DNA from: Sulfurospirillum cavolei | GTDB taxonomy: Bacteria; Campylobacterota; Campylobacteria; Campylobacterales; Sulfurospirillaceae | Reading direction: 5' to 3' | Assembly: GCF_001548055.1 (NCBI RefSeq) | Contig: NZ_AP014724.1 | Location: 248,001 to 312,000, forward strand | DNA: 64,000 nucleotides | Shown: positions 1-64,000 of the stretch, piece by piece | Layout: each line of letters starts with the position of its first letter | Numbering within the stretch: position 1 is the first letter of the stretch | The notes under the pieces: model-generated | Told to the model about the DNA's origin: nothing | The model's input: the letters and a program-made list of their open reading frames with translations, nothing else | The model's database searches: none | Made by a program: the position numbers and the translations under genes

Positions 1-56
1 TCGGTAATGGCTTTGAGAATATCTTGGTGTAAACCGAAAGATTCAAATGTTTGCAT
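1..56 (-). CDS. DEAD-box RNA helicase, N-terminal fragment (runs off the window)
   Basis: The minus strand starts with ATG at 56 and stays open to the window edge, giving 18 full codons that read MQTFESFGLHQDILKAIT. The F-x-x-F-G-L-x-x-x-I-L-K-A-I pattern is what precedes the Q motif in DEAD-box RNA helicases of the RhlE/CsdA type, which unwind structured RNA with ATP in the cytoplasm. A GGAA stretch lies just before the start. Only the first residues are visible, so the family call rests on this short match. A long leader with its own promoter lies upstream, as is common for cold-responsive helicase genes. Confidence 0.6.
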   Translation of the reverse strand, partial: MQTFESFGLHQDILKAIT

Positions 57-255
57 AATGTATTTCCGTTGTGATTAATTTTTCAAAACAAACTTAAAGT
101 GCGGCGCGGCACAAACTCGTATACATAAAAATTTAATGGGGAGCAACCCGTCAATATCGTATGTAAAAACCTACATACTCACTGAGGATATCCCAAATCC
201 GGTAGGTTTTCGTTGAAGTTCTTTTTTCTCGAAGTCTTGAATTGGAGACATTATA
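57..255 (-). promoter_or_regulatory. Promoter and long structured 5' leader of the helicase gene
   Basis: A perfect -10 hexamer TATAAT is read on the minus strand at 255-250, which puts the transcript start near 243 and leaves a leader of about 185 nt before the helicase ATG. Within the leader, 166-174 and 202-210 are a perfect 9-bp inverted repeat (AAAACCTAC / GTAGGTTTT). No ORF fits here. Long leaders on helicase genes are often cold-responsive or autoregulated; that role is inference. Confidence 0.5.
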
Positions 256-328
256 GTGAAAATAGATTAAAACGAGGTTAATACTTTTTTTAAGGTATAC
301 CGCTAAACTTCGAGAAACATTCGTCGTA

Positions 329-376
329 CCGAAACGATCTTAGCATCAATCGATGTTTTAAGTAAGATCGTTTCGG
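329..376. repeat. Inverted repeat downstream of the FDH-like gene, possible terminator
   Basis: Perfect 14-bp arms at 329-342 and 363-376 (CCGAAACGATCTTA and its complement) flank a 20-nt spacer that contains a small ATCGAT palindrome. The repeat starts 17 bp past the stop of the formate dehydrogenase-like gene. There is no clear T-run on the minus strand after it, so it may be a Rho-independent terminator with a weak tail or an mRNA-stabilising hairpin. Confidence 0.5.
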
Positions 377-392
377 TGTCGTACGCAGTGTT

Positions 393-2456
<2,064 letters not shown>

Positions 2457-2492
2457 GTTGTTTTGCCTTCTTCCGCCTGTTGTCGTGTGCGA

Positions 2493-2498
2493 ATTATA
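2493..2498 (-). promoter_or_regulatory. -10 element for the FDH-like gene
   Basis: TATAAT is read on the minus strand (ATTATA on the plus strand), about 37 bp upstream of the chosen ATG at 2456. It lies inside the upstream-extended reading frame, which supports the internal start. No good -35 is visible. Confidence 0.5.
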
Positions 2499-2585
2499 TA
2501 AAATCACGCCTAAATCAAAAGCCGCTACGGTGTTATTAATTGTGTTTTGATTACAATACGAAAATGAACTTTTAAAGGAGCGCTT

Positions 2586-3158
2586 ATGATTATTTACATC
2601 CACGGATTCGGCTCAAGCGGAGAAGCGAACAAGGCAAAATTGTTGCGTGCGCATTTTCACGAAAAGGGCATTCGCTTTATTGCGCCATCCTTGCCGACGA
2701 TTCCCGATCTTGCGATTCACACGCTTGACGAATTGATCGAGTCGTATCTCGCGAACGAAACGGTTTATTTGATGGGTTCTTCTTTGGGCGGGTATTACGC
2801 GCTTTATTTGAGCGATAAGTACCATCTCAAAGCCGTCTTGATCAATCCCGCGATCAATGCACCCGAAACTTTAGATCGCGCCATCGGACACGGAGTCAAT
2901 TATTACGATAACTCGGCGTATGAGTGGAACGCTTCACATGTCGAAATGCTAGAGAGTTACGAGATCGAAGAGCCCAATCTCAAAAACCTCTTTGTTTTGC
3001 TTCAAAAAGGCGATGAGGTCTTAGACTACGAAGAGGCGTTTGATGTTTTAGAGGGAGCGAAGATGATTGTCGAAGAGGGCGGCACTCACAGTTTTGAGGG
3101 ACTTGAGCGCCACTTTGAGGCTATTCAACGTTTTTTCGGCGTCGCTTTAAAATTGTAA
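2586..3158 (+). CDS. YqiA/YcfP-family alpha/beta-hydrolase (esterase)
   Basis: This small 190-residue alpha/beta hydrolase has the family start MIIYIHGFGSS. The nucleophile elbow is GSSLGGYYA, the acid is probably the Asp in KGDEVLDY, and the catalytic His is in GGTHSFEG. YqiA/YcfP proteins are cytoplasmic esterases whose physiological substrate is unknown. AGGAG stands 4-8 bases before the ATG. The gene is divergent from the FDH-like gene and its 3' end overlaps the end of the convergent exporter gene by 38 bp. Confidence 0.85.
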   Translation: MIIYIHGFGSSGEANKAKLLRAHFHEKGIRFIAPSLPTIPDLAIHTLDELIESYLANETVYLMGSSLGGYYALYLSDKYHLKAVLINPAINAPETLDRAIGHGVNYYDNSAYEWNASHVEMLESYEIEEPNLKNLFVLLQKGDEVLDYEEAFDVLEGAKMIVEEGGTHSFEGLERHFEAIQRFFGVALKL

Positions 3159-4020
3159 TATTGTTGAGCAATTTAACCGCATAAAGCGTCAAAACGGTTC
3201 CTAAAATGATAAAGACGTCCAGCTTCTCGTCCAAAAAGAGCGCACTTAAAATAATGGCGGAGAAGGGCACGAAAAAGACGAACGAACTCACTTCCGCGGC
3301 ACCGAGTTTTTCAATGCCTAAAAAATAAATGGTATTGGCAAACGTGGACGCGGCGAGTGAAATCAACGCGATATTGATCCAAAAAACACGATCGAACGAC
3401 GCAAAAGGCAACGCGCCGATATCGGCAAAAAAAACCCAATCGAGCACAACCGTAACGACGTACATGTAAAACGTAAACACGATCGGCGAAATCTTGGTCG
3501 ACTTGGAGCTGATAATCGTGAGCACCGCCCACAAAATCGCCGCCAGCAAAAAGTAAAGGTTGTGGATCACCCAGATATGCGCCGGATCAAACGTCCAGAT
3601 GTGCAACATCGTTAAAACGCCAAGCGCGCCTATCATCAATGCAAACGCATCTTTGCGCGTGACTTTTTTCGTTCCCAAAATCGCTAAAAAGACAAACGTC
3701 AAAATCGGAATCAGCGTCGTAACCATCGCACCGCCCAAAGACGCCGTACCGAATTTCGTACCGAGATAGTAGTATTTGTTGTACAAAATGAGCGTCACCG
3801 AGACCAAAACAACCAAACCGAAGCTTTTAAGGTCGATTTTAAACGAGTGTTTTAACCAAAGAATGATCGGAACCATCGAAACGGCGGTAATGCCGAAACG
3901 CAACCAGATCATCTCGTAAGCCCCGACGTAATGTCCTATGATTTTGACGTTGACCCACGAACCGCCCCACGCGACCATTGCAAGAAAGAGTAAAAAGAAA
4001 AAAAGATTTTTATGTGCCAT
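3121..4020 (-). CDS. EamA/DMT-family transporter
   Basis: This 299-residue integral membrane protein has about ten hydrophobic segments arranged as two EamA repeats. The first starts at WGGSWVNVKIIG and the second includes the WAVLTIISSKSTKISP and AAEVSSFVFFVPFSA segments. Members of the drug/metabolite transporter superfamily usually export amino acids, metabolites or toxic compounds. The gene follows the AraC-type regulator on the same strand with a 43-bp gap, so the regulator probably controls it. Substrate unknown. Confidence 0.85.
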   Translation of the reverse strand: MAHKNLFFFLLFLAMVAWGGSWVNVKIIGHYVGAYEMIWLRFGITAVSMVPIILWLKHSFKIDLKSFGLVVLVSVTLILYNKYYYLGTKFGTASLGGAMVTTLIPILTFVFLAILGTKKVTRKDAFALMIGALGVLTMLHIWTFDPAHIWVIHNLYFLLAAILWAVLTIISSKSTKISPIVFTFYMYVVTVVLDWVFFADIGALPFASFDRVFWINIALISLAASTFANTIYFLGIEKLGAAEVSSFVFFVPFSAIILSALFLDEKLDVFIILGTVLTLYAVKLLNNITILKRRRKNVE

Positions 4021-4063
4021 AGCAAGCTCCTTGCGTGAAGTGTACCGTTTTTACATGGAGAAG

Positions 4064-4855
4064 TTATAGAATAAAATTGCTTTTTTGCAACGTCTTGGGC
4101 GAATAGCCGTAGATCTTGCGAAACGCTCGGATAAAATGCGACTGGTCGCTAAAGCCCGCCTCCAACGCGACATGCGAAAGTGCCTCGCCTTGCATCACCA
4201 ACGTTTTGGCTTTGCAAACGCGCTTGGCGATGATGTACTGATGCGGGGTCAGTCCCGTATGGTTTTTAAACAGCCTGAGAAAATGGTATTTGCTCACATG
4301 TGCGGTTTTGGCGAGTGCGTTTAACGTGATGTCCGTTTCGATGTTATCGTGGATGTACTCGATGACCGTCGACATCGCTTTAGGCTCGTGACATGTCGGT
4401 GGGTAGGGTGCCGCTTTTCGTGCATAATGCGCGATCAAATAGCCAAGTGCATCGATGAGTCGAGACTCCACGACCATCGCGGCTTCATCGGTGTAAACGG
4501 CTTGAAAAAAGGCGATAAGATGTCTAAAAAGTGCTTCGTCTTCGATGATATGTCGCTCGAAAATCGGCATCTTTTTCTCACCGTACATCTGCTCGTACAG
4601 CGTGCTTAAAAGCTCGGCGTCGGGATAGAAATTGGTGTATTGCCACGCATGCGACTCTCCGCCGTGAATTTCGCCCGGATTGATAATGCGCGCGGTGTGT
4701 TCGTACACCGGAATAATTCGATGCTCGTAATGCGACGTAAATAACCCTCGATACGTTAGCCCGATCGTGTAGGTGTCGTGAAAATGGAACGCGAAGTTAT
4801 CGGTCGAATCGGCGATATTTTCAAACGCCGTATCGCTAAGAAGTGGAAGTTTCAT
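4064..4855 (-). CDS. AraC-family transcriptional regulator
   Basis: At 263 residues it has a cupin-like AraC effector-binding domain (AFHFHDTYTIG near residue 20, INPGEIHGG near 80) and a C-terminal pair of helix-turn-helix motifs (LNALAKTAHVSKYHFLRLF and ALEAGFSDQSHFIRAFRKIY). The ATG at 4855 is preferred to an in-frame TTG six codons upstream, which overlaps a possible -10. It precedes the EamA exporter and probably regulates it together with itself. The effector is unknown. Confidence 0.85.
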   Translation of the reverse strand: MKLPLLSDTAFENIADSTDNFAFHFHDTYTIGLTYRGLFTSHYEHRIIPVYEHTARIINPGEIHGGESHAWQYTNFYPDAELLSTLYEQMYGEKKMPIFERHIIEDEALFRHLIAFFQAVYTDEAAMVVESRLIDALGYLIAHYARKAAPYPPTCHEPKAMSTVIEYIHDNIETDITLNALAKTAHVSKYHFLRLFKNHTGLTPHQYIIAKRVCKAKTLVMQGEALSHVALEAGFSDQSHFIRAFRKIYGYSPKTLQKSNFIL

Positions 4856-4868
4856 AGCACAAGTATAA

Positions 4869-4903
4869 CGCAATTTTGCACGTTAAAATAGTACAAAATT
4901 GCG
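4869..4903. promoter_or_regulatory. Inverted repeat upstream of the araC-type gene: operator or terminator
   Basis: Arms of 13 bp at 4869-4881 and 4891-4903 (CGCAATTTTGCAC, one mismatch) flank a 9-nt spacer. The repeat lies just upstream of a possible -10 (TATACT on the minus strand) of the AraC-type regulator and 7 nt after the stop of the lipoprotein gene. It could be an autoregulatory operator, a terminator for the lipoprotein gene, or both. Confidence 0.45.
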
Positions 4904-4909
4904 CATCAT

Positions 4910-5308
4910 TTAGTAATGCGTAAATTTAACGGCTTGGGCTTTGCCCTCGATGCCGTTCAGTCGATTCCACGAAGCGCCGAGCTTTTCGTAGCGTACGAAA
5001 ATGAGCGCGTCCGCACCTTTTTTGAGAGCTTCTTCTTTGAGCTTGGCTTCAACGTCGGCTTGTTTGGGCTCGTCTCCCCACGGGTTGAGTTTGGTGACGC
5101 TAGCACTCACTTCGCCCATGTTTTTATACGGGCGATCGGCAATATCGAGCTCGTACATCAAAACCGTCGGTTGTAATTTGAAACGAACATCTGCCGCTTT
5201 TGCCTCTTGTTTAGCGGGTTCGGGTGCTTTTTGACTCCAAAAATTCCAATTCATACTGCACCCTGAAAAAAGAGCGACACCTACGATCATTGCCATCCAT
5301 TGTTTCAT
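4910..5308 (-). CDS. Putative lipoprotein of unknown function
   Basis: This 132-residue protein has a short signal peptide ending in the lipobox LFSGC, so Cys17 should be lipidated after cleavage. The C-terminal half (EALKKGADALIFVRYEKLG) has the helix-then-strand pattern seen in YbjQ/RcsF-like small domains, where an ALxxGADA motif precedes a beta strand. That resemblance is by eye only and gives no function. The gene seems monocistronic. Confidence 0.7.
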   Translation of the reverse strand: MKQWMAMIVGVALFSGCSMNWNFWSQKAPEPAKQEAKAADVRFKLQPTVLMYELDIADRPYKNMGEVSASVTKLNPWGDEPKQADVEAKLKEEALKKGADALIFVRYEKLGASWNRLNGIEGKAQAVKFTHY

Positions 5309-5383
5309 TCACTGCTCCTTAAAATTCTTACGATAGTCTAGCAAAACTGTGTTAATGTTTTACATGTATCAGCCATTTTATTC

Positions 5384-5389
5384 TATAAT
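5384..5389 (+). promoter_or_regulatory. -10 element for the AmmeMemoRadiSam operon
   Basis: TATAAT lies 22 bp before the ATG of the AMMECR1-like gene, giving a leader of roughly 15 nt with an AAGGAG ribosome binding site. The upstream DNA is T-rich with no canonical -35. Confidence 0.5.
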
Positions 5390-5411
5390 GAGGCTCTCAT
5401 AAGGAGTTGCC

Positions 5412-5954
5412 ATGCACAATGTGATTCTTGCTCTTGCAAAACAGGCGATCCAAGACGGTTTGGAGCACACTTCGACGATTGATACCAACGCACTTCTCGC
5501 ACAATTTCCCGAATTTTCAAAGCCCAAAGCGACCTTTGTAACGCTCACGCTTGACCGCCAACTTCGCGGCTGTATCGGCTCGCTTGTCGCGCATCGCCCT
5601 TTTTTAGACGACCTCATACATAATGCCAAGGCCGCAGCATTTGATGACCCTCGTTTTTACCCGCTAAGCCCCAAAGAGTTTTTACATGTAAAGATCGAAG
5701 TCTCCCTTTTGAGCGCGCCTGAAGCGGTTGCGTACCGTGACGTTGAAGAGTTGAAGTCGAAAATTTGCGTGGGAGAAGATGGCATCATCTTGCAAAAAGG
5801 GACGCGAAAAGCGACCTTTTTACCCCAAGTGTGGGAGCAACTGCCCAGTTTTGAGCTCTTTTTTTCACACCTGTGTCAAAAAGCGGGACTGGAAGCGGGG
5901 TGTTTGGAGAGTCATCCCGATATTTGGCGTTACAAGGTTGAAAAGGTAAAATAA
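5412..5954 (+). CDS. amrA: AmmeMemoRadiSam system protein A (AMMECR1 domain)
   Basis: This 180-residue protein is a single AMMECR1 domain. It carries the family signature LRGCIGSL (residues 52-59), followed by NAKAAAFDDPRFYPL and the LPQVWEQLP segment near the C-terminus. The human homologue is AMMECR1; the bacterial function is unproven. The gene is first in a compact three-gene operon, with its stop codon overlapping the next start codon. Its size fits the family. Confidence 0.93.
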   Translation: MHNVILALAKQAIQDGLEHTSTIDTNALLAQFPEFSKPKATFVTLTLDRQLRGCIGSLVAHRPFLDDLIHNAKAAAFDDPRFYPLSPKEFLHVKIEVSLLSAPEAVAYRDVEELKSKICVGEDGIILQKGTRKATFLPQVWEQLPSFELFFSHLCQKAGLEAGCLESHPDIWRYKVEKVK

Positions 5955-6943
5955 TGACCTACTTTAAAGCGGAAGGTTCTCGTCTGGTGTGCTTGCTCTG
6001 CGCGCATTATTGCCGTCTCAAAGAGGGACAAAGCGGCATCTGCGGCGTAAATAAAAACGTGCAAGGCGTCATCCAAAATCTCGTCTACGCTCATCCCGCG
6101 GCGTTACATGTAGACCCTGTGGAGAAAAAACCGCTCTACCACTTTTTACCGGGCACGAGGGCACTCTCTTTAGGAACGATCGGCTGTAATTTCAAGTGTC
6201 CGTTTTGCCAAAACTGGAGTATTTCTCAAGAAAAAACCTTACATGTAAAAGAGTTCATCACGCCTGAGCAGATCGTCGAGATGGCACTGCATTACGAATG
6301 TGCTTCCATCGCCTACACCTACAATGAACCGACCATCTTTTACCCCTATGCCCGTGACATCGCTCTTTTGGCGCACAAAAGGGGCATTAAAAACATCTTT
6401 GTGACCAACGGTTTTGAATCAAGTGAAGTGATCGATGATATGAAAGGTGTCATCGACGCGGTCAATGTCGATCTTAAGTCATTTAACCACGACTCCTACA
6501 AAAAAAATCTAGGCGGCAGCCTGGAGATCGTTTTGGAAAACCTCAAACATTTCAAGCAAAACGGCATCTGGGTCGAAGTTACCACTCTCGTCATTCCCAG
6601 CCAAAACGACTCCGATGAGGAGCTCTCTTCCATCGCTTCGTTTATCGCCAAAGAGTTAGGAGAGCAGACCCCGTGGCACATCAGCGCGTTTCACCCTGAT
6701 TATCATGAGCTTTCACTGCCTACAACGCCCCTCCAAACGCTAGAGCGTGCGCAAAATCTTGGTAAAAAGGTCGGACTGAAACACATCTACATCGGCAATG
6801 CAAACTTTGAAAACCCAACACGGTGCGTTACATGTAACGCTGTTTTGATCAAGCGTCACCGCTTTGAAGTCACGGCAAACTCTTTGATCGAGGGATGCTG
6901 TCCAAAATGCCACACCAAACTCGCAGGAGTTTTTGATGACTAA
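5954..6943 (+). CDS. amrS: AmmeMemoRadiSam system radical SAM enzyme
   Basis: At 329 residues it begins with a CLLCAHYC zinc-type motif and then has the radical SAM cluster-binding motif GCNFKCPFC (C-x3-C-x2-C, about residues 79-86). A C-terminal CVTC...CPKC zinc ribbon follows. The enzyme should cleave S-adenosylmethionine reductively in the cytoplasm; its substrate is not established. It shares start/stop overlaps with both neighbours, so translation of the three genes is probably coupled. The same domain layout recurs in the first half of the fusion protein at 50.0-51.8 kb. Confidence 0.93.
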   Translation: MTYFKAEGSRLVCLLCAHYCRLKEGQSGICGVNKNVQGVIQNLVYAHPAALHVDPVEKKPLYHFLPGTRALSLGTIGCNFKCPFCQNWSISQEKTLHVKEFITPEQIVEMALHYECASIAYTYNEPTIFYPYARDIALLAHKRGIKNIFVTNGFESSEVIDDMKGVIDAVNVDLKSFNHDSYKKNLGGSLEIVLENLKHFKQNGIWVEVTTLVIPSQNDSDEELSSIASFIAKELGEQTPWHISAFHPDYHELSLPTTPLQTLERAQNLGKKVGLKHIYIGNANFENPTRCVTCNAVLIKRHRFEVTANSLIEGCCPKCHTKLAGVFDD

Positions 6944-7727
6944 ACGAAAATCAGCCGTTGCCGGCATGTTTTACCCCGAAAGTTGCGCTGAAATCCAACG
7001 CTATATCGAGCACTTTAATCAAGCAGCCCTCAAGCCGACTTTCGACGTTTCGCCAAAAGCGCTTGTCGTGCCGCATGCGGGCTACATTTACAGTGGCTAC
7101 ACCGCCAATCTTGCCTACCGCTACGCCGCTTTAAAATGCCCCGACATCAAACGTGTCGTGGTCATCGGTCCTAGTCATCGCGTCTACATCGCAGGTGCTT
7201 CCGTCGCGTTGTACGAGGCGTATCACACGCCCTGCGGCGAGCTGGAAATCGACCTTACGTACACTCATACGCTCCAAAAAGAGTTTGCTTTTTTAGATTT
7301 TCACCCCAATGCACACGAAGAGCACTCCACCGAAGTGCAGATGCCCTTCATCCGTCACTACTTCAAACACGCCAAAGTCGTCGAAATCGTCTACGGCGAC
7401 CTTGCGCATACGGAGCTTTCACGCCTCATCGACACCGTACTTCGCGAAGAGCAAACCTTGCTTGTCATTAGCACCGATTTAAGCCATTTTTACACGCAAG
7501 AACGCGCCAACGCGCTCGATCAAACGTGCATCGACGCTATTTCACAGCTTAGCCTCCAAAAACTCTCGCACGGCTGTGAAGCCTGTGGACTCACGGGCGT
7601 GAAAGCACTGGTGCAAAGTGCGCCAAACTTTGGACTTAAACCCTACTTTTTGGACTATCGCACCAGTTACGATCGCACCAAAGACGCAAGCCGTGTCGTC
7701 GGTTACGCTTCGTTTGTGTTGGGGTAA
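6936..7727 (+). CDS. amrB: AmmeMemoRadiSam system protein B (MEMO1 family)
   Basis: This 263-residue MEMO1-like protein has VVPHAGYIYSGYTA, VVIGPSHRVY, and EHSTEVQMPF followed by STDLSHF. These carry the His, Asp and Cys residues that form the metal site in MEMO proteins, a fold related to extradiol dioxygenases. The track-long frame begins at a TTG, but ATG 6936 is preceded by AGGAG at the right distance and is chosen here. It overlaps the end of the radical SAM gene by 8 bp and closes the operon. Confidence 0.92.
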   Translation: MTKRKSAVAGMFYPESCAEIQRYIEHFNQAALKPTFDVSPKALVVPHAGYIYSGYTANLAYRYAALKCPDIKRVVVIGPSHRVYIAGASVALYEAYHTPCGELEIDLTYTHTLQKEFAFLDFHPNAHEEHSTEVQMPFIRHYFKHAKVVEIVYGDLAHTELSRLIDTVLREEQTLLVISTDLSHFYTQERANALDQTCIDAISQLSLQKLSHGCEACGLTGVKALVQSAPNFGLKPYFLDYRTSYDRTKDASRVVGYASFVLG

Positions 7728-8573
7728 TTACACTATCGGCACGTAAATCTCGGTGCGCAAGTTCTCAGGTTTCGTGCGTCTAGGGTCGCGGTTGAGGTAC
7801 TTTTCAAACAAAGGTGCGTCTCGAAGCCCAACACCTTCACCAACCACCCAATCCATAATCTGCGCGTAGGTTAATTTGAGATTTTCATACGCACCTTTAT
7901 GCAAAAACACCGCGCACTTTCCGCCCTCAAGCACTTTTTTGAAGACTTCGCCTTTAGGCTCGATGCTCTCATCTTCGCAAGTAATGCACGCGTCATAACG
8001 CAGTAAATTTTGCTCGACCAGACTCGGGTTATCGTGACCGACACCAAAGTGCATCGTCGCTTTGCCCATAATATTTTTTCCAAACTTCATCTTTTGCTCA
8101 TACGCAAACGCCATCAAAACACTCCACGCCTCGCACGAAGAGGTTTCGTACGCTCCCGTTTTTCTCACGTAAAAAACACTCAAAGGTTTGAACTCGACAA
8201 ACGTTGGTTTTAGCATCACCACTCCTTTTTTCGCTTTGAGCTGAGTCGCATACGCACGCGGACTCATGCCAAAACGGTTTTTGAACGCTTTAGAAAAAGA
8301 GGCGTTGGTCTCAAACCCACACGAGAGCGCTACATCGGTGATCTTAGGCTCAGTTTTGAGCTTCCACGCCGAATAAACCAGCCTTACCCGAGCGATAAAA
8401 TCGCCGATGTTTTCACCCGTCACGGTTTTGAAGATGCGATGAAAATGGTACTTTGAAAACCCCGCTATACGTGAAAGCTCCTCAAGACTGAGCTCTTTGT
8501 CCGCATTTTGCTCGATGTAAAAAACAACTTTATACACCAAGCGAACGTAGTCTTCGCGGGTACTCTCTTTCAT
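7728..8573 (-). CDS. AraC-family regulator with GyrI-like effector domain
   Basis: At 281 residues the order is the reverse of the other AraC protein. The helix-turn-helix pair comes first (LEELSRIAGFSKYHFHRIF near residue 25; ALSCGFETNASFSKAF near 82), and a GyrI-like small-molecule-binding domain follows from about residue 125. This resembles Rob/SoxS-type and BltR-like regulators of multidrug response. It is convergent with the AmmeMemoRadiSam operon with no gap between the stop codons. Confidence 0.87.
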   Translation of the reverse strand: MKESTREDYVRLVYKVVFYIEQNADKELSLEELSRIAGFSKYHFHRIFKTVTGENIGDFIARVRLVYSAWKLKTEPKITDVALSCGFETNASFSKAFKNRFGMSPRAYATQLKAKKGVVMLKPTFVEFKPLSVFYVRKTGAYETSSCEAWSVLMAFAYEQKMKFGKNIMGKATMHFGVGHDNPSLVEQNLLRYDACITCEDESIEPKGEVFKKVLEGGKCAVFLHKGAYENLKLTYAQIMDWVVGEGVGLRDAPLFEKYLNRDPRRTKPENLRTEIYVPIV

Positions 8574-8641
8574 CTTGCCTCTTTTGCTTTGCGTTTGGAG
8601 TATTGTAGAAAAATCGGGGAATTAAAACTACTCCGATATTG

Positions 8642-9079
8642 CTAAGTTTTAGAAATTATTTTTTTAAAACCTTTGACGTCAACATCATATCCAAGTGATC
8701 GATAAAAAGAATGTGCACCTTCTCTACTAGATGAAGAAACCAACATTATATAGTGACAATTTTCAGCTAATGCCTTTTGCTCTAAAGCTCTAACAAGTTC
8801 TTTACCAATCCCTTGGCCTCTGAATTTTTTTGCGACCACCACATTTTCTATTACCATAAAAGGTTGACATTCTCCCACTAAATCAAAGCAAATAATCCCC
8901 ATTGCTGAAGCTACAAATTCATTATTGACTGTAGCTCCTAGCACAACATAATTTTGATTTTGCATCATCAAATCTAAGCTTAATGACATTTTTTCAAGAT
9001 TACTGAAAATACCAATAAACTCTTTAAATAAAATCGATAACTCTGGCAAATCTGCCTTCGTAACGTTTGCTATTGTCAT
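8642..9079 (-). CDS. GNAT-family N-acetyltransferase
   Basis: This 145-residue protein has the GNAT acetyl-CoA-binding motif KKFRGQGIGKELV near residues 88-100 and a preceding VIENVVVA strand. It should transfer an acetyl group to an unknown amine. It overlaps the stop codon of the TetR-type gene by 4 bp, so the two are co-transcribed. Its base composition is more AT-rich than its neighbours, hinting at separate acquisition. Confidence 0.82.
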   Translation of the reverse strand: MTIANVTKADLPELSILFKEFIGIFSNLEKMSLSLDLMMQNQNYVVLGATVNNEFVASAMGIICFDLVGECQPFMVIENVVVAKKFRGQGIGKELVRALEQKALAENCHYIMLVSSSSREGAHSFYRSLGYDVDVKGFKKIISKT

Positions 9080-9642
9080 CTCTTCCTCTCAATATGCTCT
9101 ATCAACTCTTCGATTACATCAACATAATCCTGCGCATTTCCACTTGCTTTAGCCGCTAAAATGGCACCTTCAATGGTTGAGGTGATGAAAAGTGCAAGCT
9201 TCGTTGTATCGCACGGTTTCATCTCTTTAACTTCGATGGCTTTGTCCAAAATGGCTTTAATATTCGCGCGAAACGCTCCGTAGATGGACTTCATGAGCGT
9301 ATTAAAATCTTCATCAATGTTGGACATCTCTTGGACGATGTTAGCGATGGGGCAGCCTCGTTTGAAATCTCGCACAGAGGTGTCATGCAACTGCTTGTAA
9401 AACTCCTCCAAAAAGCCGCTGGTGTAGGTTTCGACGTAGCGGTATTTGTCAGCATTCTTTTTGAGGATCGTCTCTTCGATGGCGGCTAAGGCCATCTCTT
9501 TTTTATTGGCAAAGAAGTGGTACATGGAGCCTTTGTGCACGCCCGCTTTGGCTAAAATGTCGGCAAGCGACGCACCTTGGTAACCGTGTGAAAAAACCTC
9601 GTCAAAGGTAGCGTTTATCAGCTTATCGCGTGTTGTTTCCAT
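9076..9642 (-). CDS. TetR/AcrR-family transcriptional repressor
   Basis: At 188 residues the N-terminal helix-turn-helix reads ASLADILAKAGVHKGSMYHF, typical of TetR proteins. The C-terminal ligand domain contains CPIANIVQEMS, which resembles the LmrA/YxaF-like C-terminal domain. Two copies of a palindrome with TTGAC/GTCAA half-sites lie in the divergent intergenic region, so it probably represses itself and the divergent AhpD-like gene. The ligand may be an electrophile or oxidant, given the target; that is inference. Confidence 0.87.
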   Translation of the reverse strand: METTRDKLINATFDEVFSHGYQGASLADILAKAGVHKGSMYHFFANKKEMALAAIEETILKKNADKYRYVETYTSGFLEEFYKQLHDTSVRDFKRGCPIANIVQEMSNIDEDFNTLMKSIYGAFRANIKAILDKAIEVKEMKPCDTTKLALFITSTIEGAILAAKASGNAQDYVDVIEELIEHIERKR

Positions 9643-9667
9643 CGTATCGTCCTTATGTTTCTAACGT

Positions 9668-9740
9668 ATTATAGCACAGTTCTTTGAGACTTGACTAATC
9701 GGTCAAATTTTGTTAGAATGCGTCTTGACTAAACGGTCAA
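9668..9740 (+). promoter_or_regulatory. Divergent promoter with two TetR-type operators
   Basis: Two near-identical palindromes, TTGACTAATCGGTCAA at 9691-9706 and TTGACTAAACGGTCAA at 9725-9740, share TTGAC/GTCAA half-sites. The first supplies the -35 (TTGACT, 9691-9696) of a plus-strand promoter with a 17-bp spacer and -10 TAGAAT at 9714-9719; the second covers the expected start site. TATAAT read on the minus strand at 9673-9668 would drive the tetR-type gene. Binding to both would shut the plus-strand promoter by steric block. Confidence 0.78.
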
Positions 9741-9797
9741 GTTATCCAGTCGCGTTTAAACGCTCGTATCGACACCATCATTTTCAAAGGAAACATA

Positions 9798-10334
9798 ATG
9801 CCATTGATTCAAACGATCAAACCCGAAGATGCCACGGGAGAATTGGCGGAACTTTACGGAAACATTACGGCGATGCGCGGGCGCGTGAGCAATTCGGCGC
9901 AAATTTTTAGCGCAAGCCCCGAACTGATCAAACAGCAAATGAGCTTTATCGAATACTACATGTTAAAACAAAAAAGTCTTTCGATGCCTTTGCTAGCTAG
10001 CATTCGTATGCTCATTTCCGATAAAAACAGTTGCAGCTACTGTGTCGATATGAACGCTTCCATTCTGATTAACATGTTAGGCTGGACGCCCAAAGAAGTC
10101 GAAGCGATGCGCGCCGATCCGCAAAATGCCAAGCTGGATGAAAAAGAAAAAGCGATGCTCCTTTTCGTTTTAAAAGCCGTTCGAACCCCACACGATGTGG
10201 AAGCCAAAGACGTCCAAGCCTTGCGCGATCTTGGCTACAGCGACGGTGAAATTTTGGATGCAACCAATCACGGTGCGCGTATGTCAGCCATCGACATTAT
10301 CTTCGATGCCTTTAAAATCGAAAAAGATTTTTAG
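9798..10334 (+). CDS. Carboxymuconolactone decarboxylase / AhpD-like protein
   Basis: This 178-residue protein has the CMD-domain signature SCSYCVDMN, where the CxxC pair is the redox-active dithiol in AhpD-type peroxidase partners. The later EKAMLLFVLKAV and LDATNHGARMSAID segments fit the helical fold. Family members act as alkylhydroperoxidases or lactone decarboxylases; the CSYC pair favours a redox role. An AAAGGA ribosome site precedes the ATG. It is divergent from, and probably repressed by, the TetR-type regulator. Confidence 0.85.
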   Translation: MPLIQTIKPEDATGELAELYGNITAMRGRVSNSAQIFSASPELIKQQMSFIEYYMLKQKSLSMPLLASIRMLISDKNSCSYCVDMNASILINMLGWTPKEVEAMRADPQNAKLDEKEKAMLLFVLKAVRTPHDVEAKDVQALRDLGYSDGEILDATNHGARMSAIDIIFDAFKIEKDF

Positions 10335-10368
10335 TCACGTTTGCCTTAAAAGTAACGGCTAATTAAGG

Positions 10369-10374
10369 TATAAT
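10369..10374 (+). promoter_or_regulatory. -10 element for the AspT/YidE-like transporter
   Basis: TATAAT lies 30 bp upstream of the transporter ATG, in the short gap after the AhpD-like gene. Confidence 0.45.
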
Positions 10375-10404
10375 ACGCCTAATTCTTTTAAGGCATTTTT
10401 ATTT

Positions 10405-11988
10405 ATGATCAATAACGAAATTTTCTATCTTTTTGCCATTATCTCCGTCGGTTATATCTTAGGCAACGTCAAAATCAAAGGTTTTTCACTCGATGTGACC
10501 GCGATGCTTATCGTAGCACTCATCGCGGGGCATTACGGTATGGTTATTTCCGATGCGTTTCAGTATTTCGGTTTGGCGATTTTTATCTATGCGGTCGGGC
10601 TACAATCCGGTCCCGGTTTTTTTGACACGATCAAACACGAAGGTCTCAAACTCAATCTTTTAGCGGCACTTTTGCTCGTTGTTTTGTTTGTGATTATCTT
10701 CGCTACCGGACATTTTTTGCATATGCCCAAAACCATTATCGACGGTATTTTTACCGGTGCGTTGACTTCCGTTCCGGCATTGGCGGCGGCTTTGGAGATC
10801 AAGCATACGCCCGCAACGTCGGTTATGTTTGGTTTGGTGTACCCTTTCGGTATCGTCGCGACTGTTTTGTTTATACGCCTTTTGCCCGTTTTTTTCCGCG
10901 TTGATTTGCAAAAAGAGGTTGAAGCGTACGAAGCGGCGCAAAAGAGCCGGTTTCCCGATATTTTGACACGCAACTTTCGCATCACGAACGAAAATTTTAA
11001 AACCACGCAAATTAAAAAATCGCAAATCGAAGCCATGACTTCCACGGTGATCGAACGCATGAGCACCGAGAAAATCGATAGCACCGAAGACGACGACATT
11101 TTGCTTCGCTACGGCGACGTCATTCGCGTCTGCGGAACGGAAGAACAGCTTGGCAACCTTAGCATCGTTCTGGGAGAGAGTATCGGCGAAGAGCATGTTT
11201 TTGACGACAATATGATCGTTTTACGGCTTTTAACGACGTCCAAAGAGATCATCGGTAAAAAAATCGGTACGGTCAAAGAGCTTAAATCGCTTCGCGCGGT
11301 TATTACGAAGGTTCGACGTGCGGGTATCGACATCGCGGCTTATCCGAATTTGACGTTGCGCTTGGGTGATAAACTCCATGTCGTCGCTCCCGAGATGTAC
11401 GCCGAAAAAGTAACGAAAATCATCGGTAACGACCTTTTAAAATACCCCGCGGCAGACTTTTTACCGATAGCCCTCGGCGTCGTCGTCGGCATTCTTTTGG
11501 GAAGCGTTCCGCTTGCGTTACCGTTTGTCGGAACGATTAAGCTCAGTTTCGTGGGCGGCATTTTGATTTCGGCATTGGTGCTCGGACGACTCGGGCGCGT
11601 CGGACCGATCGTGTGGAATCTCTCGCCGCACTCGACGTCGCTTTTGAAAACCTTGGGACAGTTGATCTTTATGGCAACGCTCGGTACGAATGCGGGTAAA
11701 TACTTGGTCGAGTCTTTAGAAAATAACGGGTTTATCCCTATTTTGGTCGCATTGGGCGCATTGTTGGTCGCGCTTGCCGTGGTTGCGTTGATTTGCCGTG
11801 CGATTTTTAAAATGAACTTTATCGATATTTTGGGACTTCTCTCCGGAGCGATGACCTCGACGCCGACCTTAACGATGGCGAACAACATTACCAAAACCGA
11901 TTATCCCTCCATCGCATATGCCGCCGTCTATCCTTTAGGGCTGGTCTTGGTTATCGTCTTGGCGCAATTGGGTATGAAGATGATGTAA
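10405..11988 (+). CDS. AspT/YidE/YbjL-family transporter with RCK_C domains
   Basis: At 527 residues it has about five hydrophobic segments in each half and a hydrophilic centre (about residues 175-345). The centre holds two TrkA-C/RCK_C-like domains; LRYGDVIRVCGTEEQL and LRLGDKLHVVAPEMYAEK are their typical ends. Both membrane halves carry the duplicated signature around GIFTGALTSVPALAAAL and LGLLSGAMTSTPTLTMA. AspT is an aspartate:alanine antiporter; YidE/YbjL substrates are unknown. The substrate here cannot be told from sequence. Confidence 0.87.
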   Translation: MINNEIFYLFAIISVGYILGNVKIKGFSLDVTAMLIVALIAGHYGMVISDAFQYFGLAIFIYAVGLQSGPGFFDTIKHEGLKLNLLAALLLVVLFVIIFATGHFLHMPKTIIDGIFTGALTSVPALAAALEIKHTPATSVMFGLVYPFGIVATVLFIRLLPVFFRVDLQKEVEAYEAAQKSRFPDILTRNFRITNENFKTTQIKKSQIEAMTSTVIERMSTEKIDSTEDDDILLRYGDVIRVCGTEEQLGNLSIVLGESIGEEHVFDDNMIVLRLLTTSKEIIGKKIGTVKELKSLRAVITKVRRAGIDIAAYPNLTLRLGDKLHVVAPEMYAEKVTKIIGNDLLKYPAADFLPIALGVVVGILLGSVPLALPFVGTIKLSFVGGILISALVLGRLGRVGPIVWNLSPHSTSLLKTLGQLIFMATLGTNAGKYLVESLENNGFIPILVALGALLVALAVVALICRAIFKMNFIDILGLLSGAMTSTPTLTMANNITKTDYPSIAYAAVYPLGLVLVIVLAQLGMKMM

Positions 11989-11989
11989 C

Positions 11990-12466
11990 ATGCAGATGAA
12001 CGTCCTCACGCACAACCATTGGCTCAACCACTATGTTTTAAACAAAGAATTGAGTCTGCTTGCAGGGATTTCATCGAACGCTTATCGTTATTGGAAAGGC
12101 GTGGAAGCGGCAAAATTCGACGATGCTCGGGTTGTTTTTTTACGTAAAGAGAGCATCTTGCCCAAATATCGATCTATCGTTGCCAAATGTACCGATCTTA
12201 GCGGTATGGTGCAATCTCAAGCCTTTTGCAAATACACGGGGCTAGCTCCCTCACACCTTATCGAAGGCAACAACTCTTGCATCTACAAAGCACTCAATAT
12301 CATCGACGTTTGCGATATTAAATTCGTCAATCTCAAAAAATTTTACGATGATTTGAACTTGGATTACGGCTACCACATTTATATCGAAAAATGCCGCTAT
12401 TTCGGACCCTCGCCCTTGGAAAAAAAGATTCAGCTTAGTAGTGGAATTTGTGTAGGATACTATTAA
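11990..12466 (+). CDS. Conserved hypothetical protein
   Basis: This is a 158-residue soluble protein I do not recognise. An early segment, LSLLAGISSNAYRYWKG, resembles a DNA-binding helix-turn-helix, but the rest (six cysteines, no membrane segment) matches nothing I know. It starts one base after the transporter's stop codon, so the two are probably co-transcribed. An alternative start two codons later is possible. Confidence 0.6.
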   Translation: MQMNVLTHNHWLNHYVLNKELSLLAGISSNAYRYWKGVEAAKFDDARVVFLRKESILPKYRSIVAKCTDLSGMVQSQAFCKYTGLAPSHLIEGNNSCIYKALNIIDVCDIKFVNLKKFYDDLNLDYGYHIYIEKCRYFGPSPLEKKIQLSSGICVGYY

Positions 12467-12497
12467 GGATGTAACGCAAAAATCACGTTGCTTGCGT

Positions 12498-12503
12498 TAT
12501 AAT
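12498..12503 (+). promoter_or_regulatory. -10 element for the chemoreceptor gene
   Basis: TATAAT lies 30 bp before the ATG of the chemoreceptor, whose ribosome site is AAGGGG/AAGG. Confidence 0.45.
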
Positions 12504-12533
12504 ACCACTCGATAAAACGCAAAAGGGGCAAGG

Positions 12534-13610
12534 ATGTTTGGTTCAAAACGAATCGCAGAGCTGGAAAGCGAAAACCAACGCTTAAAACAAGAACTTCAAA
12601 CCGCACGTCAAGAGGTTGAAACGTACCGTCTTGCACAACACGATCTTCAAACGACGTCGCTTAACGAGTCGGTAGACACGAGCAAAGAAGAGCTTCTTTC
12701 TATTTTACTCGGAAGTTACGAAGACGGTATGAATTTTTTACAAAATACCATTGAAGAAAGCCTGACGATGCTCGGCGAAATCAACACGCTGAACGATGCT
12801 TCGATGCTCGGCGGTCAAAACGTCGAGAAACAAACCCAAGAGATTTTAACGTCGATGGAAAAAATCCAACTTCTCACGCAAAACTTTACGCGTGACGTGG
12901 AAAATCTCTCAAGTAGCGTTTCGGCGATTAGCGATATTATCAATTTGATTAAAGATATTTCCGATCAAACCAATCTTCTTGCACTCAATGCCGCGATCGA
13001 AGCCGCACGGGCGGGAGAACACGGACGCGGATTTGCCGTCGTTGCCGATGAGGTACGAAAACTGGCGGAGCGCACGCAAAAAGCGACTTTGGAAGTCGAG
13101 TCGAATATCAGCATTTTGAAACAAAACACCAACTCTATGGCAGATACGAGTGAAACGTTCCAAACCGAATCACGCGCTTCTATGGCGATTTTGGATAAAT
13201 TTTCCGTCGAAATTCAAACGGTGCTTTCCAATTCGACGAGCATTACCAATAAATGCGACAACGTCACCAACGAAATTTCCGTCAGTAACGGTAAAATCGA
13301 CCATATTTTACTCAAACTCAGAGGCTACAATGCCGCATTAAAGCGTCAAAATACCGACATTATGGGACACACGTCATGCCGCTTCGGCAAATGGTTTACA
13401 AACGTGCAACAGTTACTCAATACCAACATCGTTCATGAAGTGGGCGATCACCATATGCGTGTACACGAAGGGCTTAAAAAAGCCGTTGAAATTTTTGCGA
13501 CAAAAAACAGTACGTCCGAGGGTATCGAAGCGTTTAAAGCAGTTGAAAAATCAAGTAAAATCGGCTTTGAAAAACTCATTGAAGCGTTTAAGGCGATTCG
13601 TAAATCGTAA
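12534..13610 (+). CDS. Soluble methyl-accepting chemotaxis protein with CZB domain
   Basis: At 358 residues there is no membrane segment. Residues 1-40 form a coiled coil. The signalling hairpin tip is [37 protein letters not shown] near residues 145-185; pieces of this are diagnostic of receptors that bind CheA and CheW. The C-terminus holds a chemoreceptor zinc-binding (CZB) domain, with [10 protein letters not shown] and later His residues in [16 protein letters not shown] domains sense zinc or hypochlorous acid in other bacteria. It is monocistronic. Confidence 0.92.
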
Positions 13611-13616
13611 AAAAGA

Positions 13617-13652
13617 AGGATTAATGGCTTGACATGTCAAGCCATTAATCCT
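13617..13652. terminator. 36-bp perfect palindrome after the chemoreceptor gene
   Basis: The stretch is a perfect palindrome with an 18-bp arm centred on ACATGT. It starts 7 bp after the chemoreceptor stop codon. On the minus strand it is followed by a run of Ts (CTTCTTTTTTACG), while the plus strand has no T-tract after it. A terminator is likely, but a cruciform or binding site is also possible. Confidence 0.6.
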
Positions 13653-13695
13653 CAAATAAGCACAAAATCGTTATACTTCCAGTTCTTTCAAAAAT

Positions 13696-13783
13696 AGAGA
13701 GGTGTCCGAGCGGTTGAAGGAGCACGCCTGGAACGCGTGTGTGGGGCAACTCACCGAGGGTTCGAATCCCTTCCTCTCTGCCA
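13696..13783 (+). tRNA. tRNA-Ser (anticodon GGA)
   Basis: An 88-nt tRNA including an encoded CCA. The acceptor arms are AGAGAGG (13696-13702) and CCTCTCT, with discriminator G at 13780 and CCA at 13781-13783. The anticodon stem is CACGC/GCGTG with anticodon GGA at 13730-13732, and a long variable arm (GTGTGGGGCAACTCAC) marks it as type II. The T-loop is GGTTCGAATCC. Its 3' end is the integration site of the element that follows. Confidence 0.97.
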
Positions 13784-15253
13784 GTATATCCTCAAACCCC
13801 CATAAATAGCCACTTTCAAGAGATTTTAGATTTTAATAATTTAAAGTGTCCAACTTTTTGTCCAACACCTGTCCAACACAACACAAAATACCTTTATAAA
13901 AGAAATAATGTTTATTACTTTAGTAAGAAAATTCATAACATTCCTTACAAAATCTCTTTAAAAAGTAACAATTTAGAATATTGTATAATCCTAAGAGATA
14001 AAATTTTAAAGAATTTAAATATGCAAAAACAAGAAGAAACAATAGAAATTATTTTACAAAAATTACAAGAAAAACAAGAAAATTGCATAAAACTACAAGA
14101 TGAGATAAATTCATTACAAGAAGAAAAAGAAATAAAAAAAGAAAAATTGCAAGAGATACAAACACTTTTAATACGGGGGAAAAATGCAAAAGAAAAAAAA
14201 GAACTACTAATTAAAACATTAGATTTGGCTCAAGAAAATAAAACATTAAAAAAAGACTATCAACATGAAGCAGCAATTAATCAATTATCTCAAAAAATGG
14301 ATTTTTTGCTTAAAACAAATGAGTTAAAATTTATAAATTTTGAAACATTATATAATGAATTTTTGGAAAAGAAAAAAGCAGACGACGATGTGGGGATTGA
14401 AAGTTATCAAAGCTATCAAGGTACTTTTAATTTTACAAAAAAGTTTTTTGAAAATAAAAATTTAAATGAGTTAAATTACAAAAATCAAGATGATTTAAAA
14501 ATCTATTTGCAAAATACAGAAAGTGAAAGCAAGGGAAAACTATTAAGTAAAGTTACTTTAAATAATCACATTCAAACACTTTCAAGTTTTTTTCATTTTG
14601 GTGAAGATAGAGAGCTTTTAGACAAGAATTTTTTAAAAAATATCAAACAATTCAAAGAAGAAAAAGTTGAAAAAGACAACTTTACAGATGAACAACTTTT
14701 AAAAATTTTAGCAATAGATAAAGACAAATTTTATTCTTTTAATAAGCAAAGACAAAAAACATTTAACTACTACAATTTATTCAAAATTGCTATTTATAGT
14801 GGTTGTAGAATATCAGAAATTCTCAAACTAAAAAAAGAGAATGTAGAAACAGATAGATTTATTGTTAAAGATGCAAAAACAGAGAATGGTAATAGAACAG
14901 TTCCAATTCACCCACTTTTGAAAAAAAGGGATTTTACTGACTTGATAGATAATTTAAAAGTAAAATACAGAAATGAAAAAGAAGAAAAAGAAATAATAAA
15001 TTATCACACTAAAAATTCCAACAAAATTCTAAAAAAATTAGATATTAGTTTACTAGAAAAACAAACTTTTCACACTTTAAGGAGTACATTTATACAAAAG
15101 CTTGTAAATAAAGATATTAGTAAAAAAACATTGGTACAAATGATGGTGGGACATTCTATCCCAGATGAAGACAAATTAACATTACAAACATATGCAAAAA
15201 AAATCAATTTTGAAATTTATAAAGAATTGATGGAACAATTTGAATTAAAATAA
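13739..15253 (+). CDS. Tyrosine-type site-specific integrase
   Basis: A tyrosine recombinase of up to 504 residues. The N-terminal part (KYLYKRNNVYYFSKKIHN) looks like the arm-binding domain of element integrases, followed by a coiled coil. The catalytic domain shows the first Arg in YSGCRISEILKLK, the HTLRSTF box, and GHSIPDE...TYAKK with the nucleophile Tyr near the end. It should excise and integrate the element at tRNA-Ser. The true start is unclear. No ATG, GTG or TTG occurs in frame between the tRNA and the N-terminal domain. The GTG at 13739 given here lies inside the tRNA, so a non-standard start (for example CTG 13778 or ATT near 13823) is also possible. Confidence 0.85.
   Translation: MWGNSPRVRIPSSLPVYPQTPINSHFQEILDFNNLKCPTFCPTPVQHNTKYLYKRNNVYYFSKKIHNIPYKISLKSNNLEYCIILRDKILKNLNMQKQEETIEIILQKLQEKQENCIKLQDEINSLQEEKEIKKEKLQEIQTLLIRGKNAKEKKELLIKTLDLAQENKTLKKDYQHEAAINQLSQKMDFLLKTNELKFINFETLYNEFLEKKKADDDVGIESYQSYQGTFNFTKKFFENKNLNELNYKNQDDLKIYLQNTESESKGKLLSKVTLNNHIQTLSSFFHFGEDRELLDKNFLKNIKQFKEEKVEKDNFTDEQLLKILAIDKDKFYSFNKQRQKTFNYYNLFKIAIYSGCRISEILKLKKENVETDRFIVKDAKTENGNRTVPIHPLLKKRDFTDLIDNLKVKYRNEKEEKEIINYHTKNSNKILKKLDISLLEKQTFHTLRSTFIQKLVNKDISKKTLVQMMVGHSIPDEDKLTLQTYAKKINFEIYKELMEQFELK
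13768..13783 (+). repeat. attL: left attachment repeat inside tRNA-Ser
   Basis: The last 16 nt of the tRNA, CCCTTCCTCTCTGCCA, recur exactly at 19224-19239. This is the core left by site-specific integration into the tRNA 3' end; the tRNA stays intact on this side. Confidence 0.9.
13844..13866 (+). repeat. Left terminal repeat of the element (possible integrase arm site)
   Basis: A 23-nt stretch made of two GTCCAAC units (a third follows at 13871-13877). It matches 19106-19128 near the other end with one mismatch. Paired tandem repeats just inside both ends fit arm-type integrase binding sites; this is inference. Confidence 0.55.
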
Positions 15254-16190
15254 GTCAAATTTGAGCATTTTTTAGCCCTTAAATGGAATGATTTTGTAAA
15301 AATTGTATAAATGTAGGGATTTGCAAAAAACAATAGAAAAAGAGCTATTTAGAGTTGTAAAGTAGATTCTACTCTTATAACTAATTTTTGTATATAAAAT
15401 AATAACTATTTTATTATATAGTAATAATACTACTCTTTAAAACTACTCTCTATTAAACATATTAGTTATAAATTAGAATACCTTGTATTCTAATTTATAA
15501 CACAACTTGTTAGTATATTTACGCAGTAAATTACTAACAAGTTACACTATCCAATAAACTTTAAAATAGTTATTATTTTTATTAGTAGTACACTTAAGTA
15601 TATATAATATATAGTAGTTAGTAATAATATTCTTAGAAACTATCAAGTATTGAGAAATATACAACACTTAAAAACTTGTGCTTGACCACAAGTTTTTAAG
15701 ACCCTTTTGAAAAATGGGCGAAGCCCTTTCTCTTTAGAGCAAGAACAAAATAGGTATGTTGTAAACTTTAGATTTTCAAAATAAATGTTTCAAAAATATA
15801 ATGTACTAGAAGTTTCTTATATTTTTTACACATTCTTGTTTTGTTAGCTAGAACTTAAAATATAGTAAATATATGAGAAATATACAATATACTAAGAAAC
15901 TAATATACATTGAGAAATATATTTTCAAATAAGAATTTTTGAAATAAATATAGTTATTGTCAAGTCAGAATTATTACACGTATTAAAATTTGGGCTCAGC
16001 CCTAGGTGGTGGAGGGTACCTCTCAGCCCAAAAAAATTAGAGAGAAGTTAAGTTGAAGTATAATGCTCCCCCTGAATTCCCTGCACCCCCTCATTCAGAA
16101 AATGGGGTTTTTAGCCTAGTTTTTTTAAAACTGTACTTTGAGTGGGATTTCTTAAAAAAGTGTCTAAAAAGGGCTATAAAACCCCTTTAT
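15254..16190. other. AT-rich non-coding block with hairpins and iteron-like repeats
   Basis: About 940 bp with no credible gene. It holds three strong inverted repeats: 15465-15501 (perfect 16-bp arms), 15504-15543 (12-bp arms plus an inner stem) and 15667-15700 (14-bp arms, 6-nt loop). The motif TGAGAAATATA recurs at 15651, 15874 and 15911. Two of the copies are preceded by a similar AGAAACTA about 19 bp earlier (around 15635 and 15895). A short GC-richer patch with repeated GGGCT/AGCCC lies at 15990-16030. This could be an origin of replication or transfer, or a structured RNA. Confidence 0.5.
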
Positions 16191-16430
16191 TTACTTAATT
16201 TCAAGGTCGTTACCATCCCTCTCTCCTTTTTTTTCAATTTTTTCGTGTAGAGCTTGAAAAAGTTCAAGGTTAAACTTGTTTCTTTCTTCTTGGTCCATAG
16301 CTATTTTTTTAGCCAATTCTTTGGCTTCCTCAAAATCTTCTTCCTCTAGCATTTTTCTTTCTTTTAAAATTAAAAGGAAATCTTCGTCCAAGTTTTCCAA
16401 TATTTTAAAAAATAGTTTTATTAAAATCAT
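16191..16430 (-). CDS. Small charged protein of unknown function on the element
   Basis: This 79-residue, highly charged, probably helical protein begins MILIKLFFKILENLDEDF, and a strong AAGGAG ribosome site sits 7 bases before the ATG. It lies downstream of the relaxase on the same strand. Its size, charge and place would fit a mobilisation accessory protein, but I do not recognise it. Confidence 0.6.
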   Translation of the reverse strand: MILIKLFFKILENLDEDFLLILKERKMLEEEDFEEAKELAKKIAMDQEERNKFNLELFQALHEKIEKKGERDGNDLEIK

Positions 16431-16517
16431 AGTAACTCCTTAAATTAATTTAAACTTAATTATAACTTAAATTTTTATAAAATGCTATTTTTTCACAAAA
16501 TTTGTGAACTATGCTCT

Positions 16518-16538
16518 AAAGAGGGCTAGCCCCTCTTT
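16518..16538. terminator. Hairpin between the relaxase and the small charged ORF
   Basis: AAAGAGGG (16518-16525) pairs with CCCTCTTT (16531-16538) around a 5-nt loop, about 95 bp after the relaxase stop codon, and T/A-rich DNA follows on both sides. A GC-richer patch with a second small inverted repeat (AACC...GGTT, 16558-16573) lies beside it. Confidence 0.45.
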
Positions 16539-16633
16539 TAAACGGAGCGAGAGCGACAACCAGCGAAGCGGTTATATATACAATCACAAATAACTCAAGA
16601 AAGAATGATAATATCATCCTAATTTGCGTTATT

Positions 16634-17758
16634 TTATCTATCTATATTTTTGTTTTTTGAGCTCATTTTTGAGGCTTGTAATTGATTATTTAAATTGGCA
16701 ATAATTGTATTTTGTTCAGATAATTTTTTATTCAAATTCTCATTTTCTTGTTTCTCAATTTTTAGTTCTTGTCTCAAAATATTGTTTGCAGCTTCACCCC
16801 TTTTCACATCATTTTTTAAGTTTTCATTTTCTTCATTTATATCATTATTTTCAAATTTTTCTAGCAATTTTATAGCTTCTTTTTTAATTTCTAATAACTC
16901 CAAATTTTCTTTTTTTAACATATCAATTTGTAATTTTTGTTCATCAAATTTTTTAATTTTCTCTTTGTCACTTTTGGGTACAAGGTCAAATTTTAGGGCT
17001 TTTAAGACCTCTTTTTTAATGTTTTGTTTTAGAAGATTGGTATCTAATTTATTGCTAAAAATGCCTTTTTCTGTAGAGCTATGAATAACATTTTTTACAC
17101 TAGTATCTAAATAATTATTTATATCTTTTATTACTTCTTTCTTACTTGAAATATAATATTTTCTCTCAAGGTGGTCCTTCCCCTTGACCTCTTTTTTTTC
17201 ACCCCTCACAAAATCAAGACCACATTTTTTAAAGCATTCTGCAGCCAAATCTTGAAACTTTGCAAAATCATCTTTTTTGAGAGTTCTTAATACACTTTTT
17301 TCTTTTTCAAAATCAAAATTATAAAAGCATAAGTGGGCATGAAAATTGTGTATATTGTCTGCCCCATTTTTATACCCCTCATCACCATGGAAAGCATAGA
17401 AAATATTGGTAAAACCATACCTTTTTGATATTTCTTCCATTGTCATTTTTAAGGCATTATTTAATTTTTCATAACCATCTTTTTCTTTTAAAATTTTTTC
17501 TGTTTCTTCCCTTGACAATGCACATACAAATTCCACAATAGTGTTTTCTTTTGCTTGTGCTTTTGTGTTTTTTTTAGCCAAAATGTGGGCTTTTTGGCTA
17601 GATAAATCTTCAAATTTTTCAAATTCATAGTTAAAATTTTTGTAATTTGAATATTGAAGCTTGTAAGTTACATTACTTATTCTAAAGTCGTGTTCATAAA
17701 TGTGTTTGTAGTCATTTGATTTGTAGTATTTTGCGTGTAGTGAAATGTAGTTGCTCAT
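16634..17758 (-). CDS. MobV-like relaxase / mobilization protein
   Basis: A 374-residue protein. The segment FHGDEG (about residue 123) followed by NIHNFHAHLCFYNFD (about 135) matches the spacing of the HxDE...HxH metal-binding core of MobV/Pre-type relaxases, which nick one strand at oriT and stay bound to it. A long coiled coil fills residues 270-365, as in other Mob proteins. Because the HUH-like motif is the only recognisable part, the family call is tentative. The nick site would be expected near the gene, possibly in 17759-17906. Confidence 0.7.
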   Translation of the reverse strand: MSNYISLHAKYYKSNDYKHIYEHDFRISNVTYKLQYSNYKNFNYEFEKFEDLSSQKAHILAKKNTKAQAKENTIVEFVCALSREETEKILKEKDGYEKLNNALKMTMEEISKRYGFTNIFYAFHGDEGYKNGADNIHNFHAHLCFYNFDFEKEKSVLRTLKKDDFAKFQDLAAECFKKCGLDFVRGEKKEVKGKDHLERKYYISSKKEVIKDINNYLDTSVKNVIHSSTEKGIFSNKLDTNLLKQNIKKEVLKALKFDLVPKSDKEKIKKFDEQKLQIDMLKKENLELLEIKKEAIKLLEKFENNDINEENENLKNDVKRGEAANNILRQELKIEKQENENLNKKLSEQNTIIANLNNQLQASKMSSKNKNIDR

Positions 17759-17906
17759 ATAAATCCTTTTTAGTTATATGAGCTTAATTAGTTGTTTTTA
17801 AATTTTTTTATGAGTTTATTGGTTTTATTGTTTAGCATACTTAGCACCCCACAAGGGGGATGCGTATGCAAGGGTTACACCCTTAACCCCTTTTAACTAT
17901 GTAGAA
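17759..17906. other. Non-coding gap upstream of the relaxase: candidate oriT region
   Basis: 148 bp between divergent-style features with a CACCCC-acaa-GGGG hairpin (17846-17858). It also has a stretch (17864-17896, containing AAGGGTTACACCC) that recurs imperfectly at 18579-18610. Short hairpins next to a relaxase gene are typical of transfer origins. No nick consensus was recognised. Confidence 0.35.
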
Positions 17907-18356
17907 TTATTTATATTTTACTGCTGTACCTGTATAAAAATACTTTACATTTGAATTAACAGTTTTATCATTTTTATTAAATACATTTGTCTCAGTATAA
18001 ACATTTGTAGAAGTAACTAATTGAAAATTCACAATTGCATTTGCATCCATTTCTTGAGCTTGTTCCAGACATTTAACAATAGCTATATGTTGATTATTTG
18101 CTGAACCCTCAACCATACCCAATGCAATATAATTTCTTCCAATGTCAGATGTATTAAAAAGTGGGATTTTTTTAGATAGTTCATTTCTTCTTGCTTTTGC
18201 ATTTGAAATATCAATTGCTTGTGATACAATTGAAACTATCCATAGAAGTACACCACCTAGTATAATTTGAAGAACTATTGGTATCTTATCAAAATAACCA
18301 AAATAACCAAGAGCAGCATATGCCAAAACTAAAACTATCATACTGTTTATAATCAT
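17907..18356 (-). CDS. Small membrane protein with a C-terminal YbjQ-like domain
   Basis: This 149-residue protein has two N-terminal membrane segments (about residues 4-20 and 26-45) and then a soluble domain. That domain, with the pattern EQAQEMDANAIVNFQ and a final GTAVKY strand, resembles the YbjQ/UPF0145-type fold. Function unknown. It is cargo of the mobile element and very AT-rich. Confidence 0.65.
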   Translation of the reverse strand: MIINSMIVLVLAYAALGYFGYFDKIPIVLQIILGGVLLWIVSIVSQAIDISNAKARRNELSKKIPLFNTSDIGRNYIALGMVEGSANNQHIAIVKCLEQAQEMDANAIVNFQLVTSTNVYTETNVFNKNDKTVNSNVKYFYTGTAVKYK

Positions 18357-18450
18357 GTATCTTCCTCTTTTAATTTCTATAAAATATTAACTTAAAATTA
18401 TTATTATTTCAATAGTATTAAATATTCATTAATTGTGGGTAAAATAGGCT

Positions 18451-18612
18451 ATGTCAATTTTAAAAAAACAAGGAATAAACTATGAAGAAAAAGAACTAAA
18501 AAAGCTAGTAAATAGCTTACTTATAGGAGTTTTGAAGAATTTAGAAAAAAGTTTAAAAGTGGCGGGTAGAAGTAGTGAGTATGTAAGGGTTACACCCCCT
18601 AATTCCTTTTGA
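18451..18612 (+). CDS. Possible small ORF on the element
   Basis: 53 codons from ATG 18451 (MSILKKQGINYEEKELKKLV...), lysine-rich and helical in character, with amino-acid use plausible for a real protein. The ribosome site is weak (AGG very close to the ATG). Its 3' end coincides with the second copy of the AAGGGTTACACCC repeat. Existence uncertain. Confidence 0.35.
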   Translation: MSILKKQGINYEEKELKKLVNSLLIGVLKNLEKSLKVAGRSSEYVRVTPPNSF

Positions 18613-18632
18613 GGTTGAAGATGAAAAATGCT

Positions 18633-19028
18633 TTATCCTCTTGCTACTATTGCATTATCTAGGTTAGTTTTGATAATATCAAAAAACTCTTTATTAAAAG
18701 TTGTAAGAGCCTCACTTTCACCACTTGATGTTTGAAGAATTAAAATATATTTAGTTCTTTTTTTATAAAAAAATTTTGCTATTAAGGCAAGAACAATCCC
18801 TAATATTAAAAAATTTATTAAAGTTGCTAGTTTTGTCAAAATCAAACCAATCATAGATATGAGGAAAATAAATAAAATTAAAGTTCTAACAAAATCACTA
18901 TTAGTTACTATAAAAGAAGATGCTTTTATACTTGTAATACCATTCAATAAATATGTTTGATTTCCATTTATAAATCTTATATTAGTTATTTTAAAATGAC
19001 CATTATCAAAAAATACCTTTTCTTCCAT
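18633..19028 (-). CDS. Small membrane protein, DUF6232-like
   Basis: This 131-residue protein begins with a beta-rich segment (VFFDNGHFKITNIRF...TYLLNGITSI), then two membrane helices (about residues 48-85), and ends in a soluble tail with TFNKEFFDIIKTNLDNAI. The layout resembles DUF6232 proteins. That match is from memory of the pattern, and function is unknown. Last gene before the right end of the element. Confidence 0.6.
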   Translation of the reverse strand: MEEKVFFDNGHFKITNIRFINGNQTYLLNGITSIKASSFIVTNSDFVRTLILFIFLISMIGLILTKLATLINFLILGIVLALIAKFFYKKRTKYILILQTSSGESEALTTFNKEFFDIIKTNLDNAIVARG

Positions 19029-19105
19029 AAATTACCTCTAATAATTTTAGATTGTATTGTACTACAAAATGAATAGAACTTAAATTTCTTTTCAATGAAA
19101 ATTTT

Positions 19106-19128
19106 AAGTGTCCAACTATTTGTCCAAC
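19106..19128 (+). repeat. Right terminal repeat of the element
   Basis: Matches 13844-13866 with one mismatch (two GTCCAAC units), 96 bp inside attR. Confidence 0.55.
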
Positions 19129-19223
19129 ATTTTTATGTTATAATTTAATCAAAAAAGGAATAAGATGTTAGCAAATCCCCCAATTAAGGGGTTTTGTGGA
19201 TATAATAAATTTTGGCAAATTTT

Positions 19224-19239
19224 CCCTTCCTCTCTGCCA
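19224..19239 (+). repeat. attR: right attachment repeat
   Basis: Exact second copy of the 16-nt tRNA-Ser 3' end (CCCTTCCTCTCTGCCA). It marks the right boundary of the integrative mobilizable element and the start of an older insertion in the same site. Confidence 0.9.
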
Positions 19240-19360
19240 TTTCTTCCTACAAGAGAGTTCAAATCCCATCAAATAAAATATTGAAACACCTATAAATAGG
19301 CGATTTAAAGCTTTTATTCCTCTGAATTAAATTGATGTTATTTAATTAAAAATAAGATTT

Positions 19361-19381
19361 TTTACAGTAGTTTTTACAGTA
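19361..19381 (+). repeat. Left terminal repeat of the second element
   Basis: TTACAGTAGTTTTTACAGTA at 19362-19381 is repeated exactly at 21051-21070 near the other end. A partial inverted copy (CTACTGTAAAA) lies at about 19413-19423, directly before the integrase remnant. Likely arm-type integrase sites. Confidence 0.55.
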
Positions 19382-19435
19382 TAATAAACACTGTCTATAG
19401 TATCTCAAAAAACTACTGTAAAAAAGGTGTTAACA

Positions 19436-19540
19436 ATGCCTAAAAAAGTTCTACCACTCACAGATATTGAATTAAGGAAAGCTAAGCCACAAAGTAAATC
19501 TTATCGCCTCACAGACGGTGGCGGTCTTTATTACATTTAA
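19436..19540 (+). pseudogene. P4-type integrase, 34-codon N-terminal remnant
   Basis: The frame from ATG 19436 reads MPKKVLPLTDIELRKAKP, then RLTDGGGLYY, and stops. This is the standard N-terminus (DUF4102-like arm-binding domain) of P4-family tyrosine integrases, which are normally about 400 residues. All of the catalytic domain is missing; what follows directly is the first lipoprotein gene. Confidence 0.85.
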
Positions 19541-19551
19541 AGGAGAGCATA

Positions 19552-19827
19552 GTGAAAACTATCCTATTGGGGTTACTAAGTCTAAGTGCGTTGATACTTC
19601 TAACGGGTTGTGGCGAGGAAGCGAAAACCAAAGAGTATTACTCTCAACACATAGACGAAGCGGAAAAAAGAGTTGCGGAATGCGAGAAGTTGGAGAAATA
19701 CAATGAAATCCAACAACTTGATTGCAGAAATGCAAAACGCGCAATCGAATTTAATCCTAACGCAAAAAATCCGTTTGACACCCACAACGACCCTAAGTCG
19801 TTTGCAAAATTACCGGGAGCGAAATAG
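19552..19827 (+). CDS. EexN-family entry-exclusion lipoprotein, copy 1
   Basis: At 91 residues it starts with GTG behind a perfect AGGAG. A signal peptide ends in the lipobox LTGC (Cys20), and the mature protein begins GEEAKTKEYYSQHIDEAEKRVAEC, a pattern typical of EexN lipoproteins that block redundant conjugative transfer into a cell already holding the element. Its first 90 nt are nearly identical to copy 2, a sign of recent tandem duplication. It shares its last base with the start codon of copy 2. Confidence 0.8.
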   Translation: MKTILLGLLSLSALILLTGCGEEAKTKEYYSQHIDEAEKRVAECEKLEKYNEIQQLDCRNAKRAIEFNPNAKNPFDTHNDPKSFAKLPGAK

Positions 19828-20117
19828 TGAAAACTATCCTATTGGGGTTACTAAGTCTAAGTGCGTTAATACTTCTAACGGGTTGTGGCGAAGACGCGAA
19901 AACCAAAGAGTATTACGATGCACATTTAGAAGAAGCAAAAATCAGGGTACAAGAGTGCAAAAAATTGGAGAAATCCAATGAAATGCAAGAACGTGAATGT
20001 CAAAATGCACAACAAGCTATTTTTGATAATAAACAAAATAGAAAAAACATTTACGACACAAACGAAAATATGCAAGATTTCGTTAGAAAGCCAACAGAAA
20101 ACCCTTACAAACAATAA
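19827..20117 (+). CDS. EexN-family entry-exclusion lipoprotein, copy 2
   Basis: At 96 residues it has the same signal peptide and lipobox (Cys20) as copy 1 and the same AKTKEYY...EA...V.EC core, but the C-terminal half has diverged. It also starts with GTG. In intact conjugation regions an EexN gene typically lies beside the TrbL/VirB6 gene, as it does here. Two copies may differ in exclusion specificity; that is inference. Confidence 0.8.
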   Translation: MKTILLGLLSLSALILLTGCGEDAKTKEYYDAHLEEAKIRVQECKKLEKSNEMQERECQNAQQAIFDNKQNRKNIYDTNENMQDFVRKPTENPYKQ

Positions 20118-20352
20118 AAACAATAATTTAACCCTAGAAAGAGTAAAATTTTTAGTAAAATATTTACTCTTTCTTTTTCTTTTTTCTTCCCCTCTTTTTG
20201 CGATTGAAAGTAGCACAAGTGTACTAAAAATAATAGATAGCGGATTACAATCGTGGATACCGACCGTTAAGTCTGCATCTTTATGGGTTTTTACCGCACT
20301 GACTCTTATTAATTGGGTGTGGTCTTTCGGTCTTATGGCTCTAAGCGGGTTA
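20118..20352 (+). pseudogene. TrbL/VirB6-type conjugation protein, truncated N-terminal part
   Basis: The frame has a signal-peptide-like stretch (FLFLFSSPLFAIESS) and then SGLQSWIPTVKSASLWVFTALTLI and NWVWSFGLMALSG. These match the start of TrbL/VirB6 polytopic proteins of type IV secretion systems. Similarity ends at about 20350, where the frame continues into the antisense of the next gene. There is no ordinary start codon for the fragment. The rest of the conjugation operon is gone. Confidence 0.75.
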
Positions 20353-20598
20353 GGCATAGTGTTCAATGCCTATCAATTCATACTCTTCTTGAGTGAGTTC
20401 TCGACCAAGTATGCTTTTTTTCAATGTTTCATCATAGCTTATCAAATATGCTTTTTTATTGGGGTAAACAATATAATTACCACCATTGGGTAATTCATCT
20501 GCATGTAAAATAACGTCTTTACCCTCTTTGTGTAGCTTCAAAGAAAGCCCCTCAAACGCTTTACCGCTTAATACTTCATCTAAAAGTTCTTCATTCAT
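20350..20598 (-). CDS. Small hypothetical protein on the element remnant
   Basis: 82 residues from ATG 20598 with a strong AAGGAG. The longer frame, which extends upstream, is rejected for lack of a ribosome site. The sequence (MNEELLDEVLSGKAFEG...) is not recognised; NYIVYPNKKAYLISYDETLKK suggests a small beta-rich fold. Its stop codon lies at the break point of the truncated TrbL gene. Confidence 0.6.
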   Translation of the reverse strand: MNEELLDEVLSGKAFEGLSLKLHKEGKDVILHADELPNGGNYIVYPNKKAYLISYDETLKKSILGRELTQEEYELIGIEHYA

Positions 20599-20799
20599 TT
20601 TTTGCTCCTTACATGTAAAGGTAAACAACACCCCAAGAGGTTTTAGACTTTTCATTGTGCTATAATAATGACACCTAAAATTTTATCGAGCAAAATGCTT
20701 TCTTGTGGTCATCACAAGTTATATTATAGCGTTAGAAACTTTCAAAACAGACAATCGCTTTTTGTAAAATTATTGACATGTAAGCAAAAGGAGTTCACA

Positions 20800-21039
20800 A
20801 TGGCAAAAGTAATTTTTCCCGAAGTACACAGCTTTGAGGAGAGCGTAGCAATCCTCAATAAGTATAAAAACCAACTCACAAAAGAGCAATATGACAGCAT
20901 TAAATCAAACATTGGTACTCATTCGATTGAAGATATTTACTTAAACGAGAGAGATATTAAAATGTTGGTTGATATGTGTGTTCATCATCTAAGCTCTGAA
21001 GAGGCTATTCAAAGAGCGAGAGAGAGGGGCGAATTTTGA
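20800..21039 (+). CDS. Small hypothetical protein on the element remnant
   Basis: 79 residues from ATG 20800 with AAGGAG nine bases upstream; the longer frame upstream looks spurious. It is acidic and helical, ending EEAIQRARERGEF. Its size and divergent arrangement with the 82-residue gene would be compatible with a regulator or antitoxin, but nothing in the sequence proves that. Confidence 0.6.
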   Translation: MAKVIFPEVHSFEESVAILNKYKNQLTKEQYDSIKSNIGTHSIEDIYLNERDIKMLVDMCVHHLSSEEAIQRARERGEF

Positions 21040-21050
21040 ACATTTATTTA

Positions 21051-21070
21051 TTACAGTAGTTTTTACAGTA
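21051..21070 (+). repeat. Right terminal repeat of the second element
   Basis: Exact copy of 19362-19381, placed 46 bp before the degraded att site. Confidence 0.55.
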
Positions 21071-21115
21071 TGTTTTTTAAATATTTTATTTTTATCCCAT
21101 AAAATAGAGATTTTC

Positions 21116-21132
21116 AAATCCCTTCCTCGCCA
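21116..21132 (+). repeat. Degraded attachment site (tRNA-Ser 3'-end copy)
   Basis: AAATCCCTTCCTCGCCA resembles the tRNA end with a 3-nt deletion (CCCTTCCTC-GCCA). It is followed by CATTTCTT-like DNA as after attR at 19239. It marks the original right edge of the second insertion. Confidence 0.65.
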
Positions 21133-21304
21133 TTTCTTTCAAAAATTCTTTTTCAATTCATCGTTTGATTGTTAGATTTCCCCTTTTTGCGTACTATTTT
21201 AATGCTGACATGTAAAGATTTTTCGTAGAAATTTTTTCACGCACATTCGTTACAAAAAGCGATATACTTAAGACTTTCAAACCATACGATACACAAGAAG
21301 TCTT

Positions 21305-22312
21305 ATGAATTATATCGGCTCGAAATACAAATTATCCTCTTTTTTGAAAAAGACCATTACAGATGTCCTCGGTTGCGACTTATCCCAAAAAGTGTTTTGC
21401 GATCTTTTTGCGGGTACGGGAATCGTGGGAAGAAGCTTCAAAAATGACGTCAAGCAGATCATTAGTAACGATCGCGAAGCGTACAGTTTTGTGCTAAACA
21501 AGCATTACATCGAAAATTGCGAAACGATTGCCGAGCAAGACGCGTTGATCGAAGAGCTTAATGCCCTTGAACCTATCGATACCGGGTTTATTTACACCCA
21601 TTATTGCATAGGAAGCGAAAGCGGTAGACGCTACTTCAGCGATGAAAACGGTCAGAAAATCGATGCGATACGCACGCAAATCGAAGCATGGAAAACCGCG
21701 GGCACGATCAACGACGCGGCATACTACTTTTTAATCGCCTCTCTCATCGAAAGTGCCGATAAAATAGCCAATACCGCGTCCATTTACGGCTCTTTTTTAA
21801 AAGAACTCAAAAAACCCGCCGCACGGAAGTTGGTTCTTGCTCCCGCCGATTGCGAGCTTGGCATCAGCTCTCACGTCGTTTATCAAAAAGACGCTAACGT
21901 GCTTATCAAAGAGATCAAAGGCGATATTTTATACCTTGATCCGCCTTACAATCACCGAGACTACGGAGCGAATTACCACCTGCTCAATACGATTGCCCTA
22001 TACGATACGTTTACGCCCGAAGGCATTAGCGGGTTACGCGCCTACCAGAAAAGTAGCTATTGTAAGAAAAAAGAGGTTTTTCGTGCATTTGAAGAGTTGA
22101 TTAAACAGGCTCGATTTTCTTCGATTTTTTTGAGCTATAACGACGAAGGGCTTATGAACGCCATCGACATCCGCAAAATCATGTCAAAATACGGCCGTTA
22201 TCACTTAGAAAAAAAAGCGTATCGTCGTTTTAAAGCCGACAAAACGGAAAATAGAAATCACAAAGCCGACACGACGTACGAGTATTTACATATTTTGGAG
22301 AAAGCGTATTAA
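21305..22312 (+). CDS. D12-class N6-adenine DNA methyltransferase, apparently orphan
   Basis: At 335 residues it has MNYIGSKYKLS at the start, the SAM-binding motif DLFAGTGIVGRSF (about residue 33) and the catalytic motif LYLDPPYNHRDYGANYH (about residue 215). The order (SAM motif before DPPY) is that of Dam-like alpha-class enzymes. No restriction endonuclease or specificity subunit is next to it, so it is probably a solitary methylase with a role in regulation or protection. It lies just outside the degraded att site, with normal chromosomal base composition. Confidence 0.88.
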   Translation: MNYIGSKYKLSSFLKKTITDVLGCDLSQKVFCDLFAGTGIVGRSFKNDVKQIISNDREAYSFVLNKHYIENCETIAEQDALIEELNALEPIDTGFIYTHYCIGSESGRRYFSDENGQKIDAIRTQIEAWKTAGTINDAAYYFLIASLIESADKIANTASIYGSFLKELKKPAARKLVLAPADCELGISSHVVYQKDANVLIKEIKGDILYLDPPYNHRDYGANYHLLNTIALYDTFTPEGISGLRAYQKSSYCKKKEVFRAFEELIKQARFSSIFLSYNDEGLMNAIDIRKIMSKYGRYHLEKKAYRRFKADKTENRNHKADTTYEYLHILEKAY

Positions 22313-23562
22313 AGAGGTGAGGGTGTTTCATTTTTAAGCCAAATCGTAAAAATATTCTTTCCCTTGTCGTGTTTGTACTCTAACTTCATACCGTGTAGGC
22401 GAATGACATGCCATGTGATAAAAAGCCCAAAGCCAAGGCCGCGCGAGCTTTTTTGCTTTTTCCCTTCTAAAAAATAGGGTTTTGCGTAGTCTTCGAGTGC
22501 ACATTCCAAAGCAGGTGCTTCGTTGCTGACGGAGATGCATTTTGTATCGTTGTAAAGCGTGACATGGGCATCTTTGGAGTAGGTAACGCCGTTGTCGAGC
22601 AGGTTTTTCAGTGCAACGCCGAAAAGTTCAAAATCGACGTTTAGATCGATCGGCAAAAGCTCACATGTGATATGTTCTTTCTTATCGGCTAAAAGATCCA
22701 AGGCAAAATCGACGATATCTTCGACGTGATAGGCTTTGATGTCGAGTTTTAGCTCATCGGCGCTGAGTTTTTCGATACGCGAAAACTCTTCCAAAAGAGC
22801 TTCTTGGCGTTTAAAAACGTTTTGCAAAATTGAAGCGTAGGTCGTATCTTCGAGCATTTCCGCCGCCAATTTTCCTTTTGTAATCGGCGTTTTGAGTTCG
22901 TGCATAATGTTGCGTAAAAAGAGTTGTCTTGAATCGCGTAAGGACTTGATTTTGGTAACGGCCGCGTCAAATTCGTTCGCCAAAGCGGCGATTTCGTCGC
23001 GTTTTTTACTTTTACATGTGATGTCGTAATGCCCGTTTGCGAAGCGTTTGATCTGTTCGCGCAAATTTTTGAGCGGCAGAAGGCTTCGGATGATGCCGAT
23101 GTAGAGTATCACGACAAACGCCAGTGCTAAAAGCGGAAAAACGATACGCGGCAAAATCTCTTTTTTAAAAGGTGCTTCTAAAACGATAGGCGGCATATCG
23201 CGGTTGAGCAAGATCGTATAAATATGCATACCGTAAGGCACGCAATCGACTCCGTAGCGAAAACGCTCTTCCATCCGTTTCATCGGAAAAGGTTTGGGCG
23301 GACGAGGGCGGTCGAGAATTTTGTCTTTGAGCATTTCGTCGGTGACGAGTGAAAAGCCCATCTCTTCCAATTTACCAAAATCGAGGTTTTGCGTTTGTCG
23401 ATCAAAAGCGGCACGCAAGGCGACATGAGAGTAATCGACGACGGTTTGCACGTCGCGTAGGGTTTCGTAACGTGCGACAACGAAAAAAATAGCACTCATG
23501 CCCGCAAGTGCGAGCGCGAAAATCAGCGTTATGCGAACCAGAAGCGAGTGGTACCACTTCAT
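22309..23562 (-). CDS. ArsS-like sensor histidine kinase
   Basis: At 417 residues it has two membrane helices (about 10-30 and 135-155) flanking a periplasmic domain, then a HAMP-like linker. The dimerisation box is NIMHELKTPITKGKLAAEML, with the phosphorylated His, and the ATPase domain ends in GLGFGLFITWHVIRLHG. The box and spacing match the ArsS family of Campylobacterota, known in Helicobacter pylori for acid response. It overlaps the response regulator gene by 4 bp. The signal here is unknown. Confidence 0.88.
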   Translation of the reverse strand: MKWYHSLLVRITLIFALALAGMSAIFFVVARYETLRDVQTVVDYSHVALRAAFDRQTQNLDFGKLEEMGFSLVTDEMLKDKILDRPRPPKPFPMKRMEERFRYGVDCVPYGMHIYTILLNRDMPPIVLEAPFKKEILPRIVFPLLALAFVVILYIGIIRSLLPLKNLREQIKRFANGHYDITCKSKKRDEIAALANEFDAAVTKIKSLRDSRQLFLRNIMHELKTPITKGKLAAEMLEDTTYASILQNVFKRQEALLEEFSRIEKLSADELKLDIKAYHVEDIVDFALDLLADKKEHITCELLPIDLNVDFELFGVALKNLLDNGVTYSKDAHVTLYNDTKCISVSNEAPALECALEDYAKPYFLEGKKQKSSRGLGFGLFITWHVIRLHGMKLEYKHDKGKNIFTIWLKNETPSPL

Positions 23563-24239
23563 GCTTGGAGCCTATAGCCGATTCCTCGGACGGAGTGGAT
23601 GAGTTTGGGCTCTTTAGAGCTCTCACAAAGTTTGGTGCGAATACGGCTAATCAGTACGTCGAGGCTTCGGCTTTCGTTCTCTTCGTTGAGGCTTGGAGTA
23701 CTGCCCAAGAGTTCGGCTCTTGAAACCACACAGTTGTTTTTTTTGATTAGGTACGCAAGCACGTCGTACTCGGCGGGTGTGAGCGTTAAGGGTGCGTTGC
23801 GAAAGAAAATCGTGTGGCTCTCTTCTTTGAGATTTAGCTCGGACGTTTCGGACTCGTTGGTACTTTGAAGACTTTTTTTGTACCGTCTTAAAACGCTCAT
23901 GATGCGCGCGTAAAGCTCTTTAGGCTCGTAGGGTTTAGGCAAATAGTCGTCGGCTCCGAGTTCCAAGCCGATAATTTTATCTTCCAAATCGCTGCGCGCG
24001 GAAGAGATGATAATAGGAATATTGCTTTTGGCACGGACTTCTTTGCAAATCTCAAGTCCGTCGAGTCCGGGAAGCGAGAGGTCTAAAATCAGTAAATCGT
24101 ATTTGCCGATGCTTAAAGCACTAATCCCTAAATACGGATCGTCGTAATTGGTAACGTTGATATTGTAACGTTTTAAAAACGTACACAAAATATCGGCCAG
24201 CTCGACATCGTCTTCGATCATCAGTAAATTGGGTTGCAT
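23559..24239 (-). CDS. OmpR-family response regulator (ArsR-like partner)
   Basis: This 226-residue protein has a receiver domain (MIEDDVELAD, LLILDLSLPGLDG with the phosphorylated Asp, and LPKPYEPKEL) and a winged-helix DNA-binding domain (LTPAEYDVLAYLIKK; SRSLDVLISRIRTKL; VRGIGYRL). It is encoded just before its kinase on the same transcript. Confidence 0.92.
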   Translation of the reverse strand: MQPNLLMIEDDVELADILCTFLKRYNINVTNYDDPYLGISALSIGKYDLLILDLSLPGLDGLEICKEVRAKSNIPIIISSARSDLEDKIIGLELGADDYLPKPYEPKELYARIMSVLRRYKKSLQSTNESETSELNLKEESHTIFFRNAPLTLTPAEYDVLAYLIKKNNCVVSRAELLGSTPSLNEENESRSLDVLISRIRTKLCESSKEPKLIHSVRGIGYRLQA

Positions 24240-24277
24240 CGTCGTATCCTCGAAGAATTGTTTGATTCATCATACCT

Positions 24278-25417
24278 TTAGAGTTTGAACGATTTGTTAA
24301 TGCAAAAACCGCCGATGACCTTATCGGCATCTTGAGTATCGACGATAAAGGTATAAACCTCAAACGTCACGACGAGACCTTCTTGCGTCGAAAGTTCAAG
24401 CGTATGGTTAAAGCGGTTTTCAAAAAAACTCAAGCGATCGATATCGTCGATCGTATCGGCTGTTTTAGCGTCGAAAAGTTCGTGCGCGGTTTTGGACTGC
24501 CATGTTTTAAATCCGAGGAATTTTTGAAAAGTGCGGTTGAGGTAAAGATACGGACCTTGGCGATTTTTGATAAATGCCAAAACGGGGAGCTGTTCAAAAA
24601 AGGCGGCGTAACGTTCATTTTCAAGCGTTGTGTTTTGAAGTGCCGCTTTTTCATAGGTGATCTCTTTGAGCGTACCCACCATACGAATTGCTTGGTTGCG
24701 TTTGTCGCGAATCGCTTTGGCTTTAACGCGAACCCATTGCAGCGGATCGCTTTGACGAATGCGGTGTTCGATGCTAAAAATATCGCTTTTGCCGTCAAGA
24801 TGCGCTTTAAGACGCTCATTGACGACGGCCATATCTTTGGTGTGCACCAAATTGAGCCATGACGAAAGCGTCGAGGGCGTTTCATTGGGCGCATAACCCA
24901 TGATGTGCTTCCATTTGGGTGAAAAAAAGACGCTCTCCGTTTGAATATCCCAATCCCAAAAAGCCTCGTCGTTCCCCTCTAATGCAAGTTCCAAACGCTC
25001 TTTTTGGTGCAAAAGGTTTTCTTTGTTTTTTTGAAACGAAGAGATATCGACGATAATACCGCTGTAACCGATAGGCGTATTTTCTGAACCGAACAGGGTT
25101 GAAAACGAGATCTGAACGCTTTTGCGTACGTCGTTGTCGAACGTCAGCTCTGTGGTGACGCTTCCTTTTTTTGGAAAGGTTTCGATATGGGCTAACGCCT
25201 CTTTCGCATGCGCACCGAAAGCTTGCGCAAATGCTTTGTTGCAAACGCTCTGAGATTCTTTTTTGTAAAAGGAAGGAAGTGCTAACGTATAAAAAACAAG
25301 ATCGTTTTCATACGAAACGGAGGGCTTTTGAGTGCGTTTTACACGTTGAGACGATGTCATGAAAAAAAAGACTATACTTAAAAGAACGGCTAAGGCAAGA
25401 AAAGTCGGTAAGCTCAT
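24278..25417 (-). CDS. Membrane-anchored PAS-domain protein
   Basis: At 379 residues it has one N-terminal membrane helix and then three PAS-like domains. The middle one is a PAS_3-type fold (WDWDIQTESVFFSPKWKHIMGY, then WLNLVHTKDMAVVNERL). The third starts at AAFFEQLPVLAFIKNRQGPY. No kinase, GGDEF or chemotaxis output domain follows, so it can only sense or relay. ATG 25417 was chosen over an upstream TTG. It lies 38 bp upstream of the ArsRS-like pair on the same strand and may feed into it. Confidence 0.75.
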   Translation of the reverse strand: MSLPTFLALAVLLSIVFFFMTSSQRVKRTQKPSVSYENDLVFYTLALPSFYKKESQSVCNKAFAQAFGAHAKEALAHIETFPKKGSVTTELTFDNDVRKSVQISFSTLFGSENTPIGYSGIIVDISSFQKNKENLLHQKERLELALEGNDEAFWDWDIQTESVFFSPKWKHIMGYAPNETPSTLSSWLNLVHTKDMAVVNERLKAHLDGKSDIFSIEHRIRQSDPLQWVRVKAKAIRDKRNQAIRMVGTLKEITYEKAALQNTTLENERYAAFFEQLPVLAFIKNRQGPYLYLNRTFQKFLGFKTWQSKTAHELFDAKTADTIDDIDRLSFFENRFNHTLELSTQEGLVVTFEVYTFIVDTQDADKVIGGFCINKSFKL

Positions 25418-25459
25418 CGTTTCTCTTTTGTGATCGCTGGTATGCTTAAAAAGCAAAGT

Positions 25460-25494
25460 TTTTCATGCCGCTTGAAGTTTAAGCGGCATGAAAA
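25460..25494. terminator. Strong hairpin after the Dsb-type gene
   Basis: Perfect 14-bp arms TTTTCATGCCGCTT (25460-25473) and AAGCGGCATGAAAA (25481-25494) around a 7-nt loop. It starts 7 bp past the Dsb-type gene's stop. There are four Ts at the plus-strand left arm but no long U-tract beyond the stem. Confidence 0.6.
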
Positions 25495-25500
25495 TCGTGT

Positions 25501-26220
25501 TTATTTTAACAGTTCTTTTTCCCGTACGATAAACGGAACGCCTTTAATACCCGCTCCGAAATATTTTGCTTTGAGTTCATCGATATGAGCGACTTCTTTA
25601 TCGCTAATTTTTTGGTCGTATTTGACCGATTCGTCGTAATATTTTTTCAAGATTTTAATCTTTTCGGCATCGCTTTTAACTTTGGACGTTTCGTTGTAAA
25701 TCAAGACGGATTTTTCCAACGAGCTTCTCTCATGCACCGGCGTGAAGATTAAACGAAGGTTATGCGTCGTTAAACGTTGTTCGATTTGAGCGAGTTCTTG
25801 ACGACAATAAGGGCACTCCGGATCGGTAAAAACGACGAGGGTGTCTTTTTTCGGATCGTTACCGAGTGCAACGATATTTTTCTTATCCTCTTTTTGGTAC
25901 AAAGGAGAGAGTTTCTTTTGAAGCTCTGCCATTTCCATCATCTCTTTAATGCTTCCGCCTTGTTTGATGCTAATGACATCGGGGAAAATAAGATCTTCTT
26001 TGGTGAAAATGCTCAATTTTTGAGAACGTTTTCCGTCGCTTAGGTTCAGCGTCACAAAATCCATTCCGTCGATGCCGTCGACTTTTTGGCGGGAAACCAC
26101 TTCGATGGTAATGTTGGGGACTTGAATCGTTGATTTGAAATGTTCAACGATTTCGGCATCGGTTGCGGCAAAAAGGGATGAGGTAAAGAGCGCAACGAGC
26201 CATAAAAGATGTTTTTTCAT
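25501..26220 (-). CDS. Periplasmic DsbC/DsbA-like thiol:disulfide interchange protein
   Basis: At 239 residues it has a signal peptide (KKHLLWLVALFTSSLFA) and a thioredoxin-fold domain with FTDPECPYCRQEL, a CPYC active site near residue 138. It ends GVPFIVREKEL with the cis-proline. The N-terminal 110 residues look like the dimerisation region of DsbC/DsbG proteins. It should oxidise or isomerise disulfides in the periplasm. It seems to be a single-gene unit. Confidence 0.88.
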   Translation of the reverse strand: MKKHLLWLVALFTSSLFAATDAEIVEHFKSTIQVPNITIEVVSRQKVDGIDGMDFVTLNLSDGKRSQKLSIFTKEDLIFPDVISIKQGGSIKEMMEMAELQKKLSPLYQKEDKKNIVALGNDPKKDTLVVFTDPECPYCRQELAQIEQRLTTHNLRLIFTPVHERSSLEKSVLIYNETSKVKSDAEKIKILKKYYDESVKYDQKISDKEVAHIDELKAKYFGAGIKGVPFIVREKELLK

Positions 26221-26314
26221 TCATTTTCCTTATGATTTGCAGTTTGTAAACTGCATGAAATGTTAGGTATTGTACAATAATTTTTATCATATTTTGTTAA
26301 CAAAAGGTCAACGA

Positions 26315-26521
26315 ATGGCTGAGAACGCCGATAAAACGCAACTAATTCGTGACATTGAGACGCTGATCGAGTCCGATCCGAATGCGCCGATTGCGTCTTT
26401 TGCGATGCTTGAATTTTTGGAGATCGACGATTTGGCGTCGATCAAAGAAAACCTTCTCCGCTCCAAGTCCAACCGTTCGCACGAAAATGAACAATGGTTT
26501 AACGAGCTATGCAAAAAGTAA
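26315..26521 (+). CDS. Small conserved hypothetical protein
   Basis: 68 residues from ATG 26315, preceded by AAAAGG. The protein (MAENADKTQLIRDIETLIES...) is acidic and helical with no recognised domain. It ends 16 bp before the HD-hydrolase gene and is probably co-transcribed with it. An upstream in-frame ATG at 26270 lacks a ribosome site. Confidence 0.65.
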   Translation: MAENADKTQLIRDIETLIESDPNAPIASFAMLEFLEIDDLASIKENLLRSKSNRSHENEQWFNELCKK

Positions 26522-26537
26522 GTTTCGAGGTACAACG

Positions 26538-27512
26538 ATGAAACAAGTTTGGCCCTATCTCAATGAGTTGAAAGAGCGTCGCATTGCGGCAGTTTACATG
26601 TTAAACAATCTCGTCGAGTTGGCTTACGAGGTTGAAGGGCGTACGAAAAGCGTTACGTTTTCTTTTGAGACCGAAGGCGGTGCAATGGGCTATATAGAGT
26701 CGTTTTACTGCGACACTATCCCTTTGCCGCCGTCTAAGGTTTTGCATCCGCTTAGCGGAACGTTTCACGTCCTTAAAGAGTGCCGCCTGTACGTTAGTGA
26801 GAGCGGTTGGGAACATTTTGAAGAGTTGGAACTCGTTACCGATCAAGGAAACTATCTGCTCTTTTTCGACACTGCGGACAACAAAGAGCATTATGCCGCG
26901 ATGCAAAAAGGCAAATCACCGACCTTGCCCTTAGCAACGCCGAAGGAAGTTTTTTTGCCGCAAGAGCTTTTTAACGTGGACGATTTTCGCGAAAATCTTG
27001 CGTTTGCCCTAAAAGCGCACGGTGAACAGAAAACGCCCCACGGGTTGCCGTATGTGATGCATCTTTTAAGCGTGACGGCAGAGGTCATCAACGCCTTTTC
27101 GCGAGAGCCTTTGAGCTACGACGAGCATAACGTAGCGATCGCGTGTGCGCTTTTACACGACGTGAACGAAGATACGCCGATTTGCATTACGAAAGAGAGT
27201 CCGATCGCCGGACATAAAGAAGTCATCGCTAAAGGCGTATACGCGCTGACGAAAGATAAAAACCTGCCTTCCAAAGAGGCACAAATGCGCAAGAGCCTCG
27301 ATCAATTGAAAAAACGTCAAAACTGCGTTGCTTTGGTGAAACTTGCCGATCGCATCGTCAATCTCGGTGAGCCTCCAAAACATTGGAATAGCTGTAAAAA
27401 ACGTACTTATCTCGAAGAAGCGAAACTCATTTTAGCCGAGTTGGGGTATGCGCATGCCTACTTAGCTTCGAAACTTCAGGATAAGATTCAGGCATATTCG
27501 TTTTACATGTAA
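26538..27512 (+). CDS. HD-domain hydrolase related to (p)ppGpp hydrolases
   Basis: 324 residues from ATG 26538. The C-terminal half has the HD metal site in the SpoT/MESH1 style: GLPYVMHLLSVTAEVI, ACALLHDVNEDT, and CVALVKLADRIVNL. The N-terminal ~150 residues are not recognised. Cleavage of guanosine tetraphosphate or a similar nucleotide is likely from the HD motif arrangement, but no synthetase domain is present. A longer frame opening inside the preceding gene was rejected because GAGG precedes this ATG. Confidence 0.8.
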   Translation: MKQVWPYLNELKERRIAAVYMLNNLVELAYEVEGRTKSVTFSFETEGGAMGYIESFYCDTIPLPPSKVLHPLSGTFHVLKECRLYVSESGWEHFEELELVTDQGNYLLFFDTADNKEHYAAMQKGKSPTLPLATPKEVFLPQELFNVDDFRENLAFALKAHGEQKTPHGLPYVMHLLSVTAEVINAFSREPLSYDEHNVAIACALLHDVNEDTPICITKESPIAGHKEVIAKGVYALTKDKNLPSKEAQMRKSLDQLKKRQNCVALVKLADRIVNLGEPPKHWNSCKKRTYLEEAKLILAELGYAHAYLASKLQDKIQAYSFYM

Positions 27513-27565
27513 GCATGCTACGGAACTAAAAATGCTTAGCGTACGCAAAAACGAAAGGATACGCT

Positions 27566-27646
27566 ATGCGTGTTTGGATCACTTACGTCAAATATGCCCC
27601 TGAGATTATCGCTTTGATCGCAACTTGTATCGTGCTTGCGCGTTAA
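27566..27646 (+). CDS. Possible 26-residue membrane microprotein
   Basis: A short ORF, MRVWITYVKYAPEIIALIAT plus six residues, with GAAAGGA seven bases before the ATG. Residues 10-24 form one hydrophobic helix with positive charges at both ends, as in known single-span small proteins. It sits alone between two genes. Expression is unproven. Confidence 0.45.
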   Translation: MRVWITYVKYAPEIIALIATCIVLAR

Positions 27647-27652
27647 ACGTTT

Positions 27653-28359
27653 TTAGAGCATCGCTACGTCAAAGAGAAGAATCCGCGAGGATTGAGTCGC
27701 TTTGATTTCGTACGTTTTATCCTCGGTAATCTGCACTTCGTCTCGCGCTTCCATCAAAACGCCTTCGATTTCAACGCTTCCCTCGACGATAAAAACGAGC
27801 CTGCCGCGATTGGGTTCCGATGAAGGAAGAAGAAGGGTTTTTCCCTCGTTAAGTTGTGCCGTCTTGATCAAGGCATCTTGACGAATCGCAATGGAGTGAT
27901 CTTTACCGTTGGGTGAAACCAGCGTTAACCAGCGATCGGGACGTATGTCGTTTCGAAAATCGCGTTGCGCGTAAAGAGGTTGAGCTCCTTTTCGATCGGG
28001 TTGAATCCAGATTTGAATAAGGCCGCTTTGCCTTTTCCGGAAGCAAATTCGGAGTGTAAAACACCGCTCCCCGCACTCATATACTGAATTTCGCCCGCAT
28101 GAATTTCGCCGCGGTTTCCCTCCGAGTCTTGATGAATAAGAACGCCTTGCGTCACGATGGAGACGATCTCCATATCGCGATGCGGGTGCATACTAAAGCC
28201 TTGTCCGGCTTCAATGATGTCGTCGTTGATGACGCGAAGCACGCCAAATCCCATGCGTGCTGGGTCGTAATATTCCGCAAAGGAAAAGCTAAAACGGCTG
28301 TGAAGCCAACCATGCTCCGCTTTGCCTCTTTGGTTGGCTTTGTGAATCGTAAATGCCAT
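27653..28359 (-). pseudogene. Pirin-family (YhaK-like) gene with a frameshift
   Basis: The first frame (28359 to 27925) encodes a pirin N-terminal cupin: GFGVLRVINDDIIEAGQGF, HPHRDMEIVSIV with the metal-binding His residues, and EIQYMSAGSGVLHSE. After ...KAALF the frame breaks. The expected family continuation (IWIQPDRKGAQPLY) is found one base out of frame, and the C-terminal cupin ends at 27653. One base appears to be missing near 28015. Intact homologues are about 230 residues. It could be a real null allele or a sequencing error. Pirins of this type are quercetinase-like or redox sensors. Confidence 0.85.
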
Positions 28360-28384
28360 GGTTGACTCCTTTACATGTAAACTA

Positions 28385-28480
28385 TTGTGACACGCTTTTA
28401 AAGCAAAGCTTTAAAAATGACGCTACGCCGCTACGGCACTCAAGCTAGCCTCTTTCGAGGCAGAAAAATACTTACGGTGT
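28385..28480 (-). repeat. Degenerate copy of a structured intergenic repeat
   Basis: On the minus strand this gap contains GTAGCGGCGTAGCG, then TTTAAAGCTTTGCTTTAAA-type hairpin DNA and GCGTG. The same order of pieces is seen in the repeats at 56386-56470 and 58171-58378. It lies between the pirin and YceI genes. Confidence 0.5.
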
Positions 28481-28501
28481 TGCAAGAATGCTAGCAAAAA
28501 A

Positions 28502-29068
28502 CTATTTTTGCAAAATACCTTCTAACGCGACGTCGATTTTAACCTCTTCGCCTACGATGACGCCGCCCGTTTCAAGGGCTTTGTTCCATGTGATGCCAAA
28601 GTCTGATCGGTTGATTTTACCGCTAAGACCAAGTCCTACGCGTTTGTTGCCGTAAAGATCGGTTGCGGCTCCGCCGTTTTCGTAAGCTAACACAACGGGT
28701 TTGGTCACCCCTTTCATCGTGAGTTTGCCGTAGGCTTTGTCGCCTTTGATTTCATCGAGCGTAAAGCTAATCGTCGGATATTTGGCAACGTCGAAAAGAT
28801 CGGCGGAGCGGAGGTGATCGTCTCTGTCTTTGATACCGGTATCGATGGTTGCCGCTTGAATCGTTCCGTTGAGCGATTGAAGCGTTTTGCTAGCTTCATC
28901 GTAAACGAAGCTTCCGTTAAATGTTGCAAAATTCCCCTTAACCGTTGAGATCATCGCGTGTTTGACGCTAAAGTCCGTACTGGAATGGCTAGGGTCGACG
29001 TTGTAATTTCCGGCAAAGAGGGCAGTGCCTGCCAAGAAAGAGCTTGCGAGTAAGGTTTTGATTTTCAT
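28502..29068 (-). CDS. YceI-family periplasmic protein
   Basis: At 188 residues it has a signal peptide (about 20 residues, ALFAGNYNVD cleavage region) and a YceI lipocalin-like domain: DPSHSSTDFSVKHAMIST, LRSADLFDVAKYPTISF and LTMKGVTKPVVL. YceI proteins bind isoprenoid lipids such as quinones in the periplasm. A 12-bp palindrome identical to one before the marR-type gene lies 15 bp upstream, so this gene is probably MarR-controlled. Confidence 0.92.
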   Translation of the reverse strand: MKIKTLLASSFLAGTALFAGNYNVDPSHSSTDFSVKHAMISTVKGNFATFNGSFVYDEASKTLQSLNGTIQAATIDTGIKDRDDHLRSADLFDVAKYPTISFTLDEIKGDKAYGKLTMKGVTKPVVLAYENGGAATDLYGNKRVGLGLSGKINRSDFGITWNKALETGGVIVGEEVKIDVALEGILQK

Positions 29069-29082
29069 AAGGGTTCCTTTTT

Positions 29083-29094
29083 TACTAATTAGTA
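29083..29094. promoter_or_regulatory. Probable MarR operator upstream of the yceI-type gene
   Basis: The palindrome TACTAATTAGTA, 15 bp before the ATG, is identical to the one at 29614-29625. Confidence 0.65.
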
Positions 29095-29130
29095 ATATTA
29101 GAGCAAAAAAATAGCTGACTTACACGAAGT

Positions 29131-29586
29131 CTATTGCGCTTTTTGCAATTTTCGTAACAGGTCGTATAACGTGACCAACTCTTCATCGCTCAACATGTCA
29201 AAATAACTCTTAAGATTGGCTGCGTGTTCGGTAAACATACCGCCGATAAGTCCGCGTCCGCTTTCGGTAATGCTTACGATACGCACACGGCTATCTTCAA
29301 GGGACGGAAGCGTTTGAACAAGACCGTCTCGCGTAAGATTTTTGACAACCACGGTGACGTTTCCCGGAGTGCTCATAATCAACTTGGTGATAGAACCTAT
29401 CGGTAAATCGCCGCGATGGTAAAGGACTTCCAAAATTTCAAACTGATTCATACTCAAACCGGATGCGTTGATGTATTTCAACTCTTTGGCACGGATTTTT
29501 TGAAATGCGCGCAGGATTTGAATCCATGTTTGCATGCTTTTATCGGTGCGTTCTCCGTAACTTTTGACGCCTGAACGTAGTTTCAT
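29131..29586 (-). CDS. MarR-family transcriptional regulator
   Basis: This 151-residue winged-helix protein has the central recognition region IGSITKLIMSTPGNVTVVVKNLTRDGLV and the wing LEDSRVRIVSITESGR. MarR proteins are usually dimeric repressors released by phenolics or oxidants. The identical TACTAATTAGTA palindrome in front of this gene and of the yceI-type gene 62 bp downstream indicates autoregulation and control of YceI. Confidence 0.9.
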   Translation of the reverse strand: MKLRSGVKSYGERTDKSMQTWIQILRAFQKIRAKELKYINASGLSMNQFEILEVLYHRGDLPIGSITKLIMSTPGNVTVVVKNLTRDGLVQTLPSLEDSRVRIVSITESGRGLIGGMFTEHAANLKSYFDMLSDEELVTLYDLLRKLQKAQ

Positions 29587-29613
29587 TTTTACCTTCCTTT
29601 GCCGAAATTATAT

Positions 29614-29625
29614 TACTAATTAGTA
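29614..29625. promoter_or_regulatory. Probable MarR operator upstream of the marR-type gene
   Basis: The palindrome TACTAATTAGTA, 28 bp before the ATG, is the second copy of the site at 29083-29094. Confidence 0.65.
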
Positions 29626-29741
29626 GCAATGTCAAGACCATTCTAAAAAGAAAACAAAAACGTCACTTTTTGGTTGACATGTAACGTCTTCTTCTTTAAA
29701 TTGTACTATAATTGCGCCGAATTTTACGGATAGGGAAACGT

Positions 29742-30260
29742 ATGGAAGAAAATCAAACGGAACACGAAGCGAAAAACCTTTCAAGCAAAGTGTTCGCGCT
29801 CAATCAGTTTTTTGAAATTAACGTTGAAAACTTGTTGCTCAATATTTTAAATATCGCGCGGTATATTTTTATCGTGATGATGATCGTCTATTTGGGGCAA
29901 TGTTTCATTAGTCTGGGCTATAAAATGGTATCGTTTACGATTTCGCAAGGTGCGCTCGATTTTAATTCGATGAAAATTATTTTGACGGACGGCTTGTTTA
30001 TTTTGATCGTCTTGGCGATCGTGAAGACGCTTTTTATTCAAGACGGGTTTGACTACGCGGTGACCTTTCTTGAAATTTCGTTCGTCGTATTGGTGCGAAA
30101 GCTCATTTTGTTGGAGACCGATCCTTCCGAGACCTATTTATTATTCGTGTTGGGCATTACCTCCGCACTCTTTTTTATTTTGATCGTTTATATCAAAGGA
30201 ATGAAGCATAAATGGGAGCGGGAAAAGTGCGAAAAGTGTCTTCAAAATAAGGAAAAATAA
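29742..30260 (+). CDS. PsiE-like membrane protein
   Basis: 172 residues from ATG 29742 (TAGGGA ribosome site). Four membrane helices lie at about 30-55, 75-100, 110-130 and 135-160. The pattern FLEISFVVLVRKLIL and the helix order fit the phosphate-starvation-inducible PsiE family, whose biochemical role is unknown. It ends with a Cys-containing charged tail (EKCEKCLQNKEK). Confidence 0.75.
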   Translation: MEENQTEHEAKNLSSKVFALNQFFEINVENLLLNILNIARYIFIVMMIVYLGQCFISLGYKMVSFTISQGALDFNSMKIILTDGLFILIVLAIVKTLFIQDGFDYAVTFLEISFVVLVRKLILLETDPSETYLLFVLGITSALFFILIVYIKGMKHKWEREKCEKCLQNKEK

Positions 30261-30268
30261 TAGTGCAT

Positions 30269-32251
30269 TTACGTGCGGAACGTTCTTTCGGGTTTGCCGA
30301 AATAATAGCCTTGAAAAAGATCGATTTGAAGCGCTAACGCCTCTTCGTACACTTCTTGGGCGTAGACAAATTCCGCGACCGTTTGAATGCCGATTTTTCG
30401 GGAAAATAAAACGATCGCCTGTACCAAAGCAAGGGCTTTTGGATCGTGCGCGATATGTTGAATCAACGAGCCGTCGATTTTGATAAAATCGGGGGACAAC
30501 TCGAAAACGTAAGCGTAATTGGAGTAGCCCGATCCAAAATCGTCGATGGCAAAACGAACGCCCAAGGTTCTAAATTTTTGTACGAAAGCTTGAACCGTCG
30601 CATAATTTTGAACGCCTTGGGATTCTAAAAACTCGACGACCAGCAACTCGCCCGTAGCGGTTGCTTCGATATGCTCGTAAAGTTCTTTGCAAAACGGGGT
30701 ATTGATCAGATCCAAATAACTCATATTGAGCGAGATACATGTGCGCGTTTTTGCGGCAATATCGATGCTTTTAAAGAGCATCATACGTGAGATTTCGGAG
30801 TATTGGTGGGTTTTGATCGCCGTTTCCAAAAAATCGTTCGGAGCGTAAAAACGTGTCGGATCTTCATCGTCTTGCAGGCGCATTAATGCTTCGTATTTGA
30901 CGATTTTTCCGTTTGCGGCGACGATGGGTTGAAAAAAGGGCATAAAAAGGTCGCATTCAATCCCGCGTGCAATTTTATTTTTCCAATAAACGTTTTTTTC
31001 TATCTCTTGTTTGATGGCGTGAATATCGCGGTAAAAGACGACATGCGTGTGCGTCTTTTTCGCTTCATTAAGCGCAATGTCGGCAGTGCCGAGTACGTTC
31101 TCTTTCTCGAATGAAACGCCGATGCAAATATCAAGATAAAGAGGCTCTTTGAGCGATCGCACGCGGATCGTATGCTCTTTGACGCGGGTAAGAAGTTCTT
31201 CGATCATTTTAGAACATGCATCGCTATCATAGGAGCTATCGGAGCGTAAAATGACGAATTCGTCTCCGGAAAGTCGGTAAAGATCCAAACGGTGGCGTTT
31301 TGTAAACTCTTGCAGCAGCGTGGAAAAAAGTACCAAGACTTCGTTACCGACTTCCACGCCGTAGAGTTCGTTGATGGTGCGAAAAGCGTTAATATCGATC
31401 AGCAAAACGGCGGGTGAACGCACCAATGCGATGTCTCTTAAAAGAGCGGTTCGGTTGTAAAGTTTGGTCAGATGGTCGACGTAAAGTCTATTTTCCAACT
31501 CTTTGTAGAGTTGAATGATCTGTAAAACGATTTTATAAATTAAAAAAGAGACAAGGGTGAGCGTGAGTGCGATCAGAATGATTTCTCCGACATAGTAGTA
31601 ACGATCTTCGCGCACTTTTTGTTCTTGAAACGTTTCAAGATAGCGATTTTCGGTCTCTAGCGCAGTTTCGACTTCGATCTCGTAACGGCTAAGGAGTGCA
31701 GAGACGACTTGGTTTTCGCCTCGAATGTGAAACGCCAAGGTATTGAGGTCGGGATGATTTTGCGCAAAATAGCGATCGCGCGTCTCTAGGAGTTCTAAAA
31801 TACGGCGTAATTTTTCTCGAATCTCTCCGTGATGAAACAAGAGCGTTTGCGGCGATCCTAAAGAGAGTGAAGGCGTATAGGTTTTGGTAACGCTTTGCGT
31901 GCTATTATGCGATAAGGGGATACTCAGCGTTCCGCCTTGTGCAAGGGTCGTGTTTTTTTCAAGAAGGCGATCCAAAGTCGCTTCGATCGATGCTGCGATT
32001 TCGAGGCGTTGTTTTTCGGTTTTGGTTGCGGCGGAAAGTCCTAAGAAATTGATTTGAAGCCGATGAATGTCTTCGAGCAAAAAGCGGGTAATGTCGATTT
32101 TTTGACGCAAGTTGTCTGATTTGCGATCGAGCGTACGTGAGAGCGTATGAAAAAACTCATGCACGCCGATTACGAGAATCCCGCTTGCGATAAAGCATGA
32201 AAAAAGCCATACGAGATATTTAAACAGTACTTTGTTGACGATATACCCCAT
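30269..32251 (-). CDS. GGDEF/EAL cyclic-di-GMP protein with periplasmic sensor
   Basis: At 660 residues it has two membrane helices (about 8-28 and 215-240) around a helical periplasmic domain, then a GGDEF domain with active-site LSGDEFVI (SGDEF variant). The EAL domain follows: YEALMRLQ, SLNMSYLDL, VEFLES, IDDFGSGYSNY and IKIDGSLI. The EAL metal ligands look intact, so hydrolysis is likely. The SGDEF variant may still synthesise c-di-GMP. It lies 15 bp after selB on the same strand, so it may be part of that transcript. Confidence 0.88.
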   Translation of the reverse strand: MGYIVNKVLFKYLVWLFSCFIASGILVIGVHEFFHTLSRTLDRKSDNLRQKIDITRFLLEDIHRLQINFLGLSAATKTEKQRLEIAASIEATLDRLLEKNTTLAQGGTLSIPLSHNSTQSVTKTYTPSLSLGSPQTLLFHHGEIREKLRRILELLETRDRYFAQNHPDLNTLAFHIRGENQVVSALLSRYEIEVETALETENRYLETFQEQKVREDRYYYVGEIILIALTLTLVSFLIYKIVLQIIQLYKELENRLYVDHLTKLYNRTALLRDIALVRSPAVLLIDINAFRTINELYGVEVGNEVLVLFSTLLQEFTKRHRLDLYRLSGDEFVILRSDSSYDSDACSKMIEELLTRVKEHTIRVRSLKEPLYLDICIGVSFEKENVLGTADIALNEAKKTHTHVVFYRDIHAIKQEIEKNVYWKNKIARGIECDLFMPFFQPIVAANGKIVKYEALMRLQDDEDPTRFYAPNDFLETAIKTHQYSEISRMMLFKSIDIAAKTRTCISLNMSYLDLINTPFCKELYEHIEATATGELLVVEFLESQGVQNYATVQAFVQKFRTLGVRFAIDDFGSGYSNYAYVFELSPDFIKIDGSLIQHIAHDPKALALVQAIVLFSRKIGIQTVAEFVYAQEVYEEALALQIDLFQGYYFGKPERTFRT

Positions 32252-32266
32252 CGGCTCCTCCTGTGT

Positions 32267-34102
32267 TTAGATTAAAATTCTCCGCGTGTCCTCTTTTTTA
32301 ACGTCGTCAAAGTTATCGAGATAGTCAAGGTAAGCGATCAAATATTTACGGCTCATTTCGAAATGTTCTTTAAAGGATTTAATATCGATCCCTTTTTCGT
32401 TGCGCATAATGTCTCGCATATGTTTAACCATTGTACTCAAAGCCGTAGCACTAACGAAAAGATTGTGTTCCAAACGGATCACTTTTTTTGCACGCGTGAG
32501 GCTTTTAAGCGCATCGTCGCCCATTTTTCGATCGATGTCGAGTGCATCGTAGATATTGTACGGTGCGTCGGGCGTGAATGCCGATTTTTCCAAAATTGCG
32601 TAGAGTTTTTCTTCGATCAAGGCTTCGATATTGTCGATGTCGATTTGCGCGTTTTTATAGACGCCGCCGACGAAATCCAGCACGCCCTCGTCGCAGAGTT
32701 GTTGTAAAACGCTCTCCACGAGTGCCGTACTTGCCCATTTGAGTTTGAGCGAAATGGAGCTTGCAGAAAGAAGCGCATAGGCGTTTTTAGCGTAGATCGT
32801 TTTGATAATCCCCTCAAGTTCCGATCGAATCGAATCGGGGTAGAGTACCAAGCCTTTTTGATCGACGAAAATACCTTCCATTGCGTCGGCAATCTCGATA
32901 GCTTCGTCATGGTTGAGTCCGAAGCGTTGGTTGGAAGAGATGAGCCCGAAACCGTGTTTGTGCATCTCAACCAAAAGGGAAAAAGCACTTCGGTAATCTT
33001 TGACATGTAAGGCGTGAAGCAGTTCCAGCTTCGCTTTTTTCTTCATCGGGTCGTTGATAGGATTGAGCACGCGTCCGCCGCCGACCGTTCGCCCTCCGAT
33101 CGCCAAGATAAAAGGTTCGCCGTAGACCAAAAAGAGTGTTTTATTAAAGTGCAGTTTCGCGTAGCCTTGTGTAAAACTCTCTTCGTTTTCGTAGCTCAAA
33201 AGCCGTGCCTCGACTTGCTTGGTTCCGACGAAAAGGTTGAGTTTGGCGTTGTGTTTGAGCGTGTGTCCGCCGATACTTTCAACCCAGACATCGGCAACGT
33301 CGAATCCTCGGATAAACCCTTTTTTACAAAAGAGCAAGCCTTTTTCAAACGAGGCTTTTTGCGCGCTTTGAATGTTAATCGCGGTTCGTTGCGAACTAAA
33401 CGCTTCGGCAACGTCTTGCTCGTGGACTTGGAGGTTTCTGACGGTAAATTCTTTATCAATTTCGGGAGCGTAGAGTTTCTCGCCGACTTTGATCGTTCCG
33501 TCTAGAACCGTTCCGGTCACGACGGTTCCGGCACCTGCGATCGAAAACGAGCGATCGACGTAGTAGCGAAACAGACCGTTACTTTTTTTAGGCTCGCAAG
33601 GCAAGGCAAAGAGGGTGTTTTTAAGTGTCTCGATCGAGGAAGGCTCATAAATGCTTACCGGAACGATAGCCCTTAGTTGAAGGTGTTTGAGCGTTTCAAA
33701 ATAGCTTTCGATCTCTTCGCGTCGAAGCGCAAGCGTTTCGCCGGAAGCCAGGTCTTTTTTGCTCAAAGCGACGACGATGTGTTTAAGCCCTAAGAGATTG
33801 AGAATCTCCAAATGCTCTTTGGTTTGGGGCATCATACCTTCATTGGCGTCGATGACGACCAGTCCCGCGTCAAAGCCGAAAGCTCCGGCGATCATATTTT
33901 TTAACAGTTTTTCATGGCCCGGTACGTCGATAAACGCAACGTTGGTCGTGTTGTTGTGCATGGAAGAAAAACTCAGGTTGATGGTAATTCCGCGGCGTTT
34001 TTCTTCTTCTAAACTATCGCCCTCAAATCCCGTCAGTGCGGTAATAAGAGCCGTTTTACCGTGGTCGACGTGACCGGCGGTTCCGACGATGATATACTCC
34101 AT
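32267..34102 (-). CDS. selB: Selenocysteine-specific elongation factor SelB
   Basis: This 611-residue GTPase has G1 GHVDHGKTALI, G3 DVPGHEKL and G4 LSKKDLAS, followed by EF-Tu-like barrels. Several winged-helix domains at the C-terminus bind the SECIS hairpin of the mRNA. SelB delivers Sec-tRNA(Sec) to in-frame UGA codons. Its start directly follows the selA stop codon. The client in this window is FdhA at 41.8 kb. Confidence 0.96.
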   Translation of the reverse strand: MEYIIVGTAGHVDHGKTALITALTGFEGDSLEEEKRRGITINLSFSSMHNNTTNVAFIDVPGHEKLLKNMIAGAFGFDAGLVVIDANEGMMPQTKEHLEILNLLGLKHIVVALSKKDLASGETLALRREEIESYFETLKHLQLRAIVPVSIYEPSSIETLKNTLFALPCEPKKSNGLFRYYVDRSFSIAGAGTVVTGTVLDGTIKVGEKLYAPEIDKEFTVRNLQVHEQDVAEAFSSQRTAINIQSAQKASFEKGLLFCKKGFIRGFDVADVWVESIGGHTLKHNAKLNLFVGTKQVEARLLSYENEESFTQGYAKLHFNKTLFLVYGEPFILAIGGRTVGGGRVLNPINDPMKKKAKLELLHALHVKDYRSAFSLLVEMHKHGFGLISSNQRFGLNHDEAIEIADAMEGIFVDQKGLVLYPDSIRSELEGIIKTIYAKNAYALLSASSISLKLKWASTALVESVLQQLCDEGVLDFVGGVYKNAQIDIDNIEALIEEKLYAILEKSAFTPDAPYNIYDALDIDRKMGDDALKSLTRAKKVIRLEHNLFVSATALSTMVKHMRDIMRNEKGIDIKSFKEHFEMSRKYLIAYLDYLDNFDDVKKEDTRRILI

Positions 34103-35440
34103 TTAACGTCCTAAAAGTGTGGTCATAATTGTGATAAGGCGTGTTTCGTTACTCGGCAGTATTGTACGAAAGTCGAGTAAAAACGCGTCGTTTTCGATGC
34201 GCCCGATCACGTGATTTTCGCGAAAAGCACGCTCTAAATGCGTTGCTTTTCCTTTGATACGTAAAGCGACGGTCGGAAAACGTCGGTTGGGAAGCGTGCC
34301 TCCGCCCATATAGGTTTCGCTTTCCACGACCTCGCAAAGCGTTTTGCCGACTTTGTTCCGCACGAAAGCGGCGCGTTTTTTAAGCTCTTCGACGCTACGG
34401 AAAAGAAGCCAAAGCGTCGGAATCTCTTCGTAGGCTTCTTGCAAATAGGCTTTGATGCTCTCTTCGAGTAAACTCAAGGTGATTTTATCGACGCGAAGCA
34501 TGCGTAAGAGTTGGTTTTTTTTCAATGCGGCGATCAAATCCGCGCGTCCGGCGATAATGCCCGCTTGCACGCTTCCAAAGAGCTTGTCGCCGCTAAAGCT
34601 GATCAAAGAGGGCTGACATGTTAGAATTTGCGAGAGCGAATGTTCGCGGTTACCAAGGTGATAAGGCAGTTTGGGAACATACCCGCTTCCAAGATCGTAA
34701 TAGTCCAAAAGACCGCGGTTGGCGGCAAGGTGTCGCAGGCTTTCGTAATCGACGCTTTCGCTAAATCCTTCCATCGAAAAGTTAGACTGATGCACTTTCA
34801 TCAACATCGCCGTACGGTCGTTGATGGCATCGGCATAGTCAAGGATTTTCGTTTTATTGGTCGCACCCACTTCGCATAAAATCGCACCGCTTTGCTTCAT
34901 GACTTCGGGAATGCGAAAACTTCCTCCGATTTCGACCAATTCGCCGCGGGAAACCACGACTTCTTTGTTTTTGGCAAAGGTGTTGAGTACCAAAAAAACG
35001 GCGGCGGCGTTGTTATTGACGATGAGAACGTCTTCAACGTTTAAAAGACGTTTGAGATGATTCCCGACATGTTCGTAACGTTCTCCGCGGCACCCAAGTT
35101 CCAAGTTGTATTCTAAATTGGAGTAGTTGCAAATGACTTCGCTTGCGCGATTTAAGAGTGTTTTGGAGATAAGGCTTCGGCCCATATTGGTGTGTAAAAT
35201 GACGCCTGTTGCGTTAATGAGCGGTTTTAGCGAAGGCTCTAACGCTTCGTCGTAAGCCGCTTTGATGGAGCGGATTAACGCCTCTTCGTCAAAACCGTGA
35301 ACCGTTTGATTGATCAGTTTTGCGCGTAAATCGTCGATCTTTTGACGAATAATCTGTACCAAAAGATGTTCGTTAAGTCCTTGTAGCACGGGATGCGCTA
35401 GGCATTTGTCGACTTTAGGAAGGGTGCGAAGCGGATTCAT
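34103..35440 (-). CDS. selA: L-seryl-tRNA(Sec) selenium transferase SelA
   Basis: At 445 residues it is a PLP-dependent enzyme that converts seryl-tRNA(Sec) to selenocysteyl-tRNA(Sec) with selenophosphate. Markers are LINATGVILHTNMGRSLI near residue 78, the PLP lysine in SFSGDKLFGSVQAGIIAG, and GGGTLPNRRFPTVAL. Its start overlaps the response-regulator stop by 4 bp. selC (tRNA-Sec) and selD are not in this window. Confidence 0.96.
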   Translation of the reverse strand: MNPLRTLPKVDKCLAHPVLQGLNEHLLVQIIRQKIDDLRAKLINQTVHGFDEEALIRSIKAAYDEALEPSLKPLINATGVILHTNMGRSLISKTLLNRASEVICNYSNLEYNLELGCRGERYEHVGNHLKRLLNVEDVLIVNNNAAAVFLVLNTFAKNKEVVVSRGELVEIGGSFRIPEVMKQSGAILCEVGATNKTKILDYADAINDRTAMLMKVHQSNFSMEGFSESVDYESLRHLAANRGLLDYYDLGSGYVPKLPYHLGNREHSLSQILTCQPSLISFSGDKLFGSVQAGIIAGRADLIAALKKNQLLRMLRVDKITLSLLEESIKAYLQEAYEEIPTLWLLFRSVEELKKRAAFVRNKVGKTLCEVVESETYMGGGTLPNRRFPTVALRIKGKATHLERAFRENHVIGRIENDAFLLDFRTILPSNETRLITIMTTLLGR

Positions 35441-36111
35441 GCTTCCTCCGGTAAGGGAAGTTTGGTTTCGTCGAAAAGGTATTTTTTGTTTTGTATTTTG
35501 GTCAAAATCCCCTGATCGCCGAGCTGTTTAAAGAGTTTGATGACGGTCGGTTTACTGACGTTGACCTGCTCCATAATTTCGCTGTAGGAGTAGTTGAGCA
35601 TATTGTCGTTATCGAGATTTTTGATGATAAAACGGATAATTTCGACTTGCTTGCTGTCGGTGACCGCGGAGATGGTTTTGATGATGTTGTACGAACGCTC
35701 GATCTCTTTGGCCTGAATTTTCGGCAGTAAAACGTCGTGCAAGGCGTTAAGCAGTTCTTTGATGTTGACGGGCTTGATCAAATAGTTATCGACGTGAAGT
35801 TTGATAGCATCGAGAAGGTATTCGGTGTCGCTAAACGCGGTGGTGACGATGGAGGGCATTTCGATCTCCAAATCGTGTTTGAGCGTTCGCAAGAAGTCGA
35901 GTCCGTTGCTGTAGCGAAGGTGAATATCGGCGATAATAACGTCGATTTTTTCGGTTTTGATGATCTCTAACGCTTCGTCGATCGTTTGCACCGGATAGAT
36001 TTTTTTCACGAAATCTTCCAAGACCGAAGTCGTATGTTTGAGAAGATCCGCTTCGTCTTCGATATACAAGACGTTAAAAGTGCCTAAAAGTTCGAAATTA
36101 CGCTTATTCAT
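35437..36111 (-). CDS. Response regulator with C-terminal winged helix
   Basis: At 224 residues the receiver domain has YIEDEADLL, the phosphorylated Asp in DVIIADIHLRYSNG and LIKPVNIKEL. The output domain (about 150-215: YSEIMEQVNVSKPTVIKLFKQLGDQG) is a GntR/MarR-like winged helix rather than OmpR type. It overlaps both its kinase gene (8 bp) and selA (4 bp), so its level is tied to SelA translation. It may control the divergent formate dehydrogenase operon. Confidence 0.87.
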   Translation of the reverse strand: MNKRNFELLGTFNVLYIEDEADLLKHTTSVLEDFVKKIYPVQTIDEALEIIKTEKIDVIIADIHLRYSNGLDFLRTLKHDLEIEMPSIVTTAFSDTEYLLDAIKLHVDNYLIKPVNIKELLNALHDVLLPKIQAKEIERSYNIIKTISAVTDSKQVEIIRFIIKNLDNDNMLNYSYSEIMEQVNVSKPTVIKLFKQLGDQGILTKIQNKKYLFDETKLPLPEEA

Positions 36112-37720
36112 CCTCTGCCTCGCCTAAATCAATCTGTTTTTTGGGTATTTCGATCGTAAACATGGTGCAATCGAAAAAATCTTTCGTCCCGAGTTTGTGG
36201 CGAAGGTTTTTACATGTAATCTTTCCGTGCATATGTTTTTCGACCATTTGTTTTGACATGTAAAGCCCGATTCCCGTGCCTACGCTTTTGTGTTTTGTCG
36301 TAAAATAGGGGTCGAACACTTTGGGTATTATATCACTTTTTATTCCGCCGCCGTTGTCGATGACGTTGACGAAAATACTCTCTTCATTTTGTTTGGAAAT
36401 AATGTGAATGATCTTTTCGTGCAGTTCCGTTTTACCCGCTAAAATGTCTTTAGAATTTCCGATAAGGTTTAACAACACGTGAATCAGCTCGTTTTTAAAG
36501 CCAAATGCTTCAATGTCGTTGCGAATGAAAAACCGTAGCGTGATCTCTTCTTTTTCCAGTTGGTATTTGGAAAGATCGATCGCTTTTTGGATCACGTTTT
36601 GAATGTGAAACGTCTTTTTACTTTTATTAGGGTTGAAGAACGTCCGAAAATCTTCCAAAGTTTCGGACATATTTGACGAGAGCAGTTCGGCGTCTTTGAC
36701 GCGAGAGCTTACGAACGCTTCATCGAGTTTTCCCGCGTAGAATTTACTCTCAAAACTTTGAATAATCATCATCAAAGAGCCTAAAGGTTGTCGCCATTGG
36801 TGCGCGATATTTTGAAGCATCTCTCCTAAAGAGGCGAGGCGGGCTTGTTGGAACATAATATTGTCTTTTTTACGGCTGTTCTCGACTTCGCGCTTGATGC
36901 GTTGCTCTAGCGAGTTGTTCAAGTCTCTAAGTTCATGCGTCTTTTCGGCGATATTTTCTTCCAAGTAGTTGTGAATGTTCTTAAAATGGTTGATGATGAT
37001 TAAGAGCACCATCGTGATAAAAAAGAAGATCATACCGATGAGTAAGATGAGCATATAGGTACTGGTTTGAAACAGGCTGTCGTTGATCTGCTTTTCGGAG
37101 ATCGATTGTTTGAGGTGGCTCGTAATCAAACTGGAAAGATAGATGTTTAAAGAGTTGGTCGAGAGCATAATCGAGTCGATCATCGCCGCGGCTTCTTGGG
37201 TTTTTTGCGCTTTGAGTCGATCAATCAAAAGCGTGATTTGCGCGTCCAATTCGTCCATTTTGAGGGAAATTTTTTCGACGATACCTTGCTGAAAAACGTT
37301 TTTCTCGGGTTTGTTCGGCGTCACCAAGAAGAGGCTGAGCCAACGACTCGCAAAGTAGGGAACACCTCCGATATGCATATTGGCGGCTTTTTGATAACTT
37401 TGCCACTGTTTTCGAATAATTTGTTGCGAAAGGTAAATGACCTCGATCGCATCTTGGCTACTGATTTGTTTGTCTTTGATGTCGCTCAGGGTTTCGGAGA
37501 TATTAACGCGGTAGATGTCTTTGATCTCTTCCAAATCGACCTGCGGAAGTGTGTGCTTTTGAAACAACGTTTCGTAGTCGTACTTGAGCGCAAAAATAGA
37601 AACGAACATCAAAAAGCCGATGGTCATTGTGCCGCTGAGAATAATCGTAATGAGTATTTTCGTTTTATTGCTAAATTTGATCGTTTCGAGTTTTTGGTTG
37701 ATAAACTGAACTAGCGTCAT
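36104..37720 (-). CDS. Membrane sensor histidine kinase of a three-component system
   Basis: 538 residues from ATG 37720. Two membrane helices (about 20-42 and 220-245) flank a helical periplasmic domain. A coiled coil leads to the HisKA box SLGEMLQNIAHQWRQPLGSL (H-Q-W-R-Q-P type) and an HATPase with NAIxx-like NLIGNSKDIL, NGGGIKSDI and GTGIGLYMSKQMVEKHM. It starts 1 bp after the binding-protein gene stops. The binding protein probably presents a ligand to its periplasmic domain. Confidence 0.88.
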   Translation of the reverse strand: MTLVQFINQKLETIKFSNKTKILITIILSGTMTIGFLMFVSIFALKYDYETLFQKHTLPQVDLEEIKDIYRVNISETLSDIKDKQISSQDAIEVIYLSQQIIRKQWQSYQKAANMHIGGVPYFASRWLSLFLVTPNKPEKNVFQQGIVEKISLKMDELDAQITLLIDRLKAQKTQEAAAMIDSIMLSTNSLNIYLSSLITSHLKQSISEKQINDSLFQTSTYMLILLIGMIFFFITMVLLIIINHFKNIHNYLEENIAEKTHELRDLNNSLEQRIKREVENSRKKDNIMFQQARLASLGEMLQNIAHQWRQPLGSLMMIIQSFESKFYAGKLDEAFVSSRVKDAELLSSNMSETLEDFRTFFNPNKSKKTFHIQNVIQKAIDLSKYQLEKEEITLRFFIRNDIEAFGFKNELIHVLLNLIGNSKDILAGKTELHEKIIHIISKQNEESIFVNVIDNGGGIKSDIIPKVFDPYFTTKHKSVGTGIGLYMSKQMVEKHMHGKITCKNLRHKLGTKDFFDCTMFTIEIPKKQIDLGEAEDE

Positions 37721-37721
37721 C

Positions 37722-38924
37722 TTAATACTCGTATTTTTGGATGATTTCAAATTTACCTTGACGGTAATTGGACAGATAAACGTTATTGAGCAGTTGGGAA
37801 TTTTTATAGTGTAAAGGGATATTGTCCAGACTGTTCTTTGGTAAGGTTTTGAGGGCATGCAGGAATTTAGATCGGCTTAAAGGCCCTTGTACCGCTTTTA
37901 ACGCTTTGACGAGTGCTTTTGCGGACAAATAGGCTTCAAAAGAGACTAAAGAGGGCTTTTCTTCGGGGTAGTAAAAGCTAAGATGGTCTAAATACTCGGC
38001 CGCTTCTTTAGAGTAAAAATCATCGTACGAAGGGACGGTTTGCGAGAAAAGAATATTCTCTCCGTTGCCGTGAAGCTCATGCATCAAAGCATCGGCATTG
38101 ACAAACGAAATCGGGCAGAAGATGATTTTTTGAGGGCAGCACTCTTTCACTTTCTCGATAAAACGTGCTGTCGGTTTGTATGCGCCCACCAAAATGATGG
38201 CTTCGGGTTTTGCCGCTTCGATTTCATGAATCGCATGGCGAATGGAGAGCGTATTGCGTTTGTACGTTCCTTCGGCGGAGAGTATCAAGTTGCGTTTGGA
38301 AAGTGCATGCGAAAGAGCGATATAACCCTCTTCGCCGTAATCGTCGTTTTGGTAAAAAATGGCAAACCGCTTTACGTTTAAAACGCTGGTTAGGTGTTCG
38401 ACCAACGCATCGACCTCTTCTTCGTAAGAACTGCGAAAATTCACGATATTGTTCGCCTCTTCGGTGCGTAAGAAAGAAGCACCCGTGTAAGGAGCGATGA
38501 AAGGCGTACCGCTCTCTTCGACCAACGGTAAAACACGTTTCACCGTCGGCGTACCGACAAAGCCGAAGAGAGCGAAGACATTGTCTTTATTAAGTAAGGT
38601 AAGCGTGTTACTCCACGTGTTTTCAGGTTCGTATTTATCGTCGTAGCTGATGAGCTCGACGTTCTTACCTTGGATGCCGCCTTTGGCGTTGGTGTAGCTA
38701 AAATAGGTATTGGCACCCACGACGATGTCTTTGCCCAAATGGCTGTTGATGCCGCTGAGCGGTAGAGATGCCCCTAAGACGATCGATTCTTTGGGCATAG
38801 CAGAGTGATAGAGCGTAAAAATTCCCGTAAGCGCGACAAAACTGACTAAAATAACGGTAGCGACTAGGAAAACTTTATTAACCAATGGTAGCCTCTGTGC
38901 GTTGGGATAAATGATTATAGCCAT
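37722..38924 (-). CDS. Membrane-anchored Leu/Ile/Val-type periplasmic binding protein
   Basis: At 400 residues it has a long uncleaved-looking signal anchor (VNKVFLVATVILVSFVALTGIF) and then a type I binding-protein fold (Peripla_BP_6). Markers include LGASLPLSGINSHLG, NVELISYDDKYEPENT, TPFIAPYTGAS and RFAIFYQNDDYGEEGY. There are no ABC transporter genes nearby, and the next genes are a kinase and regulator. This is the layout of binding-protein-dependent signalling (as in LuxP/LuxQ or TctC-type systems). Ligand unknown; formate is smaller than usual for this fold. Confidence 0.85.
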   Translation of the reverse strand: MAIIIYPNAQRLPLVNKVFLVATVILVSFVALTGIFTLYHSAMPKESIVLGASLPLSGINSHLGKDIVVGANTYFSYTNAKGGIQGKNVELISYDDKYEPENTWSNTLTLLNKDNVFALFGFVGTPTVKRVLPLVEESGTPFIAPYTGASFLRTEEANNIVNFRSSYEEEVDALVEHLTSVLNVKRFAIFYQNDDYGEEGYIALSHALSKRNLILSAEGTYKRNTLSIRHAIHEIEAAKPEAIILVGAYKPTARFIEKVKECCPQKIIFCPISFVNADALMHELHGNGENILFSQTVPSYDDFYSKEAAEYLDHLSFYYPEEKPSLVSFEAYLSAKALVKALKAVQGPLSRSKFLHALKTLPKNSLDNIPLHYKNSQLLNNVYLSNYRQGKFEIIQKYEY

Positions 38925-38946
38925 ATGAAGTTTAATCTCTCCCTAA

Positions 38947-38992
38947 GTTCGCAAAACGCCCCTGCGAACGTTGTATAAATTAATATATAACT
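38947..38992. promoter_or_regulatory. Divergent control region of the sensor-sel and fdh operons
   Basis: Contains an inverted repeat GTTCGC (38947-38952) / GCGAAC (38964-38969) with an 11-nt spacer. Overlapping it is a 24-bp stretch at 38969-38992 (left half CGTTGTATAA, right half TATATAACT) that resembles a ModE box except for its last base. The first repeat may be the site of the response regulator. Both assignments are inference. Confidence 0.4.
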
Positions 38993-39042
38993 ATAAGTAA
39001 ACGTGATAATTTTTGTCTTGTTAAGATCGCTTTAAAGGTTTT

Positions 39043-40770
39043 ATGCTTACAATACGGTCAATAAACATTTACCAACTGGACGTTGAAATGCATCAAGAAT
39101 TTGCTTACTTTAGTACAACACCGCTTGACTTTCCTCTAGGCGACGAGATTGACGTCGTAAACGCTTCAACCGAAGCGGAGTACATCGTTTCTAACGATCC
39201 GTGCGTCAACGCGGTTATTTATGCTCCTGAAATTAACTTCTATCTTACACGCTCCAAAGACGTTTTGGCTCAAAAAATTCGAAATGTTTCCAAATTGTAT
39301 GCCATTCGCGCCGTCGGATTTGACTACGCGCAAGACCAAGACTATGCCCAAGAGGTCGGCACAAAGTTACTTATCGTAACGGAAGATCGTGAAAAAGAGG
39401 CATTAAAAGATATATTGTCGGCTGAAGGTTATAGCGTTGTTACGCTTTTACCATCAATGATTTTAGACGTGAACGGGCATATCGGCGACTTAGTCGTGGT
39501 TTTGAAAAAAGACGATGCGATATTAGAATTGAACTGCGATCAAATACTTTGGTGGAACGCTCCGAGTTTTGCGATGAAACAAAGCGGCGTTTACGATCCT
39601 TCGCTGCTCGGCGAAGAGGCGGCGTTGAAAAAAATGCGTACGAATACCGGTACGTATCGCTACAAAAACTTTATCAATTACGACAGTTCGATTTGCCAAT
39701 ACCATGAGCGTCGCGAAGAGGTGTGCGGTAAATGTGCCGAAGTGTGTCCGACGGTAGCCATCTTAAAAGAAGACGAAACGAAGCATTTAGTTTTTTCGCA
39801 TATCGATTGCCACGGTTGCGGCGGCTGTATTAGCGTTTGTCCGAGCGGTGCTTTGGACTATACGCAGATGCCAAGACGCGCATTTTCTTATATGAGCGAA
39901 TACTACGAAGGAACGATTCCTTTAATTATTCCTCAAAAAATGGATTTGGAGTCTATTACGATTCCTTTGGAAGAAAACGTTTTACCGATGATGATCGAAG
40001 GCGAAAAATACCTTCACGAAGCGCATATGCTCAATTTGCTTCAAACATGCGGCAATCCGATCGTGTTTTATACCGATTTTATCTCCAAAGGTACGGGCGA
40101 CGTTATTCGCATTATCAATGAAATTTTTGAACGCAAATACGCTAAAAAAGCAATTTTCGTTTGCCAAAACGCACAAGAATTAAGTCACGCTTTCGAGACG
40201 ATGCAAGCTTTGCCGGAGTGCCGATACGGCATTAACGAAGAGGGTTTACGCAAACGCGAAATCTTTTCGGCGCGTTTGGCACATTTGGTCGGCGATGAGG
40301 ATTTGGGTACGGTTCGAACCGGCGAACATGTCCATTACGGCGATATTCGCATCGATGCGGAAAAATGTACGTTGTGTTTAAGCTGTGTGGGTGCTTGTAA
40401 CGTTAGAGCTTTGACGGCGCATCCGGAAGATAATTCGTTACGTTTCAACGCATCGATTTGTACGAATTGCGGTTATTGCGAAGCGACCTGTCCGGAAAAA
40501 GAGTGCTTGAGCGTGATTAAAGATGAACTTCGACTTAGCCCGACATGGTTTTCCCAACGCATCATGGCGCAAGACGAACTTTTCAAATGCACCGAGTGCG
40601 GCAAAGAGTTTGCAACGGCAAAAGCGGTACGTAAAATAGCCGCCATTATGACGCCTCTGTTTTTAGGCGATCCGGTAAAACTCAAGACGCTTTATTGCTG
40701 TCCCGATTGCAAAGCAAAGGTTATTTTTAGAGCTTCCGTAGAAGCAAACGTTAACGAAACGGTAGGGTAA
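39043..40770 (+). CDS. Polyferredoxin-like 4Fe-4S protein of the fdh operon
   Basis: At 575 residues it has one ferredoxin-type pair in the middle (CGKCAEVCPTVAI, CHGCGGCISVCPSGAL) and another near the C-terminus (CTLCLSCVGACNVRAL, CTNCGYCEATCPEKECL), plus zinc-type CTECGKEF...CCPDCKAK. Proteins of this kind head fdh operons in Campylobacterota and probably shuttle electrons or help assemble the enzyme in the cytoplasm; no signal peptide is present. ATG 39043 has AAAGG close by. ATG 39088, where the conserved part (EFAYFSTTPLDFPLG) begins, is an equally good start. Confidence 0.82.
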   Translation: MLTIRSINIYQLDVEMHQEFAYFSTTPLDFPLGDEIDVVNASTEAEYIVSNDPCVNAVIYAPEINFYLTRSKDVLAQKIRNVSKLYAIRAVGFDYAQDQDYAQEVGTKLLIVTEDREKEALKDILSAEGYSVVTLLPSMILDVNGHIGDLVVVLKKDDAILELNCDQILWWNAPSFAMKQSGVYDPSLLGEEAALKKMRTNTGTYRYKNFINYDSSICQYHERREEVCGKCAEVCPTVAILKEDETKHLVFSHIDCHGCGGCISVCPSGALDYTQMPRRAFSYMSEYYEGTIPLIIPQKMDLESITIPLEENVLPMMIEGEKYLHEAHMLNLLQTCGNPIVFYTDFISKGTGDVIRIINEIFERKYAKKAIFVCQNAQELSHAFETMQALPECRYGINEEGLRKREIFSARLAHLVGDEDLGTVRTGEHVHYGDIRIDAEKCTLCLSCVGACNVRALTAHPEDNSLRFNASICTNCGYCEATCPEKECLSVIKDELRLSPTWFSQRIMAQDELFKCTECGKEFATAKAVRKIAAIMTPLFLGDPVKLKTLYCCPDCKAKVIFRASVEANVNETVG

Positions 40771-40775
40771 ACACG

Positions 40776-41495
40776 ATGCAAACCAATGATCAATCCATCC
40801 ATCAAGCAAGAGCGTTGTATTACACGTTTTTTGCAAAAATATTAAGTTTCAATGCTCAGGCAGACAAATATGCGAATCTAGCAGATTTATTGAAGATTTT
40901 TATCGCCAATCCACTCGATGAAGACTCCGATGCGGCGTTTCGTTCAATCGATTCGTCTTTACGTGCCAAAGGGGGTTGCGAAGCGCTCAAACAAGAATAC
41001 GACGAGGTGTTCGTCTCTCCTGAAAGCTCGTTCATTCCGATAAGTGCATCGTATTACGACGAAGGGCGTGATGATGGCCAAAAAAGGGTCAAAGCGGCAG
41101 GTTTGGTCTTTCGTTCCAAATTTCGTAAAAACGATTCGGTATGCAACGATTCGGAAGATCAAGTGCTTTTCTTATTTCAGTTGATGAGCCGTTTGATCGA
41201 AGCGGGTGTTGCGGGCGATGAAGAGAGCTTAACATTGGCGAAAGAGGTTTTTGCCGAAATCATCAACGATTTTATCGACGAGTTTACCGCCTTGTTATTT
41301 CAACACGAAAAAAGCTTTTTCTATCAAAATACGGCGATCGTTTTAAAAACATTTATTGCTTTTGAACGCTTGTTCTTACATATCGAAGCTTCGCATAAAA
41401 TCGCCAGCGAAGAGAGGGCAAGTGCGGTCATTCAAAAAGACAGAAAACCTTTAACACAAAGGGTAAGACGTAACTTGGACGAAATCGTCTTGTGA
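40776..41495 (+). CDS. TorD/DmsD-family molybdoenzyme chaperone
   Basis: This 239-residue all-helical protein begins with the family pattern HQARALYYTFFAKIL. Its central LKQEYDEVFVSPESSFIPISASYYDEG is the TorD-type binding region. Such chaperones hold the Tat signal of a molybdoenzyme until cofactor loading is complete; the likely client is FdhA. It starts 5 bp after the Fe-S gene. Confidence 0.88.
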   Translation: MQTNDQSIHQARALYYTFFAKILSFNAQADKYANLADLLKIFIANPLDEDSDAAFRSIDSSLRAKGGCEALKQEYDEVFVSPESSFIPISASYYDEGRDDGQKRVKAAGLVFRSKFRKNDSVCNDSEDQVLFLFQLMSRLIEAGVAGDEESLTLAKEVFAEIINDFIDEFTALLFQHEKSFFYQNTAIVLKTFIAFERLFLHIEASHKIASEERASAVIQKDRKPLTQRVRRNLDEIVL

Positions 41496-41506
41496 TTTTT
41501 ACGCGC

Positions 41507-41561
41507 TATGAATATGCCAAAATCGCATATTCATAGGGGTTTCCAAAGCACGCGCGTGCTT
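41507..41561. promoter_or_regulatory. Two hairpins in the gap before the Tat protein and FdhA
   Basis: TATGAATATG (41507-41516) pairs with CATATTCATA (41526-41535), and AAGCACGCGCGTGCTT (41546-41561) is a perfect palindrome. They lie between the chaperone gene and the structural genes, where they could attenuate read-through or define a processed 5' end for the fdhA message. Confidence 0.5.
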
Positions 41562-41624
41562 GTTTTGAAAACTCTTTTTAAGAGTCGATACGAAAACCTA
41601 TTCCTAAACAGGAGGTCTGAGAAG

Positions 41625-41828
41625 ATGCACGAGAACAGAAGGGACTTTCTAAAAAAAGCCCTCGGGACGACGGCAGTGGTAGCAACTGCCGGTGCAAGCG
41701 GCGTTTTGGCAAGCTCGAAAGAGAGTGCCAAAGGCGCAAACGGTGTCGTTTATGGGAAATCTCCGAAAAAAGAGATTTTGTATAAAGAGACGGATGCATG
41801 GAAGCTCTACTATAAGAGATCCTATTAA
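41625..41828 (+). CDS. Small Tat-signal protein of the fdh operon
   Basis: 67 residues from ATG 41625, with a perfect AGGAGG ten bases upstream. The N-terminus has the twin-arginine motif RRDFLKKA and a hydrophobic stretch to about residue 30 (ASGVLASS). A short tail, KEILYKETDAWKLYYKRSY, follows. Such small Tat proteins precede fdhA in related genomes and may be an extra subunit or maturation factor; function unknown. An upstream open frame lacks a ribosome site. Confidence 0.75.
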   Translation: MHENRRDFLKKALGTTAVVATAGASGVLASSKESAKGANGVVYGKSPKKEILYKETDAWKLYYKRSY

Positions 41829-41842
41829 TCACGGGAGATGAG

Positions 41843-44707
41843 ATGAGTAAAACAGAAAACCCCATACTCTCCTCTAGCAAAATCGGAAGACGCTCATTTT
41901 TAAAAATGGCGGCTCTGGGAAGTGCTAGTTTTGGAGCGGGAAATCTTCTAGCCAAAGAAGATGCGATCAGAGAGGCGAGTGCGGAAGAGGTTAAAAACCC
42001 GTTCCCAGGCTCAAAAACGGTTAAAACGATCTGCTCGATCTGTTCGGCAGGTTGCGGCATCAAAGCCGAAGTGCATAACGGCGTATGGGTAAGACAAGAA
42101 CCCGCACACGACCACCCGATCAGCGAGGGAAGCCACTGTTGTAAGGGTACGGATCAAATCGATTTGACCAAGTCCAAACAACGTATCAAGTACCCGATGA
42201 AAAAAGAGAATGGACAATGGAAACGTTTAACGTGGGAACAAGCGTTAAATGAGATCTCTTCTAAAATGTTAAAAATTAGAGAAGAGAACGGTCCTGACAC
42301 ATTGATGATGTTGGGTTCGGCTAAATTTAACAACCAACAATCGTATTACTTTAGAAAATTTGCCGCGTTTTGGGGCACAAATAATATCGATCACGTAGCT
42401 AGAATCTGACATAGCGCTTCTGTTGCCGGTGCGGCAAATACATGGGGTTATGGTGCTATGACAAATCACTTTGGTGATGTTGTTGAGAATTCTAAGTTAA
42501 TTATGATGGTCGGAGCCAACTCTGCCGTTGCCAATCCAATCGGATTTAAACATTTCCTACAAGCCAAAGATAGAGGCGCGAAGTTGATCGTCGTCGATCC
42601 TATCTTTACAAGAAGTGCTGCTAAAGCGGATATTTACGTGCGTATTCGTCCTGGTACTGACATTGCGTTTGCCTATGGACTTTTACATGTAATCTTTAAA
42701 AACGGTTGGGAAGATAAAGATTTTATCGAGCATAGAACTTATGCGATGGATCAAATCAGAGCCGAAGCTGCTAAATGGACGCCTGAAGAGACCTCCAATG
42801 TTACCGGTGCTTCTATTGAGCTAATCCAACAGGTTGCAGAACTTTACGCTAAAACCAAACCCGCAAGCATTGCATGGTCACTCGGTATTACGCAACACTC
42901 TGTAGGAAGCTCCAATACGCGTATCCTTCCAATTCTTTCACTTGTTACTGGTAATGCGGCACGTCCGGGAGGCGGATGTAATATTATCCGCGGTCACGAT
43001 AACGTTCAAGGTGCTACCGATATGGCAAACCTCTCTGACAGTTTACCGGGGTACTACGGTTTGGATAAAGCCGCATGGCAGTACTATTGTAAAACATGGG
43101 GTGTTAGCTTCGAGTCTATGCAAAACCGTTTCCACCCTGATCTTGACGATAAGGGTGAGCGTAAATGGATGCACGCCAAAGGTTTCTCACTTGCGAAGTG
43201 GTGGCAAGGTGTTTTACAAGAAGAAAAAACGACCTCTTCCGCTCCGATTCGCGTGCTTTGGGTACAAGGAACGGGAATTACCTCGATGTCTCAGCAGGTG
43301 AAAATCAAAGAAGCCATCGATAAGCTTGACATGTTAATCGTAGCCGAACCGTTTGTGAATGAAGCGGCAATTATTACCGATCGAAAAGACGGTATCTATA
43401 TCTTGCCGGTTGCAACGCAATTTGAGTGCGAAGGAACGCTTTCTGCTACCAATCGTTCCGCCCAATGGCGTTCCCAAGTCGTTAAGCCGCTGTATGAAAG
43501 CAAAGCCGATCATGAAGTGATGTTCGAGTTTGCGAAAAAATTCGGATTTTACGATGAGTACGTCAAGGGTATGAAAATGCGTGCCGAAAACGGTAACGTC
43601 GTTCAGTATAAAAACGATTTTGTATGGCCGGACGATGCGGTACGTGAGATTGCTCGTACGGTTAAAAGTATCGGACTTTCCGGTTGGACGCCCGAGCGTC
43701 TGCGCAAACATCAAGAAAACTGGCATCTCTTCGATCCGTTGACGCTCAAAGGTCGCGGCGAAATGGAAGGCGAATATTACGGACTTCCGTGGCCGTGCTG
43801 GGATGAAAAACATCCGGGTTCGCCGATCCTTTACGATGCCTCTAAACCGGTCAATGAAGGCGGCTTGGGCTTTCGAAATCGTTTCGGTGTTGAGCATAAC
43901 GGTGATAATTTACTTGCCGATGAAACCGTGACGCTTCCGGGACAAAAAATCCAAGGCGGTTACCCACAACTTACCAAAGCCAATATCGAAAAAGTGCTCG
44001 GTATTACGCTTAGTGAAGAAGAAAAAGCGCAAATGGGACCAAGTTGGGCGATGGACTTTAGCGGTATTATTCAAAAATACGCTCGAGAGTATGGCGTTTG
44101 CGTCTACGGAAATGCAAGGGCACGTACGATTGTTTGGGAATTCCCAGATCCCGTACCGGTTCATAGAGAGCCTATTCACTCTCCACGTTGGGATTTGGTA
44201 CAAAAATATCCGGCACTACCGGATCAAGCCAATAACTTTAGGGTTGCAACACGTTACATCTCTGAGCAAACCAAACAAGACTGGTCCAAAGAGTTCCCGA
44301 CGATCCTAACGTCTATGCGCTTAGTCAACCTCTCAGGGGCTGGTATGTTAGAGCGAACGAGTAAATACCTCTCAAGCATTACGCCGGAGATGTTTGCCAA
44401 TATTCACCCAGATCTTGCTTCCAAATATGGCATCGAAGATAAGGGAATGATGTGGATTCACGCGCCTCAGGGTACGAAGATTAAGGTACGGGTTCACTAC
44501 AACCGTAGCGTAACGCCGGATCGTATTTGTATGCCGTACAACTTTGCGGGTATTATGCAAGGGGTCGATTTGAGTGCAAATTATCCTGAAGGCGCACGTC
44601 CGTATACGATCGGTGAAAGTTCCAATACGATCGTTAACTACGGCTTTGACCCGATTACCCAAATCTCAGAGTTCAACGCGGGTCTATGCCGTGTGGAAAA
44701 AGCGTAA
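41843..44707 (+). CDS. fdhA: Formate dehydrogenase catalytic subunit FdhA, selenocysteine-containing
   Basis: At 954 residues it reads through an in-frame TGA at 42407-42409, which encodes selenocysteine 189 in the context VARI-U-HSASVAG. The N-terminal Tat signal is GRRSFLKMAALGSASFG. The [4Fe-4S] motif is CSICSAGCGIKAEV...HCCKG. The molybdopterin domains include RGHDNVQGATDMANLSD and a C-terminal MPYNFAGIMQG region. The enzyme oxidises formate to CO2 at the periplasmic face and passes electrons to FdhB. The two frames around the TGA are both conserved, so this is recoding and not a nonsense mutation. selA and selB lie next door. Confidence 0.97.
42407..42440 (+). promoter_or_regulatory. Sec UGA codon and bacterial SECIS-like hairpin in fdhA
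   Basis: Directly after the UGA, TTGCC (42423-42427) pairs with GGCAA (42433-42437) around the loop GGTGC. A G-G-U in the apical loop about 19 nt after the UGA matches the geometry that SelB recognises in E. coli fdhF. The lower stem is less clear, as is usual for bacterial SECIS elements. Confidence 0.75.
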
Positions 44708-44716
44708 GGAGACACC

Positions 44717-45349
44717 ATGGAAAATACCAATAGCCGATTAAAATTCTATTGCGATACGGATCGCTGTATCGAATGTTTTGCATGTGTGGTTGCGTGCCAA
44801 AATGCTCACGAATTACCCGTGGGCATTGCCCGCCGTAAAGTCGTGACGCTGGGCGACGGCGTCGAAGGTCAAGAGACGTCGATCTCGATTGCGTGTATGC
44901 ATTGTGCCGACGCACCGTGCTCGCAAGTCTGTCCGGTGGATTGTTTTTATATCCGAGCCGACGGTATCGTGCTTCACGATAAAGAAAAATGTATCGGATG
45001 CGGATACTGCTTGTACGCATGCCCGTTCGGTGCTCCGCAGTTCCCGCGTGATGGCGTTTTCGGCGCCAAAGGGGCGATGGACAAATGTACGATGTGTGCC
45101 GGCGGTCCATTAGAGACCAACTCCGAACACGAGCGAGAACGTTACGGTCAAAACCGTATCTCGGAAGGTAAAGTACCCGTATGTGCGGCAATGTGTTCGA
45201 CCAATGCGCTTCTCATCGGAACTTCCGAGAAAGTGTCCGAGCTTTACCGTACCCGTGTGCTCGCTCGCGGTCAAAGCAAAGAGGCGAACAACTCGTATAT
45301 TTGGAATATGGCGTATAACAAACAAGGTAGAAAGGGGCTAACGCAATGA
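44717..45349 (+). CDS. fdhB: Formate dehydrogenase iron-sulfur subunit FdhB
   Basis: At 210 residues it carries four cysteine clusters for [4Fe-4S] centres: CIECFACVVACQ, CMHCADAPCSQVCPVDC, CIGCGYCLYACPFGAP, and CTMCAGGP with a later CAAMC. It passes electrons from FdhA to FdhC. There is no signal peptide, so it should be exported with FdhA by the Tat pathway. It follows fdhA after 9 bp. Confidence 0.95.
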   Translation: MENTNSRLKFYCDTDRCIECFACVVACQNAHELPVGIARRKVVTLGDGVEGQETSISIACMHCADAPCSQVCPVDCFYIRADGIVLHDKEKCIGCGYCLYACPFGAPQFPRDGVFGAKGAMDKCTMCAGGPLETNSEHERERYGQNRISEGKVPVCAAMCSTNALLIGTSEKVSELYRTRVLARGQSKEANNSYIWNMAYNKQGRKGLTQ

Positions 45350-46245
45350 AGAAACGATGGATAGTACTTTTAAGCACACTGCTAAGTATGTCGTCTCTTT
45401 ATGCCATTAGCGTGAGTCAATTCGATAGTCCGTTGTACGGAACGGCGATGCTCAATGCGATTCCCAATTACCATGCGTTTGGAGAAGTGTTTACGCTTCT
45501 TCAACGCGAATGGTTCTGGAAAGGCTTTTTGATCGCACTGTTTCTGGTTCCCGTTGCGGGAGGCATTCACTATTTACTGATCGGACCTAAAGTGTTTTCG
45601 CATCACGGAAAGAAGGTTTTTGCGTTTAGCGTTTTGATGCGCGTCATGCACAATCTTGCGGCCCTTTCGTTTTTAGTCATCGTGCCTACGGGCTTTGTTA
45701 TGGCATTCGGAGATTTTTTCGGCGGCGGTATGTTTGTGAGGATTTGTAAGAACTTACACGGTTTGGCAACACCCGTGTTTGCGATTACGGTTCTTCCGAT
45801 GATTATTGCTTGGATTAGGGATATGTTCCCTAATAACGACGACGTAAAATGGATGATGATCGTGGGCGGTTACCTCTCCAAAGAGAAAAAACCCGTCCCC
45901 GCAGGTAAGTTTAACGCCGGACAAAAAGCATGGTTTTGGATCGCGATGCCAGGCGGTATCGTGATGATTATTACCGGAGCGTTGATGTTCTTTTTAAACA
46001 AGGATCTCTCACCGGTTGCTACGATGTTGGGTATGAGCCAAATCGACCTGCTACGTCTCAGTGCGATCGTTCACAATATCTTAGGTATGGTCGTCGCTAC
46101 GTTCTTTATGGTGCATGTCTATATGGCGGCGATTGCCATCAAAGGTGCGATTCATTCGATGATCACGGGTTATAAAGAAGAAGAGGAAGTCGCCATCCTT
46201 CACAGCTCTTGGTACAAGAAGCTCAAAGAAGAGGGCAAGGTTTAA
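45346..46245 (+). CDS. fdhC: Formate dehydrogenase cytochrome b subunit FdhC
   Basis: At 299 residues it has an N-terminal signal or first helix, then four core membrane helices. His residues suited to haem b ligation are in LMRVMHNLAALSFLVI, NLHGLATPVF, AIVHNILGMV and MVHVYMAA. This is the family of FdnI-like gamma subunits, which reduce menaquinone. It overlaps fdhB by 4 bp and is followed by a strong terminator. Confidence 0.94.
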   Translation: MKKRWIVLLSTLLSMSSLYAISVSQFDSPLYGTAMLNAIPNYHAFGEVFTLLQREWFWKGFLIALFLVPVAGGIHYLLIGPKVFSHHGKKVFAFSVLMRVMHNLAALSFLVIVPTGFVMAFGDFFGGGMFVRICKNLHGLATPVFAITVLPMIIAWIRDMFPNNDDVKWMMIVGGYLSKEKKPVPAGKFNAGQKAWFWIAMPGGIVMIITGALMFFLNKDLSPVATMLGMSQIDLLRLSAIVHNILGMVVATFFMVHVYMAAIAIKGAIHSMITGYKEEEEVAILHSSWYKKLKEEGKV

Positions 46246-46271
46246 TTAGCCTTACATGTAGGCTTACATGT

Positions 46272-46305
46272 CAAAGAACGAAGCGATTTTTTTCTTCGTT
46301 CTTTG
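46272..46305. terminator. Bidirectional terminator between fdhC and the DUF190 gene
   Basis: Perfect 12-bp arms CAAAGAACGAAG (46272-46283) and CTTCGTTCTTTG (46294-46305) around a T-rich 10-nt loop. It lies between convergent genes. Confidence 0.75.
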
Positions 46306-46307
46306 AT

Positions 46308-46619
46308 TTAAATTGTTCCAAATTCAATGGCGGTTTTGGTGTAAAAGATCCCCAAATTTTCTTCACTTAAAAGTGCAAAAAGTTTTTCACACTCTGCTTC
46401 GTCTACATTCATAATCACTTCCACGGGCTCATCGGCCAGTTCAAAAAAAGAAGACGAGTGTAGTTTTCCGTCGCGTCCGATACCTTGCGCGGCATTTAAA
46501 AGCGTCACACCTTTAATCTCCAATGCTTCCGCGGTTTTCATCAACCAGCGGCTAATCGGTTCTCCGTTAGGGTGTTTGCGACTTTGTAGGGTTGAAAATA
46601 CGAGCTGAAATCCTTTCAT
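46308..46619 (-). CDS. DUF190 family protein
   Basis: This 103-residue protein has the DUF190 pattern: [28 protein letters not shown], then [16 protein letters not shown]. The fold is like PII signalling proteins. DUF190 genes are often coupled to crcB, and its start overlaps the crcB stop by 4 bp. It may regulate or sense for the fluoride channel; unproven. Confidence 0.87.
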
Positions 46620-47005
46620 AAACTTCCTTTGTGTATTAAAGTATAGCTGGCAATGCCTAGAAGCGTCATAGCGATCGAACCCATGACATGTAAGAAAATT
46701 GCAAAAAGGCTTATGCCTAAACGTCCCGATTGAATGAGCGTGACGATCTCGGCACTGAAGGTACTAAACGTCGTGAGTCCCCCTAAAAATCCCGTGATAA
46801 TAAAAAGCCGCCATTCGGGAGCAAGTGCCGTATTGGACGCAAAAAAAGCGATAAAAAAACCTATGAGATAACCGCCGAGTAAATTGGCTCCCAGCGTTCC
46901 GAGTGGAATAGACGGCGTGAGACTATTGAGCTTTGTGCCTAAAAACCAACGTAAAAGCGCACCGAAACCCGCACCCGAAAAAATAGCCAAAACAGTGTAA
47001 AACAT
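46616..47005 (-). CDS. crcB: Fluoride channel CrcB/Fluc
   Basis: 129 residues from ATG 47005. Four membrane helices carry the family motifs [29 protein letters not shown] and [17 protein letters not shown]. CrcB forms dual-topology dimers that let fluoride leave the cell. The longer frame upstream overlaps the next gene's end and is not used. No fluoride riboswitch is visible, as the gene follows another gene after 16 bp. Confidence 0.92.
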
Positions 47006-47021
47006 TTTAAATGACCTTATC

Positions 47022-47582
47022 TTAAGAGCGATATTTTTCAACAAGCGTTTGAATACCTCTAATAAACATATTAAAGCTTATCGAAGTATTAGCAGCTATA
47101 TTCAAATGTGGAGCAATGTCTCTTGATCCTCCAACTTTTTGATAAAGCTTTTTTGTAATTTTTTCAAGTTCCTCAGCTGCATTTGCCAATAGGTCTGGAT
47201 TGCGAAATTTAGTGCTTGTTTGCGATTGTTGTAATTTGATTTTTAGACCTTTTTCAACAGCCCCTAAATCACCTAAATACCAACTTTCAAGCTCATGACA
47301 AGCTATTCTCACAAGAGTGTCTTCTCTGCCAGCATTTTTGCATTTTGCAACCAAGTTTTGTTTAATGACTTCACAATCACCAGAATCTTGGTCTCGCAAA
47401 ACAACAAAATATGAATCAGGTGTTTGCCATCCTTTTATTTTAAGTTGTAGACGCTTTTCAAGATCACTTTTTCCTTCAAAAATGATAAATTTCGTATGAA
47501 TTTCAGAGGGTAAAAGCCGTGGTAAAATACCTTGAATCATCTCTTTTGCAGATTGCTCTTCGAGTAGAAAAACCAAAGTCAT
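47022..47582 (-). CDS. TOPRIM-like protein (DUF4276-like), defence-module candidate
   Basis: At 186 residues, an acidic residue in [13 protein letters not shown] near the N-terminus and [11 protein letters not shown] near residue 58 form the E...DxD pattern of TOPRIM domains. [12 protein letters not shown] near 94 is typical of DUF4276 proteins. These are probable nucleases or nucleic-acid-processing effectors. It overlaps the upstream AAA-ATPase gene by 4 bp and forms a two-gene unit with it. Base use is more AT-rich than the fdh genes nearby. Confidence 0.75.
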
Positions 47583-48766
47583 TGTGGATCAACTCCCTCA
47601 AAAAAACCTTCTTTCCACAGATAACCAAGTTGATCCCCCAGTTTTATATATTCGCTAATTTGTTCATTTTCAGCAGCGCGTTTAATCTTTGTATAACCCT
47701 TTTCTTTCACTAGCCAAAAGACTTCTTCTAGCTTTGCAGAATTGAGAAAATCGGGGGAATGTGTTGATACAAAAACCTGCCCACCGCGATTAGCATAGGC
47801 TCTAAATTCTTCAGCAAGTTCAGCAAGTAGTTTAGGATAAAGTTGATTTTCCGGTTCTTCGACACACAAAAGAGGATGTGGTCTTGGATCATGAAGTAAG
47901 ATAAGATAAGCTAACATTTTAATAGTCCCATCAGAAACATAACGCGCCAAAAAAGGATCTTCAAATGAACCATCTTGAAATCGTAAAAGGACACGACCTT
48001 CTTCCGTTGTTTTTGCATCGATATTTGATATACCAGGGATGCGATGGGCTAATTTTGAAAGAATTAAATCGAAAATATCTTTGTGTCTTTGGTAGAGGTA
48101 TTGTGTTACTAAAGAAAGATTTCCACCTTCTGTTGAAAGGTGCTCTGCGTAGCCAGCCTCTTGTTCGGGTCTCGCTTTACTAATATGAAAATCTGAAATA
48201 TGCCAATTTTCAATTAGCTCACCTAATGCTTTTACAACAGGAAATTTTTCAAATTGAGCAAGACCTTTAACTGCCAAAATATCAGGTGATTTGAGTGTTT
48301 GTTCATCTCTACGTAGTTCAGATTCATCGGTAATTTGGTCAAGTTCATTGGTAACGGCATAACCTTTTCCTTCGGAAAAATCCAAAAAGTTCCACGGTTT
48401 ACCTCTGCTTTTTCGGCGGTATTTTAAAACTTCTCTTTTAACGATTGGCAAGCCATCTTTTTCACCAATAATCAGCAAATATGTTGCTAAAGGGGAATTT
48501 GGTGTAACGCGAAATTTGAGCTCAATTTCAATATCTTTTTTTTGCCCTCTAGATCTCATCTCGGAAATCCCCTTACTACCGCCTTGTTTCGTCAGGGCAG
48601 TGTGAATATTTGTCGTAAAAGCATCTCTCAAAAAGCCAAATACATTGAATAAGGTAGTTTTTCCCGTTCCATTAGCACCAACTAGAATACAAAAATTTGG
48701 AATATCTCTCATTTCTACATCTTGAAATGCTTTAAAATTTTTAAGTCTTAAATATTCTATTTTCAT
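47579..48766 (-). CDS. RecF/OLD-like AAA ATPase, defence-module candidate
   Basis: At 395 residues it has Walker A LVGANGTGKTTLF (about residue 29), the signature-like ARYVSDGTIKMLAYL, Walker B PLLCVEEPENQLYP (about 298) and a switch His in FVSTHSPDF. This is the ABC-type head of the AAA_21/OLD group without coiled-coil arms. Paired with a TOPRIM protein it resembles AbiL, PARIS and split OLD systems, where the ATPase senses a phage trigger and releases the effector. Function here is inference. Confidence 0.8.
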   Translation of the reverse strand: MKIEYLRLKNFKAFQDVEMRDIPNFCILVGANGTGKTTLFNVFGFLRDAFTTNIHTALTKQGGSKGISEMRSRGQKKDIEIELKFRVTPNSPLATYLLIIGEKDGLPIVKREVLKYRRKSRGKPWNFLDFSEGKGYAVTNELDQITDESELRRDEQTLKSPDILAVKGLAQFEKFPVVKALGELIENWHISDFHISKARPEQEAGYAEHLSTEGGNLSLVTQYLYQRHKDIFDLILSKLAHRIPGISNIDAKTTEEGRVLLRFQDGSFEDPFLARYVSDGTIKMLAYLILLHDPRPHPLLCVEEPENQLYPKLLAELAEEFRAYANRGGQVFVSTHSPDFLNSAKLEEVFWLVKEKGYTKIKRAAENEQISEYIKLGDQLGYLWKEGFFEGVDPQ

Positions 48767-48971
48767 TTATTTTCCTTTATTGAGCATACATAGATCATTG
48801 AGAGCAGCATATGCAAAGAGCTATAATGGGTCTTATGGTTGATTAATAATGTTACCACAATAATTCTTCAAAGAGAAGAGCCAAAATAATCTTTACATGT
48901 AAAGCGTTTGGAATTGACAGGTTATAAGGCTTTGGAGTAGGATTTTCATACATTAACCCAAGGAGTTTCCA

Positions 48972-49181
48972 ATGAAATACGGTGCACGAAACGAGATTGT
49001 TGCAACGGTCAAAAAGATCAAAAAAGGCGAAGTGATGTGCCAAGTCGATGTGGGCGACATTTTAGCCGGTAAAATGAGCTCGGTTATGACGATGGAGTCT
49101 ATTGAAGAGATGGGGCTCAAAGAGGGCGACAAAGTTAAAGTCGTTGTTAAAGCGGTAAACGTCCTTTTGATCAAAGAGTAA
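48972..49181 (+). CDS. mop: Molbindin (single Mop/TOBE domain)
   Basis: At 69 residues it is a single Mop domain: SARN-like GARNEIVATVKKIKKGEVMCQVDVG, then MTMESIEEMGLKEGDKVKVVVKAVNVLL. Molbindins assemble into hexamers and bind molybdate or tungstate in the cytoplasm as a buffer store. It precedes the molybdenum-linked gene cluster and ends at a terminator shared with the convergent methyltransferase gene. Confidence 0.9.
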   Translation: MKYGARNEIVATVKKIKKGEVMCQVDVGDILAGKMSSVMTMESIEEMGLKEGDKVKVVVKAVNVLLIKE

Positions 49182-49189
49182 AAAGTCGG

Positions 49190-49211
49190 CGAAGATGCGT
49201 AGGCATCTTCG
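49190..49211. terminator. Bidirectional terminator between mop and the methyltransferase gene
   Basis: CGAAGATGC (49190-49198) and GCATCTTCG (49203-49211) pair around a 4-nt loop, directly between two convergent stop codons. Confidence 0.7.
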
Positions 49212-49973
49212 TCACTTATACCATACGACGATGCCTTTTTCCGCTTTGGTCGTAATATGCACTTTGTCTTGATCGCTGCTATTGGCTGCCAATAAACGTT
49301 TGATCACACTTTCTTGCGGCGTAATTTCGCGCCTTTGGAGTTGCTCGTACGCATACTTTTTTGCCTCTTCCGGCGTATAAATTTCCGTCCATGAGGTCTC
49401 AAAGAACGTGTGGTGATAACGCATCGATTTTTGTTCTAAACGATCCATAAACTGGCGGGTTTTAAAACACCCGTTAGAGCTACAGTCGTCTTCGATACCG
49501 TGCGCTTGCATGAGTGCATCGACGAAAAGGTTGGTTCGGTAAGAGCCCCAACCGACGTAAATACCCATCGTATCGGAAGATGCCATCATCTTTTCTATTT
49601 TTTCTTCCGAGTTGATCGCAGGCGTCATCGAGGCTAAAACGATGTCGTAGGTATTTTCGTCCGCGAACGCTTCCCAATCGCTTTGATGCGTTTGAATCGC
49701 TTCGTGAACGCCGTGTGCATGTGCGTCTTCGCGTAAAGCTTTTAACATACCGCTAGAGACGTCTACGGCAGTCACGCGCGCTCCTTTAAGTGCTAAAGGA
49801 ATGGCGATCGTTCCCGTTCCCGATCCGATGTCTAAAATGCTTTTATTTTCAAAGCAAACCCCTTTATCCTCACACCAGTTTAAAATAAATTGGACGTCTT
49901 TACGCATAGAATCGTCGTAAAAACGCGGATAGCGTTTTGCCATCGCTTCCCAAACAGCATTTTTCTCTTCCAT
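49212..49973 (-). CDS. SAM-dependent methyltransferase, paralogue 1
   Basis: 253 residues from ATG 49973 (CGGAG ribosome site). Class I fold: SILDIGSGTGTIAIPLALKGARVTAVDVS near residue 45 is motif I, and YDIVLASMTPAI is motif IV. It is clearly paralogous to the methyltransferase at 51.8-52.6 kb: both share WEAMAKRYPR/WDTMAERYPH, the QSDWE segment, and a Cys-containing NGCFK/GGCIK stretch. It is third in the likely operon methyltransferase 2 - radical SAM - methyltransferase 1. Substrate unknown. Confidence 0.83.
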   Translation of the reverse strand: MEEKNAVWEAMAKRYPRFYDDSMRKDVQFILNWCEDKGVCFENKSILDIGSGTGTIAIPLALKGARVTAVDVSSGMLKALREDAHAHGVHEAIQTHQSDWEAFADENTYDIVLASMTPAINSEEKIEKMMASSDTMGIYVGWGSYRTNLFVDALMQAHGIEDDCSSNGCFKTRQFMDRLEQKSMRYHHTFFETSWTEIYTPEEAKKYAYEQLQRREITPQESVIKRLLAANSSDQDKVHITTKAEKGIVVWYK

Positions 49974-50022
49974 GAAACTCCGTTTTTTTTGATGGGCACT
50001 CACGCCCTTTTCGTAACGCTTA

Positions 50023-51801
50023 TTATAGTCGATTTAAACGATGAGCGCGACTGGGTTTTGCAAACGAACGGTTGAGCATCGATGCTTCAAACGTTTGGCG
50101 ATAAAATTGTTTGTAAAAAAGCGTCGCTTCGTGATGAATATCGAAATGAAAAATCTCGGGATGGAGCATATCGGCGATATACATCAACCCCAAAATCCAC
50201 CGCGGGCTTCCAAAATCGAAACAGGGATAAGGGTGCGTATACACGCGATGTTGCTTGATTGCTTCGACGTCGATTTGCTCTTCGCGACAGGCGTCGTAAA
50301 ACGCTTCTAAAGGAGAGTCTAAAAACGAAGAGATAAAAATGACGTCCGGATTGAGTTTAAGTAGCTCTTCGCGCGTAATTTTGCGTCCCGGACGACCGTC
50401 TAAAACCAACGTTTTATTGAGGCTCATACCTCCTACCAATTCGACCAGTTGGTTTTCTAGGCGCGTATCTTCGAGTGCAAACAGAGGTTTACCCATCACG
50501 TAGTAAACGCGAGGGCGTTGCGTGACTTCTTTGAGGGCATCGACGATCGTATCGATTTTGTTGCGCATGTAAGCGATCAACGCATCGGCATTTTCTTCTT
50601 TTCCGACGATACGCGCTAAAAAAAGAATCGTAGCGGCATAATCGTCGAAATTTTGAATATCGACATGAAGCTTTTTAAGGCCGTTATCCGCTAAAAGTTC
50701 TTCCCAACAGCGTGTCACGTCGTGTTGATTGTCGACGCCGAGCGCGACCAGCGTTCCCTCGACGATCTCTAGTGCACGCGTCATCGGATAGCCGCCTTCA
50801 AAGCCCTCTTCGTCGAAAACGTTTTGAGAAGGAGCACCCGTAATCGCAAGCGTGTGAGCGCATTTCGTGCATCGACCGTCTTTAAAATGGTGGATGCGTC
50901 GTAGCTTGGATCCCATCGGTCCGTAAAAATCGCGTTCGAAGACAAGCGCACCGCAGGCAGGGCAATAGGTATGAATACATTCGCTTCCGGGGGAGTTAAA
51001 CAAATAAACGTAATCTAAACGGCTTTTGAGCGTTTGATAAAGCGTTTCCGATTCTTGAATGGAGGGTTCGTCCTCAAGTGCGGCATCGTCGATCGGAATA
51101 AAGCGCATTAATTGCAACGGTATGCTTTTCGAAAGCGTTGCCAAGTGCTCGGCAATGGCGACGACTTCGCTTTCATTGCCTTTTTTGTGAATGCACGCAA
51201 CTTCGACGTGAACGCCTTTTTGCACCAGATATTCGATATTGCGCAGTACCGGTTTATAGCTATTTGCGTGACAGCTACGGTAGATTGCGTTGCTTAGCCC
51301 TTTGAGCCCGATGTTGATAAAATCAAGGTAAGGGATTAACATGTCAAGCGTCTTCAACGTAAAATAGCCGTTACTCGAACAGCCCGTCACGAGTCCTGCT
51401 TGTTTGGCGAGTTTGCAAACTTCCAAAAACGTGAAAAACGATGCCAACGGGTCGTTCATCAAAAACGCGATGCCCGTGCAGTTAAGGCTTTGCGCTTTTT
51501 GAACGATTTGTTCAGGGCTCAGTACATGTAAAGCTTTGGAGTCCGTATCCATCTCTTTGGCGACGACCGTGGAGATGCAACCGTCGCAATCGAAATTACA
51601 ACCCGTGGTGCTGATTTGTAAAAATTTGGCACGCGGGTGAAAGTGCAAAACCGGCATCGTTTCCGCCGAAATAGGTGCCGTAACCAGATAGGTATGGGCA
51701 AAGCGTTCGTGAATCGCACCCTCGCGGCATTCGTAACGATGGCATTCCCCGATACTTCCTTCTTCCATATGACAGCGTCTTTCGCAAATAAAGCAGACCA
51801 T
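50023..51801 (-). CDS. AmrS-like radical SAM enzyme fused to a cytoplasmic binding-protein domain
   Basis: 592 residues from ATG 51801 (AAAAGG ribosome site; an upstream TTG is rejected). Residues 1-320 are an AmrS-like radical SAM enzyme. It has N-terminal CFICERRC, the cluster motif GCNFDCDGC (Cys68, 72, 75) and zinc ribbon CPAC (280-283) with CTKC (311-314). Residues ~335-575 are a class III periplasmic-binding-protein fold (RVYYVMGKPLFALED, LLKLNPDVIFISSF, DFGSPRWILGLMYIADML) related to the binding proteins in this cluster. There is no signal peptide, so the binding domain stays in the cytoplasm. It probably holds the imported ligand for radical chemistry. That fusion is unusual. Confidence 0.85.
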   Translation of the reverse strand: MVCFICERRCHMEEGSIGECHRYECREGAIHERFAHTYLVTAPISAETMPVLHFHPRAKFLQISTTGCNFDCDGCISTVVAKEMDTDSKALHVLSPEQIVQKAQSLNCTGIAFLMNDPLASFFTFLEVCKLAKQAGLVTGCSSNGYFTLKTLDMLIPYLDFINIGLKGLSNAIYRSCHANSYKPVLRNIEYLVQKGVHVEVACIHKKGNESEVVAIAEHLATLSKSIPLQLMRFIPIDDAALEDEPSIQESETLYQTLKSRLDYVYLFNSPGSECIHTYCPACGALVFERDFYGPMGSKLRRIHHFKDGRCTKCAHTLAITGAPSQNVFDEEGFEGGYPMTRALEIVEGTLVALGVDNQHDVTRCWEELLADNGLKKLHVDIQNFDDYAATILFLARIVGKEENADALIAYMRNKIDTIVDALKEVTQRPRVYYVMGKPLFALEDTRLENQLVELVGGMSLNKTLVLDGRPGRKITREELLKLNPDVIFISSFLDSPLEAFYDACREEQIDVEAIKQHRVYTHPYPCFDFGSPRWILGLMYIADMLHPEIFHFDIHHEATLFYKQFYRQTFEASMLNRSFAKPSRAHRLNRL

Positions 51802-51812
51802 GAAGCGACCTT

Positions 51813-52595
51813 TTAAATATGTTTGGGGCAAGAAGAGGGGTATTTGGAAAACAACACCATCCCTTTTTCGGCTTGCGTTTCGATTTTGACCGTTTCCTCG
51901 TGCATAAAATCGCGAATAATCGCATCGACTTTGCGCTCATCGGGTGAGAGATTTTTTCGGGCAAGCTGCTCCGCGGCATACGTTTTAGCTTCGTCGTACG
52001 TGTAGGTCTCTTCCCATGCGGTTGTGAAAAATTCGTAACTATATGTGAGCTCTTTCGTGTCGAGGTAATGCATAAAATCGGCAACTTTGATGCAGCCTCC
52101 CGACATTTTTTCGGGGGCATCGTGCGCTTGCATCAACGCTTCGAGAAAAGCGTTGGTTTTGTAGCGTCCCCAACCGACATAAAGCCCCATCGCATGGGTT
52201 GCGCTTAACATTTTATCGATATGGCTTTCTTGGGAAATAGCAGGCGTCATAGAAGCAAGAACGATGTCGAAGGTTTGCGTGAGCGGAAAACTTTCCCAAT
52301 CGCTTTGATACGATGTGAGATAGGCACGAAGCTTGAGAGCTTCGGCATCGCTCTTGAGGGCATCTAACATACCGCGTGAAAGGTCAATCGCGGTGACGCG
52401 AGCCTTTTCAAGGGCTAAAGGGATCGAAACCGTACCGGTTCCGCAGCCGATGTCCAAAAGAGAGCGGCCGTTAAAATCGAGCCCTTGACTTTTTGCCCAT
52501 GCAAGAACGCGTTGCACGTCCTTTTGCATCGCAGGATCGTCATAATGCGGATAACGCTCCGCCATCGTATCCCAAAACGAGTGATTGAATTCCAT
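51813..52595 (-). CDS. SAM-dependent methyltransferase, paralogue 2
   Basis: At 260 residues motif I is SLLDIGCGTGTVSIPLALEKARVTAIDLS and motif IV is FDIVLASMTPAIS. It is paralogous to the gene at 49.2 kb and is first in the same transcription unit, 11 bp before the radical SAM fusion gene. A strong ModE-box candidate overlaps its promoter. It may methylate or demethylate a ligand or chelator handled by this cluster; substrate unknown. Confidence 0.85.
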   Translation of the reverse strand: MEFNHSFWDTMAERYPHYDDPAMQKDVQRVLAWAKSQGLDFNGRSLLDIGCGTGTVSIPLALEKARVTAIDLSRGMLDALKSDAEALKLRAYLTSYQSDWESFPLTQTFDIVLASMTPAISQESHIDKMLSATHAMGLYVGWGRYKTNAFLEALMQAHDAPEKMSGGCIKVADFMHYLDTKELTYSYEFFTTAWEETYTYDEAKTYAAEQLARKNLSPDERKVDAIIRDFMHEETVKIETQAEKGMVLFSKYPSSCPKHI

Positions 52596-52612
52596 ATCGT
52601 GTCCTTAAATTT

Positions 52613-52636
52613 CGCTATATTGTTGAAACTATAACG
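52613..52636. promoter_or_regulatory. ModE box upstream of the methyltransferase/radical SAM operon
   Basis: A 24-bp imperfect palindrome with left half CGCTATATTG and right half CTATAACG. Its length, half-sites and even the central TTG match the E. coli modA operator layout. It overlaps the -10 region for the minus-strand gene at 52595, so molybdate-loaded ModE would repress. Confidence 0.75.
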
Positions 52637-52684
52637 AAATTTTCCTCTATCTTCAAGCTATTTTTTCATCATTGGACGATTTTT

Positions 52685-53707
52685 TTAGAGACTAAAATAG
52701 GTTTTAAGCTCTTCGTCCCGCAGTTCTACCTGAAAAAAGAGACGATAAAACGCTCTTACTTTTTCCTGAATGGAGTAAGGATAACGCGTCGGGTAGAGTT
52801 TGCTCGCAATCCAGTGTGCTCCGATAATGCGCATAAAAGAGGGCGGTCTGTCCGTCCAGTTAAAAGGTGTTTTCGGTACTAAATAGACACGCTTGTTTTG
52901 AACGGCTTTGAGCATTTGCCATTTGGGATCGGTAAACACCGTTTTGAAGAAGACGGGGCTTTGCACGATGATGACTTCGGGATCGTAAATCAAGACTTGC
53001 TCAAAACTGACCTCTTGCATTCCGATGACGCTGTTTTGAACGCATTTGTGCACCAAGTTGCCGCCGGCTAAAGCTAAAGGTTCGGAGTGAAACGAAACGT
53101 CGCATTCGGTTTGAAGCCCTAAATCACCCTCGGCGTAATAGACTTTCGTGCGTTCTGCCAAAGGAACGGAGCGGACGAAGTGCTGAAGCTCTTCAAGGTA
53201 CGTTTGCGCCATATCGGCAAGCGCGTTAGCGCGTTCTTCTTTTTGAAGCACTTTTCCTAACATCCGAAACACTTCCGGATAGCGCGTCGAATCGTCGATG
53301 TTGACTTTAAGGGAGGGAATGGAAATGCGCTCTATATCTTTAGCCGTTTTTTCGTTAAGCAAAGGCGTGTCCCACGTGATAATCACTTGAGGATGCGCCG
53401 CAACGATGGCTTCGAGATTGGGGATATTATTTCCGTGCCAACCGCCTAAAATAGGAAGTTTCATAAAGCGTTCGCTTAAAAATCGATCGCCGTTTTGGTT
53501 GTCTTGGTTGGTTTGAGGAAAATTAACGCCGATGAGCGATCGGTCGTCGATGACGTATAGCATAAACGTAATCGGAGGCGCAGAACCGTAAACGCGCGTC
53601 ATATTTTCGGGTAAAACCACGGGTTTGCCGTTAATATCGCTAAACGTACGATCGGCATTTGCCGACAAGAAGCTTATCAACGCTAATAAAGCTAAGAGGT
53701 ATCGCAT
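52685..53707 (-). CDS. Class III periplasmic binding protein 1
   Basis: 340 residues from ATG 53707 (AAAGGAG). Signal peptide ~19 residues (LLALLALISFLSANA). The fold is that of BtuF/FhuD/MolA-type binding proteins with a rigid helix. Distinctive conserved stretches shared with the two other copies are YYAEGDLGLQTECDVSFH, VHKC, YDPEVIIV, and FNWTDRPPSFMRIIGAHW. It should receive a metal chelate or oxyanion from the outer membrane receptor and pass it to an ABC permease. It starts 1 bp after the globin gene ends. Confidence 0.87.
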   Translation of the reverse strand: MRYLLALLALISFLSANADRTFSDINGKPVVLPENMTRVYGSAPPITFMLYVIDDRSLIGVNFPQTNQDNQNGDRFLSERFMKLPILGGWHGNNIPNLEAIVAAHPQVIITWDTPLLNEKTAKDIERISIPSLKVNIDDSTRYPEVFRMLGKVLQKEERANALADMAQTYLEELQHFVRSVPLAERTKVYYAEGDLGLQTECDVSFHSEPLALAGGNLVHKCVQNSVIGMQEVSFEQVLIYDPEVIIVQSPVFFKTVFTDPKWQMLKAVQNKRVYLVPKTPFNWTDRPPSFMRIIGAHWIASKLYPTRYPYSIQEKVRAFYRLFFQVELRDEELKTYFSL

Positions 53708-53708
53708 C

Positions 53709-54284
53709 TTAGCTCCTTTCGTCAAAATAAGAACGTATCGACTCAAACGGATAGCGTTTCATAGCGTCCATCGTCGTACGGCGATTGACGAGTCGCATCG
53801 ACAAGGCCTCGACCCATTCCCAAATTTCGGGAAGCAGTTCTTTGGGAAAACGGGTTATTTTTAACGCTTTGCGAAAACACATCAGCCAAATATCGCGTCC
53901 GATTTCGGTGATTTCAAACGGAAAATGGCGTTCGCGCAGCTTGGGATGACCTTGCGTTGAAGTATACAAGGTTTCGCCTCCGAGCATTTGCACGAAGAAA
54001 TCTTCGATTTTAAGCGCGGCGGCTTGAAATTCATTCTCGTCTTGAGGATAAAGCGATGCGATTTTGCTTTCGCGGATCAGGTCGTGATGGACTTGAACCA
54101 GCTTTCGAATCGCCTCTTCGCCTAAGCTTAAGAAGATGTGATTGGAAGGAAAATAGACTTCGGGGTAAATGACGTCGATCTTGGGATGACCGCGTCTTGG
54201 TTTTTCATCCGCTTTAGGAAAGGGAGCCTTGGTATCGCATTCGCTAAACAGTTGTACGTTGACACCGTCAATCGTCACGGGCAT
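53709..54284 (-). CDS. Group-2 truncated haemoglobin 1, paired with a binding protein
   Basis: At 191 residues the C-terminal ~140 form a trHbO-type globin. It shows LGGETLYTSTQGHPKLRERHFPFEIT, with proximal His120, and IGRDIWLMCFRKAL, plus a distal-site region HHDLIRES. The first 45 residues are an extension with two Lys/Pro-rich turns. No signal peptide, so it is cytoplasmic. Haem binding is likely; an enzymatic role in ligand release or redox change is inference. It is first in a two-gene unit with binding protein 1 behind a ModE-like box. Confidence 0.85.
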   Translation of the reverse strand: MPVTIDGVNVQLFSECDTKAPFPKADEKPRRGHPKIDVIYPEVYFPSNHIFLSLGEEAIRKLVQVHHDLIRESKIASLYPQDENEFQAAALKIEDFFVQMLGGETLYTSTQGHPKLRERHFPFEITEIGRDIWLMCFRKALKITRFPKELLPEIWEWVEALSMRLVNRRTTMDAMKRYPFESIRSYFDERS

Positions 54285-54340
54285 TTTTTCTCCTTATGAA
54301 GTGTCGTAGAGCTTTGAATACAGAGCCTTCGGCACGATTT

Positions 54341-54364
54341 CGATATATTTGTAAAAGTATAATG
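54341..54364. promoter_or_regulatory. ModE-like box upstream of the globin 1 operon
   Basis: A 24-bp stretch, left half CGATATATTT and right half GTATAATG, has the ModE-box spacing with one base off in the final ACG. On the minus strand it contains TATACT, a usable -10, 60 nt before the globin start codon. Confidence 0.55.
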
Positions 54365-54475
54365 GTAACGGAAAACAAGAGAGAAAGCAAGCTATGGAAT
54401 GATTAAAAAAGAATATTTTACCGATAATGCAACATGAAGATACGTACTAACAAGAAGGCGTATAACGTAAAAACG

Positions 54476-55249
54476 TTAAACGCCGACGATAATTTGAGAT
54501 GCTTTGAAAAATGCATAGGCCTCATCGCCTACTTTAATGCCTAAGCTGTCGAATGTTGCGTGAGGAATTGTTGCCGTAATCGTACTTAAGCTCGGTAATT
54601 CGAGCGTGACTTCCGTACCGGAAGCGTCGCTTAAAACTTGTACGACTTTGCCGTGCAAAAGATTTTCACATGTAGAGGTCGGTTTGGTTTTAGAAAGGGT
54701 AACCGAACTGGCTTTTAAAATCGCAATAATGGAATCACCGACGCAAAGTCCCAAATCGGCGTAACTGTTATGCGTAATGGAAGCGTAGAGTTTTTCCGCG
54801 TCTTTGATCGTAATCTCGAGCAAAACGTTGACCGTGTCTTCTTTGATGTCGGTAACGATACCCGTGAGTTGATTGCGTGCGCTGAGTTTTAAGGAGAGCC
54901 GACTGAGGGCTTTAACGATCGTGCCCAAATCTTCGCTATCGGAGAAGAGGTCTAAAAATTGTCGGTGTTTTTGCTCTAAGGTATGAAACGCTTGAATAAT
55001 TTCTTCGCCTTTTGCCGTCAGAAGCGTTCCGCCGCCGCCTTTGCCGCCGCTGGTTTTTTGCACTAAGGGCTCGTCGGAGAGGTTATTCATCGCATCAACC
55101 GAATCCCAAGCGGCTTTATAGCTCATTTTCATCGCTTTTGCGGCGGCATGAATCGAGCCGTGATGTTTAATGCGTTCCAATAACTCGATACGTCCTCGAC
55201 CGAGAAAATTTTTATCGCTTTTTTTGATCCAAAGACGGGCTTCTAACAT
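54476..55249 (-). CDS. modE: ModE-family molybdate-responsive regulator
   Basis: At 257 residues the N-terminal winged helix is ERIKHHGSIHAAAKAMKMSYKAAWDSVDAMNN, with the SGGKGGGGTLLT wing typical of ModE. Two Mop/TOBE domains follow (SARNQLTGIVTDIKEDTVN from ~123; ENLLHGKVVQVLSDASG from ~193). ModE binds molybdate or tungstate in the Mop pair and then binds DNA. It is divergent from exbB and shares a control region containing a ModE box. Its place within the TonB/binding-protein cluster is the main clue to that cluster's purpose. Confidence 0.94.
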   Translation of the reverse strand: MLEARLWIKKSDKNFLGRGRIELLERIKHHGSIHAAAKAMKMSYKAAWDSVDAMNNLSDEPLVQKTSGGKGGGGTLLTAKGEEIIQAFHTLEQKHRQFLDLFSDSEDLGTIVKALSRLSLKLSARNQLTGIVTDIKEDTVNVLLEITIKDAEKLYASITHNSYADLGLCVGDSIIAILKASSVTLSKTKPTSTCENLLHGKVVQVLSDASGTEVTLELPSLSTITATIPHATFDSLGIKVGDEAYAFFKASQIIVGV

Positions 55250-55378
55250 CGGTATTTCCTTCTACGGGTGTAAGTCAAAATGATCGGTACAGTATAGCAC
55301 AAGGGAAGCAAAAAGGGAAATGTGGTCATTTATTGAGCAAGATGATGCTACTTAGTGTATAAAAAATAGTATTAATGA

Positions 55379-55409
55379 CGTTGTATTTAGATAAATATTA
55401 CGTTATAAT
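55379..55409 (+). promoter_or_regulatory. ModE box and promoter upstream of exbB
   Basis: The 24-bp stretch at 55379-55402, left half CGTTGTATTT and right half AATATTACG, fits the ModE-box spacing. It is followed two bases on by -10 TATAAT at 55404-55409. The box thus covers the -35/spacer region of the long plus-strand operon. The leader from there to exbB is about 100 nt. Confidence 0.65.
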
Positions 55410-55513
55410 GCAAGGTTGTTTCTTGTTGTCGGCTCTTTTTCGCTCGCTCGTTATGTAATATAAGTACATATCGAAAGAGCGGAAGAGAGGCTTTTTGGAA
55501 AGGAAAATTGGGA

Positions 55514-55960
55514 ATGTTAAGTGAAAAGTTTTTATCGTTTGCGTTACTTGGAATCGATCCGGTATTGTGGGTTTTAGTCGCCATGAGCGTCATCGCTTTG
55601 GGCGTGATGATCGAGCGGGCGTTGATTTTTTGGCAAATTGAAAAATATTATAAAGAGATGGATGCGTACACGCTCAAACTCAGCCTTGACGCAAGGCTCG
55701 GAATTTTGGCGACGTTCGGAAACAATGCCCCGTTTATCGGGCTTTTCGGTACGGTGTTAGGCATTATTCAAGCATTTCACGTCATCGGAAATAACCACGC
55801 TTTTGACGTTCAACCTATTATGCAAGGTATTTCCGAAGCCTTGATCGCAACGGCTACGGGGCTTTTTGTGGCGATTCCTTGCGTGGTGGCTTACAACTAC
55901 TTTATCCGACGTGCGAAAACGATTATGATCAAACATGAGGCGTACTGCCATGGCAAGTAG
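55514..55960 (+). CDS. exbB: ExbB (MotA/TolQ/ExbB proton channel)
   Basis: 148 residues from ATG 55514 (AAAGGA upstream). Three membrane helices, with the family signature FIGLFGTVLGIIQAF and ISEALIATATGLFVAIPCVVAYNYF. This is a short Campylobacterota-type ExbB. With ExbD it uses proton flow to energise TonB. It overlaps exbD by 11 bp. Confidence 0.94.
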   Translation: MLSEKFLSFALLGIDPVLWVLVAMSVIALGVMIERALIFWQIEKYYKEMDAYTLKLSLDARLGILATFGNNAPFIGLFGTVLGIIQAFHVIGNNHAFDVQPIMQGISEALIATATGLFVAIPCVVAYNYFIRRAKTIMIKHEAYCHGK

Positions 55961-56354
55961 CCTTGAGGTCGAAAACGAGATTGCCGACATCAATATGACG
56001 CCTTTTGTCGACATCGTGCTAGTGATCTTGGTTATTTTTATGGTCACCGCAACGTTTGTAACGCAAGGCAAAATTCCTCTGAATCTCCCGCAGGCAAGCA
56101 GCGCCGAAAAACAAAAAGAGGAACAAAAACCGATCGTCATCTCTTTGGATAAAGAGGGCGTTTTTTATTACGAAGACGTCGCGATAGAGCCCGATGCGCT
56201 CGAAGCGAAGATTGCCGCATTGGATGCTACTGATCGTACGATTATTCTTCGTTCCGATGCGCAAACGCCCTTTGAGTACGTCGTAAAAATTATCGATACA
56301 TGTAAAAAATACCGTATTACGTCGTTTGCGATTCAAACCGCGGATCGCCGATAA
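55950..56354 (+). CDS. exbD: ExbD
   Basis: 134 residues from ATG 55950 (GAGG nine bases upstream). One membrane helix follows the signature ADINMTPFVDIVLVILVIFMV, with the proton-carrying Asp in PFVD, and a periplasmic domain ends LRSDAQTPFEYVVKIIDTCKK. Partner of ExbB. A slightly earlier ATG (55935) lacks a ribosome site. Confidence 0.93.
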   Translation: MASSLEVENEIADINMTPFVDIVLVILVIFMVTATFVTQGKIPLNLPQASSAEKQKEEQKPIVISLDKEGVFYYEDVAIEPDALEAKIAALDATDRTIILRSDAQTPFEYVVKIIDTCKKYRITSFAIQTADRR

Positions 56355-56385
56355 AATTAGACATCTTGCAAAACTCATTTTGCAA

Positions 56386-56470
56386 GAAGAAAAAGTACCA
56401 AGGTGCGTGGGCTTTGCGCCGAAGAAAACGCAGTGTTAACGTAGTCTTTAGAGCTTTGCTTTAAAGACGT
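56386..56470 (+). repeat. Structured intergenic repeat, diverged copy
   Basis: Carries the same pieces in the same order as the tandem repeats at 58171-58378: AAAGTACCAAGGTGCG, GCAGTGTTAACGTAG, and a TTTAGAGCTTTGCTTTAAA hairpin followed by GACGTG. It fills the gap between exbD and globin 2. Confidence 0.55.
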
Positions 56471-56510
56471 GTCAAAAGTTTTGAAAGAACTCTAATGAAA
56501 GGAAATAGCT

Positions 56511-57059
56511 ATGTGTCAGTCCCTCGAAAACGCTTTGATTCAAGACGTTAAACGCTCCAATGCCTCTCAAAAATTACGTTGGAGCGCAAGCAAAGAGCAT
56601 ATGCGTTTTCCGCCCATCGTGAAGCCCGAAGAAAATTTTTTAAAAGCCGTAGGCGAAGAGAATCTCCTTCGTATGGTGATTCATCATCATCGGCTACTTC
56701 AAAAAAGCGAAATTGCTTACATGTATCCGATCGATGAAGAGGCTTTTATGGAAGGCGTGCATAAAGCGGCGCATTTTTTTATTCAAGCTTTAGGCGGCGG
56801 TAACGTTTACACAAAAGCCTACGGTGCGCCTTCGATGTGCAAAACCCACTCACCTTTTGCCATCGATGCCCATGCGCGCGAAGTGTGGCTGAGGTATTAT
56901 GCGCAAACGCTTCAAGAGATAGCATTTCCTAAAGCGTATTTGGAGCAGTTTTGGACGTGGATCGAGACGTTTTCGCTGCGTATGATTAACCGCGCCGCTC
57001 CCAATACGTATGCAAAACGGCTTTTTTTTCATGACGTGCAAAAAGAATACGGATGGTAA
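56511..57059 (+). CDS. Group-2 truncated haemoglobin 2, paired with a binding protein
   Basis: At 182 residues the globin part shows LGGGNVYTKAYGAPSMCKTHSPFAID, with proximal His113, and AREVWLRYYAQTLQ. The WIETFSLRMINR end matches globin 1 (WVEALSMRLVNR). A 40-residue N-terminal extension differs from globin 1. It has no signal peptide. A Cys precedes the haem ligand by three residues. It overlaps the start of binding protein 2 by 7 bp, so the two are translationally coupled, mirroring the globin 1/binding protein 1 pair. Confidence 0.82.
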   Translation: MCQSLENALIQDVKRSNASQKLRWSASKEHMRFPPIVKPEENFLKAVGEENLLRMVIHHHRLLQKSEIAYMYPIDEEAFMEGVHKAAHFFIQALGGGNVYTKAYGAPSMCKTHSPFAIDAHAREVWLRYYAQTLQEIAFPKAYLEQFWTWIETFSLRMINRAAPNTYAKRLFFHDVQKEYGW

Positions 57060-58093
57060 CGGCGATGTCTTTTTATCGATTTTCGATTCGCTTTTTAATC
57101 CTTTTTTTCGGCTTGGGCGAACTTCTTTTAGCGCGCAGTATCGTCGATATGAGCGGACAGACGCTCGAAGTTCCCGATACGATAAGTAAACTCTACGCCT
57201 CGTCGCCGCCTTCGACGTATATGCTCTACACGATCGATCCTTCGTTGATCGTGGGCTTAAATTTCGATCACGCTAAAGGCAATAACGAATCGTCGAATAT
57301 GCTTGACCCTCGTTTTACGTCGCTTCCGGTGATCGGAGGTTTGCAAGGCGGAGCCAATAGCATCAATCGCGAAACGCTTTTGGCGTTGCACCCAGACGCC
57401 ATCATCTCGTGGAATACCGACGCTTCCAGCGGTCTTGCGGCATATTTATTCCAAAGCAGTCACATTGCGACGATTAACGTCAATTTGGAAAGTATCGACG
57501 ATCTCGCACGAGCGTATCGTTTTTTAGGTGAATTGCTGGATAAAAAAGAGCGTACGGAACCTTTGGCACTCTATGCCCAAGAGGTGACGCGCCAAACAAG
57601 AGCCTTGGTAGAACGTCGCGTTTCGAAACGCCCTGTCGTTTATTATGCCGAAGGTACGGACGGTTTGGCGAGTGAATGCGACAGCTCTTCACATTACGAA
57701 GCGATCAAAGTCGCCGGCGGTATCAATCCCCATTTGTGTCAACCAAGCGGCGGTAAAGGAATGGAGAAAGTGACGCTCGAACAGGTCATTTTGTACAATC
57801 CGGACGTCATTATCGCACAGGAAAAAGAGTTTGTTCAAAATGTTCAAAACGATCCGAGATGGCGTTTTGTTGCGGCGGTACAAAACAAAAGAGTCTATTT
57901 GGTTCCGAAAAAACCGTTCAACTGGATCGATAGGCCGCCTTCGTTTATGCGCCTTTTAGGGCTTCAATGGCTGACGCACGTTTTATACGACGAACCGAAT
58001 GCCTCGGAGTTTGAGACGCGTATGCAAGAGTTTTACCGCTTGTTTTTAAGAATCGATCTAAACCAAACGCAACGCCAAGCGATTTTGGATTAA
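57053..58093 (+). CDS. Class III periplasmic binding protein 2
   Basis: At 346 residues it has a signal peptide (FLILFFGLGELLLA). It carries YYAEGTDGLASECDSSSH, NPHLC, YNPDVIIA, and FNWIDRPPSFMRLLGLQW, as in copies 1 and 3. ATG 57053 overlaps the globin gene; ATG 57065 is an alternative. The closest relatives inside the window are the other two copies, which suggests duplication with possible division of ligand range. Confidence 0.86.
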   Translation: MVTAMSFYRFSIRFLILFFGLGELLLARSIVDMSGQTLEVPDTISKLYASSPPSTYMLYTIDPSLIVGLNFDHAKGNNESSNMLDPRFTSLPVIGGLQGGANSINRETLLALHPDAIISWNTDASSGLAAYLFQSSHIATINVNLESIDDLARAYRFLGELLDKKERTEPLALYAQEVTRQTRALVERRVSKRPVVYYAEGTDGLASECDSSSHYEAIKVAGGINPHLCQPSGGKGMEKVTLEQVILYNPDVIIAQEKEFVQNVQNDPRWRFVAAVQNKRVYLVPKKPFNWIDRPPSFMRLLGLQWLTHVLYDEPNASEFETRMQEFYRLFLRIDLNQTQRQAILD

Positions 58094-58170
58094 AGATGTC
58101 GGCATATGAGCCTTACATGTCAAGAATGCACATACGTAATATAAAAAAATATACCTTTTGTTTCGTAAAG

Positions 58171-58378
58171 AAAAGCACCGAAGGTGCGCGGGCACTCTGC
58201 CGAAGAGAACTCAGCGTTAGCGTAGCTTTTAGAGCTTAGCTTTAAAAGCGTGATAAAGATCAAAAAGCACCGAAGGTGCGCGGGCACTCCGTCTTGGAGA
58301 ACTCAGCGTTAGCGTAGCGTTTAGAGCTTAGCTCTAAAGGCGTGATAAAGATCAAAAAGCACCGAAGGTGCGCGGGCG
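58171..58378 (+). repeat. Tandem structured intergenic repeats (two full units and a partial third)
   Basis: Units begin at 58171, 58262-58263 and 58354-58355 and are about 91 nt long. Each has GCACC-gaa-GGTGC, a CAGCGTTAGCGTAGC stretch and an inverted repeat CTTTTAGAGC/GCTTTAAAAG. The third unit ends early. The 319-bp gap between binding protein 2 and binding protein 3 holds nothing else. Such hairpins may process the mRNA or adjust expression along the operon. Confidence 0.75.
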
Positions 58379-58412
58379 TTGCGTCTGAAAAAATAAACCT
58401 AAAGAGGGAAGA

Positions 58413-59453
58413 ATGGCCTCAAAATTATATCTTTGGATGATAGGAGCGTGTATGGGTGTGAGCGTATCGGCGTACGGTGTCGTGGATATGGCGGATAGGA
58501 ACGTAACAATCGATAAAACGATCCACAAAGTCTACGCCCCTTCTCCCTATGGAAGCTATGCTTTATATGCGATGGCTCCTTCGATGATGAGCGGTTGGGT
58601 GATGAGCATTGCAGATAAAAACAAACCGTATTTAGACCCGATTGCCAGAGATTTACCCGTTCTAGGCTCGATTAGCGGACAAGGACAAACCTCGGCAATC
58701 GAAAGCATGTTAAGTCAAAAACCCGATTTGATCTTAATGTGGTCGGCTTCACCGGTAAGTCCTATGTCGCAAACGAATCAAAAGCTAGAGCAACTCGGTG
58801 TTCCTTACGTTTACGCCGTTGCGGAAGATATGAATGCCTATCCGAAGGTGTTTCGCTTTTTGGGTGAAGTGTTGGATAAGCGTGAACGAGGCGAAAAGCT
58901 TGCCACTTTGATGCAAACCGTTTTAGACGACGTTAAAACGGCCGTCGATAAAGCGACGTATAAGCCTAAAGTCTATTATGCGGAAGGAACGGATGGACTT
59001 TCAACCGAATGCGACGACTCGATTCACGTACAGATTTTGAAATTATTGGGCGATGTGAACGTCCATCAATGCCATACTTCTAACCATAAAGGCTTTGAGA
59101 AAGTGACTTTGGAGCAGATTCTTCTTTATGATCCGGACGTTATCATTACCCCTGAAGAGATTTTTTGGAACAGCGTTCAAAATCATCCGCAATGGAAAGA
59201 GGTGAGAGCGGTGCGCGAAGGTCGCGTGTATCTTATTCCTTCGACGCCGTTCAACTGGTTTGATCGACCGCCCTCTTTTATGCGTTTTATCGGCTTACAA
59301 TGGCTAGCCAACCTTTTATACCCGAATGAATATCCCATTGATATCCAAGAAGAAACCAAACGTTTTTATGCCAATTTTATGCACGTCTCATTAGACGATG
59401 CCTCTCTTAACGTCATCTTATCACCAAAGTCTTTGGCAAAGAAAAAGGAGTAA
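58413..59453 (+). CDS. Class III periplasmic binding protein 3
   Basis: At 346 residues it has a signal peptide (MASKLYLWMIGACMGVSVSA) and AGAGGGAAG before the ATG. Conserved pieces are YYAEGTDGLSTECDDSIH, NVHQC, YDPDVIITP, and FNWFDRPPSFMRFIGLQW. It sits directly before the receptor gene and may be the main partner of that receptor. The Cys/His set shared by all three copies could bind metal or form a disulfide. Confidence 0.87.
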   Translation: MASKLYLWMIGACMGVSVSAYGVVDMADRNVTIDKTIHKVYAPSPYGSYALYAMAPSMMSGWVMSIADKNKPYLDPIARDLPVLGSISGQGQTSAIESMLSQKPDLILMWSASPVSPMSQTNQKLEQLGVPYVYAVAEDMNAYPKVFRFLGEVLDKRERGEKLATLMQTVLDDVKTAVDKATYKPKVYYAEGTDGLSTECDDSIHVQILKLLGDVNVHQCHTSNHKGFEKVTLEQILLYDPDVIITPEEIFWNSVQNHPQWKEVRAVREGRVYLIPSTPFNWFDRPPSFMRFIGLQWLANLLYPNEYPIDIQEETKRFYANFMHVSLDDASLNVILSPKSLAKKKE

Positions 59454-59454
59454 T

Positions 59455-61515
59455 ATGTCAGTTTTTAAGCCGCGTTTTGGTTCGCTCGTCGTAGCGTCCT
59501 GTTTGTTTCCTTTATCGCTCGTTGCCGCCGATACGGTCTATCAGTTAGATCCGGTGAGTACGACGGAAAATACCGAAGGTACGCCGCGCGTCGTGCGTGA
59601 AGACCTCAAACCCGATAGCATCGTCAATCCCAATAAAGTCGAAAGTAGTTCTCAAGCGGGCGTTGAGATTTTTACGCAAGAAGATATTCGGGATTTGGCA
59701 CCTAAAGATATGTTCGATCTTTTGAGCAAAGCAACGGGCGTGGACGTCACGTACCACGGACGTAAAAGTCCTTATTTTGTTAACGTGCGCGGCGGCGGTT
59801 CACTGACGTATATTATCGACGGGGCGATTTTACCTTCCACCGCCAATAAGATTCTTCAAAAAATACCGATGAATGCGATCGAAGAGATTCAAATCGTTCG
59901 CGGTTCTTCTTCTTTGACGTTAGGTCCTTCGATTAATATCGGCTCTTCTAATTCCGGCTCGGGCGTTAACGTCGGTTATATTATTATCAAAACCAAACAA
60001 CCGAAAAAAACGGAAGCGATTTTACAAGGTTCCGTGGAAAAAACGGAGAGTTTCCCTACGGCAAATAAAGAGAGTCTTTATTTGGGAACGCGCATCGATA
60101 ACGAAGAAGGAAGTGCTTTTGTCGGCGGATTGGTTTCGGGGATGCATCGCGATAGTACCGATCGCTATTTTGACGGACAAACGGCCGATGCGAGAATGGC
60201 AAACGCCGGATTTTCTTACGGCAAACTCAGCGGTAAAATTATGGCATACAAAGACGAAGGGCGTTTTGAAATGCAACGCGGCGTTACCGTGACGGGTGCA
60301 TTAGATAACTCAAAATGGTATTACGATCCGATTACCACGGAAATCGTTAGCGGCGATGCGACCGTTCAATGGAACGAAAACCACGCGACTTTGGCATCGC
60401 TTTTCTCCACGCGCTACGAGCACACCGAGTATAGCAATGAATCGTTTGCAACGACGGCAACGGGCGTTGCTAAACCGTATTGGGAAGAGACCGAGGGTGT
60501 TAGTTTACGTCACAATATCCGTTACGGCGATACGACCGTGATGTTAGGCGTGCAATCGACCGACGACGAGGGATTCGGAGCCAACAATAGTGCGAGCTAT
60601 AACCGCTTCAAAGTAAACGTGCTAGGTTGGTCGGGATCGGCGGAACAAAAACTCTTTGACGGGGCGTTGATTTTAGACGGCGGTTATAGAGAAGATCAAA
60701 AACATATTGATTATTCAAGTACGAGTGCTTCGAAAAACAGTGCCAACAACGATGAAGATATGGCACCGGCTAAAATCTACGCCTTCGGTGCCAAATGGAA
60801 TATCACGTCGATTTATGCCTTAAGTGCGCGCTATTTCAATGCCGATCAAGGAACGATGGGCGATTTTGACGTCAAAGCACAAACGGGAACGTTACATGCC
60901 GAAAAACAAGAACGTTTCGAAACCAGTTTGGAAGCCAATTACGACAAGATGTTTACGCCTATGTTTACATGGTTTAAAGTGAAAATCGATAATGAAAAAA
61001 TCGCCAGCAACACGACGTACGTCCAAAACGGTCAAACCTACTATTATTATACGGAATCCGATACGGATCGCGACGGAATCGAGCTTTTGTTAAAAGGATA
61101 TTTTTCAACGGGTACGAGTTATAAAGCCAGTTATACGCGTCTTTTGAATTACGATTCGATTAGCAGTACCGGCGTTACGACGAATAATATCGGCGGCTCG
61201 AATCCAAGAGACCTTTACACGCTTCAAGTAACGCAAGAATGGGATAAATACCGTGCCAACGTATCGCTTCAAAAAGAGAGCGGATGGCATACGTCCACCT
61301 CGGCGATGGGGACGGCGTACGATGTTAATTTAGGCGATTTTACGCGGGTTGACGCCAATATCATGCGGGATTTTAAAACCGCCGGAAATACGACGACGAC
61401 GTTAATGCTTTATGCTAGAAACATTACCGACGAGAAGTATGCGACGCGTTATACGACGGGGTATTACTACGATCGCGGTCGTGTCGTCGGTCTTGACGTC
61501 ACGCTGAAATATTAA
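59455..61515 (+). CDS. TonB-dependent outer membrane receptor
   Basis: 686 residues from ATG 59455 (AAGGAG). A signal peptide ends near ASCLFPLSLVAA. A TonB-box-like DTVYQLDPVSTT follows, then a plug domain (FTQEDIRDLAPKDMFDLLSKATGVDVTYHG; PYFVNVRGGG; IEEIQIVRGSSS), and a barrel that ends in GLDVTLKY with the terminal aromatic. It imports a ligand too large or scarce for porins. There is no FRAP/NPNL haem-receptor motif. ExbB, ExbD and TonB are encoded around it. Confidence 0.93.
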   Translation: MSVFKPRFGSLVVASCLFPLSLVAADTVYQLDPVSTTENTEGTPRVVREDLKPDSIVNPNKVESSSQAGVEIFTQEDIRDLAPKDMFDLLSKATGVDVTYHGRKSPYFVNVRGGGSLTYIIDGAILPSTANKILQKIPMNAIEEIQIVRGSSSLTLGPSINIGSSNSGSGVNVGYIIIKTKQPKKTEAILQGSVEKTESFPTANKESLYLGTRIDNEEGSAFVGGLVSGMHRDSTDRYFDGQTADARMANAGFSYGKLSGKIMAYKDEGRFEMQRGVTVTGALDNSKWYYDPITTEIVSGDATVQWNENHATLASLFSTRYEHTEYSNESFATTATGVAKPYWEETEGVSLRHNIRYGDTTVMLGVQSTDDEGFGANNSASYNRFKVNVLGWSGSAEQKLFDGALILDGGYREDQKHIDYSSTSASKNSANNDEDMAPAKIYAFGAKWNITSIYALSARYFNADQGTMGDFDVKAQTGTLHAEKQERFETSLEANYDKMFTPMFTWFKVKIDNEKIASNTTYVQNGQTYYYYTESDTDRDGIELLLKGYFSTGTSYKASYTRLLNYDSISSTGVTTNNIGGSNPRDLYTLQVTQEWDKYRANVSLQKESGWHTSTSAMGTAYDVNLGDFTRVDANIMRDFKTAGNTTTTLMLYARNITDEKYATRYTTGYYYDRGRVVGLDVTLKY

Positions 61516-61542
61516 CGTTTTGGCACAAGGATACGAAACGCT

Positions 61543-61561
61543 CAAGCGGGTTTGACGCTTG
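61543..61561. terminator. Hairpin after the receptor gene
   Basis: CAAGCG (61543-61548) pairs with CGCTTG (61556-61561) around a 7-nt loop, 28 bp past the receptor stop. It is short and has only a weak T-run, so partial read-through to the next genes is likely. Confidence 0.4.
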
Positions 61562-61588
61562 CTTGGGCTTTACATGTAAGGACAAAAG

Positions 61589-62200
61589 ATGGATGTAGAA
61601 CACTACGATCGACAATCGCGAACGGTTAAAAAACCTTTGTACACGTACTATGCGCAAAAAATTAAAGATCAAACGCGGATGATCGAAGGCAAATGTTTAG
61701 ACGTCGGCGCGTGCGGCGGTTATTTGGGACTGGAATTGGCAAAAATGACCAACCTACATGTCACGTTTTTCGACCTCAATGCGGAGGCTTTGGAAAAAGC
61801 GGCTTTGCATCTGGTCGAGGACGGTTTAGAAGAACGCGGAGCGACGCTTGTGGGCGACGTTCACGCGATTCCTTTAGAAGACGAGACGATGGATTTGATT
61901 ATTTCCAGAGGTTCGATGCCCTTTTGGGAAGATCCGGCTTTAGCATTGCAAGAGATTTACCGTATCTTGAAAAAAGGCGGTACGACGTTTGTCGGCGGAG
62001 GCAAAGGAACGCCCGAAATTAAAGCGCAAATTATCGAAAATATGCTTGCCGAAGGTCAAGAAGTCGATCTTGAAGCAATGGATAAAATGCACGGGGACGG
62101 GATGAAACGCGATTACGATGCGTTGCTGAAAAGTAAAGGCATTGAAAATTTCGTGATTCATCGCGCACAAGACGGTATTTGGATACAGATGTGGAAATAA
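61589..62200 (+). CDS. SAM-dependent methyltransferase 3
   Basis: This 203-residue class I methyltransferase (Methyltransf_11-like) has motif I KCLDVGACGGYLGLELAKM, FFDLNAEAL as the acidic strand, and LIISRGSMPFWEDPALALQEIYRIL. It is not close to the two paralogues upstream. It resembles small enzymes encoded next to metal-chelate uptake genes; the substrate is unknown. Its end overlaps the tonB start region. Confidence 0.83.
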   Translation: MDVEHYDRQSRTVKKPLYTYYAQKIKDQTRMIEGKCLDVGACGGYLGLELAKMTNLHVTFFDLNAEALEKAALHLVEDGLEERGATLVGDVHAIPLEDETMDLIISRGSMPFWEDPALALQEIYRILKKGGTTFVGGGKGTPEIKAQIIENMLAEGQEVDLEAMDKMHGDGMKRDYDALLKSKGIENFVIHRAQDGIWIQMWK

Positions 62201-62904
62201 GTGTCTCCAAAAAGCGTACATTTTCATCGATAGCCGTTTTCGGAACCGTTCTTGTGCATGCGTGTTTGGTGTATGCTTTGGCGGCGATGCCCAAAGTGTT
62301 TGAGTCTGCGGAAGAGAAAGCCGACATCGTGCATATTAGCCTGATCGACGACGAAAAACCTTCCGCACCGCCTAAACGCGAAGAGCCTCAACCTCCGATT
62401 GAGCAGCCAAAAATTCCGAACGAAGTTCCCAAAGAACAACCAAAGCCTCAAAAAAAACCCGTCGTTGCTCAAAAACCTATTGCCAAAACCGCTCCTTCTC
62501 CCGAGCCTTCTCCTATCGTAGAAGAGACGGTAACGCCGCCTCCGCCTTCTTCGCATCAGGCGCTATCCGCTTTAGAGCAACCCTCTCAAGCCTCACGTGC
62601 GTCTCAAGCCAACGAAGATGCCTTGTCACGGTATTTAGCAAAAGTTCGAAAAGCGATCCAAGCCAATCTTCAATACCCGATGATGGCAAAAAAGATGGGT
62701 ATCGAAGGCGAAACGACGGTGCAATTTAGCATTCAAGCCGACGGTACGGTCGATAAGCGAACGCTAAAAGTGTTGCACTCTAGCGGGAAAAAGGTTTTAG
62801 ACGCCAATGCCCTCAATGCCGTCATTGACGCATCGCCGTTTGAAAAGCCTCCGCAAGAGGAGCTTTTTATTAGCGTTCCCGTCGTTTTTAAATTACGTAC
62901 GTAA
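62179..62904 (+). CDS. tonB: TonB energy-transducing protein
   Basis: Up to 241 residues. N-terminal membrane helix (IAVFGTVLVHACLVYALAAM) with the conserved His, then a proline/lysine-rich spacer (about 65-125). The TonB C-terminal domain is YLAKVRKAIQANLQYPMMAKKMGIEGETTVQF. The start is TTG 62179 or GTG 62191; both overlap the methyltransferase gene. It links ExbBD to the receptor at 59.5 kb. Confidence 0.92.
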   Translation: MDTDVEISVSKKRTFSSIAVFGTVLVHACLVYALAAMPKVFESAEEKADIVHISLIDDEKPSAPPKREEPQPPIEQPKIPNEVPKEQPKPQKKPVVAQKPIAKTAPSPEPSPIVEETVTPPPPSSHQALSALEQPSQASRASQANEDALSRYLAKVRKAIQANLQYPMMAKKMGIEGETTVQFSIQADGTVDKRTLKVLHSSGKKVLDANALNAVIDASPFEKPPQEELFISVPVVFKLRT

Positions 62905-62918
62905 AAGGATTATGAAGT

Positions 62919-63950
62919 ATGAAATGGGGAATTTTTTGTCTGTTTGAACGGTATGAAACCGATGCATGCGAGGCGATTCATGCACAGATGCGTTTAGTGG
63001 AGCAAGCCGAAAAAGAAGGCTTGGAAGAGGTCTGGTTCGGGGAGCATCATTTTAATGATTTTAGTATCTGTCCTTCTCCTACGGTTTTGCTTGCCAACGC
63101 GTGTGCGAGGACGCAAACGATTCGTTTAGGGTGTGCGGGCTTTTTAGCACCTTTTTACGATGCGATACGCTTAGCCGAAGATGCGGCGATGTTGGATATT
63201 TTAAGTCGCGGACGGTTTAATTTGGGACTCGCCAAAGGTGCGTTCGCGCCCGATTCCAAGCATTTCAATACGACGACCGAACAGCTACGCCCTAAACTTT
63301 TGGAGTGTGCGCAAGCGGTAGATTCACTCTTAAATACCGGTGCTCATCCCGTTAGTTTTCACGGAGACTTTTTTGATTTTACGGAAGTAGACGTCGAGCC
63401 GAAAACCTTGCAAAGCTCCATTCCGACCTATATCGCAACGTTTGCCTCGGAAGAGACGATCGCGTTTGCGGCACGCAAAGGCTGGGGTTTGATGCTCTCT
63501 CAGGGCGTCGATTTGGACGAGTGCGAACGCGTGAGTCGCTATTATGCTTCGATCGCCGGATATGAGCCCGAGATCGTTTTACTGCGTACGTTTTACGTGG
63601 CACAAAGCTATGAAGAAGCCTTTGCCAAAGCACGTCCGGCGATCGATCATTTCGTCAAATCCATGCGCGCGGCATCGTCTTTTAACAAATCTCCGCAATT
63701 TGATCAAACGCGCTATCAAGCGTTGATTCAAGAACGCAACGTCTTTTTCGACGGTCAGAAATTCTTTGAAAACGGCATTATCGGCGATGCGCAACGCTGC
63801 ATCGATACGTGTTTGACGATTCAAAAACGTTTTCCGAAAGTACATGTCGCTTTAAAGCTTTTGGGAACGAATGAAAACGAAAACGCCCGTTTGCTTCACG
63901 ATTTTACGCGGCTTGTACGTCCGTTCGTCGATAAGGCGCATCATGGTTAA
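62919..63950 (+). CDS. Luciferase-like (LLM) flavin-dependent monooxygenase
   Basis: This 343-residue TIM-barrel oxidoreductase has LEEVWFGEHHFNDFSICPSPTVLLA, IRLGCAGFLAPFYDAIRLAEDAAMLDILSRGRFNLGLAKG and IPTYIATFASEETIAFAA. LLM proteins use reduced FMN to oxidise organic substrates, sometimes cleaving C-S, C-N or siderophore-like bonds. In this operon it may modify the imported ligand. In an organism that lives mostly without oxygen, its oxidant is a puzzle. Confidence 0.88.
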   Translation: MKWGIFCLFERYETDACEAIHAQMRLVEQAEKEGLEEVWFGEHHFNDFSICPSPTVLLANACARTQTIRLGCAGFLAPFYDAIRLAEDAAMLDILSRGRFNLGLAKGAFAPDSKHFNTTTEQLRPKLLECAQAVDSLLNTGAHPVSFHGDFFDFTEVDVEPKTLQSSIPTYIATFASEETIAFAARKGWGLMLSQGVDLDECERVSRYYASIAGYEPEIVLLRTFYVAQSYEEAFAKARPAIDHFVKSMRAASSFNKSPQFDQTRYQALIQERNVFFDGQKFFENGIIGDAQRCIDTCLTIQKRFPKVHVALKLLGTNENENARLLHDFTRLVRPFVDKAHHG

Positions 63951-64000
63951 AACGTCTCTTTTGTTTGCGATTGCTTTCGTGCTTTTGATCGCCTCGTTTT
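63943..64000 (+). CDS. Probable FecCD-type ABC permease, N-terminal fragment
   Basis: ATG 63943 overlaps the end of the monooxygenase gene by 8 bp; the visible part reads MVKTSLLFAIAFVLLIASF, one hydrophobic helix. FecCD/BtuC permeases begin like this and are the expected partner for the class III binding proteins upstream. With 19 residues visible, the identification leans on context. Confidence 0.55.
   Translation, partial: MVKTSLLFAIAFVLLIASF

Follow-up and report, generated by a model that had tools for sequence, protein, structure and literature searches.

The three-component sensor encoded beside a selenocysteine-containing formate dehydrogenase (fdh) operon in the 64,000-nucleotide stretch of Sulfurospirillum cavolei DNA analysed here (the window) probably activates that operon and regulates its own, carrying the selenocysteine genes selA and selB along with it, as judged from sequence comparison. 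The genes for a periplasmic binding protein (PBP), a sensor histidine kinase (HK), a response regulator (RR), SelA and SelB form a head-to-tail array on the minus strand, divergent from the fdh operon. All of these genes were found where a preliminary description had placed them, and the coordinates confirm both the divergence and the tight run that it claimed. The PBP gene (Peripla_BP_6 match) is listed as an open reading frame at 37722-38924; its relatives start at the residue equivalent to a TTG at 38885, giving a likely extent of 37722-38885. The HK gene (HATPase_c) is open from 36104 to 37858, with its likely start, again judged from relatives, at the ATG at 37720. These are followed by the RR gene (35437-36111; receiver and winged helix domain matches), selA for selenocysteine synthase (34103-35440; TIGR00474, 518.7 bits) and selB for the selenocysteine elongation factor (32267-34102; TIGR00475, 295 bits). 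PBP and HK are separated by 1 bp, HK and RR overlap by 8 bp, RR and SelA overlap by 4 bp (ATGA; a GGAGGA-like ribosome site lies within the RR gene) and SelA and SelB abut at 0 bp. The same order is found throughout the window's family and in family f10, and is therefore more than a chance arrangement. The 15 bp spacing from selB to a minus-strand gene matching GGDEF and EAL families (30269-32251) was also described correctly, but this gene is present in just 3 of 15 relatives and was ruled out as a conserved operon member and system component. The adjacent, co-oriented PBP, membrane kinase and regulator genes give a three-component layout, and no ABC permease or ATPase that would make the PBP part of a transporter was found among the operon genes. 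A putative -10 (TATAAT, 38914-38919, minus strand) was assigned on the basis of the sequence and its conservation across the genus; a consensus scan for promoters and terminators gave a signal no better than shuffles.

The fdh operon lies on the plus strand and encodes a ferredoxin-type protein (39088-40770, the likely true start being 39088 from relatives' starts), a TorD-like chaperone (40776-41495; PF02613), a small TAT-signal protein (41508-41828; TIGR02811, under cut-off), FdhA (41843-44707), FdhB (44717-45349) and the cytochrome b subunit FdhC (45346-46245). FdhA is of the selenocysteine type by an in-frame UGA at the active-site position, and 26 of 27 readable FdhA sequences have an in-frame stop there. 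A SECIS_3 match at 42404-42462 (E-value: 1.1e-8) scores 42.6 bits, below the Rfam gathering score of 63, and single-strand folding of this region showed no excess stability. The SelA and SelB equivalog models score above cut-off, and selC and selD are present in the genome, both unlinked to the sensor. In the excerpted text of Goris 2015 (PMC4585668), the main Fdh2 of S. multivorans, with a gene order matching this locus, is abundant on both pyruvate and formate and is called constitutive, a label that counts against activation by a sensor; the Fdh2 values quoted there are higher on formate.

A sensor ortholog is present in 58 of 150 genomes; 63 had any PBP match, and G018, G019 and G036 (paralog only) and G064 and G079 (26-28% identity) were excluded. 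The fdh ferredoxin gene was found in 56 of the 58 and SelA in 54, with second matches counted as fdh copies only above 45% identity. The sensor is divergent from and within 700 bp of the ferredoxin gene in 50 of these genomes, but just 40 have a co-oriented selA no more than 4 kb away. In families f9 and f16 selAB are elsewhere in the genome and the sensor is still beside fdh, and in a Campylobacter-type genome selAB adjoin fdh and the sensor is absent; the link between sensor and fdh is therefore the primary one. With fdh as its only near-constant neighbour, and with sel genes inside its operon in two families (the window's and f10), the sensor belongs, by genomic association, first to fdh and second to sel. 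The preliminary description tied it to both and named the same sensor apart from sel/fdh genes in relatives as counter-evidence, which was found in part: in G050, where neither SelA nor the fdh ferredoxin was found, an orthologous sensor sits behind moaA, and nearly all relatives in the family carry a paralogous sensor at another locus. The G050 binding protein clusters with the fdh-linked set at weak support (87/60), and on this basis was counted as another instance of the sensor, distant from sel and fdh. Sulfuricurvum also has sensor and sel genes in one cluster, with palindromes of the kind described below ahead of both fdh and selA. It was rejected as an operon ortholog because a long branch places its binding protein outside the fdh clade, and the cluster may be an independent joining.

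Since the start codons of both PBP (TTG, 38885) and ferredoxin (approximately the ATG at 39088) were corrected, the shared intergenic region is about 200 bp rather than 118 bp. On the plus strand it contains a conserved direct repeat, TTAAG-N6-TTAA (39021-39035), at the fdh -35 position, a -10 (TACAAT, 39048-39053) 12 bp past this repeat, and a palindrome, GGTCAA-N6-TTTACC (39056-39073), that matches 11/12 positions of GGTAAA-N6-TTTACC. We compared 69 sensor-fdh intergenics (divergent pairs 20-700 bp apart, identical ones kept once, cut at tblastn hits). The palindrome occurs at 11/12 or better in 46 of them versus 0.05 in shuffles (the cutting at tblastn hits leaves the window's own palindrome outside the 46), and the repeat at 9/10 or better in 62 versus 3.7 in shuffles. 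After merging of near-identical intergenics to 65, the exact repeat is found in only 47. The distance from repeat to -10 is exactly 12 bp in 39 of 41 cases, although the finder used looks within 20 bp and picks the hexamer closest to 13 bp, and so favours that range. The palindrome at 11/12 or better and the exact repeat are absent from all 14 windows upstream of fdh that have no sensor next to them; Fisher test p values are 4e-4 and 1e-4, respectively, when the comparison is made with the 8 windows that also lack a related regulator. The f16 (Nautiliaceae-type) promoters have the repeat and lack the palindrome. In the window's family the palindrome lies just past the -10, a position more usual for a repressor.

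From this arrangement we infer co-transcription of the sensor and sel genes, binding of the RR to these elements and a positive effect on fdh. An exported type-I PBP, likely anchored by its N-terminal helix, would bind a small molecule in the periplasm and signal via the periplasmic, helical portion of the membrane kinase, which would phosphorylate the RR (by position at D62). The winged helix of the RR would then act on the shared intergenic region. It would activate fdh from the direct repeat, which takes the -35 position at a spacing of exactly 12 bp from the -10, and would regulate its own operon through this region as well, the palindrome serving as a further contact site. As selA and selB follow the RR gene in translational coupling, SelA and SelB output would rise together with the enzyme that consumes it. 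The recognition-helix stretch SKPT is invariant. The best Foldseek folds for the RR C-terminus are CodY, CRP and MarR-type (E-values: 0.002-0.02, all above 0.001), and the CRP-like folds are weakly consistent with a 5-N6-5 palindrome.

Formate or another carboxylate is our leading, still tentative, guess at the ligand, because the client is fdh and several PBP arginines are invariant. Chances are about even that the ligand is instead a selenium compound, an amino acid or an aromatic or other organic acid, with fdh as one output of a broader electron-donor response. The predicted PBP structure (AF2 pLDDT 91) is closest to 4kv7 and 3lop, and members of this fold family bind, by their structure titles, branched-chain amino acids, amides, urea and aromatic acids; the attempt to read the ligand from the fold did not single one out. 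Two candidate targets considered below, a double-cubane reductase and YedF, are selenium-linked by family name or in the excerpted Lin 2015 (PMC5322559), and the placement of the G050 sensor with moaA points the same way; against this broader response stands fdh as the sole near-constant neighbour of the sensor.

The palindrome also occurs away from the sensor. It lies upstream of fdh in 3/3 clear cases of unlinked copies (the second copy in the S. cavolei genome, G028 and G144), where its score was matched by 2, 0 and 0 of 1000 shuffles, respectively; an unlinked copy in G137 reaches 10/12 only (as do 20 of 1000 shuffles) and is excluded from the three. The coding block of the second S. cavolei copy is 99.96% identical over 4650 bp and its upstream region is not homologous, so the palindrome there is independent. 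The same palindrome, followed by TTAAG, precedes the paralogous sensor operon, and it is also found upstream of the double-cubane reductase gene, an [FeFe] hydrogenase and an HD-GYP gene. Upstream regions of the double-cubane gene were read at 7 of 10 loci (G001, G012, G013, G017, G023, G025 and G109; G026, G027 and G098 were left out): the site is missing in G017, G023 and G109, and its spacer is shorter in G025. The gene itself was absent, at the cut-off used, from G009, G024, G033, G051, G070, G089, G018 and G019. An Rfam family for its leader was rejected, as the only match was a chance one to mir-87. No palindrome within 1 mismatch precedes selD or yedF in the S. cavolei genome, and in G109 an 11/12 site lies 81 bp ahead of yedF. 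selC was rejected as a target in Sulfurospirillum because the GGTTARAAT ahead of the tRNA serves as the selC -10.

With sites at the hydrogenase and HD-GYP genes and a paralogous regulator in the same genome, ownership of the palindrome is not unique. It is possible, if rather unlikely, that the palindrome belongs to another regulator, paralogous or CRP/FNR-type, and that the fdh regulator uses the direct repeat only, as the sites at the paralog operon and these two genes and the f16 promoters, which keep sensor and repeat without it, would suggest. In f9 and f10 genomes, however, both elements are present and only the fdh-type regulator is full-length among the matches listed, and G018, which has the paralog but lacks both fdh and the fdh sensor, contains no exact palindrome genome-wide, although one genome proves little.

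We consider it improbable that the sensor controls fdh only, with selAB served by read-through and a constant promoter of their own and selenium supply independent of the ligand: selAB are unlinked to the sensor in f9 and f16, selC (with an ordinary -10 and no palindrome) and selD are unlinked in the S. cavolei genome and selA stands beside fdh without a sensor in the Campylobacter-type genome, but the RR-selA overlap with its ribosome site inside the RR gene, the nearby same-strand selA in 40/58 genomes and the sel-sensor cluster of Sulfuricurvum, with palindromes before fdh and selA and a sensor outside the fdh clade, all argue for joint control by the sensor. The preliminary description had proposed that an external ligand sets the supply of both. 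The conserved place of the sensor beside fdh, the sel genes in its operon in two families and the sensor-linked elements, found also at unlinked fdh copies, fit that proposal, with the amendment that the sensor is linked to fdh first and to sel second; a single external signal may control the enzyme and its selenium supply alike.

In TorT-TorS-TorR, LuxP-LuxQ and similar systems, a periplasmic binding protein signals to a membrane kinase and on to a regulator, with the target operon adjacent. The present locus shares this arrangement of genes next to a target operon and differs in its Peripla_BP_6 (LIV) type PBP, the putatively CRP/MarR-like winged helix of its regulator and the selAB genes in its operon. 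Our literature searches found no published member of this sensor-sel system. LysR_Se, in the excerpted Lin 2015 (PMC5322559), is a predicted regulator of selenocysteine genes located beside selA, selB or selD, with an associated 2-hydroxyglutaryl-CoA dehydratase subunit gene; it is a one-component regulator proposed to respond to intracellular selenophosphate. Here too a regulator gene lies beside sel genes and a gene of this dehydratase type is associated, but the sensor appears to look outside the cell, and the regulator has a receiver and winged helix, not a LysR helix-turn-helix and substrate domain. FdhT and FdhU (YedF) control the C. jejuni formate dehydrogenase post-transcriptionally, via selenium acquisition or use, according to Shaw 2012 as cited in excerpts of PMC6682613 and PMC5322559. 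That system likewise concerns a selenium-dependent fdh in the same phylum, whereas the sensor proposed here is transcriptional and was absent from the Campylobacter-type loci examined.

Regulation of the selenocysteine machinery and respiratory fdh in Campylobacterota is poorly known, and the excerpted 2019 review (PMC6682613) describes metabolic regulation in free-living members as little known. The sensor beside selenocysteine fdh is widespread in free-living Campylobacter relatives, with sel genes in its operon in some families. What the analysis provides, one defined sensor, a pair of DNA elements with their coordinates and a few candidate targets, can all be tested in cultured Sulfurospirillum or Arcobacter. 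If the proposed control is correct, a costly amino acid is supplied according to an outside signal, by way of its main client enzyme. More speculatively, and in our view doubtfully, a Campylobacterota-wide external sensor could govern a formate and selenium regulon comprising fdh operons in trans, SelA and SelB and the sensor itself, joined in some lineages by YedF and the double-cubane reductase. If so, the double-cubane reductase would be a candidate for a missing reductive step in the supply of selenium, and such extracellular control of the machinery for the 21st amino acid would be new.

The window spans C1:248001-312000 in a single-contig genome of 2.70 Mb, to which Sulfurospirillum provides the closest named relatives. 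The minus strand of the window carries, in order of transcription, genes for a Peripla_BP_6 binding protein, a membrane histidine kinase and a response regulator (together, the sensor), followed by SelA, SelB and a GGDEF-EAL protein. The selenocysteine formate dehydrogenase (fdh) operon is transcribed divergently from the plus strand, as the preliminary description had it, and the tight packing (8 bp or less) claimed from the binding protein through SelB was also found, two of the four junctions having gaps (1 and 0 bp) and the other two overlaps (8 and 4 bp). Translation of the regulator and SelA is probably coupled, as the regulator stop and SelA start overlap (ATGA) and the SelA ribosome site lies inside the regulator gene. 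The GGDEF-EAL gene does begin 15 bp after SelB, but of 15 family loci that show the whole of SelB and at least 1 kb beyond it, just 3 keep it there. FdhA contains an in-frame TGA and has a SECIS_3 match; the genome holds one selA, one selD above cut-off and one tRNA-Sec above the gathering score, the latter two approximately 35 and 56 kb from the fdh operon start. A gene pair at 47022-48766 probably encodes an AAA ATPase that begins like SMC and a small DUF4276-like protein, possibly a defence pair.

The binding protein, regulator, SelA and ferredoxin-type protein (first gene of the fdh operon) were each searched in the same 150 genomes and the results were combined per genome. A binding protein ortholog was found in 58 genomes, 56 of which have the ferredoxin gene and 54 SelA, and in 50 of the 58 the sensor and fdh are divergent and at most 700 bp apart. 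Among the eight exceptions, sensor and ferredoxin lie on separate contigs in G022, G038, G040 and G137 (in the first three, these may be assembly breaks), the sensor match begins at a contig edge in G001 and no ferredoxin matched there, a 3.3-kb gap separates sensor and fdh in G024, the remaining fdh genes stand between sensor and ferredoxin in G109, and ferredoxin had no match in G050. SelA is less constant: in 40 of the 58 it lies downstream of the sensor, at most 4 kb away and on the same strand. The sensor-fdh pair is the old partnership, which selAB joined or left, because in families f9 and f16 the sensor adjoins fdh although selAB are separated from it by 8 kb to hundreds of kb or sit on a different contig, and in the Campylobacter-type genome G053 selAB directly abut fdh without a sensor. 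In all, 16 genomes have ferredoxin and SelA and lack the sensor. Named relatives with the sensor beside fdh include Arcobacter sensu lato, Sulfurovum, Sulfurimonas, Nitratifractor and one Nautiliaceae genome; several Arcobacter-type loci carry SelD, SelA and SelB 3-5 kb downstream, and tRNA-Sec was found in both loci scanned for it. The selenocysteine position of FdhA is a stop codon in 26 of 27 readable sequences. The other, G069, has a Cys-type FdhA near its sensor (L038:12752-15547, C1:1564752-1567547) and keeps SelA and SelB.

In a tree of 34 binding proteins, the fdh-linked members form one group together with that of G050 (weak support, 87/60). The G050 sensor is preceded by a ThiF-type gene and moaA, and a genome search found neither SelA nor ferredoxin; thus the sensor does occur away from sel and fdh genes, an arrangement that the preliminary description gave as a refutation of its reading, against the 50 genomes in which it is beside fdh. 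Two Sulfuricurvum genomes have the order fdh, tRNA-Sec, SelA-SelB-binding protein-kinase-regulator; their binding protein falls outside the fdh-linked group, which suggests that this kind of sensor became linked to fdh and selAB on more than one occasion. The window's genome also has a second sensor (C1:2617596-2621007), a paralog, with a binding protein 36% identical to the window's, followed by PPIase-like and ammonium-transporter-like genes (both called by eye). Most members of the family have this paralog operon, and a similar palindrome precedes it.

Two elements recur in 69 sensor-fdh intergenic sequences (65 once near-duplicates were removed). The palindrome GGTAAA-N6-TTTACC scores at least 11/12 in 46 of the 69 (dinucleotide shuffles, mean 0.05), and the direct repeat TTAAG-N6-TTAAG at least 9/10 in 62 (shuffles, 3.7); TTAAG-N6-TTAA is exact in 47 of the 65. 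The repeat lies exactly 12 bp from the -10 in 39 of 41 sequences with a reachable -10-like hexamer, a constancy that places it at the predicted -35 position, the usual site of a regulator that recruits polymerase. In the window, the repeat (39021-39035), a -10-like TACAAT (39048-39053) and the palindrome (39056-39073) follow one another on the plus strand; in several f9 and f10 genomes a palindrome abuts the upstream end of the repeat. The window palindrome falls within the ferredoxin ORF as listed. The listed starts of ferredoxin and the binding protein are probably both mis-set, because ferredoxin in relatives begins at a codon that corresponds to 39088, and a minus-strand TATAAT lies downstream of the start listed for the binding protein.

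Upstream of fdh operons with no adjacent sensor (14 upstream sequences, L152-L165), neither the exact repeat nor a palindrome of at least 11 was found; three have a palindrome scoring 10. For the eight of these whose genomes also lack a relative of the regulator (none matched better than 1e-20), Fisher tests against the 65 sensor loci gave p values of 4e-4 (palindrome) and 1e-4 (repeat), which are optimistic given shared ancestry. Three sensor genomes have a further clear fdh copy far from the sensor, each with an 11/12 palindrome; a fourth unlinked copy, in G137, has only 10/12. The window's genome is one of the three, and TAT-fdhA-fdhB-fdhC is present twice in it: C1:1163406-1168055 and window 41626-46275 are 99.96% identical over 4650 bp from the small TAT-signal gene onward, the result of a recent duplication or gene conversion. 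The region upstream of the second copy is non-homologous to the window's and has the f9/f10 layout, made up of the palindrome, TTTTAAG-N5-ATAAAG and TATAAT. The paralog sensor operon is preceded by the palindrome and then TTAAG, which fits a recognition helix common to both regulators; the SKPT stretch is unchanged in all 22 regulators that were aligned, the paralog included. The regulator C-terminus was modelled as a winged helix (pLDDT 79), with CodY, CRP and MarR-type proteins among the best folds (E 0.002-0.02).

Other genes may be targets. The only exact copy in the window's genome is 145 bp before a double-cubane-cluster reductase gene (NF040772, 453 bits, cut-off 350) accompanied by its activator gene, and it is exact before this gene in ten genus genomes; six further upstreams gave 11/12 (two), 10/12 (one), none (two) and a shorter spacer (one). 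In G109 (L032:257-19984), yedF (TIGR03527, above cut-off), the double-cubane pair, selD with an in-frame TGA, tRNA-Sec, selA and selB adjoin the sensor and fdh; an 11/12 palindrome lies 81 bp upstream of yedF and none upstream of the double-cubane gene. According to Lin 2015 (PMC5322559), the genes associated with a LysR-like gene adjoining SelA/SelB include one for a 2-hydroxyglutaryl-CoA dehydratase subunit. An [FeFe] hydrogenase (G000, the window's genome, G002 and G022) and an HD-GYP gene (G000 and G010) likewise have sites upstream. Single sites are weak evidence, since with at most one mismatch the window's genome has 24 real sites vs 10 for a reversed-pattern control. A leader of approximately 100 bases, GGTCTAAGGCTTAGACATACATGAAGTAGC, is conserved before the double-cubane gene in the genus (G000:C1:366422-366560, L213:14422-14560; L188-L206), its first part also in the f9 genome G109 (L032:16250-16370); it matched no Rfam family and is possibly a new structured RNA.

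Three-component sensors are of a known kind. A search of mostly non-subscription literature found none that serves a selenocysteine formate dehydrogenase and has SelA/SelB in the sensor's own operon, nor is one mentioned in the available text of a Campylobacterota regulation review, an epsilonproteobacterial selenoproteome paper and the A. butzleri and N. profundicola genome papers. The closest structures to the binding protein (4kv7 and 3lop) have titles that name no ligand. In the available text of Goris 2015 (PMC4585668), the S. multivorans FdhA2 locus has the same order as the window (FdhI, B, A, one gene, chaperone) and FdhA2 is suggested to be constitutive, at 8.0-8.9 on pyruvate and 9.1-9.3 on formate (logarithmic scale); these levels count against a strong switch. 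The gene anatomy, its conservation, the elements and the sites in trans are read directly from sequence, whereas the ligand, regulator binding to the elements and the sign of its effect are inferences. Most probably, a periplasmic ligand would occupy the binding protein, the kinase would relay the signal and the phosphorylated regulator would act at the repeat and palindrome, so that fdh would be switched on, the sensor operon would adjust its own expression and SelA and SelB would be produced along with it.

Follow-up and report, generated by a model that had tools for sequence, protein, structure and literature searches.

A candidate molybdenum-responsive TonB/ABC uptake locus with accessory enzymes in Sulfurospirillum cavolei

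Genes of the locus

We analyzed a window of 64,000 nucleotides from Sulfurospirillum cavolei (contig NZ_AP014724.1, positions 248,001 to 312,000). An initial annotation, made from the sequence of the window, had proposed that positions 49212-64000 encode ModE, ExbB, ExbD, TonB, a TonB-dependent receptor, three class III binding proteins, two truncated globins, three methyltransferases, a fusion of a radical SAM enzyme to a binding-protein domain, and an LLM-class monooxygenase. Profile searches confirmed all of these protein classes, each where it had been placed (Table 1). What had been described as a likely FecCD permease start belongs to a full FecCD permease (267 bits) that is complete beyond the window's end, and it is followed by a FecE-type ATPase and then by TonB receptor 2 (this continuation spans L009:872-4855). 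The formate dehydrogenase gene fdhA, also in the window, is interrupted by an in-frame TGA that likely encodes selenocysteine. In most orthologous loci, formate dehydrogenase genes adjoin the ModE locus.

Table 1. Genes and candidate regulatory sites in the window
Feature	Position	Strand	Remarks
ModE box, 2 mismatches	38969..38992		upstream of gene at 39043 leading into formate dehydrogenase region
fdhABC formate dehydrogenase	41843..46245	+	Mo/W enzyme
Methyltransferase A (MTA)	49212..50003	-	Pfam Methyltransf_25
Radical SAM + class III binding-protein domain fusion	50023..51831	-	shortened N-lobe
Methyltransferase B (MTB)	51813..52595	-	
ModE box, 1 mismatch	52613..52636		~30 bp upstream of MTB
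Class III binding protein SBP1	52685..53746	-	PF01497; orthologue of PDB 4PAG
Truncated globin 1	53709..54284	-	PF01152, 72.7 bits
ModE box, 3 mismatches	54341..54364		upstream of globin 1
ModE1 regulator	54476..55249	-	DNA-binding domain and two Mop/TOBE domains
ModE box, 2 mismatches	55379..55402		exbB promoter
Conserved palindrome, exbB leader	55449..55473		second ModE-like operator or RNA hairpin
ExbB	55508..55960	+	
ExbD	55935..56354	+	
Truncated globin 2	56511..57059	+	PF01152
Class III binding protein SBP2	57053..58093	+	PF01497
Class III binding protein SBP3	58413..59453	+	PF01497
TonB-dependent receptor 1 (TBDR1)	59398..61515	+	plug PF07715 over cut-off
Methyltransferase C (MTC)	61589..62200	+	
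TonB	62179..62904	+	
LLM-class flavin monooxygenase	62919..63950	+	
FecCD permease, start only in window	63871..64000	+	runs on outside window

In the regulator, which we call ModE1, the ModE_repress domain and both TOBE domains scored over their cut-offs (TIGR00637, 103.8 bits with a cut-off of 98.5; TIGR00638, 106.8 bits with a cut-off of 55). It aligns with E. coli ModE (1O7L) at E = 1.7e-39, and the SYK-AWD and SARNQ segments are found in both. ModE1 scored under the cut-off of the full-length NCBIfam equivalog PRK10676 (181.8 versus 369 bits); it belongs to the wider ModE family, outside this equivalog. A second regulator, ModE2, sits in the genome's modABC operon, where no E. coli-type ModE box was found (the best match has five mismatches). 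The genome also encodes ordinary importers (modABC and tup-like genes), and its ModA-like proteins are encoded elsewhere (L109).

The transport genes resemble MolABC of Haemophilus influenzae (HI1470-1472), which combines a homologous class III binding protein (3PSA) with a FecCD-type permease for molybdate or tungstate. MolA is among the closest solved structures to our binding proteins (E of about 1e-11 to 3e-13), though the nearest is 4PAG from S. deleyianum, for which the search output names no ligand. Unlike MolABC, the Sulfurospirillum locus adds TonB, ExbBD, several receptors, methyltransferases, the fusion, and control by ModE, and its binding proteins constitute a subfamily of their own, marked by the near-invariant motif PFNWxDRPPSFMR. 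The ModABC/ModE systems of E. coli and Geobacter sulfurreducens share the regulator family and the box consensus (PMC545781) but rely on a class I binding protein and lack a receptor in the outer membrane; our locus has PF01497 and FecCD instead of class I PF13531 and ModB. Binders of haem, cobalamin, or siderophores (BtuF, IsdE, FecB) gave low-scoring matches, far under the cut-offs (27-38 bits versus 234 and 299 for the BtuF and IsdE equivalogs), and the binding proteins missed every substrate-specific cut-off.

The radical SAM half of the fusion is clearly related in sequence to AmmeMemoRadiSam enzymes, although its score falls short of that family (129 bits versus the TIGR04337 cut-off of 220). 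Against class III binding proteins, the fusion still aligns over about 220 residues. We considered a full two-lobed binding protein and rejected it: in the predicted model, the part before the C-lobe is shortened and mostly helical. The fusion is probably located in the cytoplasm.

ModE boxes in Sulfurospirillum

The consensus ModE box of E. coli and Geobacter sulfurreducens is ATCGNTATATA-N6-TATATANCGAT (PMC545781). We scored the E. coli-type pattern CGYTATAT-N8-ATATARCG and used the reversed pattern as a control, which had zero occurrences in the 20 kb around the locus. Genome-wide, there were 13 boxes with at most two mismatches versus one control match, so the number of boxes exceeds chance. 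Allowing three mismatches gives 33 boxes against 22 control matches, a weak excess, and such matches were used only alongside other support. Good boxes had been proposed at three promoters of the locus. Those upstream of MTB and exbB hold up; because of the weak excess at three mismatches, the site upstream of globin 1 rests mainly on better orthologous versions (it improves to one mismatch in L123 and L127). The exbB box abuts a -10-like TATAAT and is kept in 8/8 aligned loci, and the palindrome in the exbB leader counts as a box with two mismatches in one orthologue (L124). Upstream of SBP3, the window itself has only a weak resemblance to a box, which we did not count; for this gene, support comes from orthologues only.

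Across the genome, the promoters with boxes include those of exbB, formate dehydrogenase, methyltransferases, a molybdopterin enzyme, mop, and a nifA-like gene, as well as those of modules of TonB receptors and binding proteins. Five of the nine receptors with PF00593 have a box at three mismatches or fewer, and for the other four the best match has 5-6 mismatches.

Across 24 genomes of the genus, the 17 with ModE1 have 3-13 boxes each and the seven with only the modABC-type ModE have 0-1 (counts that are uncorrected for the relatedness of the genomes). At the level of sequence, this co-occurrence links the boxes to ModE1. In G139 and G249, the SBP3-TBDR1-MTC module has been relocated near a molybdopterin enzyme gene, and a perfect box lies about 30-40 bp upstream of it. 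Several orthologues of MTA have a box 26-30 bp upstream.

Related loci in other phyla

A search with the binding proteins only identified 66 loci outside Sulfurospirillum (in Campylobacterota, Desulfobacterota, Geobacter, and Spirochaetes), most of which share the set of TonB receptor, FecCD permease, and methyltransferase. Methyltransferases were present in 66/77 loci. The fusion also occurs across phyla, which overturned our initial within-order view that it is limited to Sulfurospirillum. A ModE box with no more than one mismatch is present in 23 of the 66 distant loci (versus 0 for the control) and missing from about two thirds; 16 of the loci contain a modE gene. In this comparison, of the kind that the initial annotation had called for, the gene set is found again alongside ModE boxes. 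Other neighbors include FmdE (23 loci), DUF364 (15), ModA (7), ModD-like proteins (5), MoeA (4), and molybdoenzyme genes. Published genome context ties DUF364 and FmdE to rare-metal or metal-ion transport, and the cited passages draw no tie to a ModE-controlled TonB system (PMC2954201, PMC2954224); here, both families recur in loci of this system outside Campylobacterota.

Overall, the putative control of the locus by ModE, and so by molybdenum as had been proposed, is well supported by the genome-wide motif counts, the co-occurrence with ModE1 in the genus, and the boxes in distant phyla. Repression is the probable direction of control; ModE could activate these genes instead, or it could control the uptake of another nutrient that molybdenum enzymes need.

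Candidate cargo and roles of the enzymes

The presence of receptors, transporters, and helper enzymes under ModE suggests import of carrier-bound molybdenum or tungsten, much as iron is imported in other bacteria. We consider it likely that the locus encodes a TonB/ABC importer, controlled by ModE1, that is dedicated to molybdenum (or tungsten) complexed to an organic or sulfur ligand. When molybdenum is scarce, molybdate-free ModE1 would leave its boxes and the genes would be expressed. TonB-ExbB-ExbD would energize several outer-membrane receptors, and the class III binding proteins would pass the complex to the FecCD/FecE importer. In the cytoplasm, the methyltransferases and the fusion of radical SAM with half a binding protein would alter the ligand and free the metal; in Campylobacterota, the flavin monooxygenase and the globins would join in. 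The initial annotation had proposed such a chelate route on similar grounds. Its transport side agrees with the regulation, the class III/FecCD/TonB architecture, and the similarity to MolA, which are why we favor it, and molybdenum or tungsten as the cargo, like the ligand on the incoming metal, is what these features point to. Counting against it are the ordinary importers in the same genome, the low-scoring resemblance of the binding proteins to binders of haem, cobalamin, and siderophores, and the roughly two thirds of distant loci that lack a box with at most one mismatch. The "built-in" enzymes are present as claimed, and ligand processing is a reasonable guess for their role. A broader form of the idea, in which a phylum-crossing class of TonB systems imports the metal on a dedicated metallophore, ModE acts as Fur does for iron, and the cytoplasmic fusion detaches or remodels the ligand, we hold only tentatively, with slightly less than even confidence.

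The main alternative keeps the transport and has the same enzymes (methyltransferases, radical SAM, LLM, and globins) build a secreted molybdenum-binding metallophore that is later re-imported. This would fit the methyltransferases in nearly every locus, two methyltransferase genes that stand alone behind ModE boxes, and the siting of a ModE box (2-3 mismatches) in the gap that separates a TonB receptor gene from a divergent TolC/HlyD-type efflux operon. However, the genome has no NRPS condensation domain (PF00668), we recognized no scaffold-making enzyme among the genes read, and the fusion's binding-protein domain fits an incoming complex more naturally, so we consider biosynthesis fairly unlikely.

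It seems less probable still that thiomolybdate or thiotungstate from sulfidic habitats is imported without an organic carrier and that the methyltransferases act on sulfur ligands. Porins normally let small anions through, and the radical SAM enzyme, the LLM monooxygenase, and the globins would have no obvious role. What speaks for this reading is that many of the hosts are sulfur-cycling or sulfidogenic anaerobes, and that sulfide is described as turning molybdate into particle-reactive thiomolybdates (PMC3627308).

An ordinary locus for iron-siderophore, haem, or cobalamin uptake that merely adjoins modE would account for the TonB/FecCD/class III architecture, the globins, and the low-scoring BtuF, IsdE, and FecB matches. 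Fur-regulated ferric-siderophore TonB/FecBCDE systems do share this architecture, but they differ in regulator, boxes, neighbors, and accessory enzymes. We found no Fur-like box with five or fewer mismatches in the 20 kb around the locus (the best match, at the exbB and receptor promoters, was 7 of 18), using a consensus that may not be the host's own. Nor was there any match to Rfam families, including B12 riboswitches, in L008 (coverage up to G000:311999). The iron and cobalamin-riboswitch alternatives therefore gain no support, and together with the missed binding-protein cut-offs and the ModE boxes at locus promoters across phyla, this makes such a locus very unlikely. Import of a ready-made cofactor, either of the pterin type (molybdopterin-like or tungstopterin) or some other one for molybdenum enzymes, is the most improbable reading: MoeA, FmdE, and molybdoenzyme genes do recur as neighbors, and DUF364 is proposed in the cited passage to act on flavin or pterin derivatives tied to rare metals (PMC2954201), but profile searches found no molybdopterin-binding domain in the core genes and no DUF364 in the S. 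cavolei genome.

Molybdenum is usually taught to cross the outer membrane as molybdate by diffusion. A 2024 review of TonB substrates contains no word beginning with "molybd" or "tungst", and our search of open-licence papers for TonB with ModE or molybdenum found only one remark, about Azotobacter chroococcum. There, a TonB receptor and an ABC transporter "potentially for molybdate" (Achr_39320-39230) lie beside modE/modG and modABC (PMC4465626). This annotation-based cluster, which we compared by description only, is similar in placing receptor and transporter by modE, and differs in that the cited part of the account describes neither a methyltransferase/radical SAM set nor an analysis of ModE boxes (PMC4465626). 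The set of receptor, transporter, and helper enzymes under ModE, in Sulfurospirillum and many other anaerobes, is undescribed as far as these papers show. If the uptake of liganded metal is correct, then molybdenum or tungsten would become a regulated TonB substrate, with ModE governing about half of one genome's receptors; the old question of molybdophores would become directly testable outside Azotobacter; and there would be pointers to what the radical SAM fusion, FmdE, and DUF364 do. The system occurs in sulfur-cycling and metal-reducing anaerobes, and it is relevant to sulfidic settings where scarce molybdenum limits formate metabolism and nitrogen fixation.

A TonB/FecCD locus divided by ModE

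All of the protein classes that the initial annotation had named are found in the window, and the gene that it took to be the likely start of a FecCD permease is indeed one (267 bits) and extends past the window. There, the rightward operon continues with this permease, followed by an ATPase of the FecE type and another TonB receptor; the genome is a single contig of 2.70 Mb. The ModE gene divides two divergent arms. One has globin 1, the binding protein SBP1, methyltransferase B, the radical SAM fusion, and methyltransferase A; the other has ExbB, ExbD, globin 2, the binding proteins SBP2 and SBP3, the receptor TBDR1, methyltransferase C, TonB, LLM, FecCD, FecE, and the receptor TBDR2. Judging from sequence, this is very probably a TonB/FecCD system under ModE control.

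We compared orthologous Sulfurospirillum loci from G161, G139, G020, G183, G065, G251, and G257, plus G204, G150, G052, and G078. Taking all loci found, Sulfurospirillum sp. UBA4058 is the closest relative with a name (94% identity on SBP2). ModE keeps its place at the divide, and formate dehydrogenase (FDH) genes adjoin in most loci. What recurs at a minimum is ModE, methyltransferase A, ExbB/D, TonB, FecCD, and FecE, usually with SBP2, a globin, and a receptor; within the stretch read, G078 retains ModE and methyltransferase A alone. The genes for SBP3, TBDR1, and methyltransferase C form a module that can move: G139 and G249 carry it in another place, close to a molybdopterin oxidoreductase gene and with a perfect ModE box immediately upstream of the module. 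In G020 (locus L044), exbD and globin 1 both appear to be split across two frames. The AAA_21 ATPase and DUF4276 genes that lie between the FDH genes and the ModE locus, possibly a defence-type pair, were not seen in the other orthologous loci read.

Features and coordinates in the S. cavolei genome (G000)
Feature	Window	Elsewhere
tRNA-Ser	13696-13783	
Likely integrated element	13696-22000	
fdhABC, two inverted copies	41626-46275	G000:C1:1163405-1168054 (L115)
AAA_21 ATPase and DUF4276	46308-48766	
Radical SAM fusion (-)	50023-51831	
ModE boxes	52613, 55379, 54341	
exbB-leader palindrome	55449-55473	
nifA-like gene, ModE box		L070:1501-1535 (G000:C1:1234345)
TonB receptor and divergent efflux operon		L108:8062-15133 (G000:C1:649061-656132)
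Second ModE (ModE2) operon		L109:8838-14729

ModE boxes and their regulator

The E. coli ModE consensus is ATCGNTATATA-N6-TATATANCGAT (PMC545781). We searched the genome with CGTTATAT-N8-ATATAACG, using the reversed pattern as a control. With up to two mismatches there were 13 sites versus 1 for the control; at three mismatches, there were 33 versus 22. Among the 13 are sites at both FDH regions, mop, a nifA-like gene, a molybdopterin oxidoreductase, methyltransferase B, exbB, a NudC-like gene, two lone methyltransferases (42-43% identity to methyltransferase B), and three TonB-receptor operons (one receptor-methyltransferase-binding protein, two with receptor and binding protein). For five of the nine PF00593 receptors, the promoter holds a box that deviates at 1-3 positions; the best site for the other four has at least five mismatches. 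The exbB box, directly followed by TATAAT, is kept in 8/8 aligned loci.

All 24 congeneric genomes encode a ModE, which is of the window type in 17 (61-100% identity) and only a more distant one in seven (39-45% where listed). Genomes with the window type have 3-13 boxes and those without it have 0-1, a complete separation, albeit among related and hence non-independent genomes. The second ModE of the S. cavolei genome, ModE2, is the first gene of a modA-mop-modB-modC-tup-like operon, in which the tup-like gene encodes a binding protein and which also has a ModD-like gene; no E. coli-type box was found at this operon.

The two fdhABC copies differ by 2 mismatches in 4650 bp, and each has an upstream box, at differing distances. 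The nifA-like activator gene has a one-mismatch box 23 bp upstream, which perhaps ties Mo status to nitrogen fixation. Another ModE-like box lies between a TonB receptor and a divergent TolC/HlyD/ABC efflux operon, a possible metallophore exporter. The exbB leader has a second conserved palindrome (a perfect 11-bp inverted repeat in G065), without an Rfam match, that may be a second operator or an RNA hairpin.

Recurrence outside the genus

When bacterial genomes were scanned once, with no query other than the alignment of the binding proteins, 77 loci (L122-L198) were obtained, 66 of them non-Sulfurospirillum. These 66 often include a TonB receptor (54), a methyltransferase (57), FecCD (56), or FecE (58), and 16 include a ModE gene. 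Boxes with at most one mismatch occur in 23/66 (six perfect), versus 0/66 for the reversed pattern; many of these boxes precede receptors, binding proteins, or globins by 20-80 bp, and some are found ahead of DUF364. When all neighbours were clustered, the loci with each family numbered 23 for FmdE, 15 for DUF364, 7 for ModA, 5 for ModD-like, and 4 for MoeA. Globins (20/29) and LLM (17/29) occur in Campylobacterota loci, counting L188 among these, and in 0/48 elsewhere; FmdE and DUF364 are restricted to the non-Campylobacterota loci among the 77. It is as if different accessory enzymes served one purpose.

Cargo and enzymes

The binding proteins' closest structure is 4PAG (an SBP1 orthologue from S. 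deleyianum), followed by 4OVK, 4HN9, and MolA (3PSA). The binding proteins score far below every equivalog cut-off for haem, B12, and siderophores. ModE control, the neighbours, and the likeness to MolA suggest that the cargo is Mo/W, which is probably imported in bound form. The enzymes may act in ligand breakdown or ligand synthesis. The closest published statement that we found, in PMC4465626, is a one-line annotation for Azotobacter chroococcum.

The fusion is presumably cytoplasmic, since no signal peptide is evident. In its structure model (pLDDT 86), the first part is similar to pyruvate formate-lyase activase, QueE, and NifB, and residues ~353-584 are similar to class III binding proteins, among them MolA (Z 18.4, rmsd 2.7, 215 aligned), with the full N-lobe replaced by a shortened helical segment. 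Full-length fusions (38-50% identity) are also encoded by Desulfobacterota, Geobacter, and one Spirochaete MAG, and some loci have the radical SAM part without the binding-protein domain.

Elsewhere in the window, the tRNA-Ser is followed by an integrase gene, and the GC content of the following 8 kb is ~0.23-0.37.

Follow-up and report, generated by a model that had tools for sequence, protein, structure and literature searches.

In this Sulfurospirillum cavolei locus, the two globins very probably work in the cytoplasm as haem subunits of a system that imports molybdenum (or tungsten) under ModE control and with TonB power, in bacteria that are potential nitrogen fixers. This confidence covers the system-level reading, not the chemistry of the globins. 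Both proteins are of the same type as Hell's Gate globin IV (HGbIV), and our comparison places HGbIV-type globins in what appear to be ModE-controlled molybdenum import operons across at least four Campylobacterota families, in hosts that mostly carry nifH. Gene content, conservation, promoter sites and the globin motif are direct observations; the transport substrate we infer, and it is most likely molybdate/tungstate or a chelate thereof.

The window analysed is a stretch of 64,000 nucleotides (contig NZ_AP014724.1, positions 248,001 to 312,000). Globin 1 (53709..54284, minus strand, 191 aa) is followed by periplasmic binding protein 1 (PBP1; 52685..53707, minus; PF01497), whose likely ATG start at 53707 lies 1 bp past globin 1, as the earlier note had described; the mechanical ORF opens further upstream, at TTG 53746. 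The overlap of 7 bp that it reported between globin 2 (56511..57059, plus strand, 182 aa) and PBP2 (57053..58093, plus; PF01497; 37% to PBP1) is also present, and PBP3 (58413..59453, plus; PF01497; 39% to PBP2) lies downstream. Between the globins are a ModE-like regulator with HTH_1 and two TOBE/Mop domains (54476..55249, minus; TIGR00637 at 103.8 bits, cut-off 98.5; TIGR00638 above cut-off), an ExbB-like protein (55508..55960, plus; PF01618) and an ExbD-like protein (55935..56354, plus; PF02472). The plus-strand genes continue with TonB-dependent receptor 1, recognised by its plug domain (59398..61515; PF07715), class I SAM methyltransferase C (61589..62200; PF08241), TonB (62179..62904; PF03544; TIGR01352 above cut-off) and a luciferase-like flavin monooxygenase (LLM; 62919..63950; PF00296, 171 bits). 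On the minus strand, beyond PBP1, are class I SAM methyltransferase B (51813..52595; PF13649), a radical-SAM protein fused to a PF01497 domain (50023..51831; PF04055 and PF01497) and class I SAM methyltransferase A (49212..50003; PF13649).

The binding proteins were also considered as orphans, and this was ruled out: a FecCD/MolB-like permease ORF opens at 63871 (63871..64000, plus, within the window; 311871-312962 on the contig), and an ABC ATPase comes next, past the window end, where TonB receptor 2 is also found.

The reading of both ORFs as truncated globins was borne out by PF01152 (72.7 bits for globin 1 and 50.3 for globin 2, cut-off 21 bits), which matched no other protein in the whole S. 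cavolei genome. The two share 34% identity. Both motifs cited for the proximal His, GHPKLRERH and CKTH, were found, and in alignment this residue coincides with the proximal His of the group II proteins. In globin 1, His66-His67 occupy B9-B10, the proximal residue is His120 and Trp133 is present; globin 2 reads IHHHR around B9-B10. The best solved match of the globin was HGbIV (4nk1/4nk2; 181 bits vs 61 for the next), and the globin model fitted the two HGbIV structures with Z scores of 18.5 and 17.8, against 11.8 for the next fold. Campylobacter Ctb ranked 35th in the same fold comparison (Z 9.5), a position uninformative on membership.

It is very improbable that these are ordinary trHbO-type (group II truncated haemoglobin) globins sitting by chance in a transport operon. 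Such an origin would fit the common PF01152 family, the proximal His (kept in 37/40 cluster globin ORFs, the exceptions being two fragments and one Tyr) and a conserved Trp, which we take to be G8 (39/40). The explanation is disfavoured, however, by the tree, in which the cluster globins form a clade apart from 20 ordinary trHbO-type globins (support 100/99); by the B10 residue, which is His in 40/40 cluster ORFs and Tyr in 36/36 ordinary relatives; and by conservation of the operon in 27/27 genomes (26 related genomes and S. cavolei). In the alignment, the His-His pair at B9-B10 was present in all 40 cluster ORFs and in none of the 36 ordinary globins. In intact ORFs of the related loci and of S. 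cavolei itself, the cluster globins extend for 40-77 residues N-terminal to the column that holds residue 50 of globin 1, and for 17-38 residues from globin 1 residue 168 on; the values in one further locus, L086, are 28 and 30. The corresponding lengths in ordinary globins are 21-85 and 1-14 residues, the long N-terminal ones being open frames without a sure start.

The earlier note had further suggested that the mirrored globin/binding-protein pairs arose by duplication around modE-exbBD. The free trees did not show a recent inverted duplication of this kind: the two Sulfurospirillum globin groups fell apart in the globin tree, and PBP1 and PBP2 were non-sisters in the binding-protein tree. 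A globin tree with the two groups forced together was not rejected (p-AU 0.155), so that a shared pairwise duplication may still underlie the pairs.

We assessed conservation across 397 Campylobacterota genomes, of which 27 carry an HGbIV-type globin; all 27 also carry its binding-protein family, the FecCD permease and the ATPase. The coupling of globin to binding protein is real and extends well beyond S. cavolei, but what stays constant is the import operon in its entirety rather than the binding protein. The gene next after the globin encodes a binding protein for 12 of 39 globin ORFs, and for the others mostly LLM, TonB or an outer-membrane receptor. The globins neither group with ordinary trHbO/Ctb proteins nor adjoin binding proteins in one strain only, the two outcomes named beforehand as contrary to the proposed pairing. 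The binding-protein family was present in 77 genomes, 50 of them without an HGbIV-type globin, which indicates that transport does not need the globin. nifH was found in 25/27 cluster-globin genomes vs 49/370 others. It is not a requirement, since the assemblies of two globin genomes lack it, and 49 genomes have nifH without the globin. Kinship among genomes inflates all counts given here. A ModE gene was present in the loci of 19 of the 26 related genomes; one relative has ModA close to the globin, and another has ModD adjoining it.

Promoter regions of the cluster carry palindromes resembling the pattern that we assume for the ModE box. In S. cavolei these lie upstream of globin 1 (54341..54364, 3 mismatches), between modE and exbB (55379..55402, 2 mismatches) and upstream of methyltransferase B (52613..52636, 2 mismatches), each at the same place in relatives; a further site (38969..38992, 2 mismatches) precedes the molybdenum formate-dehydrogenase region. 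Across 29 loci we counted 96 sites, vs a mean of 5.4 and a largest value of 25 for 60 permuted palindromes. Genome-wide, sites with at most 3 mismatches numbered only 33 vs 22 for the reversed control; those with at most 2 mismatches precede mop, nifA-like, formate dehydrogenase, PhsA-like, TonB-receptor and methyltransferase genes. The locus therefore combines a ModE gene with palindromic boxes at promoters, as expected of a ModE regulon, given the presumed box pattern.

Comparison with solved proteins pointed to the same metal. The permease matched HI1471/MolB best (2nq2_A; 223 bits vs 177 for the next), and HI1470/MolC was the best match of the ATPase among stand-alone import ATPases, with two long ABCB chains scoring equally high. 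The binding proteins scored 78-94 bits against MolA (HI_1472), above BtuF and above haem and siderophore proteins whose ligand is known; MolA was among the nearest folds of PBP1 (Z 27.1, about 22% identity). Among solved proteins of known ligand, MolB, MolC and MolA are thus the closest relatives, with the caveat that the long ABCB chains tie with MolC. The nearest matches of the binding proteins, 4pag (77% identity to PBP1), 4hn9 and 4ovk, are solved structures without a ligand known here.

A quite unlikely alternative is that the cluster serves the uptake of iron(III)-siderophore (or haem), in which case the globin senses O2 or takes haem and molybdenum concerns the regulator only. TonB receptor 2 resembles haem/siderophore receptors, although every one of these best models fell below cut-off, and siderophore and haem binders are among the fold neighbours of the binding proteins, which include proteins that bind iron and nickel (YiuA, Z 25; CeuE, Z 24.8). 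A globin cluster of Acidithiobacillus ferrooxidans, with a Fur box, is reported as assigned to iron plus molybdenum (PMC2631029, PMC2621215). Against this, the permease matched MolB best, not FecC, FhuB, HmuU or BtuC; ModE is encoded in the cluster, which bears ModE-box-like sites; and relatives have ModA and ModD neighbours. Haem uptake specifically is weakened. Among the genes that were labelled, none was recognised as serving haem degradation or haem storage in the cytoplasm.

ModABC is the textbook route of molybdenum uptake; the operons described here suggest a TonB-powered route in bacteria. In the molybdenum reading, the two outer-membrane receptors, driven by TonB-ExbBD, would admit molybdate or a molybdenum chelate, PBP1-3 would hand it to the MolBC-type permease/ATPase, and the ligand would enter the cytoplasm, the site of globin action. 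The earlier note had proposed redox or O2/NO chemistry on the imported ligand, which can now be named as probably molybdate/tungstate or its chelate. What the globin does there is a separate question. We tentatively favour a role in handling O2, NO or redox chemistry at the point of molybdenum delivery, which may include shielding delivery for nitrogenase. That the imported oxyanion is bound in the His-His pocket, making the globin an acceptor or sensor, is conceivable but rather doubtful: the B9-B10 pair, for which bound phosphate is known from HGbIV only, would take incoming molybdate/tungstate beside the haem iron. If so, the globins would be the cell's first molybdenum acceptor, redox partner or molybdenum/O2 sensor en route to nitrogenase; no such acceptor or sensor role for any globin was found in the literature searched.

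Also doubtful, and slightly more so, is that globin and LLM cooperate: the monooxygenase would use O2 and reduced flavin to cleave a metal chelate after its import, with the O2 provided or restricted by the globin. For 9/39 globin ORFs, the LLM gene and the globin gene share 4 bp, and 16 of the 26 related genomes, like S. cavolei, encode LLM at the locus; near the globin, none was seen in the other 10, some of whose locus stretches are incomplete. The S. cavolei LLM fell below every NCBIfam cut-off, so its substrate cannot be assigned. On a Paraburkholderia plasmid, the stretch from nifQ to modBA encodes DUF2325, LLM and a globin-like protein, but this globin homologue lacks the proximal His as well as the His-His pair, and its very long branch (2.55) makes its kinship to the cluster globins unsure. 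The remaining probability falls to some other globin function.

Plasmid searches with the globins gave only a few homologues (17 records for globin 1, 2 for globin 2), mostly ordinary globins by name and coverage. A second plasmid carries an 81% copy of the Paraburkholderia protein after nifQ, with no LLM or mod gene listed nearby. Next to nifH on a Methylococcus plasmid is a gene whose annotation reads group II truncated hemoglobin. The best plasmid match of the LLM was in Methylovirgula, with a molybdopterin oxidoreductase 8 kb off and no globin or molybdenum transporter listed beside the LLM gene. A PBP2 relative adjoins modA and a TOBE gene in one alphaproteobacterium; no molybdenum genes lay beside PBP2 relatives in two other Alphaproteobacteria examined.

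Association of a globin with a molybdenum cluster is not new. Work of 2008 reported that an "Fe-Mo transport cluster" of A. ferrooxidans, adjoining nif, includes a globin, with a Fur box before gloA, a ModA-like protein and a proposed role in O2 sensing (PMC2631029, PMC2621215). The breadth of the association, the ModE link and the HGbIV identity appear new, no prior report having been found in the literature searched. In the HGbIV literature searched, we found neither an assigned function for HGbIV-type globins nor a tie to molybdenum uptake; these proteins, with a solved structure and an odd oxyanion-binding pocket, now gain a genomic setting in which to seek one.

Among known systems, the S. 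cavolei cluster resembles MolABC (HI1470-1472), which imports molybdate/tungstate in Haemophilus influenzae, in having a type II permease, an ATPase and MolA-related binding proteins; unlike MolABC, it is TonB-coupled and includes globins, methyltransferases and LLM. With the published A. ferrooxidans gloA cluster, it has in common a truncated globin, two outer-membrane receptors, a TonB system and several binding proteins, and it differs in its three PF01497 proteins, ModE and ModE-box-like sites. Compared with group II truncated haemoglobins, the cluster globins share Pfam family, proximal His and Trp G8 but replace B10 Tyr with His, bear long extensions and form a separate clade. HGbIV of Methylacidiphilum infernorum (PDB 4nk1, 4nk2) shares with them the pre-A N-terminal extension, the C-terminal extension and the B9-B10 His-His pair; the ligand at that pair in its crystal is reported to be phosphate (PMC4476040, PMC4031551), which differs from molybdate.

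The only PF01152 matches in the 2.70-Mb genome are two truncated globins, globin 1 (53709-54284, minus strand) and globin 2 (56511-57059, plus strand), each directly upstream of a PF01497 periplasmic binding protein, with modE and exbBD between the two pairs. The cluster continues through tonB and a luciferase-like flavin monooxygenase (LLM) and crosses the window end in a run of FecCD permease, ABC ATPase and second TonB receptor genes (contig NZ_AP014724.1, 311.9-315.9 kb). Among named genomes, those of Sulfurospirillum are the closest. The other flank carries two methyltransferases and a radical-SAM/PF01497 fusion (50023-51831, minus strand), one ORF of 602 aa with an AmrS/PflA-like radical-SAM domain. 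The fusion is odd, since it joins a domain normally located in the cytoplasm to one normally located in the periplasm. Between the second and third binding proteins (PBP2 and PBP3), at 58175-58371, three near-identical terminator-like hairpins (GCACC-TTC-GGTGC) lie on the minus strand at 92-bp spacing.

The closest solved protein to the globins was Hell's Gate globin IV (HGbIV; 4nk1/4nk2), at 181 bits versus 61 for the next. A structure model (mean pLDDT 73; low quality at residues 107-120, which surround the proximal His) matched HGbIV with Z scores of 18.5 and 17.8, against 11.8 for the next protein. According to PMC4476040, HGbIV has a pre-A loop as well as a helix I, and its conserved His(B9)-His(B10) pair is positioned for phosphate binding; the 4nk1 entry is titled as phosphate-bound HGbIV.

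A profile of both globins matched 127 of 397 Campylobacterota genomes. We defined the cluster-type globins by a match of at least about 147 bits (27 genomes); the next scores were 140 and down, and the His-His pair also occurs in two ORFs just below the line (in genome G007, and one further in G389). The 40 cluster-type ORFs, which include two fragments of a single split gene, all have His-His, versus Tyr at B10 in 36/36 ordinary globins sampled from the phylum (20 plus 16 of the next-highest-scoring). The proximal His is retained in 37/40, the exceptions being two fragments and one Tyr (L086); Arg occupies positions 164 and 168 in 36/37 ORFs each, where ordinary globins mostly have Trp and Thr. 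In the tree, the cluster-type globins, HGbIV, the G007 protein and a Paraburkholderia protein separated from ordinary globins with 100/99 support, although the G007 and Paraburkholderia branches were very long. A recurrent Cys, seen by eye in most N-terminal extensions of the cluster type, is a possible metal or redox ligand. Cys-bearing pre-A segments include ECDT, ACGTKPF, NCDITQKF and MCNG. Two cluster-type genes look broken, through decay or assembly error: L062 11347-11721 (a short ORF, genome G056) and L084 9408-10090 (two overlapping ORFs, G281).

Reading at most 20 kb of sequence surrounding the globin in the 26 other cluster-type genomes, we found a binding protein, FecCD and ATPase in all 26 loci and a TonB receptor in 24 by BLAST, plus one (G250) by Pfam. 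TonB (21), methyltransferase (21), ModE (19) and LLM (16) genes were less uniform. Absences may be overcounted, as some stretches end at chosen limits. This conserved operon has import components for the outer membrane, the periplasm and the inner membrane, together with those that energise uptake. The gene 3' of 39 globin ORFs encoded a binding protein (12), LLM (9, always with a 4-bp overlap), TonB (9), a TonB receptor (6, two recognised by Pfam) or ModD (1), and was on the opposite strand and unlabelled in two. The globin/binding-protein pairing noticed in the earlier note, present in both copies, is thus one of several ways in which a conserved operon is laid out.

Solved relatives point to the imported ligand. 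The permease best matched MolB (HI1471) of the Haemophilus influenzae MolABC importer, at 223 bits versus 177 for FhuB, and HI1470 (MolC) ranked top among stand-alone import ATPases, level with plant and animal ABCB chains. By sequence, the binding proteins matched 4pag (a Sulfurospirillum protein), 4ovk and 4hn9, which carry no known ligand in this comparison, then MolA, ahead of YiuA, BtuF and haem binders. By fold, MolA ranked fourth (Z 27.1), with YiuA (25.5) and CeuE (24.8) close behind. MolBC-A is a molybdate importer and MolA binds molybdate and tungstate, according to PMC4031551. In genome G361, ModA (166 bits, cut-off 62.5) is encoded 1.7 kb away from the globin, and in G363 the globin gene overlaps that of ModD (188 bits, cut-off 178.85). 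A PBP2 relative (36%) adjoins ModA and a TOBE gene in Indioceanicola; neither gene lay alongside the relatives opened in two other Alphaproteobacteria. We infer that the ligand is molybdate/tungstate or its chelate.

ModE-box-like sites were sought with the palindrome CGTTATAT-N8-ATATAACG, modelled on the E. coli ModE site, allowing up to 3 mismatches. The window held 4 matches (0.29 in shuffles). Three lie 5' of the formate-dehydrogenase region, methyltransferase B (51813-52595, minus strand) and globin 1, respectively; the fourth separates modE from exbB. This count is weak by itself, because permuted palindromes averaged 1.0 and reached 5; the evidence is where the sites lie. Across 29 related loci, which share ancestry, there were 96 sites, whereas 60 permuted palindromes averaged 5.4 and none exceeded 25. 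Genome-wide, up to 3 mismatches gave 33 sites, and the reversed control gave 22. Thirteen of the genomic sites have no more than 2 mismatches; they neighbour TonB receptors (two), a Mop gene, formate dehydrogenases (two), methyltransferases (three), modE/exbB, a nifA-like gene (451 bits, below the cut-off of 529) and a PhsA-like molybdoenzyme (662, below 694; frame cut); two, of unclear relevance, lie beside a NUDIX gene and a 165-aa protein. ModE control of the import operon is probable.

The formate-dehydrogenase operon (41843-46245) has a second copy at L137 (1164-1168 kb of the contig), in which four ORFs have the same lengths and the same 45 N-terminal residues as in the window copy. A second unit, L134 6604-10850 (352.6-356.9 kb), combines a 1-mismatch site with a TonB receptor, a methyltransferase and a PF01497 protein. 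In L131 (1607.3 and 1612.7 kb), two methyltransferase B paralogues (42-43%) each lie 27-28 bp downstream of the midpoint of a site with 1-2 mismatches; these represent an uncharacterised methyltransferase family that is apparently under Mo control.

The operon's import parts would take in molybdate/tungstate or its chelate. In ordinary relatives, the B10 Tyr faces bound O2; the Tyr-to-His change read from cluster-type sequences removes that residue, and in HGbIV a B10 His accompanies the phosphate site. Binding of the imported oxyanion in the globin pocket is a candidate function. A role in O2/NO handling near nitrogenase's metal supply is at least as likely. Transport itself does not need the globin, since 50/77 genomes with this binding-protein family lack the cluster type; such dispensability is in keeping with a globin that senses, accepts or protects.

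nifH occurs in 74/397 genomes overall and in 25/27 with a cluster-type globin (Fisher p 3e-18, kinship not corrected). The association was weaker for ordinary globins (34/100; p 3e-8 for the difference), and 49 nifH genomes have no cluster-type globin. Our genome carries nifH, followed by ORFs that read by eye as nifD and nifK. In the open-licence papers searched, we found no earlier report that these globins are of the HGbIV type, nor of the ModE-box pattern, of a MolABC-type transporter or of the Campylobacterota spread. A link between a truncated globin, Fe-Mo uptake and nif has already been published: a study of A. ferrooxidans places the truncated globin gene gloA in a 13-gene Fe-Mo transport cluster adjoining nif and proposes an O2-sensor role (PMC2631029). 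In Paraburkholderia, nifQ is followed by a globin-like protein, DUF2325, LLM, modB and modA, although that protein, unlike the cluster type, has neither the His-His pair nor the proximal His. These two contexts offer independent hints of a globin/nif link.
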